Source of the DNA: Pomacea canaliculata | Lineage: Eukaryota > Mollusca > Gastropoda > Architaenioglossa > Ampullariidae | DNA: 64,000 nt | Direction of reading: 5' to 3' | NCBI RefSeq assembly: GCF_003073045.1 | Contig: NC_037596.1 | Coordinates: 15,069,012 to 15,133,011, forward strand | Shown: piece by piece, positions 1-64,000 of the stretch | How the letters are laid out: each line of letters starts with the position of its first letter | Position numbering within the stretch: position 1 is the stretch's first letter | Notes under the pieces: model-generated | What the model was told of the DNA's origin: nothing | Databases searched by the model: none | The model's input: the letters and a program-made list of their open reading frames with translations, nothing else | Translations under genes and position numbers: made by a program

Positions 1-40
1 TCTGAAAAAGTTTTCATTAACATGTCTTAATTTTTTTCAG

Positions 41-3000
41 ATTACAAATGCTCATTCATACCAACAAGATGGAGTGCCCCTGAGTCCCTGAAAAGAGGCG
101 TGTTCTCTAAAATGTCTGACATGTGGATGATCGGCCATCTACTCTATGAAGTGCTGACGCACGGCCGACTGCCTTATTCTGAGATGAAGCAAAGTGACAC
201 AGAACTGATGCCAATGGTGAGCTACACTTCAAACTTTGTGAAACAGCAAAGTAAAGTAAAAATTGACTTTTTAGGCACACTATCATGTGTTTAAAGTAGC
301 TGAACATTTCTAGTAAGAAAAAAAAAAAGGAAATAGAAGTCGATAAGTTGGCTACACCGGAAATAAACTGTGAAATCCTTGATCTTCATCAACACCAAAC
401 AAATTCAACAAAGGTATGTTTGTCTATGAAGTACTAACAGACATATTGCTACCTAAACTTTCTGTATTATTTTCAACCATTACTATAAGAAAATCCCATA
501 AACTTAAAACTTCCATTCCGCTAATTGAGCTATTCAAGTCGAGTTTAAAGTACTCAAGTACTGTTATATGGAACAGCATTCCATCAGAACTTCATCAAGT
601 TAAATTCAGTCTCTGTCAATTCCAAACAAGTCTCCTAAATATTTATACCACAATTGTTGATTGCTTTTGGGGCCTCCCATACAAAGTAGTCCTCCTTTAC
701 TCAGAAGAAATATTTGTATTTGTATATTTTTGTAATTCCCCAATTTCGTACATATTCTCTGATTTTCTTCTAGTTTTATTATGCCTTTTTTCTCGTAATG
801 TTGAGAATTTAGCTTTGTTTTTATTTGGCGTTAGAGGGCTAGACGTAAAAAGCATAGGTTTAGGTTTTTCTATGACCCTCGTTAATAAAGCTTTGTTAGT
901 TGTCATTTGTTACAAAAAAAAAAAAAGAAAAAACAAAGTAAACGTTCGTATTGATCACCACACTCCGGTGCCGTTGTTTTAAAGGTCATGCCTTACTACT
1001 ACTAATGCCTTATCAACCGAGTCCGTTTCTTTAGTTTATTTTTTCCCCTCCTGTGTTACTTTTAGTCCCACTGTTTGGAATTATCTTTTCATCCCTCTTA
1101 AACAAATCCGTCTCTTTATAAAAGTATCTTGCATAATCAAGAACACTGTTACAATTACTGTAAAGATAATTACTATAAATGCATTTAGTTCATGTTTTCA
1201 ACTGGGGTCTCTTGTTTCTTGAGACTTATGTTTCTTTTACGGACTACTGATTTCGTTTTTCCTATGCAGCATATAAAGTTTGCATCTTTGAAGTGAGTTT
1301 TGCAATCAGCATCAAGTGCATAGACTGTCTGTTAAAGACAAAAAAAAAAAAACACAAAAAAAAACCCCAACCAAACCAAAACAAAAAAAAAATACAAAAA
1401 AACAAAACAAGATAATAACTGAAATATTCATTTTCGGAATGCTCAGGTGGTAGACGGCAGGAGAAGACTTTGTGAAGAAGCGTGTATTCCCGGTCCTGTC
1501 CGCGATCTCATTGTCCAACTGACGACCATACAGACCTCGTCACGTCTAGCAGAAGTCAAGGTTGTCAGCGATGTACTGCACACTCTTCCTATGCAGGATG
1601 GTGAGTGTTTCAAACGCTCTTACAACTGTTATAGGTTATCAGAGGGCATCTTATTCTTATAGAGATTAAATGATCTTTTGCTTATTATACGGTTGGTTGG
1701 TGCTACATTTCCAGTTATCTCAGCACAGCCACAGCAGGGAAGGAGAGAAAGGGAGTTGGAGAAGAAATTGATGTTTTGCTATCAAAGGTACATCACGCAA
1801 AGCAGCCAGCGCTGGAAGCAATGAGATAGGAGAGATAGAAAGAGAAGGGGTAGAAGTGTGATTTTATAAGTGTTTATATATTGTTGATGCAGGCAGTTTT
1901 GCTCCATTCTGAGGACATACATTTTCTGTTAATCAGCAGTCTTTTATCTGAAATTTAAGTCGTGCATCTCAATTAAACTGAGCTAAAATGCCTAGTATAT
2001 ACCTTAGTTGTCCATTTAGCGCGTCTGATGCGCTTAGTGCACTCCAAGCTTTTCTTCTAGCGTATCTGTGTGATGATGTTGAGGCGACTGGCAACTAATC
2101 TCAACATTACTTACTAGATAAGGTCATGGCCCTGTAATATTTCTTACAAAGTGATGTGGTTATTTGCTGTTAAATGATCACTGATAATAGCAGTACAAAA
2201 CAAAGGTTTAAATGTTATTATACATGCATTGCCTCCGCTAGTTATATAATGATATATATATAAACTGCTCATCACAATTTGCTGCAGATTTGAAAAATGC
2301 AACATTTCCAGATATAAGCAGAGAAGGTGAAGGAGCAACAGAACATAAAAAGGTAACTTCGTGTACCACTTTTTATAATGAACTTTGCTGAAAAAAGTGT
2401 TTACATCAAAAAAACTTTCCAGCTTTCAAGCATTTATGCATGACTCACATAGAAATCTTAATCCCGGTCTGTTTAGCATTTAATTTTTCACAAAATCATC
2501 TGTCTGGATCAGTAAAAAGTTATATTAAAGAGTAATGGAAGCTTTTTCACGTGTAAAAGCACTAATACATTTATATGAAATTTTTATGTCGGACATTTCT
2601 AGGGACCTGTGACTACAGTGAATGAGATGTTTTTGAAAAGCAGCGGTAAGTAAAAATAATCAGATTTTTGTTTACTTAACTCGATTTTTAAATTCTTCTC
2701 TTTTTTCTTATAACAGATTATTTTATATCATTTACTCGTTAAAAACTGGCATAATTTTCTTTCTTTCCATTTTCAGATAATATGACGAGAACTGTGATAG
2801 ATCTTCTCGATGATCACAATATTGGCCAAAATGATCACCTGCTGGTAAATGCTCTTTGCGTGTATTTGTCATACTTTAACAGCCCACTTGAAAAAAAGAA
2901 TAAAAATTAATTTGACACTTTGGTTTAGGTCAGTTAAATTAAGACATTACTTTTAGTCAATCAATCCAGCCTCAAAATGTGAATGAGGCAACCGAAAGTT

Positions 3001-6000
3001 CCTTTGAGCCTAAAACAATAAAATATAAAAATATAAATAGTAAACTTTATATTAAAAGGCAGCTGTAACTAGTCAAATCTCGAGGATTTTTGTTAGCTCT
3101 GTACTGTAGCAAGTTTAATTAGGTGAAAGGCATAATTTCTGTGCTATTTTAGTAATTCTTGTTTTTTGCCTCCTTATTTCTTTCTTGTTTTAATAATTTT
3201 GTTTAGCTTATCCTAAATTCTTTCTTTTTTCCCCTTATTTATATTTTGGCCGCCAAAATATTTTTTTCTTAATTAATTTTTATAGTATTTTATTTTTTAT
3301 TTCCTTTTTTTAAGACTCACCAAGAAAAGTTTACAGAAGCATGCCAAGAAGATTTTTGTTTTGTTTTACCACTTCTTACCAAAGATTATCTGCCTGGAAT
3401 ACCCCAGTTGATTGCCCAGCCAAAGACGACCTTAGAGGGAACTGAGATTGTAAGATTTTTCTGTTGCCATCTTTGTTGATTTTGCCACTTTGTAGAAAAC
3501 GTGAACAAAGACACAACATAGAAAAACAAGAAGTAATATTTATGACACACATCCCATGACAAAGGAGCAAATGACGTTACCAAAAATAAGATGAAAACAT
3601 CAGGTTGTCTGACCACTCTGTCATATCGTAAACTGTGAAGAAAATGACATAAGTTGTTACACCTAAACACTTTTGCTTATCCCCTTCACTCCCTTATACA
3701 GCCAATACCGCAAAGCAAGGGGAAAAAATGAAAAGATGAATGATATCTTTATAAGGCTTTGCGCACAGATCGGAAGAGATGGCTTATAAAGACTTTTTGG
3801 GAAAAGTCTTTCGTATTTAAACGTCGGTTAGATGAGTATAATGTATTTCAGAAAGCTGGAAAAGATATGTCAAATGAGCGTTGCCCCTTAGGCTGCTTCT
3901 GAACTTGAGATAAAAAAATCGAGCATGTAAGTAACAGCATAGAAAGCTAGAAGGAACAAAACAAACACTATATCATACATATATAAAAGAAAGTTATGGT
4001 TCTTTACACAGAAGTCAAAATATATTCCTTTTTATTTAATCATATGATGAGAATGTTTATTCCAGATTGCGAAGAATTCTCACGAACTCTTCCTGTAAAA
4101 CTTGTAGGGAAAACTTTTCTCTAGCTGTCTGATTGTTTTGGAGTATGTTAGTGCTATAGCTTATTGCATTAGTTGACTACAGAAAGTAGTTTGATAGAAG
4201 GTGGCCATTTTTATATTTCCAGTAAGAGTATTTACTATTAAAATTTACTTGGTTGAAGGAGCCGAATTTTTCTCCTTAATGCTTTTAGACCCGTTAGTAA
4301 AAACGTTATATTAACCATCTATATCTGCGCCTGGATACGGCCAGTTTTGTTTTTTTTCTCACCGATCCATTTTTAACAAGATGTAGTTAATTTTTTTCTA
4401 GAACTAAGCCTTCTAGAGAGCGTCAAGATGCCGTGTATTCTTTATAAGGTTGGAGGTTGATGGTGACTTAGTGGGACCCATCTCATCACCTAGACCCCGC
4501 CGATATCCGATTGCTTGTCATGGTTTTGATCACTCGAAACTAAGCTTTCAGCAGTGTCTTTTCTGTGAAAAGTTCATTGCACGATGTTAATACTACAATT
4601 TGTTTTTATAATTTTATTTCCTTACAATTTATCTTTACAAAAATTACATATAAAGCAACAGGTCAACTATTAAAAAAATCATTAATTTTCTTAACATATG
4701 GTCCACCAAATAGTTTGTGATTTTTTAGCATCGGAAGGTAGGGATGCTTACGCTAACTACAAAAGTGAAATATCTGTATGGTTAACAAAGTGATGACTGT
4801 AATGGTAATTTCATCATTCGTGTGGAAGAGACAACGAGAAGCACCTTTAATTTTTTTCTGTTTCAGTCTTTTGTCGTTATGGCAGAGAACGGGATGTGTT
4901 CCCTTGAAAAGGCCGTCGAGACAAGATGGCTAGGAAACAGCATCGATAAGTACATCGAGTGTCTTGAAAGAATTGCTTCAGTCATCGCCACTTTACACGC
5001 ACGTCGACTCGTTTTGTGTGATTTTTCTGCAGACATGATCTACATTGAGAAAGATTCAACGTCTGAGCATCTGAAAAATGTACGATTTGCTTTAGTATCT
5101 TTCCATAACCAAAAGTTTTATTATTATAGTTACAGATATGAACTTAATGAAATTGAATAAAAGGCTATAACTCAGTAAAACATTATTAAAAAGTAGCAAT
5201 TTATTCAAATATACTGACAACACCATAGCATTAGTAAAGAGGAATACATAAATCTACAAAAATGCCTTAAAGTATGAGTTTTTATTAGTGTGAGTAGCAA
5301 AATGGTGAACAGATAAACCTTTTATATAGTCTGGTGGTTACGAAAACAGAACAAGTGCCCCACAATTTGTAAAGCTCCAGATTAAAACGATGTATGAACT
5401 CATATGGATGTAGGACTCATTACAAAACCTGGTAATTTGAGGGAATGGTAAATAGTATATCGGATTTGGACCGCTTACCTTCGCACCGCTTGTGAGATTA
5501 TTAGGATAATGGTTTTCTAAATAGCAGTCTTCAAGGAACAAAAAGGATCCAGAAAGATGCTTTGATACTATTTTTTTCTTTGCATTATTATAGTTGTTAT
5601 TTTCCATATCAAATTAAAAAAAATGTTTTCTTTGAATTATTTCACACCCAATGATGCGGTTCGGTGGCGCAATTGTTAGCTTGTTACCAATACAGTGAAG
5701 GTTGTCTGTCTTTGGTTTAGCTCTCGACTCAATCAAGCTGTTCTTTAACTGCATGTGGCATCTGTTTACAAATCAAGCTGTCTTGCTGTGATAAAGCCGT
5801 AGTTGCTGGCACGGCGTAAAACACCAATCCCTCTCCCTTGCCCAGTTATGATGTGCAGTTAACAATTTGCTGACTTGAATACGTAAAACACGAATCAACT
5901 GTAGCTAATAGTACCCTTGACAGGAGTCAAAGGTCAACTCGAGAACTTCCTGAATCAACTGGACCCTACACAAGTAGCTTACTAGAATCCTTACTAGAAT

Positions 6001-9000
6001 CAGAGCAATGTTATTGAATTATAACAAAAGAAATTAGACATGCATACGTCAACCACGAGTGATAGCGTATAATTTCAATCTCACAAAAATGCTTGTACCT
6101 ACAATCTTTTCATGAAAATATTTCCTTACTTTTATCTGCAAAAAGAGAGAGAGAGAGAGAAAAATTAGACTGGTTGAAGTAACATGGACTAGTCTCATCA
6201 TTGCTTTATGTTCATAATAACCGACAACTCTTCGATGTTTACTGTGGTTATCATGCAAATTTTTTAAAAAAAATTCCTGCTGGTAAGCAAGGACTGTCGG
6301 GACATACCCATACTTTAGTGAGGAGTAAAAAGTTTCGAGACCAACTACAAAATAATTATATATATATATGTTATAGCGCATTTAAAATTTATTCTATTTT
6401 ATACACAAGAGCGCAATATCAAATGTAGATGTGTACTAAGTCTTTTAATATGAATTATGTATAAAATACGATACAGCCGATAAGGAATATAAATTGGGTA
6501 TTCTGTTATAGGCATGAGTACGATATTTTCCAAGATGCGAGAGAGCTTTTGAAACTTAAGTACTCGGAAAAAATTAGGATAAAAATTTAACGTTTGTAAA
6601 CTATTGTTTATATAACGAAATAGTACTATTGCCATATTGGCATATCTTTTTTAGCAGGGAATTTATTTTATTTGCAGGTCTGGATTGCATCCATTGCCAA
6701 TATGCGCATCCTCCAGGAGTGCACTGACGAGGAAGATCAGCACAAACAAATGCCTCAACATTGCAAACCCTCTAGCAGGTTGTTATTGATTAGGAATTTT
6801 TCTTTTTCTTCTGCATGAAGAAAAATTTCATAAGATGCTTAAAAGCCACGTGATCTCTTCATCTTAATTGCGTGAAAGTATGTAATTCAACGTGCTTAAA
6901 GGGTTAGTGGTGTCGTTTCGGTTTAAATATCTGAACCAGACCAGCTTACATTAGTATGGTTACCTGGTACACACACCCACATATCGTCATACACTGCATT
7001 ATTGATAAGATTGCTTGCATGAACAGAACTTTACAACTGCCCGCGGAATAAAAAGAAAATACAGTTACTATTAACCTAGTCTTTCAACTGGAAATGTCGC
7101 CAGGATGGCACCAGAAGTTGTCATGGGTGGGCACTACTCACCCTCCTCTGACGTCTTTTGTTTTGGTCACTTGATGAGCTGGCTCTTCGATGCCCTCTAT
7201 AAACCTAAAGATTATATTGGCGACTCTATGTCTTACCATTCTCCAGCAATCCCAGAATCAAAGGTAAGAACATTAGAAGTTTGACTTGTTTAAGAAAGAC
7301 TTTATATAACTCGATAATTATATATCCTATTATTTTCTCCAAAGGTCATTGGGTTTTAGAAACAAGCTACTGTGTATAAAAACTTGTGTCTACAATTTTA
7401 CTAAAATTGCTTCGATTATTCAGTATTATGTTCAATGTTAACTGTTATCAGTCGTTACGAGTAAAAGCACAAAGACGAGGGAGCTACAAGGTCTTTTTTT
7501 AGGCCCACCCAAGAGCAATGGTTACCAGGTCCTACAGGAGATGACCAGTTCATATTTGTTTCTTAACTCCGACTTTTTTTACCACCACGGGGTTGACCTC
7601 ATTGAAAGTTACCTTGGTACTAAACACATTCTTTGACAAAGATTTGTGTCAGACACTATGGCTGGACCAGACTAACTTATGGGAGTTAACTGTTCCGAGT
7701 GGTGGCTTCTGGTGTTTTCTGAGTGTGGGGACCTTGTTTTACATGAACATATTGGTTTCTTTTGTGGTGAATGTCTAGTCTTGTTATTGGGGTTTTGCAT
7801 TCTCCAAGAAAACTACAACCAATTGGTGCTTTGGGTGTGGTCGATGCTTTCTTTACTAATAACCTTTGCCAACTGATGTCATGTTAGGATCATTATTTGG
7901 TCAAAGGGTTGACTACCTTATATTTTGTGGTGTGCCATTTCATACGAACACCAAGCGGCAAGCACGGAAAACTCGTCTTGCTCCAAGAACACAGTGTAGG
8001 ATTTGAGTGAATAAAAGTATTGTTTTGTATATTCTCTAACCATTATCACTTTGTGTATTATTATCATTTTGTGCTTCAAAATGACATTTTTTGCAAATAT
8101 GTCTATAATGACTCTTAGAATAATCTCTTAGGTCACATCAACTGCAGGAGATGAAAAATCTCGCTGACTTTACAAAACGGCAAAACGTTTTCTTGATTTT
8201 GATTTAAAATACAAAGCAACGTCCTACTTCCTATACATAAGTATAATTTTGCTCTAAAGAAACTAAATACACATTGCACAAACATGATAAAGATATCGCA
8301 TTAATTTAACGATATTTTTACAGATCGAGAGAGGAGCCTTGGGCGCTAGGTCATTGCCAATGACACCCTGTGTTTGTACCGACGAAATTTATGGTCTCAT
8401 GGCGCAGTGCTTGAAAGATGCAAAATCTGAGCGAATTTCAATAGAATCTTTGCTTCAAAATCTCCCGAGGCAAGCCCAAATGTGTTTACTTTTATATTAA
8501 CTTGTGCTTGTGTATGTGTATATAATTTATGCACGTAAGAAATAGATAAATACTTGCACAAGGGATAAATAGCGTTTTGTTAATTTCAGAAATATTTTTG
8601 CCAAAACAGATTGAAAGAGTCTCACCTCACAGGAAGCCATTGTAACAACTCAATAGAGGATGATACTTCATCATATAAACCTATTTCGCTTCTGCTAAAT
8701 GAAGAAAACAAGAACACGTATGCTCAAGAGATCCTTTCTAACAACTATCTGCACAAGAACGATTCAAAACAAAAGGTTGTAAGCACTGAGGAAGATTCGA
8801 ACATTTTTCATATGAGTGAAAGATTTAAAAACACACCCTGCGAAGAACATACCAAAAATATGGTTTCCTTTTCGGATGATGCTTTGGACGACTTTGACAG
8901 AAACAATACATCTTATAGCCCAATGAGACAAGTACCGAGTATTTCAAAATATGATGTTAAAAAGAAAGCCTTGCCATCAGTGTTAGAGGGCGAAAAGTTG

Positions 9001-12000
9001 ATTGATATTTTGAGCAATAAGTTACCCACATACGAACGAACAATCATTCCAGAACCAGGAATAGATTTCCAGTGGCCATCAGCAATACGCGGGAATCCAC
9101 CAGTAGATGCTTCTCTAAAGTATTCATCTTTTGAGGGATTTTCACGTAAGTTATTCATTTTTTTATTTTCCACAAAATATTTTGATTCATTATGGTCTAT
9201 AAGTAAGTATAGTTCATTTTATTTTAAGCAAACCAACTCAACGACTAAAGTATTGTCAAAACTAAAGGGATCACAGTTTTATTTTTAATTTACATTTATT
9301 ATTCTTATTAGAAATTCATAAACAGGGTTTCGCTCAGTGGTGTTTAGTGATGTAGCAGCCTGCTAATATGTTACGGGATATTTTTATCTACATATTTCGT
9401 TTTGTTCATTTCCGTGTGTGTTATTTTGGTATATGTGTATAAGATATGAATGTGTGTGTGTGTGTCTTTAAGGTGATATGTGTGTTTATGTTAGAAGTAA
9501 AATAGAATCTATGTAGATATGAGTAAGCGATATTTTAGTGCAATTTTAATAAGCACAAACACTACTTCACACATTTTTTGCTATGGTGATATTTACATAA
9601 AGCTTTTCTTTCTCTACCAGCATTATCTTCATGCAAATCGATGTTGCCACCTTCAGTCCCTTTTCTGCCTGACACACCTATATTCGGTGATCAAGAATGT
9701 ATACGGCTAAGCAATCAGGAAAAAAAATGGCAAGAGCTTATTACTTTAAAAATTCATGGTACAGCCTAAGATAAATATTTTAATTATGGCAAACTTCACA
9801 ATCATTGCTAAGCCCCTTAAATACAAACAGTGTATGTTGACATAATGTGCGATTCATTGGAATGCATTTCTTGAAGATTAATTTAATTTATCCTTCTCAC
9901 AAATTTTACTATAAATCTAACATTTTTCTATCAGCTGATACCCCGTGCAAAATGAAACATACCCACCTACAAAAACTAACAACAGTAAAATAGTTTTGTA
10001 ATGTTTTATGTTGTACGAACAGTAGAGGTGGTAGAATGGTCGATCTGTTGAGGAAAACATTATACAACTTGGATGGTATTTTATTTTAATAAATGGGTTC
10101 TCCAGCGTTACAGAAAACCCAGACTCTAATTGTCCAGTACGGAAAAAAGGAAGAAGTCAGTCAGCCGCCGTTAAAGAATATTTATATGATGTAGAGGAAA
10201 CCTTGTGTAATCTTGTGAATTTGAAGGGTAAGATTTAGAAATTTTCCTTTTTTGGACGTAGTTAATAAATTAACATTTTTTTCAATTATAAATTTTATTA
10301 AAATCTATGCAAACTTAGAGTTTTTGTCGCAACTTTATCTGAAGTAGCATATATACATTTTGGCAACTGCCTGCTTATGCAACAGTCCACAATGGATTTT
10401 CGTTTTGTAGAGGATTGTAAACTAAATACTAGTACAGGGTAGCCCACGTAAATGTAGCTCGGCTCATATATCCAGGCGCCTCACTTTGAGTTTGAGGAGA
10501 ACACTATATTTCTGACACGACAGGCACACGACTGAAAACTCTAACAAGGAAATCAACTTTGTGACTTTGCACACAGGGTTACACCACGTCGCCTGACGGG
10601 GACAGACCTCCTTCATTTCAGAGTGAAGCGCCTGGATAAAGGAGTCGAGGGCTACCTTATATTTTTATTTACCATAGTTAACACCTTCAAATATTTTTAT
10701 ATATTTATGCAGACAATGTATTATGATATTTTTTTTTTCTCAGAAATCAAAGAACGGTCAGGTGCAAAGCTAAGCATTCAAATTTCAAAGCAACCGGGTA
10801 AGAAAACTTTTGCGATCCGTGGCACCCGCAGTCAAATTCAGAAAGCCTTGGAAATGTTAACCACTAGGACAGGGATAAAGGTTTGTTCTTTTTTTGCAAT
10901 CAACTGATTCCTTCTCCAGAGCCATAGTACCCTTTGGTCATATTATAGACCTGACTTAAGTTATATTTCGAATAGATTCGATCAAAACATTGAGCGTTTT
11001 AAAATACCGTAGCTGCGTATCGTACATTTCAATTCGTATAGCATTTATTTTAGAGAGATTACAGTCTTCGAAAAAATGAGTGTTTATTATTTTCCGTTGT
11101 TAGCAAACGAGTATATCATACCTTCAAATAAGTAGTGGAAACATTAATTAAATTTAGAGTAGTAAATTATAACATGTCCAGTGATTTTCTGACATTCTTA
11201 CAATATTTGTATCATTTTTGAAGCTGTTGATCATTTGTAGTCTTTTAGATATACTCATAAAAATGAAGCAAGATCAGAAACATTTTAGAGTTCAAATTGT
11301 GGTATGTTTACCAACAGATAAGATTCAAATCAAAGAAATATTTTAGATATAAAGGTCTTTATCTTCCCTTTCCTCGTTGACAGCTTTATATGAGGGTGGT
11401 TTCTTTGAACTTTTTTGTGCTGCCTTACCTTTACCAATCCTCTTTGGAGTCAGGTACCCATTTCCAACGATCATGGGAAGAGACTTCCGCACTTGGTTGT
11501 TAAAGATGTGTTCGGTGGTGTTGCGGCCGGGATGGATTCGTACCTGCTCTTCAGCTGATATCTTTTCCGCAGCCTCTAGAGCACTTGAACATATTTTTAC
11601 TCGCATGACAAATGCGGCTTATTCTTCGATAGTTTTAGCACATGAGACTTTTACCTTTCTTCGTTAATGGCACCACCAACGACTGCAACCATTCACGTGG
11701 CCACTTCTTAGTTTTGCCAGTTTTTGAGACACAGGTTCGATAGCACTTTCGTCAGTCCCTTGCCCCCTTCTTTGATATGGGTACATCATTGATTTATGCA
11801 GCCTTCCCGGCCTGCACATTACATATTGCCGCATCGACTTCCGCTCGCAGGACTTGTGAAGGCTGTATCTGCACAATGGTTTCATTCGTTTCGATTAGAG
11901 CATTATACAGCTGATCGCAATACTCTTTGAATTTAGGAATTTCGTTTACTTGTGCAATGGATGGCCCTATTTGTTCTCAATTTTTCCACGTCTGCTTTGC

Positions 12001-15000
12001 GGTCTATCGTTCGGAAAGATTATTAGCATAATGAAAGCCTTCCCGTCATCGCCCCATGTTATACCATCATCTATTTCCGAGCATCTGATTTCGACCAGGC
12101 TTTTCTTGAGTCCGTAACTTCCTGTGTGCCTCCTCTGCCTTAAGGCTCATTCGCGTTTGAAGTCTCGTTTTGCTGTGGAGTTTACAAAGATATAGAACTT
12201 AAAGAGAACATAATTAGCACGCAGTCGTACATATGAAGCGATTCTTTAGGCGCACCTACAGCATAACATATCCACGCGCACACGCAGCTAATAATTTACT
12301 TATTATTGGACTGCAGACGTTATAAACGATTACCTGCTATATCTTCATACTTGCAAAACATGATGTTTGCCGGAACTCACTAAAAGAAATTTTGTTTATA
12401 GTACATGTTCTGGTGTGAAGAAGAGTCCAAAATTTAGTATTCATTAAAAGAAGCCAGATTCTTCTTCTTCCCCTCAACTATCTTTAAAAAAAATTCACTG
12501 TTTTCCCGTATATGTAAGCAAAATTTAGAAATTTATTTGAAGAACAGATAAATGAGAAGCAAAACAAATTTAGATATTTTTGAAAAAGCCATTGAATACA
12601 GTAAAGAGAGAAGGAAACGGTTTGGAAGCAGTTAGTCCAAAAACTGGTTATGCAAATTCTTTGATATTAAGTTTTGTCGGGTTGTTATAAACATCACATG
12701 TAAACTGTCCTCAGGATGAAGTTCTGGCGAAAGCGCTAAACGACTGGCTTCACTGGGTTGAAAACTCATTTCCTGACCTCGAACGTCGAGCCCATTTCCT
12801 GCCGCCAGTCTGCATGAGACGAGTACCAACAAGTGAAGATGTGTTTGCAAACCAGAAGGTTTTCTTGCTAGGAGGTAAGCACGACAGCCAAGGGGCACAA
12901 GTTTCTACTCCACTTTCTGTACAGGAGAGTGACATGATGGACGATGAAGCCTTACAGCGAGTCCTCTTCAATCTCACGAAGTTCTCGACTATTTACCCTG
13001 AAGTGTTCATGTGTCTCAGCCAATTTCCGTTTGGCTCGTATCTGGGTGAACAATGCTTTTATCCGGCTTCTTCTCATCTTCCATTGCCCACAAACTTGGA
13101 CTTAACAAAAAAAGTAGAACAGAGCTGTAGGCAAGGTGACTTTGATGTTCTCCTTATTCACAGAGTCTACGGCTTTGTTATAATCGAGATAAAGGCTGTA
13201 GGTTACAACATTGAAAAATCAACTGATAAGCGTCTCGATGTGGCGAAAAAACTGAAACAAGCTGTTACTCAGTTGGACAAAGCGAAAACAATGCTGGAAC
13301 ACCTGGTATCAGACATTGCTCCCGGAGTGCGCATCACTAAATTCATCGCTTGTCCCAATCTACAAACATACCAGCTACACGAAGTCCTGAATATTAATCA
13401 AAACCTGTTAAAGGTTAGTAAAAGTATTTTTGCAAATAATTATAATGCTAATTTTAGAGTAGGTAGAACAAATTTATAAAATGTCTACTGAACTTAAGAA
13501 CTTCACAATTGCTATTATCTTACATGAGGAGCATTTCATACAATGACTGAATGTTAATGCTTTCCAAATTTAGAAGCATTCGAAAATAATATAAAGCACG
13601 TCTAGTTTTTTATTTTCAAAATTAGTTATAAATTAAGTGAATAGAGGCATAGGATACGTAATTACTTTATTATAGATATAACCTCTTGTTTCTATTATTC
13701 AAATACTGTGTGTATTCAACTGATAAATAAAAAATCGTTTATTGTAGGATCTCCATCAATGTTCCGAACGAGCGAATTCCGCTGACGTTTCAAGTATGAT
13801 TCTCTGTGATGATCATCTGTATGCTACTGGAAAATCAGAAAGTGTCAATGACACTAAGATGAAGAATCTGTTAAAGTGGTGGAATGATTTTATTGCTGAA
13901 TATGGACCTGACCCACTGTTACAAAGCCATCCTGACTTGTATAAGAAGCTGATAGCAAGGTAATCATAACAGGTCTCCAATTGTGTATTTTTATGACATT
14001 GCTGAGTTAAACTAAAATCTGAGTGAATAACCTACGTCCTTTTTGAATGCGCAAGATTTCCCCATCCGCGCGTGCATACCCAACGACAGGCCAGCTACTA
14101 CGGGGAGGGAACACAAACCCAACAAAGAAATCGCCGACATGACATATACAATAGAACTAAAACATACTTAAATCATAAGCTGAAGTCTTCTCAGTTATAC
14201 CCAAACGGTTCAGGACGTTTTTCTGCTTAGGACCTTTCTAACACTAACAGGCATTTAGAAGAATACACCACTGCGCGCAATCTTTATTTAAACCCCCTAG
14301 AACAATGACCACATTGTTGTGGCCAGACTATTATAACAACGCTATTAGCAAAATTTCTGACTTTTTGAAGCGAAACACACCAACTCATATTTTTAGTATT
14401 TCAACGGAAATCCGTATTCAGTGTGGAAATCAGAGACTCCTCAAATAGATAATACAACTAATATTAAAATGCGTTATATCTTTGACGTAAAAATATGCAG
14501 TATTGCTGTTGCTAGGGAGTAAGGTATTAATGTAGTGCACTCCTCAGGGCCAGCTTTCCTGCAACGAGAGTATCATCTACTATCCCCACCTCTGCAACAC
14601 AAACCGAAAGCTCTTGAGAAACAATTATAGAGAACTAGAAAATGTCAGAGCTATAAAGCTCTACTCACTGGGTGTGGGTAATTGAATATACGGGAAGGAA
14701 AACCCAATCACATTAGTCTATGCCGTACTTCAGAACACAGACAACCAAACGACTCACTCACAAACTCGCTTACTCACTGTCTCTAAAACACCTGAAACAC
14801 GCATGCGTAATATGCAGTTTTAGACTTGAATCTGAAAATAAAAAAATATCCCTTTAAGAAATGACGCATAAATGAATTAAGGATGAATGACAAACAGGTA
14901 AAGTATAGTTTGAATTAAAAAATTTTGTGTATCAACGAACTATATTTCTTCTATGTATCAGGTTTTGTGGACCAGCCTCTACTGTAAAAGTGCGGTGTAT

Positions 15001-18000
15001 AACAGAGCCTCGTGTGTCCATCAAAACACTAGACCAGGCAGTGGCTATTGTGGGAGATTGTTACACGGCTCATATTGTACTCCATCCAAAGCAACTCAAA
15101 CTCCTACAAAGCTCTTTTCCAAGGGTTTTTATTGCTGGCCCTCCTGGCACAGGGAAAACTGTTGTACTGCTCCTGAAAGCCACAGAATGGTTACTACATG
15201 GCAACAATGTCTGTATTTTGAGTACCTGGGAACGTAGTGTTGCTGCAGCATTCATGATGTACCACCTGCTGAAGCACACACTTTCAACACAACTAAGTAC
15301 TGACAATCCTGGAAGTGTTGAAATGCTAAAGATGAATATTGAAGATGATGAGAGTAAGAAATCAGCCATATTCCATCTTACACAAGCGGCTAGCAAAGGA
15401 CCCCTTTGTGTCATTGCTGATGAAGTCGGACCTATTGCTGAGTGAGTTTGCGAATTATTAAATTCCAACTCAGAATATACTTCTATTTTAAATCTATTTA
15501 TTGCTTTTTGCAAATTTCTCTATTTTTCATTGATGAAGTAGATGACCATGGAAAGACAGTCAGAATGTATTTTTTTTTCAAATCTTTCTAAAAAAAATGG
15601 TTTAATATACTTTTTTTACTTTTGCAGACGGTGTCTAAAAATAATTATGTCAGACTATAGTAACTTTTGGACGAGACAGTAAACATCAATAATAATTTGA
15701 TAAAAATTGAAAATTATTATACGCACGGAAAAATCAACGTATTTTAAAACTGTTATTTCCCCCTAATGATAAAAAGTTTTTTGTTACAGTCACCTCTATA
15801 AGCTTTTCCCGTCTGATTTGGAGCTCTAGCACAGACACAAGTCTTTTACAGCTTGTTCTCCCTTTCCAACCCCAGCAGGACCAGTCGTACTGATATTAGA
15901 AAAGAACACTTTTACAAAGAAAGAAACCTGGACAGAAAATCAGGCCGTTTAAATCTAATAAACATTACGCATAGATGAGCAACACTACTAACTAAATATT
16001 CACATTATTGGATTTACCTTTAGTTTAAACCTTACATATTTAAAAAGATTATTAAAAAACTGACAAGACTCAACAGATTTTTAAGTGAATACGCTCTTCT
16101 AAAAAGTTAGGTCAGAACTCCGAAAACTAATTCTGGTTACACCATCGAAAACAACGGTTAGGTTACTTGCATCATGTAATGAAAGAAAGGAACAGCAAAA
16201 ATAACTCTTAGTCTCAGCCCTGATCTTTACAGTTTATTACTTCGTTTCTTAAAAGAAAAAGCCGATAGAATATAACACTCGCACCCACCCACACCCACAC
16301 CTACCCACTCCCAGGCCTTACTTTTTCCCGTTTCCTGCTTATTAGGTCGATGAAACGATGTTGCTATAGAACTAATACACTATACAATATCTCCTGTAAT
16401 TAGGCCTATAATAAGGAAATAAAGTCACAAAGAATCTGTCAGTCTGATCACCAGTTCTGCTTTTATAGAATAAGTTGTATGCATTAAAGAACATCCATTT
16501 GACCTACAGATAATTTTTTGTTACTAGTATAACGGGATTTCAAATAAAGGTACGTTAAAAGATATGCTTATCTGTCCTCCTCAGACTTCATCGAAGGGAG
16601 GTCAAAATGTGCTGGGTCAACTGTCCGAACATGACAAAATTTATCAAAGTATGGTCTGCACAGGATAAGGCACAGCTGTGCATTGTATTTTTTATTTCGT
16701 TTCCCGCAAACCATTTACCCGAGTGTGGACAACTACGACCACGTGCACAGAAAGATGTTTTAAGCTATATATTTAAAAGTTCATGACATGCTTTGAATCA
16801 ACTATTTCGATCTTGTCGTAACAGGTTTCAGAGTCACATTTTCCCAGAATTTTGCGACGAGCTGGTGCAAAGTAATAAGGAGCAATGTCACATTCTGCAT
16901 TTGTGGGCTGCAAGCTGTCAGCATAATATTGCACCAGTGGAACTACAAGATTCAAATTTAGGAAACTGGGAAATTAAATATTTTACAAAACCACTTCGCT
17001 CACCGCCGTCTGTCATCAGAGAAGTCGAAAGGGCAACGGAAATCAGGCGACGTAAAGTTCTTCGGTATACTGAAAGAGGGGTGCCCGATCATACAGACGG
17101 TCCTCCCGTGAAGTGGATGAATCGCATATGTATGGATCATGATTCCGAAGAAATTAAAGACTGTTTAGTTTGTGGGAGAAATGTGGCCAGCTTCCTGTAT
17201 GAAGAACTCAGGCTGGTTAAGTCCACTGCGCGTAAGTAGTCTTTTAAGCTATGCAAGAAAGGTATCAACCGTAAAGCCTTAATTATTTAATTTTATTACT
17301 ATTATTTCTTACATTTCCAGCTCCCTCGTAACATTAGAAGGGTATCAGAAGTACATTTGCCAGATCAGAGTTTTGACTAAAAAACTATTTTCATACTCCA
17401 CGTCTGTAGGCTGTATAGCAAAGAAAAACGTTTGGAAGTTAAAGTTTATAAAATATTATCTTATTTTAACCTTTCCTGACTGGTAAACTTTGAATGCCAT
17501 TCTTTTAGACAATAATTGTTTTATATTTTTGCCTGACAAATTATATATAATTTAAAGTGTCAATATTTCTTTTTTTGCGTCTCAGTTTAAAATGTCCTTT
17601 TACAGAAAATGTTTGAAAAGAAGGTGAGAGTACTTTCCTATTATTCTAAGCTCGCACAATATTCTCTGGGAGAATAATAGTCTTATTTTTATGTAATAAG
17701 TATAACAAGATTATATTTTATCATTTTATAGATAGGATATCCTCTTTGTCATTTTATTATCTTATTATCAGCAGATAGGACTGTGTCACCTACAACTGAC
17801 AGTTGCTCAGATGAGCGTATTGCTACACCAAATCTCGAGTTTAAAGACGTGATGATTTTGTACCGGGGAGACCTTCGAGAAGATTCCGCCATAATAATGG
17901 CACTCTTGGAAGCCGGTGTGCCAGTAAAGGTGATGAAGGAATCGGACATCGAGGATGTGGCAACAGCTTCCAGTAATGTCTTATGGGCAGCAAGACAACA

Positions 18001-18199
18001 CCTTGTTAACGGCTTGGAGAAAAAAGTCGTGGTATGTCTGGGCAATTATGAAGATAACGATAGTAGGTATCCATCCACCCGACTTCAAGCAATGTCGAGG
18101 TGTTCATCACAGCTGGTAGTTGTGTGCCCTGAAACCAATGGAACTGGTCAACAAAAACTGCAAGGAGCTGCTTTTTCTGTAGAGACAGCTATATGGTGA
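41..18199 (+). CDS. Gene A: kinase/pseudokinase-KH-NERD nuclease-P-loop helicase fusion (5' part outside window)
   Basis: Nineteen exons with agreeing splice phases give 1,444 codons from the left edge to TGA: 41-216, 1447-1600, 2288-2352, 2603-2645, 2777-2844, 3315-3449, 4867-5079, 6678-6778, 7104-7263, 8324-8469 (GC donor), 8610-9145, 9621-9686, 10114-10227, 10744-10880, 12715-13413, 13748-13959, 14962-15441, 16825-17231, 17775-18199. Residues 1-110 are the C-lobe of a Src-like tyrosine kinase (RWSAPESL, SDMWMIGHLLYEVLTHGRLPY). Residues 170-418 are a second kinase-like domain (MAPEVV, SDVFCFG) lacking HRD and DFG. Residues 419-620 look disordered. A basic patch and KH-like fold (620-704, GTRSQ) follow, then a NERD-like nuclease (704-937; GDFDVLLIH, EIK), a P-loop NTPase (GPPGTGKT at 15137-15160; IADEVGP) and an SF1-like C-terminal segment (AMSRCSSQLVVV). 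The nuclease-helicase part matches genes B and C; the kinase part is unique here. Function is not known; nucleic-acid sensing or processing under kinase control is inference. Confidence 0.8.
416..922 (+). mobile_element. 3' end of a non-LTR retrotransposon (LINE), 5'-truncated
   Basis: The reading frame from 416 contains SSLKYSSTVIWNSIPSEL followed by a FQTSLL segment, the typical C-terminus of Jockey/CR1/L2-type LINE polymerases (family pattern: aromatic, then WN-S-LP, then a short helix). After it come AATAAA near 886 and an A-rich tail from 913. It lies in an intron of gene A, between the exons ending at 216 and starting at 1447. The original polymerase stop is not clear, so the open frame continuing to 982 is probably not a separate protein. 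Confidence 0.6.
5655..5839 (+). mobile_element. tRNA-derived SINE, copy 1
   Basis: The head (GGTTCGGTGGCGCAATTGTT) looks like a tRNA A-box region with a degenerate B box about 50 nt later. The body contains GGCATCTGTTTACA, and the tail is TTGCTGGCACGGCGTAAAAC followed by ACCAATCCC. The last ~75 nt match copy 2 (59879-60015) in reverse orientation. It lies in an intron of gene A. No convincing target duplication was seen, suggesting an older insertion than copy 2. Confidence 0.72.
11500..12185 (-). mobile_element. Degenerate LINE reverse-transcriptase fragment, RTE-like
   Basis: Minus-strand frames, interrupted several times, carry in order: QVLRAEVDAAICNVQAGKAA (finger region), KKWPREWLQSLVVPLTKK, NYRRISRICHASKNMFKC, and EEQVRIHPGRNTTEHIFN. 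These are conserved blocks 0-2 of the reverse transcriptase of non-LTR elements often annotated in molluscs as endonuclease-reverse transcriptase. Both ends are lost. It lies in the intron of gene A between the KH and NERD exons. Sequence from 11345 to 11500 continues open but I cannot assign it to the LINE. Confidence 0.68.
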
Positions 18200-18843
18200 A
18201 CATGTGAATGTCTTTCAGCTGCGTAAACTAAGTCACAAACTTATATATATATAGTCCTTGTACAATCGTGACAATTTATAATGGAGTGCAATGTCTATTT
18301 AGGTTAAACTGACCTTAGAAATCGTATAGTAGTGAAACATTGACACTTTGTTAAGCCCACAGGGCTGTGTATATGCCTTTTATTGTGGTGCAGTCATGAT
18401 AAACCTCATTGGTCAAATACTGAAAGAATGAACGGTTCATGTACTGCACTACTTTCCTCTGTAGATTTGCACAGAGCCATAAAAACTTACATATACACAA
18501 TTGCCAGAAAACAAAGTACTAGTTTTTTTTATATTTTTATATTTTTTTTTACAGAACAGAAAACAGTATTCCAAATCTTGCTTATTTTCATTCGCTCGCT
18601 CATTCCCTCGGTCACTCAGTGAGTGATGGGCAATAATCCATGTCATTGTCTGTATAAAGGTATTTCTTCTCTCTGCTATTTTTGTAAATTTTAGCAGTAG
18701 TTCAGCAGAAAGTCTATAGCTATAAAAATTAACTCTTAACATGATCTCAAATTAGGGGATAAAGATATTACAAGCCAGACTAACAGTTGCTAGCTGTATA
18801 GAAATGAGTATCTGTTAATATAAATCTGTATATATATAAAGCA
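18200..18843. other. Spacer after gene A
   Basis: AT-rich 3' flank of gene A. It contains no coding frame with protein-like content and no clear poly(A) hexamer. Confidence 0.5.
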
Positions 18844-20093
18844 CAATGGAGCCTTGGTTAACAAACACAATCCGTTCTGGAAAGTTGTTCGTTACTGGAA
18901 ACGATTTTCTCCCATTAGAAATGAAGGAAATAGATTTAATTGGTTCCAAGCCCCTGTTGACTTGCTAATATTTGAACGTTACAGACTATTTGTGTATTTT
19001 TTAATGAGAACAGTTATAATACAATATAAATGGAGCTAAATAAACATAAAAACATTAACGAAAGTATTTAAACATAAGAACACTTGCCGTTTTGACGAAG
19101 TGGGTGGATGGAGGTGTGGAGAGGAAGGGGTGGAATTACTGCTTGGATCCCCCCTCCATGAGCACACGTGACATTGTAAAATCGGGGGGGGGGGGGACTT
19201 CCCTTTTGTGTTGCTTTCAGGTTGAAGGAAAAAACTTTTCCGGTGTCTGTTTACATCTTCCTTTTTTGTAAAACTCCTCGGTAATGCATCACATTACATT
19301 GAACATGTTTATGCTCATATTGCCTAGTTCTTGTACGAACTTCTCGGCCCCTGCCTTGTGGGAACTGGCTGCCTCCCCATGCCTTGTGACGCTGTGGATG
19401 CGTTTTCTGTGCCTAAATTTCTCAAACCAATCTCGACTGGCTTTGAAAATAAAATACCTCGCAGCACTTGTCCTTGGATTTTTCTTCTGCAAATCTTCGT
19501 AGGTTGTCAGCGCCTTCTCACAAATGAACGACTCGCTGATGCTAACACATTTTATCTGTTTCGCGTTTATATACACAAGCAACAACTTTTCTACTTCTTC
19601 CATTATTTTAGGCCTTTGTTTTCTTAAAGTACTCAATCCTTTCGAAACATTAGCTTCTTTAAGCTGCCCATTTTGCTTTAAAATGGTCGAGATTTTCGAC
19701 TTCGACATGCCGTATTTTGCGGCGATATCCGACAAACGCATGCCTTCTTAAACTTTGAAATCATTTCCTTTTTCAATTCATTTGTTGGCCGCTTCCTTGT
19801 CATTACCTCACTCTTATTGCTCCTAATCTATTATTTGGAGCTATGATTAAGGATTATCTTATTGAAATAAAGTAAAAAATCACTTTAGAAGAAGGATGCG
19901 CGTAGATGAGGAACGACCGATCGTAACTGTGTCTCGAGCGCGAATGATGACAGGCTGGTCGGTCACGTGTGGTTCACGTGGCTGCTCATTATCCGAAGTT
20001 TTGTTCGCTATCCGATAAAAATTTTTAACAATTATTTTTTTCTTTATCCGAAATATTCGCTATCCGAGGTGTTCGCTAACCGAGGTTCCACTG
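18844..20093 (-). mobile_element. Tigger/pogo-type DNA transposon, internally deleted, 1.25 kb
   Basis: The termini are inverted repeats: left CAATGGAGCCTTGGTTAACA, right (reverse complement) CAGTGGAACCTCGGTTAGCG, next to TA on the right and CA on the left. On the minus strand a transposase start (MTRKRPTNELKKEM, ATG at 19803) shifts frame near 19745 into MRLSDIAAKYGMSKSKIS, the helix-turn-helix, then a CENP-B-type second domain (YFIFKASRDWFEKFRHR) down to 19289. The DDE catalytic domain is missing, so the copy is non-autonomous. A 13-G run lies at 19184-19196. Confidence 0.85.
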
Positions 20094-23000
20094 TAGATAT
20101 ATTTTGTACACTGCATTAGTTCATCTTAGGTTGAGAAACTTCACAGCCAGTGGAACTGATCAAGTCTTTGACAGGAAGAATAAATGATCTGTGGTGATGA
20201 TTTGTACGTCACAATAGTGAGGGCACGAAGGCCAGCCCTTGCAGGACTAATACGGATGTTGGTTTCCTTTCTAAGGATTAGGTGTATACTAAATCTTATA
20301 CATTAATCTACGTATTTCAAATGTTCTTTTGATAGCAAAAATACTTTAGAGAAACGAATCAACATTCTGTTATCTATTCCTGAATGACTTTACCAGGTGT
20401 TGGAGACTAAAGATAAACGTGAACAAAAGAAAACGTATCTGCGGCTAGTGAAACTGATGATTACGAAATGTGTTTCTTTTACAACTTTATTTCAGTCATT
20501 AAATAATTGTAGAAATACAACCTTGCTATTTCCTAATCAAAAATAAACTTTTTAATAAAACTGTGTTTTAACAGGCCCGTGTACGAACGTTTCATTTACA
20601 GTTCGTAGTCGTCAATGAGCTTCAAATAATAGCTCAGTGTATACAGGTCAAACTTATCTTTTAATGTGTAATGCTAAGAAGCTATATTGCACAAATCGTT
20701 ACTTGTTATTCGTGTTTTTGTATAAAAATCATATTTTCCGTTGTGGATTTATTTAGATGCAATGAAAGAGTTACCAAATCAGAATTAAAATATTTTTTTT
20801 ATGCTTTTGTTATATCTTTGCTGACTGATTACGCAAAATCCAAATTATTATTATTTTTAATTACATGCTATGTGTGTGTGTTTGCGGTACGCGCACTGGA
20901 GGGAGGAACATGCAACAACGAGAGCTACCAACAAGCTTTTGTACATTTATTTTCTCCCCTAGAAGATGCCGTGCAATGGGTCATGAACTTGAAAACTTGA
21001 AAATAATCAAACTTAATAATCAAATAAAACAATAAAAATTGATAACACAAGATGGCATGGCCTGTTGATGAAATGTAAAACTTATTACTATCATTTTCCT
21101 TTTTTACTGCTGATCTGATCAAAGCATATACTACCAAGAAGATAACGCACTTTAGTACACAATAATAGACGGAACCTACTCCACACATAAAAAACTAAAG
21201 CTAGACCTGTATGTGACTGTAGCACTAGTTATAGATTAGATATAAAAAGAAGAGCATCCCACTGAAAATGCTGTAGCCGTACATCAATTATTCCTCAAAA
21301 CTTTTTTGTGGGGTCTGTAAGTAGGCTCACCAATCAGTCAATTGTCCCTGTGCAGGTCGACCAGTGCAGTCTTTGATGTTCGTAAGTCAGTTTTTCTTGA
21401 GGCTACGACATCAACTCCCTTCTAAGTTCACTGTCAATACACATTTTTGCTTTGTTTTGTTCCAAGGAGAGAGATTATCGATCATAAAGCAATGACCTAA
21501 AACAGATAACTATCGCTGATAGAGATTAGGAGAACTTTAGTAAGTCGAGACTACATCTATTTCTTTGTCGACGTCCACTGACATGACACTACATGGAAAC
21601 TAACAATGAATTTAAAATATGTTTGTCTTGGGGAGGTAATTGTGTTAGTTTCGTATTATGTCTTTTTCCTCCAGATATTTGTTTTTAAAACCTTTCCTTA
21701 TTTATGTATTTTTTGAAATATTGGCCACATATCGCAGTAAAGAATATTCTTATCTCAAGAACATGACAATCGTTAGAATAAAACAAAATAAAATAAAACG
21801 CTGGATTTATTCACGAATAAAAAAATTAAATGTGAGGGAGATATTTTAAATTAACGTGGAGGTGTGTGAAGAAGATAATTTCCAATAAGTCTGTGTGGTT
21901 CTGTCATAACAGTCTAAAATAGTCAAAGATTAAAAAAAAACCATTTCGTCTTCTGGTGTTATATATATATGGGCATGCCACTCCACGCCAGACTAAATCA
22001 CAAAGATGGAATCGGTATTTACATCATTCAGACATGAAAAGTAAACGATAATAAACAGTAAAACATTAATGGATAGACAGACAACAAGCGAGAGTGTAAG
22101 GGGCCGCGGAAAAGAGATGAAGACGAACTGTGTTAATTTCTTGATATACTAATCGATCTTGTCTAGGTGTGGGAAGAAAAAATGATCGACTGAGCGATCA
22201 ACGTACAAAAGGTGTGAACAGAATTGTGGGCTTTCGCGTTACTGGTTCAACTGTGGAAGGGAACAAGTGAGTGAAAGAGTTGGACAAATCTAAAAGTTTG
22301 TTTAAAAAGGATACAAGAAAAGAAAGAAGAAAATAACAAACACGTGACCTTAGACTGATTTTAATTGATTCTAGGTAAGAACGAGATATCCACTTAAGGT
22401 TATCGTCGTGTTGATGGGTTAATATAATATAACCAGCTGACAAGAAATTATCCAATGTCATCATTTGCATATTCTGTTGTAAATTATTGTGATTATGGAT
22501 GACGAATAAAGCAAAATGATGAGAGAATTTTAAAGCTGAAACAATTTATAAAAAATTAGTAGCTTAAATTAACCAGTGTTTGACTTTTAATGTTGTCAAT
22601 AAATCAACATCAGGTGAAAGGTTGTAAAGGCGATCAACACATGATAGAAACATTAACAGTAGATTTTCTACGCTCAACTAATTTAGGTTTATGCTTTGTG
22701 CTTATCTAACAATTTCTACAATTCACCCTCAAAACCCATTACAACAGTAACATGAAAGAAACTTGAATCTAATCATTGATAGGGACTTAATTGACAAAAT
22801 TGACATTCACATAAATGTAAAGCCTCTCCCTTCTTTCAATCATTTTAGTGAGATTGTCGATTCATATATTCATCATCCCTACCTTTATGTCGTTTCCAAT
22901 TAAAACATTAACAGTTTAATCTTTGTCTTTAGAACGAAAAACCCCTCATTAAAATAGACCTGATAATTTAAGACAAGCAAACAAAAGATAGGACAGCATA

Positions 23001-23669
23001 TACCCTTCAGTGATCTTATGTTAATAACATAGGTATAAACAAACAGAAGTCAATCAAAACTTTTTTCTTGGCTTCTATAGCAATTTGTAATGCTATGATA
23101 ATTATTTTTAAAGGAGATACAGAATTGCACTCATTAATTTTACAGAAATTTCTATTTCTAAAATGGTCTGATATTTTCTTACTTATAGAGGCAAAACACG
23201 TACTTGTAATATGTTTTATAATCAATGAAATGTTTTCCAAAATATGATTATATATTTTCAATGCTGAGATGTTCGATGAAAATACTAGAAATATTTTTTA
23301 CACTTTTATGAACACAAGCTCAAGTGCATATGCGGATTCTGTGAACAAGGGAAAAGTTTGTACATTTAAAAAGACATTTATATGATCCCATCCAGTCAGA
23401 CAACTGTACAGTCAACTGTATTTCTGTAGCTCCGAGTGCTTCTCGCTTCACTGTCTGCACTACAGAAACCTGATTTTGCGACGTTAACCGAGATTTAACC
23501 AAGACACTGGTCATGGTGGTCAGAAATGTAAGACTATTGTCAGTGCTGGCATGACCCTTGGTAGGCAAGTTACAGTTGTCTGCTAATGATGAGCTACGTG
23601 ATAGTTGCGCCATCCCTCTACAAACATTGCACATTCTCTATAGTCTATACAAACGTTGCCAACGGTATT
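20094..23669. other. AT-rich spacer between the Tigger element and the LINE fragment
   Basis: Open frames here, such as 20671-21000 on the plus strand, are low-complexity and hydrophobic, and lack splice-bounded exons. No gene is recognised. Confidence 0.5.
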
Positions 23670-24045
23670 GTCTGTGAGTGTATTCTATCTAAGATAGAGT
23701 ACTGTTACTCCATGCTTGCAGGCTGCCCCGCATACCTCATTCATAAGCTCCAGAAAAAACAGAACTCTGCTTTACGTCTGCACCATGTCAACCTTTTCCT
23801 TTTTTTCTGCACTGGCAATTCATCCGTGTTCGCATTTAGTACAAGCTGTCTCTGCTGTGTTTTAATTTCTTTGCAGAATCTCACCCTGACCATATTTCTG
23901 CTCTTCGCTTCATCTATATCCAAGCCGAACAACTCGGCTCTTCGTCTAGCAATCGTATTCCAACTACACCTGTCACCAGAACAACAACACAAAATCACTT
24001 CTCTCCCCTTCCATATCGGTCATCTACCTTCAAATCTTTAAGCGT
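23670..24045 (+). mobile_element. LINE polymerase C-terminal fragment
   Basis: The plus strand encodes LSKIEYCYSMLAGCPAYLIH followed by KLQKKQNSALRL, the conserved block near the end of Jockey/CR1/L2-like reverse transcriptases (SRLDYCNSLL-GCP-LQ-VQN-AAR in the family). Farther on, in shifted frames, SLPFHI and FKSLSVH resemble the final WN-SLP...FKS.LK segment. It is broken and truncated, about 0.4 kb beyond the 3' end of gene B on the opposite strand. Confidence 0.65.
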
Positions 24046-24452
24046 ACACTAAAGGAGGGGGTTCTTCCATAATAGTTGCTCAACACAGTAAATTTACTGT
24101 TTGCAATCTTCTACCCCCTTCTTTAACTTTTTTTTCTTCTCTTGTTTCGCCTGTTTGTCTACATCGGCAGATTCATGAAATTCAGTTATTGTTGTTTGTT
24201 GCTCCATTTCTCTTCTAGGTTTGTCTTTTATAACTTGGTAGTAGTTTTGTCCATCCTGCAGTAATTTGACGATTAGAATGAACGTGATCACGAGTAACAA
24301 CAATTACACGTTTATAATAGCGATGGTGAGCTGAGTAGTATACATGTTAGAAGTCTTTGAATTTATGTCAGCCGTATATTGTTTCAAGCCTCTGCTAAAA
24401 CAAAAAAAGTTATCCTTGGTCAAATATGGGGTTATAAAAGATTTTGAAGACC

Positions 24453-27400
24453 TTAGCCTTTTTCCGAATCCTGGTCATCGTCTGGTGCAGGACAGACCAC
24501 CACTAACTGTGACGTGCACCTGGACATGGCATATAGTCTTGTGGACGCATACGTGCCGCCACTGTCGTCGTAGTTATCCAGACACACGACAACTTTTCTC
24601 TCTAAGCCACGAACAAGCTGATGTCGCGCCACCCACACCACGTTACTGCTGGCTGTAGCCACGTCCGACAAATCTTCCTCAGAATCACTCATCACTCGGA
24701 CTGGAACTTTGTATGTTGACAGAGCCTTCAGTATACCAGCATCTTCTCGAAGTTCAACCCAAGACAGAAACAGCACGTCTTTGTACTGCAAGACTGGCTG
24801 AGCCCTGCTGCTACTTGAGAAACTTTCTGTGTTGAAAGGCGAATGATTACTCACTGTAAAAATATATGGGGTAAATTATCACAAGGCAAATAAATTTCAT
24901 CCTTGAATAACATGTAATTTAAATAGATGTGTTCGAGAAAAACGTAGAAGTGGATTCCTATAAATACTGATGACACCCATTTAAATACATCCACAAGCAT
25001 TTTTTCTTACAAACACATTTGAATTTTACTTAAGTAAATATATATTTTGGCTAATTACATCTATTAATCCAAAATAGAAGAACTAAACATGCGGAATAAT
25101 ATTAATAAGCTGCCCATTAATTTTTATGAATTATGATTTCTATAATTACTTAATTAACGTACATGGTATAAAGCATAGGGCTCCATAAAGCACTTCAAGT
25201 AAAATTTAAAAAGTTGAAATGCCACCTTTTTTGCATGGGTTTTGAGTTTTACCTATTCTGTACTTATAGAAATGTCCCCTAATATACATATTAACAAAAG
25301 ATTAACTGCTTTTCAAGGATAGATAGTTAAGAAATGCAACAGAAAGAAAAATCAGAATAATTGATAATATTGTAAATGTAATAAGTGTATTTTTTCTGCA
25401 CATAGCTTCTGATTTGCCAGTTTAATAGAATCTGTTTACATCAACTTATTATTTGGAAGTTGTTAAGCTTATCTATTTATATCAGTTAGAGGTACTTCTC
25501 CATAAATAGATCGGAGCAGCCCCCTTCTTTTGAGAGGGTTGATATTATACTGTATACCATTATTAGAAATGCCGTACTTACATAAATCATTTAATAGTTT
25601 ACAATTCACAAAACTCCTTTTCAGCATTTAAATAATCGTGTACTTACAAGTCGTAAAATCCCCAACCTGTAGATCATTTATTAAGAATTTTGCCACTTTC
25701 TTCCCACAACGATTGCAGTCTTCAACTCTTGGTGAGTTATGGTTCTGCTCTTGGTGATACACCCATTTTACGGGAGGACCGTCTGCATGGTCTGCTACAC
25801 CCCGTTGGGTGTACCTAACAACACACCCACGTTTTATTTCCGCTGCCAAACTAATTTCACGGATTACAGGCGGTGGAGAACGAAGTGGTCTGGTGAATGT
25901 TTCGAGTTTCCATCCCTCATCAGGTGCGGGTTTATAGTTGTAACTTGCAGCCCACAGGTACAAATCAACGCTATCCTTTTTTCCCTTCAAACGATCCACT
26001 AGACTGGCGCAGAAATCAGAAAATGCATAGTCCTCGAACCTGTTTTGACAAGAAGATGAAAAAGTTGGTTTCGACATTTCACCGAATTGGTAATGTTTAC
26101 GTGTTGTTCCACTAATACTTTAATACATAACAGACAAAATCTCACAAACTATGAGCTCTCTGAAGCTCTTATATATATATATACAAACACACATGACAAA
26201 TAATAAAAGTTTAAAGAGTGTTAAAGCAGCCAGAAAGTCTTTCTCTCTTTCGCTATTGTGTGGGGTCATTGTCAAATCCTCTGCTATACGAACTTCTGGA
26301 AAAGTGAAAATTTAGCCTCACTTACTCTAAATCAGGACCTACTTCGTCGGCGATGACGTGCAATGGTTTATCTCTAGCCATCTTTTCAAGCTCGTCCAGA
26401 GTGTTTTCTACATCCTTGTTGCCTTTGAAATTCTTCTTTATTATGTGTACTTGTCCACATGCAGAAGATTCTGTATTTTGCTTACAAAGTATATCCTGTA
26501 GCAGATAAAATAGCATAAATGATGCTGCAAGACTTCGGTCCCACGTGCTCAAGACGTAGACATTGTTGCCCTCTAGTAACCAGTTCACGGCTTTTAGGAG
26601 CAATACAACACTTTTTCCTGTGCCAGGTGGGCCAGCAATGAACACCTTTGGAGGGCCGTTGACAAGCAGATCAATCTGCTCAGGGAACAGTGTGATATGA
26701 GCCGTGTAACAGTATCCCACGTGGGCCACTGCCTGGTCCCAGGTTTTAATGGAAACACGAGGCGCATTTATACTGGGAACAGTCACTGTAGACGCTGGTC
26801 CGCAAAACCTGATATATCAAAATACCGAAATTTTATATTTATAAATTAACCTAAAAAGTTAAATACAGTACGAATGACTATTAATTACTACTACATATTT
26901 ATTGTTTATCATTTACATCCAATCTTACCACTTTTACAGCAATGTCATATTCGTTTTTGTATTATGCAAATGCGTAAAAAGCGACGAAGTGAAGATTTAA
27001 CTGCATTTTTGTTACAACAGCATCAATAGATCGCTAGCTACAGCACAACATGTTCTGATGGTGTATGTTTTACCTAGCTATCAGTGTCTTATACAAGTCG
27101 GGTTCGCTGCTTAATTGTAAATCATATCCTAGTTCAACCACATGTTCTTGCCACCACTGGTTTATCTCCATTTCCTGATATCCGATGCTTTGAGACGTTT
27201 TCTCATCTCTCTCTTGTTGTGGTAAGCATAAACGATCAGAACAAAGAAACATGCGGCTAATGTTCGAAGAATCCTCCATCTGTAAGCATTCACATAGATC
27301 CTGAAATGAAAATTAAATGACAATCAGATAAATAGCAATCAGAAAATAAAAGATTATTTAGTTATATGTCCTCGTTTTTAGCTCCTTCCTTCTGGCAGTT

Positions 27401-29846
27401 TTCTCTGAATATGGATTATCAGCTTTACGATCATAAGCCATCGAAGTCATTGAGATCTTAGCATGCCTATTTCCCTTAGTAACAACGGTTTTCCTTTTCA
27501 TATTTAACAAAAAAATCGTGTGACATATTTCCAAACACGGTTTGAAGTTTCCTCCCAATGCAGACTGCTTAATGCATCTAAATTTTTAACGAAAACAGAG
27601 TTACATCTTTAGGTGTGCTTCATAAATTACTAAGACAAGGTAGACGGTATGCAATTTCTTTTTCTTTAAAAATAAGAATTTGCTCCTAACCTGTTCCAGC
27701 TTTGGATTCTGAAAAATTATTTGCTGCATTTGGTGGGTGGTAATATTTGGGCATGCAATTGTTGTGGTGATTCGAATGCCAGTAGCTATATCAGACACCA
27801 GATGTTTCAACATGGCTTCTGCTTTCTTTAAATGTTCTGCAGCTTCTTTCAGTTTCTTTGTCACTCTTGCCACCTGTTTTTCTTGCTCCTCTGCTACGGT
27901 GTTGTAGCTAACAGCCTTCACCTCGCAAATAACAAAACCGTAGTTTTTGTGAATGAGAAGAACATTAAAGTCACCTTGCCTCCAGCTCCATGGCAGTGTT
28001 TTGGGCAGGTTGCTGGGTAACGGCAATTGGGCAGCTGCCTTAGCAAAACGCTGTTCTCCTAGATATGATCCAAACGAAAACTGACTTAGACATATAAATG
28101 TTTCTCTTTGTTTCATCGAGAATGTCTTCAAAGTAAGCAGCACTCGCTGTAAGGCTTCGTCAAAACCCACATCACTTTCCTGGGCAGAAGCACGTGGAAA
28201 GGTCGCTGAATAATCTGTCACCTGTTTTTGGCTATGGAGAACAAAGACATCTTGACCTGCTACTGTTTGCTTTGTCATAGGCACTCGAGCAATGTAGACT
28301 GGCGGTAGGAAGTATGTCTTAGTTTCATAGTGAGGAAATGCTTCTTCAACCCATTGAAGCCAATATCTCTTCGCGTCTATTCTGATGGCATCCTGGAAAA
28401 TTAGTGCACAAAGTGTAGATAATAAAAGAAAATACTATTTTTGTAGATATAAAGAATGTGTTGTCCATCTCATCAATTTGTCTCTACATACGTCTACCAG
28501 TAAAAGACAAATTCAACGTCAGTTGGGTTGTTTACACTAACTAAAATGTTTTTTGGATGGCCAAAAGTGACATTCAGATAATGTAAAAAGAATTTTTAAA
28601 AGTATCTGAAATTCTACTTAATGATAGGCATGCAAAAGGTTTTGTCAGCGATCTTAAGACATCCAAATCTTTGTTCTTATGGTATTGTTGATTGGCAATG
28701 TGTTATTCAAACACCTCTTCCTTATGGAGCGGCTACTACTTGTCCTCTAGGTTATATGAGATATTATCTGATTTAAGCAACTTTTGGTGTAATAATGTTT
28801 TTGTTAATTAAAACATTGAAGATTACAGACTGCATGAATATATTTATTGCCTTTAAGAATGGTAAAACCAACCTGTTCGCCTGTCATTTCAGTAATAAGT
28901 CGAACAGCTTCTCGACATTGACTGCGAGTGCCTCGGATCACAATGGATCTTATTCCCTCTGTAGATGGTTCGATATCAAACTCTGCACTCGATAACTTTT
29001 TGACATCTTAAATTAGATAAAATAATAAAAGCTTAATTTTGTGTCTAAACATAAAGATATTTATATCCTTATAAAATATCAAACGTTGAACCTTTACCTA
29101 CCACTTTCTTACTGAGCAATGTATATTGATTAAGGTAGTTTAATGATGCATATAAGATGTATAATGACAGTATAGTTAAGTTTTACTGTAAAAAGAGCCA
29201 TCTAAAAAGGTGGTATATGTATAAAATACCGCATCTAATAGTTATTGATATTATCACTGGGACACATACATTAATAGAAAAAAGTATGCTTGATCTCTAA
29301 TTGATAACGTGTAACACACAAAGATGGCTGCTGCAAAGCCACTACATATTTTCGAATAAAAAGTTAAAACAGATGTGTGTGTCTATATATATATATAGAT
29401 ATACCTGGGAGTCGTATCCTATTAAAAAGGCTGTCTGAAACAGTGTACACGAAGTCAATAATTGATGTCCACCTTTCACGTTGCTTTCTTTTGCTAGATC
29501 GACCCACTGTTTCTTGATCAGTGTGGTCCATTTTATGATGATCAATCTGTATGTTAGACAATAATCAAGAAAAATTTTTTTTTATTCAAATTCAGTCTGT
29601 AAATTTTAAATTTTAGACGAAAATTAAATATTCATTGCTAATAGTTATGATTGCTATACACTTTTACACATTAACAGGCCAATGCCATATATATATATAA
29701 AGATGAATGTGACACTGACCAAATGTTTATGTAACAATGTGAGTAAAAAATAGTAGAACACACGTCCTATTCGTATACATAAATACTATAAAAAATACAG
29801 TATGTTTGAAGCTTACCAAGTGTCGACCGTCGTTCTTTGTTGACAT
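24453..29846 (-). CDS. Gene B: KH-NERD nuclease-P-loop helicase protein, 836 aa
   Basis: Eight exons (high to low) keep frame throughout: 29846-29817, 29546-29405, 29006-28873, 28392-27691, 27300-27074, 26808-26326, 26039-25648, 24853-24453. The first exon encodes only MSTKNDGRHL and joins in phase 0 to the basic exon (SSKRKQRER). A start at the internal Met at 29531 is the alternative. Residues 57-102 are the KH-like segment (IVIRGTRSQ). Residues 102-336 hold the NERD-like nuclease, with EVK kept but GDFN where A and C have GDFD, so the likely catalytic Asp is Asn. Residues 411-572 hold the P-loop NTPase (GPPGTGKS at 26610-26633; HVIADEVGP). Residues 572-703 hold the FTRPLRSPPPVIREI block and a CNRCG pair. 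The end is SF1-like (AMSRCTSQLVVV) with an acidic tail. No kinase exon is seen upstream. Orientation is opposite to A and the same as C. Nuclease activity is doubtful; ATPase residues look intact. Confidence 0.85.
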
Positions 29847-31639
29847 TTACAATACTCCATTTCCAACACGTTGATGTGTTGCGTAGCATATCGTATACAA
29901 GTACAATCCTCGGTCTTTATGTCAATAGGTAAGCCACCTAAGTCCACTTTTATGTATTATCCCTGCAAGTTCATGTTAGTTTACTAGTAATCCTTATCTA
30001 AAGTCGTTTGCTATCGAAGGAATGTATTCTACAGTTATCGTTTGACTGTTCTTGGTTTCAACACTTTTAGGCCTAAGCCTAAAGGTTTATTTGCCTTCTC
30101 TGCGTCACTACGCTTTTTTTCCCGGTACTTTAGCGTTTTCTGTGTAAAACGCCATAATAAAGAAATGATGCTTAGGTGACATCTAAGACGTAGAAGATGT
30201 CTAGGACGACATTGCGCTAAAAAAAATGAAGATGTTTTTACCGCTCTCTACAAAATTCGGCCTAAGCCTGTCATGGGTCTTAAACATGACTGCATGTAAA
30301 CTGTCCCCGACCGTTGTAAGTTTCTTTCTAGCATACCTATATTTTTTTTAAAAAAAAGTAGGGGGAAATTAGCCTACTATTAAAAAAAACTATGTTCACT
30401 AAAAATTGCTGTCATTAAAAAATTGCTGTCAGTTTACTAATCATTTTTACTGGGTGGCTTCCTCTTTTATAAGCTCTCTGAAAAACTTATAAGAATTTTC
30501 CTTGTAGGCTGGATTGACATGTGCATTATTATAAATTAATATAAACAAAATCCAGCACTTCACAGATAATGTTTCGTTTTAAATTACACTTTTCAATGCC
30601 TGATTTAGTTTATAAATTAAGGTATTTTGGAGATTATTTAAAGAACGAAATGTAATTTGCAGAAATAGCTGAATGTTTGTCCATCATGTAACACTTACAG
30701 TTTATACAAATAGCAGTTAGCTGCCTAAACGAGAGACGTTACCAGGGGAACGAATATATTATAGTACTCTAAAGCGTCAGATAAAGAGAGCTTAAGAAAG
30801 TCCGTACAGAGCAAACCGGTCAGACAACAGTACTAGACACTGGCTTCAATGTTTAGCCGTCCCCATGGTAAATAATATATACATTCGGTGCTCGGGTCAG
30901 GGGATAAGCAGGGTAGTAAACAGAGCCGTAACTTTACACAACAGTAGACATTATCAAAGCTGCTCCAGTAGAGTCTTAACTGCAAAGGTTTTCAAGTAAA
31001 CAAACTGCGTTTTAGAGACGAGGTCGGAACGCTTCGAGGTTTTGATAGAGCAATATCTCAAGGGTCTGGAGCATTAATATATTTTGCTTTAAAATTTATC
31101 GATGAAGCCATTAATTTGGAAGCACTTTGACGTGGTCGACACGTTTACAGAATATTACGCCATTTGCTTGAAGCAGCGATGACCTTGTGGTTCAGAACAC
31201 TATCTGTCACATAGTTCAGAGTGGCTGATATCCGAGAGGAAGATATACGACGACCAGCTTTATAATACACCTGGACATGTAGCTATTCAGCTCAGTGACG
31301 ACTTTTTGTTAAGCCGTAAACCATTTAGCATTAAACAGTCCATACAATATCACTATGGGCTGCAGCCATAAGATTGATTTGTAATATGGAGTCCTTCATA
31401 ATTTGTTTTCGGCTCCAACCATCCCTCAGTGCCTTTAAAGATTAAGATGTTCTGATGAATTGTAACCCAGAAAGTTCGTGTATCACAAGCAAATTATGGA
31501 TCTACTCTTAAAGGTAAAATTATATGTGTTGCATTGTCCGCCTACAATAATGAATTCCTAAGAAAAAATAGTACAGACATCCTAGAATGAAAAATATCTA
31601 AAGCGATTAACGTTAAGAGTGCTGTATTGAAATATCCAT
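29847..31639. other. Spacer upstream of gene B
   Basis: The presumed promoter of gene B lies just above 29850 on the minus strand; no TATA box stands out. The rest shows no coding content. Confidence 0.4.
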
Positions 31640-31676
31640 GTAAAAAGTGCTATCAAAACATCACTACTGAAACATC
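31640..31676 (-). repeat. Ig-family downstream motif, copy 1
   Basis: Reverse complement reads TTTCAGTAGTGATGTTTTGA. It is oriented like gene D and lies about 2.5 kb past its last recognised exon. Confidence 0.6.
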
Positions 31677-32327
31677 TTTACTAACGTTTCACACCGATCG
31701 GCGTGAAGCTGTTCTGCTAGGGTAGTGTCGAACAACACATGCTATGCTTTAAAAAATGAATACAAGAGGGAGAAAACTACTGGTACATTCAAAATTTGTT
31801 TTAGTATGAATTCCTTTCCTTTAACAGCTGTTAAAAAATCAAGCAATCAGTTATTTTGTTATGTTTGAAAGCAGGCAAGTCCTAGTTGATCAAGCTGTAT
31901 TAATTATATAAAGGTTTTGATCTTTAGGGTTGTAAAAATCAACGAATTGTATCTTATTCAAAAGGTGGAGCAGCAAGGTCTGTTTGCACACACGCATACG
32001 CGCACCCACCCCCACCCACCACCACCACCACCACCACCTTACACACAACCTACGACTACAACAAGTAACGATATAGGAAAAAACAGAATTATGAGGCGAG
32101 CTTACATGGTGAATGTCCCCAAGGTCGTCTATAAGGCGTAAACATGTGGAGAATACAGTGTTGCTAAGAAATTACAGAAGCACTTCGGCAGAGAGAAAAA
32201 GACTGGCATTGTCAACAACTCCCGCCCATGGTACAGTGCAAGTCAGGACTCGGGTACGAATATTTTGTTTCGTAGCTAGATAATTTACGGAGCAACAACA
32301 TGTGATTATAGCTTTCTAATCAAAGGT

Positions 32328-32830
32328 ACAAGCATGATAAGTGTAGATTAAAAGGTAATTATCTGACCTACTTAAAAATCAAGTGATGTATGTAAAGAAG
32401 TTTTGGCTAGGAATCAAAACTTGAAAGGTTAAAGTGACTATTAAGGCGTTAACAATTTCTCGAAAGTTTTTTAAACAGGTAGAACAGGTTAGCGATAAAA
32501 TGAATTACGTCTAAAAAGCTTACCTCACAATCAGAGGCCAAGTTTCAGTGAGTCAGACAGCAATAACTCAGCAGTCACTAATTTTAATGATATTTCATCA
32601 CATAAATATTTGGAAAACCAGATATACGTTTCATTTTTTAAAGTACACGAGCTTTCATTTGTATTAAGTAAACAGACTGCTTTTCTAGTTTTCGTTTCTT
32701 CTTGTTCTTTCCTCATTGTGTTCACAACATTTTTTGAAACCTATTCATATTTTTTAAGATAATGTATGACCTGTAAACAACATTATATAACTGCATATGA
32801 TTGTGTAGTCTTTTTCATGTTGTTATTTAG
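32328..32830 (+). repeat. Diverged paralogous segment, copy 1
   Basis: Colinear similarity with 48440-49458: AAGCATGATAAGTG / AAACAGGATAAGTG, then TCTGACCTACTTAAA / TCAGACCTATTTAAA, then GGCGTTAACAATTTCTCGAA / GGCGTTAACAGTTTCTCGAA (32446-32465), then TGAGTCAGACAGCAATA / TGAGACAAACAGCAATA, then a block near 32760-32830 matching 49380-49458. No plus-strand gene follows it. Confidence 0.6.
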
Positions 32831-33889
32831 GCTACGACCCTTATGCCAAAAACAACTGTATCTAATCTGTGACGTTAAACTTTCGAAGAAGTTAATAGGG
32901 AGACATGATCTACTCATCTCTTCTACAACCAGCTTTAGTCAGTCATACATTACTGCAGGTGCACAAAGCTGTGTGAAGTAATCACTTATATGTGCGAAGT
33001 GTGGAAGGTATCCTATAATAATATTAAATAATAAAAAATCAACAACCAAATGTTAATAAAAGAACCATATAAATATTGTCCTTAACTCTGTTTAACATAG
33101 ACCACATGTACATATGCATATGTGTATCATTGCTTGTATGTTATGACAGTTATGCATTTATGTTAAATAGATAAGTGTGCATTATGTATATATGCATGTA
33201 TTGTTGTATATATATATGTTTAGATATGTATGACTTATCTTTTCATTTCTGGATGTCTGTGATATGCAAATTATTCCCATGTGTATAAGTTCATTATGCA
33301 GTTCTACTGTATTTATATATTTATGCATGGATCGTAAGCGCAAACATTGCACGTTCATGTAAATGCATGATTAACTGTCTGTGCTTATGTGCATGCGTAT
33401 GGACAGAGTTCTGACTCCTACCAAGCCGCATCAACATGGAACGCATTATTATCCATTAGTCTTTGTCACTCTAATTGTCTTTAAGATTAAATCCATTAAA
33501 TCCAAACTTCTTGAACGTGCATAACATGTGTCTGTATTTACTTTTTGTATGAGTGTGTGTGTGTGTGTGTAGAAATGTTCCTGCTTGTTTTATGCAAATA
33601 TTGGTGAATAGTTGTTAATGATTTGTGACCCATAACGATAAAATGAGTCTTAAGTCGGAAAGTTGAGATTTTCCAAATTGCATACTGTTAAAAACGTGTG
33701 AACAGTGAACGTGGAATTTGGGAGCTCTAACTTGTGAACAGCAAACAATGGAATTACTTTTGTGAGAACACTAACAGGACGAAACACCAGAAAGATAAGT
33801 TTTCAGATTATGTAAATACTTGGAAACTACTCTTTTATATATCTTTACTCTTTTGTTTGAGTATATTCTTTTAATTGGTACTGAGGTAT

Positions 33890-34042
33890 CTTTATTGAAT
33901 GTGTTGTAAATAGCTAGCAAAACTATCCATCGTGCAGCAGGGCTCACCTCAAGTTCATTTCAGGGGGTCATATTTAGACTATGTATGATCTATGTAAAAT
34001 GTTCTGAGCAAAATTTTGGAAAGGCGCTTTTTGTAAATCCTA

Positions 34043-34099
<57 letters not shown>
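33890..34099 (+). mobile_element. L2/CR1-like retroposon 3' end with ATT-repeat tail
   Basis: The segment ending AAATTTTGGAAAGGCGCTTT, then TTGTAAATCCTAATTATT, matches the usual 3' terminus of L2-type LINEs and their dependent SINEs (GAAAAGGCGCTATATAAAT plus a short tandem repeat). It runs directly into 58 bp of ATT repeats (34042-34099). No polymerase is recognisable upstream, so it may be a severely truncated LINE or a SINE. Confidence 0.55.
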
Positions 34100-34166
34100 G
34101 TGTGTAAATTAGTTCATGCATGCCTAAATGTAAAAAAAAATAATAAATTACAAACTGATTACTTAC

Positions 34167-36883
34167 CATCAATCAATTCAGGCTTCCGACCGTTAACTGT
34201 ATATTATCATTGACAAATTAAAATATGCTCGTGTTTAATTATTTGATAAACTAAGGGATTTTACTAAATTTTTTAATATCAACACACAAAAAAGAAAAGT
34301 GCATCCAATCGAATGTGTGTGCAGGTGTATAAGTATCTTTGTAAAAATATTTATGTAAGAGGCTATCAAAACTATCTGGTTTACCCATCTTTGTTTTTTG
34401 TTTTGTGTGGTTCACTGATAATCATTTATCATAGTAATATACCTCAGAAGATCCTGAGATTAGTTTATCTACAGAGCCATTAGTGTATTGCTAATATCAG
34501 AGCTGAACCCATTTTATAATTAAAGGGGAATAAGTAACTTGCTTGTAACTCGTAATGTTACTTAATGCTAAAAGGCTGTAATTTTGTGCATAAAATCCAT
34601 TAAAAACATTAACTCCAAAGTGATAAGTGGCATAAAATCCCCATCCCCCGAAAAAACAACACTTCATTAAGTGGAATTTTAAACTTTGGTACAATCATGA
34701 AAAAGTGCCTAAGTGAAATGCATTTTTATTTAGTAAAATCTTTATAAACTAGTATATATGGCACAAGTATGAAAGAAACCAGTTTCCAAACTTTATTTTG
34801 GTCTTTGAAGTGTAGATTGGGTGATTAGACGGGCTGAATTAGATCGAGAAACTAATAAAGTTTAAAATGGTGCACATAACCGAGTTAATAAACTTGTGTT
34901 AACAATATTCACACTGACCTGAGCTGTCGATGAGGCCAAAGCTTATGTTGGAATTTCCTATCTCTGTTATGACATGTAGCATCCAAATCCCTTGTCCAAT
35001 CCATGATTCAGTCGAAAGATTTAATGTCAAATTAAACTCCGGGACACTTCCACTCAGGCTACATGCCACTTCCTTCGTGATGGGCTGCGGAGGCATCTTG
35101 GTCATCCGACATTTTCTTATATTGCTTGTGTAGGATTTCATTCGAAATGTTATTTTTTCACCTACGATTCTCGCTAAATCTAAGACTTGCTTAGATATGG
35201 GGGACAACTCAGGCAAACCTGAAAACAAAAATAGAGGAACATTTAGAATGCAATGTCGTGGTGGATTATGATTATTTTCATCCAGATGATCATGATAGTG
35301 ACTACTAATTACATGGTATAGAGCTTACATTTGACAAGAATGGTCACATATCGGTTTAGCTCCGACCCCGGCGCCTCACATCCGATGGTCAGCCTCACAT
35401 CGTTGCAGTTAAAATCTCGCGACAGCACGAGTGGTCCCTCTTTTTGTCTTGTCGAGCTGAGTGTGCTCCCTTTGCCATCCACTAAGCGAATGCTAACTGC
35501 AGGGTTTCCATTAATAAAGGAACACGAGATGCTGGACTCCTGGTTCTCGGCAACATACTCAGTCCCATTAACATCTCGGCCATTCAAACGCAGCGCTGTG
35601 ATTGTTGCCGGATCTGTCGTAACAATAGAAAATCGAATAATGTACCAGAAATTAATAGACCCTGATTCTTTAATGTTCATTCTAAGTAATTTCTAATAGT
35701 TATTAAGAAACAAAAGAATACAGCAGGAGTATAATTCAGATTTTCAGGAGCGTGCAGTGTGTAAAAAAATAGTAATCCTACCGATTGTATATTTTTTCTC
35801 TGTGTAAACCATTCAAAAAGAAGTACTACACGCGATAAGCACACTTTTTCCTTTTAATCTCGTTTCCGCACGAGCACGCGCGCACACACAGAGTATGCAA
35901 AGATAAAGAAAGAAATGGAAAAAGAGATAGGCAAAATACAAAGAAAGACTGACAAATTCTAAATTCTATCTACAGGGTTATTCACAAATATTCTGTATTG
36001 TTGCATTATCTTATTGTGACTGAATAAGAGATATAAGAAGCTTACCAAGCAAAAAGTCTATTAACGCTACTAAAAATCAACATACTTTTAATATAAAAAT
36101 TTTGTCATACGTACAGGTCACTTGCAGCTTTGAGTATTTAAGTACAAGTGGAGTAGAGTTCTGTCTGAAGAGCTCCCACATGATGTCCCTGTAGGTTCGC
36201 TTTACAAACAAGGTAAAGCGCATTTCTGATTTGTCGGCCTCGCAGACTGAAGAAATTGTTTGATTTTTACACACACCATTACTATCAGACATCCAACGGC
36301 ACCAGCAAACAATGTGGTATGTTTCCTTTTCACACAATTTTATTTCAACATTAAAGCTCGAGTCTTCAAAAGTCTCGCTGGTTGCTGGAGTAAATTTATG
36401 GCTGAAGACGGCTGATGTGTTCTCTTTCACTGAAACCTCTTCGTACGATGTGTGTTTTGCATCAGTTGATGCACCTGCAAAATATAAATGTTTGTTAGTA
36501 AGGTACCTGCAAAAAACAGTTTATCATATCAGTTCCTTAGACGAAATATTTGAGAGGACAAATTAAATGGGTCTTAAGTTTATTATTTATTTTAGAAATC
36601 TTAGGAAGATAGTTCGTTTTAAACTTCAACTACAGTCTGGATTAAAAATGACAAAAGAGAGAAAAAAGGAATACATTACTTAACGCTATGAAGGATAAAT
36701 GCATCATGAAAATGAAATGAAATACAGAGGAAGCGGATATATATATATATATCAGTATATGAACGATAAAATATGACATGATGATGATATCGACGACGAC
36801 TCACATCCGAGCATGCTACTTTTTCCAGTCGTTATACAGCATGAAAAACTCAACAGCCACCAAAGAAAAAGCTGTCTGTCCAT
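34167..36883 (-). CDS. Gene D: secreted or membrane Ig-like protein, 3' end not resolved
   Basis: Exons: 36883-36805 (signal peptide starting MDRQLFLWWLLSF), 36474-36115, 35613-35329, 35218-34919, and a 30-nt candidate 34196-34167. Every junction is phase 1, the usual arrangement of extracellular Ig exons. The second exon is a cysteine-rich domain (about 120 residues, seven Cys, CWCRW motif). The third is Ig-like (SISCSF...LTIGCEAP). The fourth is another Ig-like domain with a single strand-B cysteine (VACSLSG). I found no convincing membrane exon or stop below 34167, so it may be diverged, farther downstream, or absent. The family 3' motif on this strand near 31.65 kb suggests the gene may reach there (inference). 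The domain order differs from E and F. An upstream in-frame Met exists at 36958, but MDRQ gives the better signal peptide. The ligand is unknown. Confidence 0.62.
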
Positions 36884-38974
36884 CTTGATGTTTTCTGTTG
36901 TCTCACGTTTAGATGAATCACTGGGCAGAGCATGTGGGTCTTGCAAACTTAATAGCATCGTATTAATTCTCGGCCTTCCGCATCGTAATTACCAGGTTTG
37001 TCACTAAATACGAAGCTAATTTTGAATCCTATCATTTTCGTGTTTCTTTACTGAACGATGGCAATTGCCAGACAAACGATGACATGACTAAAGTACACAG
37101 GACTGTACACTTTAACAGAAACTGATTCCTTTAATTTATTTGATTTTTTTTTTTTTTTTGCATGGAGTGTGCTTGGGGGAAGAAAAGAAGAAAAATGTTA
37201 TCAGTTTAGAAAACCATTGTCATCTGTTACCGTTTAGCTCTGATAAAATAAAAGAAACAAGCAGTTATGTATGTGCACCGTGTCTGATCTTTTCTATGGA
37301 ACAACAAGCTTGTCTTCCACTGCCTTTGACTTTCTCAGACAAATTGGACACACGTCACTGATAATGCAAAGGGATAATTTACCAGTCATGCATAGGCAAA
37401 CTTCGAAACTTTGATTTTGTGTTTTTTGTAGTTAAATACAGAACACGAGAACTGTAGCGTTTGCTCGAGTAAAGGTTGTTTCAACTAGTATTATTTCCTC
37501 ACTTGGCTGTGTGACGACTTGAGTTGTGCAGCCGAAAATGGGTGATGGGTTCAAGCTGTCAGTAATGTTACTATTGACAAGGACACAGGGCATTGCAAAC
37601 ACTGTAATCTGATAACAGACTTAAGTGGAAGAAACGTTTAAATCTTCAAAACCGTCCAGAACTTAATTTCTAATGTCACCTTTCAGTTCCCCAGCATTTC
37701 TGGTATCATCAGCTGCAGTGGATGTAGGTGTTATTTGTGTGTTAGACTCTTGGTTTCAGTTAAGCATAATACAAATCCACACTGTTTATATAATTTTCAG
37801 AAAATCTTACCAGTATCTAGAAAGGTCATGGGTTCTGTCATCTTAGTGTACGTGGTAGAACACGTGCTTCTTTTAATATTTTCTCATATTTTTTTCCAAC
37901 CGCATGACTACGATATAGAGTGAGTATTAGAATATGTACTGCACAAGGCAGGTTTTATATCGTTGTAATTTAATCAGGTCTTTTATGTGTGAGAGAGAGA
38001 GAGAAAGAATGAAAGAGTGGGTGGGAGGGAAGCTTTCAACACTAAGGTTCATATTATGTCCCTTTGACTCCAGCAGCAGCACCGTGTAGTACTTTATCCT
38101 CTCTTTCATTATACAAAGCTTTAAGAAGTGCATGAGTACAAGTGTTATTTTTTGTGACACTGAGATCTGTAATGTTAAATATTCGTTAAGTTTCTTTAAA
38201 CGCATTAGTCAAATATGTTGTGCTAGAATCAGAATTTATTGAAGAGGTTCATTTCATTGGTCTTTATATTTCCCAAGATTGTATAGAAGGTAGCGGAGTT
38301 ATTGTCCCTGATAGATGTTGTACACAAAGCCATAACCCGAAATTGGGACTAACAGGAAAACACAAAACTTGGTGCTGTTGTTAAAATACTTGGATATCGT
38401 AGTGATGATAAATGTTTAATTACCCGCATGAGCGTGCACAGTAACACCAGTGTATGTGAGGAGAGTGTGAATGGTGTGTGCACGAGTGAGTGTGGGAGAA
38501 GAGATAAAAAGCTGGAGGGTATAAAAAGAGCTATAAAAAAATTCAGATTATAAGTATCAACATAATTATGGTTTATTCGACATCAAAGGTTACAATTCTA
38601 GCATTTAAATAGTCAACACAAACTACACGTGCTGCGACACATCTTTCATCAGATTTTTGTTTCGTCCCTCACCATTCTTGTTTTAATATTTTAAAAGAGT
38701 AAAAACACTGTTAACCAAAATTTCATTTATTCCATTGAATATTTTTGATTACAGTTTTCTGACCTACAGACACAAGTAAAGAACCAATATACGGATTATA
38801 ATAGGAAAGCTTTAGAAATATATCATCTCCCAACTCAAATCTATTGACATAATCTTTCCATTAGGTCAATATATATTTCCCAACTCTATGTCTAGATATT
38901 TCAAACTAGAATTTACGTGACACTTCATAAATACATAAAATAAATAGTTGATTAATTAAAACAGAGTTTTGTAG
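36884..38974. other. Spacer upstream of gene D
   Basis: Contains the presumed promoter of gene D. No coding exon was recognised; a short GA-rich stretch occurs at 37990-38005. Confidence 0.4.
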
Positions 38975-39022
38975 AGCGTGTGACAAATCGTTATCAAAAC
39001 ATCACTGCTGAAACAATCATCA
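38975..39022 (-). repeat. Ig-family downstream motif, copy 2
   Basis: Reverse complement reads TTTCAGCAGTGATGTTTTGA then TAACGATTTGTCACACG. It lies about 0.75 kb beyond the stop of gene C and upstream of gene D. Confidence 0.7.
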
Positions 39023-39460
39023 CATCGATCTCTAGAGCAACCGTTAGTGAAATTTCCTTAACTAAATTTTCAGAACCTTAAGTTGCTTTATTTCTACCTG
39101 CAAAGTTGGTTCCTAAATCCTTTGCTACTAGTAAACAATTGAACGATGAAGACTCTCATTCAAATATTACAAATATCATAAAAAAAACAAAAATGCAACA
39201 AAAATATAAAAATGTAGTGTTCCTGACTTTATTCTTTTCTTTTCTGATTTTAAAGTTTAAGAAAAAATCTTTTCACTGATATGATGTTTCTTTGCTGCGT
39301 CATTTGGACCTTACAATTCAAGTATTTGGATCTACAGATATTATTATCCATAAAAATAAACAAAACGCTTTCCACGTGAGAGAATAAAGGTTCTAAATGT
39401 TCTGCCTCTAAACGCTCAAGGTGAAATTCCCAGAAGACCTTAACTCTGTGTTTTGATGGG

Positions 39461-39507
39461 CGTGTGAGAAGTTGTTATCAAAGCATTGCTGCTGAAACAA
39501 CCATCAC
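39461..39507 (-). repeat. Ig-family downstream motif, copy 3
   Basis: Reverse complement reads TTTCAGCAGCAATGCTTTGA then TAACAACTTCTCACACG. It lies beyond the likely poly(A) signal of gene C, so it probably is not part of that transcript. Confidence 0.7.
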
Positions 39508-39656
39508 TACGGACCAGTCATCACCACTCCTTAAGGGTATGTGTATCTCTTTAAAATCCTAAGAATTTACATATGCTTTGTTCGTACTCTGGTAAGCTGC
39601 ATTCTTATTCTTTTTCTGCTTACATTACACTCAAACAGAAAACACTGTGTGTGTTA

Positions 39657-39662
39657 TTTATT
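39657..39662 (-). terminator. Poly(A) signal AATAAA, gene C
   Basis: Reverse complement is AATAAA, 61 bp past the stop codon of gene C. Confidence 0.5.
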
Positions 39663-39722
39663 ACACATGTTGTGATAAATGTAAAACTACATGTGTTTAA
39701 AAATACCATTTGAACTATTTGA

Positions 39723-44887
<5,165 letters not shown>

Positions 44888-45310
44888 TTTAATACCTGGA
44901 TTTTTTTGAGAAAACATGAACGTTTTTGTTTTATTTACTATGGTACATTTACAACTGCAAATAATATACAAAGTATAAAAGTTGTACAGCGTTAGTTGTA
45001 AAAATTAATCTTGCTTTAAATGTTCTTTACATAAATATGGAAATAATCTGGTCTCCTCCTTGAATCTGTAGGGACTCTTGTAGTAAAAATATAAAGTAAT
45101 TTTTTAACTTTACATTTATGTATAGATTAGACGGTATGGTCTATAAACTACAGTAAGACTTAACACAACTACATACTTTTATCTTTAGTTACGATTCTTT
45201 CGCACAAAAGACTCTCTCATATTAAAGCCCTGGATATTTAACTAATCTAAAGTGTGATATTAAACGCCTTGATGCTAGTTTTTAATGTCAGTTAATGCTA
45301 AATACGTCAC

Positions 45311-45376
<66 letters not shown>
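45311..45376. repeat. ATT microsatellite
   Basis: Twenty-two ATT units in the spacer between gene C and gene E. No retroposon body was recognised beside it. Confidence 0.96.
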
Positions 45377-45377
<1 letters not shown>

Positions 45378-45999
45378 ATCCATTGGATTTGTTACGTTAG
45401 AGACATCTAATAATCCGCCATAAATATTGCAATCAAAGTAATAGGGTTATAATTGTATATTTACTTCTAGCATATTTTTTTTTACCAGAGACTGAAAGAA
45501 GGGAGAATGAGAAACTAAATGAAAATAAGAAAGGAAAGGAATGTATACGGAAAGACCTATTATGCTTAAAAATATCAAAAGATATCGCAGGAAAAAGAAA
45601 TATAGTAATATGTTGTGTGTACGGAGTTTTATGGCGGCATGTTACACTGTAAAGCACTTAAACTATAATGTCCAGTTGATAAGACATAGCGTGTGTGAAT
45701 GTATGAAATGGTAACACATCACCACTTGGTAAGCTCCTCTATTTAAACTACTGATCGTAAAAAGAAAAGATAGATAAGCGAACAATTATAGAACAGATAG
45801 ATAGGATGCCAAAAATTTGAGTAAGAAAGCAACAGAAAAAGCCACAAATTAACCAAGACATGTATCAGGCAGGCAATACAAAAATGTCAGATAATTACAA
45901 AAGAAAGACTTCTATCAAAGACAAAAAGGCAACGGGAACAGTAAACTATTTTACTTATATAGTGGACACTGTAGTGTATAGGCCATATAAACAACTTAC

Positions 46000-46056
46000 T
46001 TAGCCTTTCTTTGCAGATGCATGAGACAATCAGCACAGAGATGGCCAAAGAAGTCA
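46000..46056 (-). other. Orphan exon-like stretch encoding a short membrane helix
   Basis: On the minus strand a 57-nt stretch is bounded by a TTTTAG acceptor and a GTAAGT donor and reads, in phase 1, VTSLAISVLIVSCICKERL. This resembles the end of a type-I membrane exon (hydrophobic run, then basic residues), as in genes E and F. No Ig exon is visible upstream of it on this strand, and no clean in-phase join to gene C was found. It could be a relic of a lost receptor gene, an extra 5' exon of gene C, or chance. Confidence 0.25.
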
Positions 46057-46507
46057 CTAAAACATGAAAGAAATAAGTGTTTAGTTTTCTGTGTGTATGG
46101 CCTGATTTTGTCTGTCAGTGTGTGTTAGACTTTGCATAAGTATGACTTAGTAGTTGTTTGCCCCTTGGTCACGCGCCCCATTTATGTGAGTATATTTATC
46201 TGTTACTTTGAAAAATGTTATTTTGCTCGGCATCAAACCTCAAAAGTTAACAGATAACTCACAGTCTTAGTTAAAATTTAGCAAACAAGTTAAAGCAAGT
46301 TTAATTTGTTGACAAAATTTTTAATGCCCCTATTAGCCTTCTTCACTAAATCAGTAGTTTTCTTTTACACACAGATTTGCCAAAGTTGATCGAATTTTGG
46401 ATATTTTTGTTAATTAAAAATAACGTAAATAAGATTTGCAGACTTACATATTAAAAACTATTTGATGAAAAAATATAATAATGATAAAGATAATGATAAT
46501 GATAAAG

Positions 46508-46669
<162 letters not shown>

Positions 46670-46770
46670 GAGTGTTCCACTGCTTAGCTCCACAGAGGGA
46701 GGACGTCCGTTGTCCGTATTTGACTGTGTGGGAGGGAGGATAGATTGATGAAGTCTCATGAGGACCCAAG
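46670..46770 (-). mobile_element. LINE-like C-terminal fragment abutting the AAT array
   Basis: The minus strand reads VKYGQRTSSLCGAKQWNTL, like the Y-G-R-SF...G-LWNSLP block of LINE polymerases, and then enters the microsatellite. Only this block is recognisable. Plus-strand sequence from 46800 to 47110 looks repeat-like but I could not name it. Confidence 0.4.
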
Positions 46771-48439
46771 GTTTCAGGCAGAAGTGTAGACAGACAAGAT
46801 TTCCGTAAAGTTGTAGGGGGAAGGTGCCTTCAAATAATCCATAGCAGTTGATAGCTTGCAGTCTATTCTACCTTTAACTGGTAGCCAATGAAGAGAATGA
46901 AGAAGTGGTCTGACACGTTCATATTTGTGAGTCGGGACAACGAGACGAGCAGCTGAGTTGTGGACTTTCTAAGGCTTATTAATGACGAACTGTAGACAGT
47001 CAGCAAGAAGAGAGTTTCAGTGGTCTAGTTTAGACAGAAAAAAATGAGCAGGTGAGCATTTTGGTGGTTGAGATGGACAGAGTATGGTGAGTGTGGCTGA
47101 ACTTCCAGAGCTCATAGTATGCACCAGGACAGATGTGATAAATGTGTTCATCAAGAGGCATGTCAGAAGACATTATGTAACATAAGTTGCTTGTTGACAT
47201 TACAAAAGGAACATCAGCTTCGCCTACCCAAACAGAGACGGTTCTGTTTTGTTCGTCATTTAGTTTTAACTCGTTGTGGGTATGTGCATGCGAGTATGCA
47301 TACAGTGTAGATATACCTATCTAAATACACTAGATGTACTTATCTGCAACCAAGAGAATACAGATGTTCAGACAAGCCTTTATCTATGTATACAGAATGC
47401 ATGTTCATATACATGCGTAGTTATGTGCACTGCTACAATGCTGTCCGCCGTTAAAATATCGTATTCTTAACCCGTATTACAATATTACAGCTTGCAATAA
47501 AGGCTTTTAAACTAGAAAAATGAACAGAAACGTATCTTTTTTGCATGCTTGTGTGATCTGTACATGGAATATTTGACAGCATGGCAGTTTTTTTTCCTTA
47601 CTGACCTCATAGTTTGTCTTCTGTGATTGTAGTCTCCGCCATCTTGCAAAACACACGAAGCGATTGTAGAAAACAACTCGCTGGCCCGCTTGCTCACTCC
47701 CCCAGCATTGCCTTTTCTAAAAACAAGCCAGTACTGCTTTGATATCCTTGATCTTTACTGTAGTATTCATTCTGGAAATTCCCGAAATCATAGACTGTCT
47801 ATTTTTGTTATCAACCTTCTATCACAGCATGTGACATACAGTCATAGTTTGAAGGTCGCTAGAATACCTTTGTAGATTACCTGCCTGCTGACAGCAATAG
47901 CGGTTAGACTTGATGAACATGAGTATTTAAGTAGGGAGAAAACTTTTTTCTATAAAACCTTAGTATCTTACTCTTTCAAGAAAAAGAAAATGATAGATAT
48001 GCAACACCTAGTGCATAAAATATTATTTGTAAACAAGTTTGAGCATGCATGAAAATTTACTATAAGTCTGCAATATACTTCAATACACTGAAAGCAAGAC
48101 ACAGGTGACATTTTGCTCTTTAGAGTGTTTATTATCTACTGGTTTGTTTTGAGGCTGGTCGTGTTTATAAGAGTCAGAGTTTTGGGTACCGAGATTTTTT
48201 TTAATGTGTTTGAAAGAAACTCGAGATTGTTATCAAGAAGAAGAATAATATACTTTGTCACACAAACATTTATAAATGTACCAAAGTCTTCAGTTCAGCA
48301 CATACTTGTCTACTTTATCAAATGCTGATGTTCTAAGCGCACCTTATAGATTTAGACTTTGCATATCCTGCATTTGCTCATAAAGTAACTAATAAAAAGA
48401 ACGAAATCCGTATCAATAACCTTTGCTTTTTCGTATCAG
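46771..48439. other. Spacer with unassigned repeat-like sequence
   Basis: 46800-47110 has the feel of an old interspersed repeat, but I could not assign it. 47110-48440 shows no splice-bounded coding frame. Confidence 0.35.
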
Positions 48440-49458
48440 GGACAAACAGGATAAGTGATATTAAAAAAGTACTGTCAGACCTATTTAAAGTCACGAAATG
48501 TGCCTGGACAAGCTCTTCTGGCTGTGAGCCAATTTTGTGAGGTGAAGGTGACTGATAGGGCGTTAACAGTTTCTCGAAAGCTTTTAGTGACACTGGTACA
48601 ACGAGTTCATGACAACAAAAAAATTACAGTCTAGAAAGCCAGTTATCTGGTGTATCACAACAAGCGATTTTGAATGAATGTTTATGTGAGACAAACAGCA
48701 ATACGTCGACCACAACGAATTTGAAGGTGACCTCTTATCATATAAAAAACACTGTATATGATAAGTTTTAGACACACACACACACGGTGTTAGGGTACAC
48801 AATTGAGAGTCATGGGTAGTATTAACATTTTTCTACATCTGAAAGTTGAGTTTCAGAAGCAAACTTTTAGTAAAAAGACTTGCGTGGGGTTGAGATGAGG
48901 TTTGATCAGCTTCACATCGCAAGCTGTCTTGGTATAACTACAAAAGACAGCATGACTATTGAAAATGCCCTAAACATAAAATCAACTACCTGTCTGTAAT
49001 CCATTCCTTTTGTATATTTATATACATGTGTAGGTGTCTTATTCTGACATAGCTTGACATTATTTCAAACATTGTTCAGGTGGGAGTATGCTATCTGATT
49101 ATGTTTGCTCATGGCAGTATGTCTTAACCTGAAAGCAAAATTTTCTACTGTAGTCTTTAAAACTGTTTACAACTGGATTAAAAAAAGGTGGGGAACGCAA
49201 AACCTGGCGTGTCTTTATCGCTGGCTAAAGAAATTCAAATTTTTAAAACAAAGCCGACGTTTCTGTTCGAGTGTAAACAAGCTTCTACTTGTTTCGAGAA
49301 AGCTGGGTTTCGTTTCGTCTAGTTTACTTTTCTTTCTGTCGTCACAATACTTTGTGATAACTAATCGAAATTCTTTAACATAATGTCCAACCTGTAATAA
49401 ACAAGATAAATAGATGTATATAATTGAACAGTCTTTGTCATGATCTTGTATAATTTAT
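48440..49458 (+). repeat. Diverged paralogous segment, copy 2, upstream of gene E
   Basis: Matches copy 1 in the same order and orientation but is about 500 bp longer because of extra sequence between 48760 and 49380. Its core motif is at 48548-48580, and the segment ends about 0.6 kb before the start codon of gene E. It may hold the promoter region of the Ig genes or be an old dispersed repeat. Confidence 0.6.
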
Positions 49459-50045
49459 GTCCCTCGCGAGTAACAAGTAGTTTTAATGCATGTAAGCGCA
49501 TGTGAGTACGCTTGTTGGTGAGTGAGTGGATGTAGCTCATCTGAACTTCAGAAAATCTAAGTATAACGTGGTATGATATTTTTTCCTTGTTCTCATGTTT
49601 CTTGTTTTTTTGTTTTGCGTGTTGTTGACTCAAATGTTCTATTTTCTATGTAATATGAAAGGTTCACTGAAGTGCGACAGCGTTGAAAAGGCTTAGGCCG
49701 ATATTTGTAGCTTTGCCTGAGTCACCTTCAACAAGAAAACCTGCCGCACCTACACGGCACGCCAGTCACTAGCGTCGAAGTCCAAGCGAACAGTTGACGC
49801 CTACGCATTACCTGACGTATCAGGAAGATATGTATGTACTTTAAGAATTTTGAAAAGTTAATATTTTGTTTTCAAGGACAGTTCTGTCATTTGTAGTGTA
49901 TAGTTCAAGTAATTAAATTCAAACAATGTTTTCTGCATACATGTTTCTAGATAATTTAAATTTACGTTGTTCACATTCGTTCATTGTCATCTTGACTTCC
50001 GCCCTATTTTGCAGTGCTGTTTCAAATCTCATCTGACCTTTCGTG

Positions 50046-52449
50046 ATGTTAAAAGTCTTTTGTTCGATATTGCTGATTTCACTGACAGCAAAAGGTTGGT
50101 TGAACATCTTAATCATTTAATACTTAACACTAAAATAAAGTAACAGTGAAAAAGAACAATATAAGTATTCATCTTATTTATTATTATTGGCATTTCAAAC
50201 ATTTAAACTATCAAGACAGCTGTTACTTTTATGTGATTAAAAGTGAATAATACCATAGCTAAATCTAAAATGTGTCTTTTTCCGGGTAATGGCGATTTTT
50301 CAAAAGTAAAATTTATGACACTTATGCCATAGGGAGCAAAGAAACAACATGTACAGCACGAAACTGGAAAACCCTGCAGTGCAACTTCCCACAAAATATC
50401 AACACGACGAGGAAGGATTATGCAGTCTATTTTCACCCTTACGGTGGTGGAGAAGGTGACTAATTTATATTTATAGAAAAAGTAGAGTAAAGTAATTTCC
50501 CTTTCTTATCACTTTTATTGTTAGATACTGCATATAAAATTTTAAAAGAGGTAAGATGGAAAGAGGTGTGTTAGCAGACTCCAAAAAAAAAAAAAATGAA
50601 ATGGGTAATAATGATGGTCTTGCATATTGAACAAAGCAAATAAAGTATAGTGTTTTAGACAACACATTACCTCGAGATTTACTTTTATAACATCTGACTA
50701 CTTGGCCAAAGATTAGTAGTTTTGTAGTAATTAAGGAAAACAAGTATGCTTTTTATTATTTTATAAATTTAAAAAATAATCAACACAATTTAGGGACATG
50801 TCAGGTTACAAGTTATATTTTCTGTTCTTAGGTTAGATAACTTGGACTTCTGCAGCCAATTTACTCCACTGTTGAAGCAAATTTACTTCACAAATTCGAT
50901 TTTAAATCAAGATAGGAAGACAACTATCAGTTTCAAGCCCTTAACAAACAGGATTTAGCATATTCTCTTTTATTTAGAAAATCTATTATTTTTTTTAACT
51001 GCAGTCCCTAACATTAGACGACAAGGTAGTGTTAGCCCTCTTTTTTAAAAAAAGAAACCTATCGCTAACTAACCACTCTTAAAATCCACAGAGAAGGTGG
51101 TTGACTGTGCGTGGATCGATGCCCAGCTTCACTGCATCCGACAGGAGGGCTTTGATTGCAGTGAGTCTGTGTCCGACAAAGCCATTATCGGTGTACCTGA
51201 AAGATTTGTCAACAGGGAGGGAAGTTTTAGATGCAACATGAATGGCTACAGTCCTGGCAACTTTTCCTTCTGTCGTTTTCTGGCAAATAAAGGTGAACTT
51301 ACATTATCTTCTTTGACAAAATTCTTAATTTTAGCTTTTATCGGTGGGGTTCCAAAAAAAAAAAAAATAAATAAAAAATTCATAAAAGGGTTTTGAGTAA
51401 GAAACAAGCTGAAAGTAGCACACGTCTACAGTGAGTATAATAATAAGTATGTTTGCAGGTGAAGAGCCTTTCGCAGCTTGTGAGGCAAGCCTGGCTAATG
51501 CAGAATCTCAAGTTGTTTTGAACTGCAGTTTCTCCGTGGACGTGGAGAGCTTTACTGTCAAGAAAAATACAAGTGAGTGATGTGTCTTCTGTACTTTTTT
51601 GTACGGATGCAGTGCTGTGTACTGTATGTGAATGCGAACAATTCTTACCATAATAGTCACTGTCGGGCTCTATTGTCTAGGTGTTGCAACTGTATACAAA
51701 ATATGTTGTCTGCTTCCAGCGGTTGTAGCCAGCTTCACAAAATCCGACTGCCAAAGGTCTTCCCCTATTTGTACTCACATGCCTGGGGATAACCACCACA
51801 TCTTCAGTGTAACGCTTGATGTTGAAGATTTTACACATGGCGAATACAAGTGTCACCCAGAAGATCCACCACCTCAGCTTCAAGTCAAAGGATGCAGCTT
51901 AAACATAAACAAACAGACTGAAAGTAAGAGGCTTCTATGTTATTTTTTTTATACAGCTGGGATGTATTTGTCAGAGACAAAATATGTTTAAAACTAAACT
52001 AATTTGTCGTACGTCTTTAATAAAAAAATTATTAATTTCTTCAGTTTATAACCTGCTTCCATGTTTTGTTTTCTCTGTGCCTGTTTCAACGTGTGGATTC
52101 ATGCTGATGCGCATTAAAGCTTCCGAGTTTCCTGTGGTTGCTGTTGTACTGATAGTCGTCCTTGTAACGGCTCTTGTGTCCGCTGGGGCTTCTCTTCTTA
52201 TCATCAGAAAGCTGATGATGATTAAGTAAGTCTCTTTTTTTTTCATGCTTTCATGCTGAATTGATTTGTAAGATTTACACTTTAAGAATTCAAAGAACGG
52301 ACCAAAAGGACAAATACTTGACATAAACTACACTCTGTTAAATGTATATTTTTTAAATTCGTTATAAATGCAACTACTAGGGGCTTTGCCTATTTTTCCG
52401 CAGGAAAGCTATGCTCAAGAAAAAAGAAGAGGAAAAAATATCGACGTGA
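50046..52449 (+). CDS. Gene E: single-pass membrane protein with two Ig-like domains, 280 aa
   Basis: Seven coding exons: 50046-50094, 50333-50455, 51092-51292, 51459-51572, 51720-51923, 52120-52225, 52404-52449. Residues 1-16 are a signal peptide (MLKVFCSILLISLTAK). Domain 1 is split over exons 2 and 3 (LQCNF ... GSFRCNMNG). Domain 2 is split over exons 4 and 5 (LNCSF ... HGEYKCHP). Residues 231-265 hold the membrane helix (VVAVVLIVVLVTALVSAGAS), followed by a basic tail KKAMLKKKEEEKIST. There are 13 ectodomain cysteines. An acceptor at 50014 implies a spliced 5' UTR ending 31 nt before the ATG. An alternative acceptor at 52044 would add 25 in-frame residues before the helix. F is its tandem paralogue. 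A receptor or recognition role is inferred from architecture; the tail has no tyrosine and no signalling motif I recognise. Confidence 0.88.
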
Positions 52450-52514
52450 TAATTCCTTTGAGATTAGACACTGACTACAAAGATGGACAGGGACTGTCGC
52501 GTCTGTAGGATGAG

Positions 52515-52555
52515 TTGTTTCAGCAGCAATGTTTTGATAACGGCTTGTCACGTGG
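52515..52555 (+). repeat. Ig-family downstream motif, copy 4, 3' of gene E
   Basis: TTTCAGCAGCAATGTTTTGA then TAACGGCTTGTCACGTGG, starting 66 bp after the stop codon of gene E. Confidence 0.75.
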
Positions 52556-53065
52556 ACAAAACAACGACCTGTTACTTAGGCAGAGGATTCTGCCCAATTC
52601 TACACATTTCTAACAAACTTTCGAAGCAGTACAAATCATGTTAGTGTTTGAGAACAATCGTTCAGCCGTTTTCTTCTTTCTCAACAGAGAATATAGGCAC
52701 CACGGCCGTTAATTTCCTAGATTAAAAGACTTTGATGAAATTTTGCGAAAAAGTATTAGGGGTAGAGAAGTACTGCAAATTTACTTCCAGGTGCATGTAG
52801 TAATATTCATGCCTTACAACTACTACTAGCAATACGAGACATAAAAATAAACATTTAGAAAATACTGACAAAACTAAGTTGGATGGGCCTAAGATTCATT
52901 TCATAATTTGTTTTATAGAAATTATAGTTCCAACACTGGGTTGTTTTGTCAACTACCCGAATACTACACTGCAACACATCTTCATGTACATAGTGAAGTA
53001 TCCTAAAATCAGTCACACAAGCGCTGAAAATGAATGCTGATTGATTTGTCTGTGTTGATCGTTTT

Positions 53066-53105
53066 TCTTCGGCAGCGATGTTTTGATATCAAACAATCAC
53101 ACGGA
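53066..53105 (+). repeat. Ig-family downstream motif, copy 5
   Basis: TTCGGCAGCGATGTTTTGAT then ATCAAACAATCACACGGACG, about 620 bp after the stop of gene E. Confidence 0.65.
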
Positions 53106-56100
53106 CGCCTCAATTATCATTCATTTTGCAGTGCTGTTCTTTCAATATATTTTTTTTTCTATTAAACCAACACAAGGCTTGTTTTTTAACACTCACAATG
53201 AGCGTCAACTGTATTTGCATCTCACTTTTGGTTTACAAGACAACAGTAGTGATAGAATAAGGAATCTGTAAGAAACTGAAAAGCTAAGATGAATGCTCCT
53301 ATATTTTATAATTTAATTTGTTTTATTAGTTTGACTTCACGAAAGACAAATAGTGTGTCAAGAAACCACGCTCAATTAACTCGGTCGATACATGTGAAAA
53401 ATCAACCTCAATTATGAGGCTTAATGACAGAAAGTATGACTTTTTCATAAGATTTCATTTAATGGACTTCACTATGCATGTATACCGATACATTTTCGAT
53501 GATTTGTAAAGGCACAAATAAAATTAAAGTTATATCTGGTATGATAATTCAAAAAACAGGATTGCATCGTTTGTTTTCTGTTTCTGATTTTTTATTTATG
53601 AGTGAAAAAGTGAGCTCATGTGGTAACAATACTTCTACCACTACAAATGATTAATAATAATAATAACTACTTACACCTAACCAGTTAATTTAATTGTTAA
53701 GTGCACCTTGTCCAGCATCTGTCCAAAATAATAAGCAAACGTGTCTTTCTTCGTGAGTGGCATGTCACACACGTGGTAATTTATATAATTTCAACAGGTT
53801 TATTAATTGCATAGAAATATTAAATGGTTATTACTTAAATAATGCTATGAAGAAAAAATAAAGAGAAAGGTAAGGAAAAGAAATGATGCACAGATGATTT
53901 ATTATGACAAATGTTTCAGGTTTATCTCTAAACGAAGGGGAAAAGCAGTGTGTTATACCACTCCACTTACATCTCAAACACTCTTATGATAGTGATCAAT
54001 AATATTTTTTGTGATCTTTGTCAGACAACAATGTGTACAATTTTTCGTGTTTTCAGCTGGGGCTTTAAGTTCTTTAAGCATAATGTTGTCGCTGTAGAAA
54101 CCTAGTCTCGACCTTTTTGACGTTAACACGTATTGCACGTTTTCAATCTTTCTTTCCTGTCTATTTATTTAGCCTCGTCTGACAAAAACTATTGTAGTCA
54201 GCCCATTGTGAGAACCATTTGACTTAGACGGCATTGTTGTAAGTAATGAAGGAATTATGAAGGATTACATCTTCTTTAATGTCAATGCTGATCCCTTAGC
54301 TACATGTTATACATATTACCTACATTCAACCATGAGATCTTCCTTTAGAGCTTTCGTGTTCCTTTTGGTCTCAGTGGCACTGTTTTAAATTATTACTGGT
54401 CCTACCTGACTGACTGAGATCAGTCGTAGTAGTTTCAGGCACTATATATATATATGCCTAAAATTTCCAGAAAAGCTCTGTCGTTGTGTCTCTTTTATTC
54501 ACTAAGTAATGGTGTAATAATACCATTCTATATTTCACCCTGCAGTATCACATGTATTCTGACAATGAAAATAGATAGCGTCTGGCCTAGCTTTCTATTT
54601 TTCAATGGGGAATGAAAATGTAAGTCAATCCAACAATTTGAATATATCTTTAGATATCCGGGTGTGTGCACGATGAACTAATGTCTTTAGCTACAAGTGT
54701 AGTGAGTTGTGGTCGGTGTCGTGTACTGTTTCCTGCTTGTGTGACGTCTTGTGTGCGTCGTTTGTTCCACGTCACTTGAAGCAGAAAAAGACGTCATATA
54801 TAAGAGAAAAGCAGTTGCTCTAAAAATAGCCCAGTGAGCGGGTAAACAACATTCTTCTCCGCCATCTTCTTTATAACTCTCTCAGTGACATTGCTCTGAA
54901 CTAGTGCCTCTGCGATTTGATTCACCTACAAGTCTCTTCATCCTCATCTGAAGGGGGCTTGTCGAGTGTGTGTAATACGTTGTGTGCATACAAAGTAAGT
55001 ATGCTTTCGTATGACTACAATGACCAAGTAGTAAATATAAATGTAAAAAATATTACCTATATAAGAAGGACGCACATCTTAATAAACTGACAATGACATT
55101 GCATGAACGTTTTGACTTAAACCCAGAGAAAATATTTATCTGTCAGCCTCATCCTTTTATGTGAAGGGACACAACTCTTTATCAGCACTATCTCCCTTCC
55201 TATATACTCACTAATATAAAGAGGGAACGAGATAATAATTTACACAGAAAGCGGTAACAGTTGTTGAGATAACATACCGACATATCAATAGCTTTAATTA
55301 TGACACTTCCAGTATTACACATTGATATTTCCATACATCTCAATCTTTCATGTAATATTTTTATTTCAAAGTTTTTTTTTTCAAACATGATTTCATTGTC
55401 CTTAGGGCCACAATATACAGTACACATACAGAAACAGAAAACAAGGGCTTCATTTCTTCACTACATTGATGCCATTTGTAAATAAAATGGATAAAGTGAT
55501 AAAATTCAACTATAAAATCCATGTTGTAAGCGCAAGCCGCATAAATAAACCAGGAAGGCTGGGTACCTAAGCTTGTAGTTTTAATGAAAAAACCTAGTCA
55601 ATTTTACTGTTACTATTTTCTTACCTTAAGTGTGTACTGAATCACCTAGAGTGCGACCTGGTATAAATGCTCTTTAGTAGATTTTGATTTCCGACTTTTT
55701 TCTCCCCGCTGGATATTAGGACATTCTTGGTCGTCCTGAACATATTTTACATCAAAGCGCAATTCTTCATAACTATTAGTGTAATGTGCGTTGACCACTG
55801 GCTCGATACATAGACGCATGAATCGATAAATTAGGCAATTAATACATTAATTAGACTGATACACTTCAACATACTTCATACATTTTATTGCTTGCGATGT
55901 AAACTTGGTACATTGGAGATTGAAACAAATAGATACACAAATTCAGGAAGCCACTATGTAAAGCAGATAAAAACATACCATGTGTATTTTTCAGTTATGG
56001 TGGCCAAAGATTCCTTTATTGAGACTTGAACAAAGCCACCCGTTTCTCTAGAGGGAGACCAATCACAAAAACCAATCATCTTCTTAGAAAAAAATTCGGT

Positions 56101-56677
56101 CCCTACAACACACACACACACTACGTGTTTGTATATATAAAATATATACTTTGTTTTCAAGAATAGACATATATAATCACTACAAATACGTCTCCCACTG
56201 GACAAAAACACACTCATACGCACACGCACACATAGTCGTGAACAGAAACATGGCACACGCTCAGAGGAATATTAACAAATACACGGGAGTGCTATTTAAT
56301 TATTACAATACAATAGATAGAAGAAGATAAAGATTGACTTCGATGATTCACCTTTGACATGATGCTTTATTCGAGTTTGACACACGTACGTAGAGTGACA
56401 CACATTCATTTCAGAAACGATTTAACTGCGTTGCTCGTAAATAAGTGATACACAATTAACTTTCTCTTGAATTAAACTCTGCGATCTTCAAGATCTCCTT
56501 TCTATGAAGAGTTTGTCAATGTTTCTATGGACAACCGTACTCGACCGAGAATTCCCGAAAGTGTCGGTGAGTTTTCAGGCTTACAGAGTCCTGTGCTCGA
56601 CACTCGACATTTCGACAAATCTCATCTGCACGAAACTGGAAGCAAGTCAAACGTTTACAATGCTATCGTCATTCAGG
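53106..56677. other. Spacer between genes E and F
   Basis: No gene recognised. Small TG/CA and TATA tracts occur (54445, 56108). It separates two tandem paralogues by about 5.4 kb. Confidence 0.45.
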
Positions 56678-56710
56678 TTCACCGATAAGGCTTTAACCTT
56701 TTCTCGAAAA
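56678..56710 (+). repeat. Core motif upstream of gene F
   Basis: ACCGATAAGGCTTTAACC then TTTTCTCGAAAA aligns with the core motifs at 32434-32467 and 48548-48580. It lies 1.15 kb before the start codon of gene F. TTCTCGAA has the TTC-nn-GAA spacing of inverted heat-shock-factor half-sites; that reading is inference. Confidence 0.5.
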
Positions 56711-57850
56711 CCAGGCTTTAGTTGGTTCGAGTTTATCGAAATAAGGAAGGTCTTGAGCGGTGGGTCATAAATAGCTGCTGGTCAGATGAAGTGCTTGCAC
56801 TAGACAGATGACATGAGGTAAGAGCACATTAAAACAAGATATATTGTTATTATTATTAGATGAATTTTTTCTTTGCAGTTAGAAAACACAAATAACTTCC
56901 GTTGTAAACAACCGACCGTTTAAAGTCTCACATATGTCACAGCCAACATCTGGTAGATAAACGCGCAGATCCATCTACAGCCATATGACCCGAAATGCTA
57001 ACATCTAATGTCATACAACTCATGCTAGCATATGATGCTTTTAGAAAAGATTGCTTTACTTTTAAAAGATTTTTTTTCTCGTAGAAACCATAATTTCGTC
57101 AGTAGATAGCAATAGAATTATGAGTTACTATGCCTATTATGTAAAATATTACTTTGTTTCTTCGTGTGTTTGTGTATGAGTAAGTATAAGTGTGTGTGCG
57201 CGTGTGAAACAGATTGCACTGACTGTGAGTGTATTATAATTTTATTAGTGCATTACACAGTTTATCGTTCTTTTCTCTCATTCGTTTTCTTTTATCCTTT
57301 TAGATAACCTCTCATTGTGCTCTCAGTTACAAAGATAGCCATACATTTTTAGAACGGGCTCAGGCCCGAGTCTGTAGGTTCAAGGAGAGTCTAGTCACAG
57401 CCATAACCTAGGAGGCGACGTAAACAAACAATAACAGTCCTGGTAGCCACAGATAGGCGGTACACAAGGGAGAAACAAGGTAGCGCGTGCCTCGTACCTC
57501 GTACCTTACCTTTAGGAGGTAAAGAACGGTTTGAACCTAGTTGCCAGTGAGTTTCCTGTCTTTTTCTTTGGGCCTCATACTAAAGAGCATAAGGTACGAT
57601 CACTAATAACAAGCATTATTGTTCCTTTACTTGAAACTACAGTTACATAGCATTTATAAGTGTTATCTAATTTAATTAACATTTTTACTTATTGAAACAT
57701 GGTCGTACACATCTACTACATATCATACTTTTCTAAGCAACTTTCATTGCTAGCTGTAATCAGCTCATTAAAATTAAATAATTTCAAGCGATTTTGGATT
57801 TCAGAACTTCTTGAAGACGAGAGTAACCTCAGTTCCACCAGCTTTTCATA

Positions 57851-60638
57851 ATGTTTGAAGTCTACAGACTAATAGTTCTGATTCCATTAGCGGTTCAAGG
57901 TTTGTGTGCCATCTGTATTCATTTTTCGCATAAAATGTGATAATCTTAATCATGATGATCGTATAATTGATAACCTCATTAATAATTGTTATTTTTAGAT
58001 GATTGACTAGACTTATTTGACTATTGTTATAATTATAGTAAATATAGTTTAAGTTTTGGCGAAATAAAATTTAACATAAAAGGCATCTAAGATTAAATCT
58101 TTCATTGATTAAAAAGGGTGTTATTAGCAGATACATTTACTTTCCCTTTGTAATATTACTTCAGAAAAAAAAATCAACATAAATTAAAGCCTTATGCTTT
58201 AATGCCTGTTTTGTATGTATTACCCTATCACATTTATCACAGGGGACAAAGACACCAAGTGCACGGCAACAGATGGGAAAAATTTAAAGTGCCAATTCCC
58301 AGAGAATATCAACTCCACGAGAAAAGACTTTTCAGTATATTTTTATCCCGACACAGGAGTAGAAGGTAGTTAACCTGAATATTAATTAGTTTAGTCGAGA
58401 TTCCCCCGCCACCCGTTTACTTTCGGTTCACTACCCGGTCCTGAGTAGATTTTACTTCCTCCGTTTTCTCGGCTGACTGGATAGAAACTTACGAAGTAAA
58501 ACACAAAAGTTAACCAATACCTCTTGTAACTAAGAATACTTCTTGTAACCTCTTGCAATTAAGAATAAAATTATTAGAAGTCGAAGACTGCTTTTTTTCA
58601 AAATTAAAGTTCATGAATGACTGTGCCTGTTAATTATAAAGGTTTTAACATATCACTGATGTAAAAAGGTTTGATGCTAAAACAAAATTATGGTTTTCGC
58701 TTGTTTTAATATCTTCTTTAAGTTTCAAAACAACTTTGAGTTTCTTGTTTTAATAATTGTTAACATTATAAAGGTTAAAATCATGCCAGGCATCTTAAGT
58801 AATGAGCACCTTACTAATAAATAATTGTAAATACACAGATAAGGTGGTGGACTGTGTATGGATCAATGAGCAGCTCCACTGTATCAGACAGGAGGGCTTT
58901 GAGTGTCAGCAGCCTGTGTCAGACAATGCTGTCATTGATGTCCCCACAAGATTTGTCAACAAAACTGGGAGCTACAGGTGCAACACTAACGGCTACAGGC
59001 CTACAGCCATCTCAACGTGTCGTTTTAATAAAAATAAAGGTATAAATAGAAATATTGTATGCTTGTTAATAAATTGTGTAAAAGCTAATCCATTAGGAAA
59101 AAAATTTAAAGATGTAATACAGTTAGAATGTAAGTCAAACTGACAAAAGAGCACAAATTAAATATATTTGAATCTGTATATCTCCCTGCATGCATGCGTG
59201 TGTGTGTTTGTGTAACATTTGTTCACTGTCATCTAGGCTGTCTTTGAGTAATTGTAGATTGGTTTCAGGTCAAGAGCAATTAGCAGCTTGTGAGGCGAAC
59301 AAAACTAGGGGTGGTCCTCAAGTGATTTTGAACTGCAAATTTTCTTTCAACGTGGACAGCTTTAGCATCACACAGAACACAAGTAAGATTCTAAAGCTCT
59401 GTTAGCAGAACTATTTAGTGGAGTATTGAGTTGGCTTTCATTGTCAACCATATAATGCATTGTATACATGTGTTTGTTTATTTTTTTGTTTATTTTTCTC
59501 TACTAATAAGAATTAAAAAAGCAGTAATTAAATAATTTTAATTTTGTGTGATTGAATTGCTTTCAGCTGTTGTAGCCCGTTTCACTAAGTCAGAGTGTGA
59601 AAGCTCATCCACGGCGTGTAGTCACGAGCCGGAGGACAGCCAAGACATATTCCATGTGAAGCTGGATGTCACCAGCTACCCACATGGCGAATATATCTGT
59701 CACCCGGACTCGTCTTCTCCACAGCTGCAAGTCAAAGGGTGCATGGTATCTGAGGATACAGCGAGTGAAAGTAAGACTTTACAAGTCTGAGAGAGATGGT
59801 GTTATAATGCTAGCTACTGTGAAGAAATATGTTTTTATTAAGGTAGCGTTGTTAGGGTGTATTTGAGATTTTTAACAAGGGGGGGGGGGGATTGGTGTTT
59901 TACGCCGTGTCAGCAACTAAGGCTATATTACGGCAAGCAACCAGCCCTGTAAACAGATGTCACGTGCAGAGAAAGATCAGCGTGCCCGAGACGAGAAATG
60001 AACTCAGGGCAGCCAGAGATTTTTAACAAAAAGGTTAAGGCGAAAAATCTCTTTAAATACCAAACTACTTATTTTATCAGTAACATTTATTTGACTTATC
60101 GATTTTAGCTACTTCAACATATTTTTAAAATAAAGCATTATATAACAAAATAGAATGTGCATGGCTCTATTATTCCCAGCATGTTTCTATGAAGTGCAAG
60201 TCATTTAAGACCTGCTTTGACTTCTGTATCTTAGGTCCGTCAGTGCCTGTGCTTGCAGTGGTCTTGCCAATCATTTGTGTCTTGTCTGTTGTATCAGTAG
60301 TGGGCATCGTTCTCATCATCAGAAGACGAAGGTGTGTTTCTTATCTTAAAAGACTGCATGTGCTAGACAATTACTCTCTTTCTTAAAGACAAAAATACAT
60401 TTTCGTTATTTACTTTGATCAATTTCCTATAAAGAGTTTAGAGAAAAGCATTTCCCATGGGAGATAACCTGATATTTCTTATTTCCTATTCTCTAACTAA
60501 AGCCGTTGTTTTAACTTATCAGTTTAGTGTAACAGCATGATCATGATCGATACTGATTTTGCTTTCGACAGGAAAAACACTAATAAAATGAATGATGATG
60601 CAGAAGAAGAAACTAAGCATTTTGAAGTTGTCACGTGA
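57851..60638 (+). CDS. Gene F: single-pass membrane protein with two Ig-like domains, 284 aa
   Basis: Seven coding exons: 57851-57899, 58243-58365, 58839-59039, 59269-59382, 59567-59770, 60235-60331, 60572-60638. The first five match gene E in length exactly. Signal peptide MFEVYRLIVLIPLAVQ; domain 1 with LKCQF and GSYRCNTNG; domain 2 with LNCKF and HGEYICHP; helix VPVLAVVLPIICVLSVVSVV; tail RKNTNKMNDDAEEETKHFEVVT. The tail is acidic and unrelated to the basic tail of E, so the paralogues may engage different cytoplasmic partners. The cysteine pattern of the ectodomain is the same as in E (13). An acceptor at 57804 implies a spliced 5' UTR ending 46 nt before the ATG. A SINE lies in intron 5. 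The 3' UTR probably runs past 61046, where AATAAA follows the second copy of the downstream motif. The ligand is unknown. Confidence 0.88.
59879..60015 (-). mobile_element. tRNA-derived SINE, copy 2, with 14-bp target-site duplication
   Basis: Reverse-complemented, it shares GACATCTGTTTACA and the tail TTGCTGACACGGCGTAAAAC, then ACCAAT and a run of C, with copy 1. It is 5'-truncated near the B box. The direct repeat GAGATTTTTAACAA flanks it perfectly at 59865-59878 and 60016-60029, which implies a comparatively recent insertion. It lies in intron 5 of gene F. Confidence 0.82.
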
Positions 60639-60660
60639 CATGGGCCGCTGTATTCTTCAT

Positions 60661-60700
60661 CTCGGCAGAAATGCTTTGATATTGATGAACTACATGCGGA
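60661..60700 (+). repeat. Ig-family downstream motif, copy 6, 3' of gene F
   Basis: CTCGGCAGAAATGCTTTGAT then ATTGATGAACTACATGCGGA, 23 bp after the stop of gene F. Confidence 0.6.
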
Positions 60701-61002
60701 CCACATCATCGTTTGATTTCGTCAAGATGTCTGGCTTCAAATCTTGGACACAGAACTCTTTTGGAGTCATTTCGATTAAACAAACTGTAGCAAAGGGTTA
60801 AAAGATTGTGACATTTTCCATCTTTGTCTTTTTAATGTAACAGTTTTGATACATTGAATCTGATTATCTTGATGACCTTACCTTGCAGGTTTAAAAATAG
60901 TGGCTTCTTCTAATGATAAGGTATCTTTATCTATTTATGGACTTCATTTCTTCTAGCACTGAGGGAGGGAGACAGCGATTGTAGCGTTTGTGGTGGTCGT
61001 TT

Positions 61003-61045
61003 TATTTCGGCAGCAATGTTTTGATATTTTAACGGCCATACGGAC
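61003..61045 (+). repeat. Ig-family downstream motif, copy 7, in the 3' UTR of gene F
   Basis: TTTCGGCAGCAATGTTTTGA then TATTTTAACGGCCATACGGA, followed at once by AATAAA. Confidence 0.7.
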
Positions 61046-61051
61046 AATAAA
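61046..61051 (+). terminator. Poly(A) signal AATAAA, gene F
   Basis: AATAAA 408 bp after the stop codon of gene F and next to the conserved downstream motif. It is the first such hexamer after the stop that fits a 3' UTR. Confidence 0.5.
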
Positions 61052-63453
61052 AGCACCTGTTTCTTTTATTGTGTTATTCTTAGTAAATATAACACTGTTT
61101 TCCCAAGTAAAGGTTTTTCAATGAGTACAAGAAAACTGAATATTGTTACTAGTTCTATAACTAAAGAAGTTTTCGTTTGCATCATTCAAGATGGCGTTTC
61201 ATTTACATCAGAAGTTTGTTGCATCTCTTTTCATTTGAGATCTTCTTCTGACTAGCAAACATTTTAAAAACAAAGTCCAGTGACTATATAAGAAAAGTAA
61301 ATGTTTAAAGATAATTCTGAGGAATCGAAGCATTAAACGCTACTTGTTCGTCTTTTCTTGCAAAGTTTTCTTATTTCGATTTCAAGAAAGGAAGGTTACA
61401 GTAGCATGAAATAGCCTCGTTCTTCCTATAGATCAATGACACTATATTAATAAAATTGAGTTAATCAGAATATTGTGAATTATGTCTTGTTACTTAATCC
61501 AAACCAAGATTATGGCTTACGAGGACATTTGAAATCGTGTGCTGATTAAGACAAAAGAAATGGTATCCAGTGAACTTGATTAAAACATTCTATCAACATT
61601 TTCTGACTTATTGTATTATATTTGATTAAATTATTGTTGAGTTCTACCGTTTCTGCAGAGCGTGTAGTCTGGGTTATGGTGAAAATGTTGCATGTGACCA
61701 TGGCAGAAGTCTTATTATATATTAAGCTAATACTAACATTTGCATATGTGTAATGCAGAAATGCATAGTCAATATAAACAAATTTATTTCACTGAATTAC
61801 TATGGATTGCTTCTTATGATTTGTCAAATGTAGATCCTAGCAGCATAGAAATGCTAAAGAAATAACATGTCCCACTACCGGGAACCTGTGTAATTGTGAC
61901 ATCCTGTGCTGCTAAAGAACAGGAAAGAACAGGAAATGTTTCAAAATTCATCAAATGAATATCAACATAATAATACTTTTAATAGCTGTATAAAAGTATT
62001 TACATTGAATAAAATTTTTGTTATATTTTTTCATGTACCTACTACACAAAATCTTGTAACCTAACTACATATAACTATCAAAACATTCTTTAAGTAGACT
62101 CTCTACTAACCATGCAAGATTTGCACTTTATATATCATATTATCTTTTAGGGAAGAGAAAATAATAAAAATTTGTATGTTATTTATGGAATGATTACTTT
62201 GGTGTCACCTAAATTTTATCAAATGCAGATAAAATCTTGTCATTAATACACCTGCAGTCTTCAAACTGTTGTACATCTCAATACATGTTGCACATTGTCC
62301 CATGAAACTACTCAAGACATAGCTACAATAATATATACACATTTTTTTACACCTTTAAAAATTTCAATTTGGCATTTATGTATGGTAGGTCAAGAAACAT
62401 TTAATTTTAAAATATATTCCACTATTTACTAGAAGCAAGAACTAAAATCAACTTCATAAATATAATTAAAAGGAAATGAAAAGTCACACCAGAAATAGGT
62501 TGCGGAATAGTAACAAGTTTTAAGATTTGTTTTACTCTTGCTTATAATCGGATTTCCCAGTTCAAGCACTTTGTTTTGTAGCTATGCTCATGAAGTTTAA
62601 GTAGGAATTCTTTCCCCTTCCACTTGTTCTCTCTTAATAAAAGTCAGCATGACCTTTAGGTTGCATACTAGAAGCTATTGTACTGACCTGAAATTGAATA
62701 TGTGTATGTGTCAGTAAGTGTGTGTCTTAAAGCTGTTAGCATGTAGAAAAAGAGAAAAATTACTATGTAATGGTGGAAAATATACAAACTTCTAGAATAA
62801 GCAAGGTATTTTAATTTTATTACCTCCCTTTTCGGAAAACAATGAATGAGCAATGGTAAAAACAAGTCATCAACATAGAAGGTAACAGTACTATGAAAAT
62901 AAAAGCTTTCCTGCTAAGTAAAAATCCTATTGTCTTTGGTGACTAACATTCGCGGTGCATTTTTCAACACCTGTTCATATTTTTTAAGTGCTGGTATAGT
63001 ATTTCATATAATATGTAGATAAGTGATCAGTCATTAATGGAAATCTATTCTATTGAAATTTTCAGAAATATTAACAAAAATAAACAGTCGCAAAACAAGA
63101 ATTAGGAGTAGCGAAGATAATGTTTAAAGGTACACACCTACAGTTTATTAGAGAAGTGAAAGTGTTGAAGGCAAATCTTTATTTAAGAGTCAAGGATATG
63201 AAACTGATAGGTTATTGTATACGTAATGTGAGTCTACATAGATATGTTTCAAACCGAAGATTGGTGGCCTCTGGGGTTGCGATAATGTAAGAAAAGACAA
63301 CTTGAAAAATAGGAATGGCTTTACCCTACATTTAATTGGCTTGCTAAATTTGCTTTTATCAACTCCATGTATGGCTTCAAACTGTGAGTACCCGTGTCAC
63401 ACTTTTATTTGTCAAAAAAAAAACTTTTACTATATGGCAAATAGTATTTAACT
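61052..63453. other. Spacer after gene F
   Basis: AT-rich with no coding exon, repeat family or RNA gene recognised up to the candidate exons at the right edge. Confidence 0.45.
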
Positions 63454-63638
63454 TTATTGCTTGTCTTTCTGCTTGTGGATCTGCGTCGATGTTGGTGTGT
63501 CCTGTAGACCTGTGTATTTTCCCTGTGTTGTGGGTCGTTCTTCCAGGTCTATGCCAATAATCTTCCTAGCATAGAGTACTTCAGATAAGACAGACAGCTC
63601 AATACTTTCCCTATCTTGTCGGAAACATTTTTTTTTCG
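63454..63638 (-). CDS. Possible terminal exon of the same unrecognised gene
   Basis: After a possible CTTAAAG acceptor the minus strand reads FRQDRESIELSVLSEVLYAR and GIDLEERPTTQGKYTG, ending TSTQIHKQKDKQ and a stop. Composition suggests real coding sequence. I could not find a donor that joins it in phase to the candidate exon at 63722-63934, so the link is inferred from position only. The family is not recognised. Confidence 0.33.
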
Positions 63639-63721
63639 CTTTAAGAGGAAAAAAATGTCGTGACACAGTATTTTTGGCTATATTTTTTTATGTGCTTGGA
63701 GAAACTGAATAATATCAATCA

Positions 63722-63934
63722 CTACACGACGTAAGCAGACTCATCAATTGCTCTTAGTTTCATTTTGTCTTTGCTCAGATTCTTCCCCAAATTTACCTTG
63801 TTAGTAAATACTGTTATTAGTTTATGCTTGATCAATTCCTCCTTGTTAAGGTATGGGATATGTGATAATAAACTGAGTAAATTAATGTCCTGGTTGTGTT
63901 TTTGTGCACCCCAGTCTAGAAATATTGTAGACAA
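63722..63934 (-). CDS. Possible exon of an unrecognised minus-strand gene at the right edge
   Basis: From an AAAAG acceptor the minus strand stays open for about 70 codons with protein-like composition (FLDWGAQKHNQDINLLSLLS, then IPYLNKEELIKHKLITVF) and ends in ESAYVV and a stop. The sequence is hydrophilic and helix-prone, with no recognised motif. It may be an internal exon with a donor just before the stop, or a terminal exon. Upstream exons would lie beyond the window. Confidence 0.35.
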   Translation of the reverse strand: MSTIFLDWGAQKHNQDINLLSLLSHIPYLNKEELIKHKLITVFTNKVNLGKNLSKDKMKLRAIDESAYVV

Positions 63935-64000
63935 CTTTTGTGTTTACCAGTGCTTCTCCTTTTGTTTATAGATCTTGTGATACTCCATATTAACAACCAC

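Follow-up and report, generated by a model that had tools for sequence, protein, structure and literature searches.

A predicted gene of the apple snail Pomacea canaliculata that joins two kinase-like domains to a KH-NERD-helicase module

A tandem of tyrosine-kinase-like domains and a KH-NERD-helicase module appear to be parts of one gene in the snail Pomacea canaliculata. The gene lies across the start of a 64,000-nucleotide stretch of contig NC_037596.1 (forward strand, positions 15,069,012 to 15,133,011), called the window below; plain positions are those of the window, and positions on the contig carry the prefix C7. That a single fused gene runs from the kinase tandem to the helicase is well supported by the sequence. 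I propose further, with a probability of about 0.6, that this is a real fusion gene in which a pseudokinase scaffold would control a KH-NERD-helicase effector.

The first-pass annotation had nineteen exons staying in phase from position 41 to position 18199, and this is borne out. With anchors taken from the window sequence, the nineteen plus-strand exons splice into 1469 codons that contain the final stop and no other. Every acceptor (19 of 19) is AG, and the internal donors are GT in 17 of 18 cases and GC in one, at 8470. One NCBI model, P0001 (LOC112567904 isoform X2, uncharacterized, 2043 aa), matches the spliced exons over 100% of their length at 99% identity in a homolog search. P0001 was modelled from the same DNA and assembly as the window and brings no independent sequence, so alone it is weak evidence for a fusion. 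The two differ at two joins. P0001 ends the exon at 9621 sooner, at another GC donor near 9729, and resumes at 10106, where the splice used here runs from 9758 to 10114; its last exon starts at 17775 rather than 17772.

The window begins within LOC112567904, inside kinase 1, and holds part of the gene only. Six matched stretches in the 20 kb upstream correspond, in order, to residues 7-582 of P0001, and the matched exons of P0001 are colinear on a single contig. The whole gene spans about C7:15058774-15087210 (+), some 28 kb, so that its first 10 kb or so lie upstream of the window. Pfam finds no match in the N-terminal 420 residues of P0001; in the rest it finds two tyrosine-kinase-like stretches, a KH domain and a P-loop NTPase.

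The KH-NERD-helicase half follows a linker of two exons, 8610..9145 and 9621..9758. The first part of the KH domain is encoded at 10114..10227, in a frame that runs back to an upstream stop without a Met, and its core at 10744..10880. The KH type I exon passes the Pfam gathering score (PF00013, 23.4 against 21.5 bits), while the KH of a second NCBI model, P0011, falls below it at 12.7. By eye, the GXXG loop that binds nucleic acid is a gap in P0001, P0003 and P0004 and reads GAGG in P0005. The NERD-like nuclease domain occupies a single exon, 12715..13413, which lies under the gathering score (PF08378, 17.6 against 22.1 bits); of seven paralogs, five match PF08378 at E up to 1, the best at 2.7e-4. 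The D and ExK residues of a PD-(D/E)XK nuclease are intact in P0001 (GDFDVLLIHRVYGFVIIEIK), at a site, GDFD...EIK, whose computed position is 13135..13194. An exon at 13748..13959 joins NERD to the helicase, which is spread over 14962..15441, 16825..17231 and 17772..18199, the last carrying the stop. Walker A (GPPGTGKT, at 15137-15160 and residue 1666 of P0001), a DE box (ADE, by eye, in the first helicase exon) and the motif VI Arg (SRCSSQL, residue 2010, in the last exon) are all present, as in a helicase of SF1/UvrD type. In the layout of kinase, kinase, KH, NERD and helicase given by the first-pass annotation, the kinase-1 C-lobe and KH exons pass Pfam, and NERD and the kinase-2 exons taken singly score below cut-off (19.8 and 18 against 23.1 bits for the latter).

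Stand-alone relatives of this half lie on the minus strand of the same window. Copy 2 (24453..29531) has its own ATG exon, starting at about 29531, and copy 3 (39723..44887; LOC112567909, P0004, 820 aa) also lacks the kinases. At 27697-28398 (-) the NERD of copy 2 reads GDFN, with N for the catalytic D, and its nuclease is probably dead. Between the two copies a scrap of helicase C-terminus with in-frame stops, at 31237-31474 (-), is a pseudogene fragment. The remainder of the window is varied. An ORF at 19289-19747 (-) encodes a Tc5-type transposase DNA-binding domain (24.4 bits against a Pfam cut-off of 22.2); ORFs at 34899-36520 (-) resemble extracellular Ig-like domains by eye, with no Pfam match above cut-off; and two ORFs, 51073-52229 (+) and 58799-59143 (+), share by eye a cysteine-rich repeat for which no convincing Pfam match was found, one of them also having a transmembrane-like stretch. 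Long microsatellites of the AAT/ATT type occur at 34043-34099, 40210-40329, 45311-45376 and 46475-46669.

The family extends well beyond the window. A genome search with P0004, in which 55 of 1721 candidates were scored, gave at least 72 match rows and at least 53 NERD exons, on C6, C7, C10, C11 and C14, five of them with an internal stop. The NERD exons of the window gene and of its sister locus Y, described below, are missing among the matches listed, so the count is a lower bound. Many of the NERD exons in that search, mostly in open frames of about 260-300 aa, lie on C11, on C14 and at C7:17.1-17.5 Mb. The fused gene may be a member of a large, little-studied gene family of a defence type.

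How often is such a module attached to kinases? A genome search with kinase 2 (18 of 18 candidates scored) gave 14 match rows, located in the window gene (Z), in two other loci on the same contig, Y (C7:15009405-15025787) and W (C7:15399404 onward), and in two places on C4. Locus Y has, on a single strand, the N-terminus, both kinases, linker, KH, NERD, the middle segment and three helicase exons. The 9.8 kb of W that were compared contain kinase 2, KH, NERD, the middle segment and the first helicase exon, with kinase 1 and the later helicase exons outside this stretch or unmatched. In both, kinase 2, KH, NERD and helicase have the order and strand they have in Z, at about 39-65% identity to P0001. 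Since nearby sister copies keep the same layout, the fusion looks real. Kinases also occur alone: down to position 18200000 of C4, tblastn at E up to 1e-3 found no KH, NERD or helicase beside the two kinase-tandem copies there, and likewise none, down to C7:15009011, beside copy X, which has kinase 1 and a single kinase-2 match. The NCBI model P0011 (LOC112568022, C7:14942234-15025787) takes its first 718 or so residues from X and the rest from Y, despite Y's own N-terminal exons. Because those residues fit X better than Y, P0011 joins two loci and is likely a chimeric model.

Such a mixed collection could be read as a decaying array, in which the fused copies are functionless by-products of duplication. 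The NERD exon of Y contains one frame break in this assembly, at the point where P0011 ends; locus X shows no KH, NERD or helicase and a single kinase-2 match; the scrap near 31237-31474 has stops; and the catalytic residues of NERD are altered not only in copy 2 but at 2 of the 11 sites that a pattern search of NCBI proteins turned up (in P0008 and P0010). Yet the other nine of those sites, P0001 included and P0002 contributing two sites to the eleven, keep D and ExK, as do the NERD domains of Y and W. Where the exons for KH, NERD and helicase in Y and W were aligned with P0001 (identity about 41-58%), the matches listed contain no stop, the single frame break in Y apart, and the window gene is open throughout with its NERD and Walker A motifs preserved. 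Decay is the best of the alternatives but an improbable one.

What of the kinases themselves? Kinase 1 enters the window with its C-lobe exon (41..216), which scores above the Pfam gathering threshold, its N-lobe, HRD loop and SGL motif lying upstream, and ends in the exon at 1447..1600. Three exons of linker (2288..2352, 2603..2645 and 2777..2844) lead to kinase 2, encoded at 3315..3449, 4867..5079 (LCDFSADM in place of HRDLxxxN, by alignment), 6678..6778 (ASI in place of DFG, by eye), 7104..7263 (the MAPE segment) and 8324..8469 (its C-terminal part, followed by the GC donor). Catalysis by a kinase requires the VAIK Lys and the DFG Asp. P0001, P0011 and a Littorina saxatilis protein, P0012, were aligned and read by eye. 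In kinase 1 all three have His at the VAIK Lys and have lost the DFG Asp (SGL, SGL and AGF, respectively). In kinase 2 LCDF replaces HRDL, and the DFG Asp is again lost in each (ASI, GSL and TSL). By this reading of motifs, neither kinase of P0001 has the full set of residues of an active protein kinase, and both are probably pseudokinases.

It might be countered that kinase 1 is active with an unusual site, and that phosphorylation is coupled to cleavage, much as the first-pass annotation supposed. The Pfam kinase match in P0001 is strong (E 8.5e-48), the HRD loop is intact in P0001 (HRDLTAAN) and kept in P0012, and there are active kinases among those without canonical residues. Against this stand the His for Lys and the missing DFG Asp in three of three proteins, and P0011 has lost the HRD Asp as well, reading HRH. 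I consider an active kinase 1 marginally less probable even than decay. Of the earlier proposal, then, the single fused gene is well supported, and the link to phosphorylation finds no support in the form given there, both kinases lacking catalytic residues.

The junction between the two halves deserves separate attention. An in-frame Met is absent from the first KH exon in all three fused loci and present in three of the four stand-alone loci near the window, which are those compared (copies 2, 3 and S1, the exception being S2); given S2, a missing start in this exon is not exclusive to fused loci. P0001 itself has no Met between residues 1189 and 1294. The least probable alternative, that a kinase gene and an adjacent KH-NERD-helicase gene are joined by nothing but annotation read-through, can appeal to the stand-alone KH-NERD-helicase genes common beside LOC112567904, to the kinase tandems on C4 that lack that half, to S2 and to a join placed in a linker whose splice sites vary, but it sits badly with the Met-free frames at the junction, with an order common to three loci and with the two NCBI models that cross from kinase to KH, P0001 and P0011 (the latter in Y).

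A fusion gene with a pseudokinase scaffold probably arose as follows. A gene for the kinase tandem, composed of an N-terminal region of unknown fold and two tyrosine-kinase-like domains, would have captured a KH-NERD-helicase gene of its neighbourhood before Z, Y and W diverged. At the level of DNA the captured half is entered through a splice acceptor, its first KH exon having no in-frame start codon. In the product, the pseudokinase tandem would sense or dock a signal, most likely as a scaffold or sensor; KH and helicase would engage nucleic acid and move along it; and NERD, with its intact D...ExK, would cut it. The whole would serve innate immunity or transposon control as a nuclease effector under regulation, functionally like PglW or DndF. 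The grounds for an immune role are analogy and the size of the family, and I offer it tentatively, as rather less probable than the fusion itself.

The first-pass annotation knew of no described protein that joins kinase and NERD, but bacteria possess them. According to two papers (PMC4365076, PMC12839542), PglW of the BREX type 2 or Pgl system and a subset of DndF, from DndFGH, combine NERD, an inactive kinase and a second, active kinase in one protein. P0001 resembles them in having NERD and two kinase domains, a pseudokinase among them. It differs from PglW in that NERD is C-terminal rather than N-terminal, both kinases look dead where one of PglW's is active, and KH and helicase are added. 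Membership of the PglW family was considered and rejected: the PglW profile matches P0001 in the kinase region only, where it scores 28.8 bits and the family cut-off is 990. With a match so far below cut-off P0001 is not PglW, though by analogy the snail fusion protein may work like it. In the open-licence literature searched, no account of an animal NERD-kinase fusion, nor of this locus, was found.

Two animal comparisons bear on the kinase half. The best PDB match of kinase 1 is an EGFR chain and the second, at 97.7 bits, is PTK7, an inactive tyrosine kinase that, like kinase 1, has no DFG Asp in the alignment. PTK7 is a receptor; Pfam finds no receptor part in P0001. The Littorina protein P0012 (1658 aa) is 31% identical to P0001 over 1061 alignment columns that take in the N-terminal region and both kinases, but it ends in a proline-rich tail and has no KH, NERD or helicase match.

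The KH-NERD-helicase half leads elsewhere, to group III Schlafens (SLFN11, SLFN14), which provide the top seven Foldseek matches of a KH-NERD-helicase model (E 4e-12 to 1e-7). The alignment spans the Schlafen linker and helicase, in a model of mean pLDDT 66.8 with an rmsd near 10, and the match to the linker is structural only. In sequence there is a weak profile match at the last helicase motifs, and the SLFN-g3 helicase family (PF09848) scores 15.3-15.8 against a cut-off of 24 bits. Unlike these Schlafens, P0001 has KH in place of the Slfn core domain, for which Pfam gave no match at E up to 10 (HMMER filters drop most above 0.1). Within the open-licence literature searched, only PMC12839542 mentions Schlafen and NERD together. 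It is a doubtful extension that an animal counterpart of PglW and DndF arose independently in apple snails, and that the expanded family from which its nuclease came preserves in active form a domain that survives in Schlafens as a dead linker.

If the gene is transcribed as modelled, an animal has joined a NERD nuclease to two kinase-like domains, the ingredients of bacterial defence against phage, in an order that differs from the bacterial one and presumably of independent origin. The sequenced genome of an invasive snail would also hold a large KH-NERD-helicase family of which no description was found in the open-licence literature. Finally, the comparison supplies a testable idea about where the linker domain of Schlafens came from: if the linker is a dead remnant of a NERD domain, Schlafens would descend from NERD-helicase nucleases.
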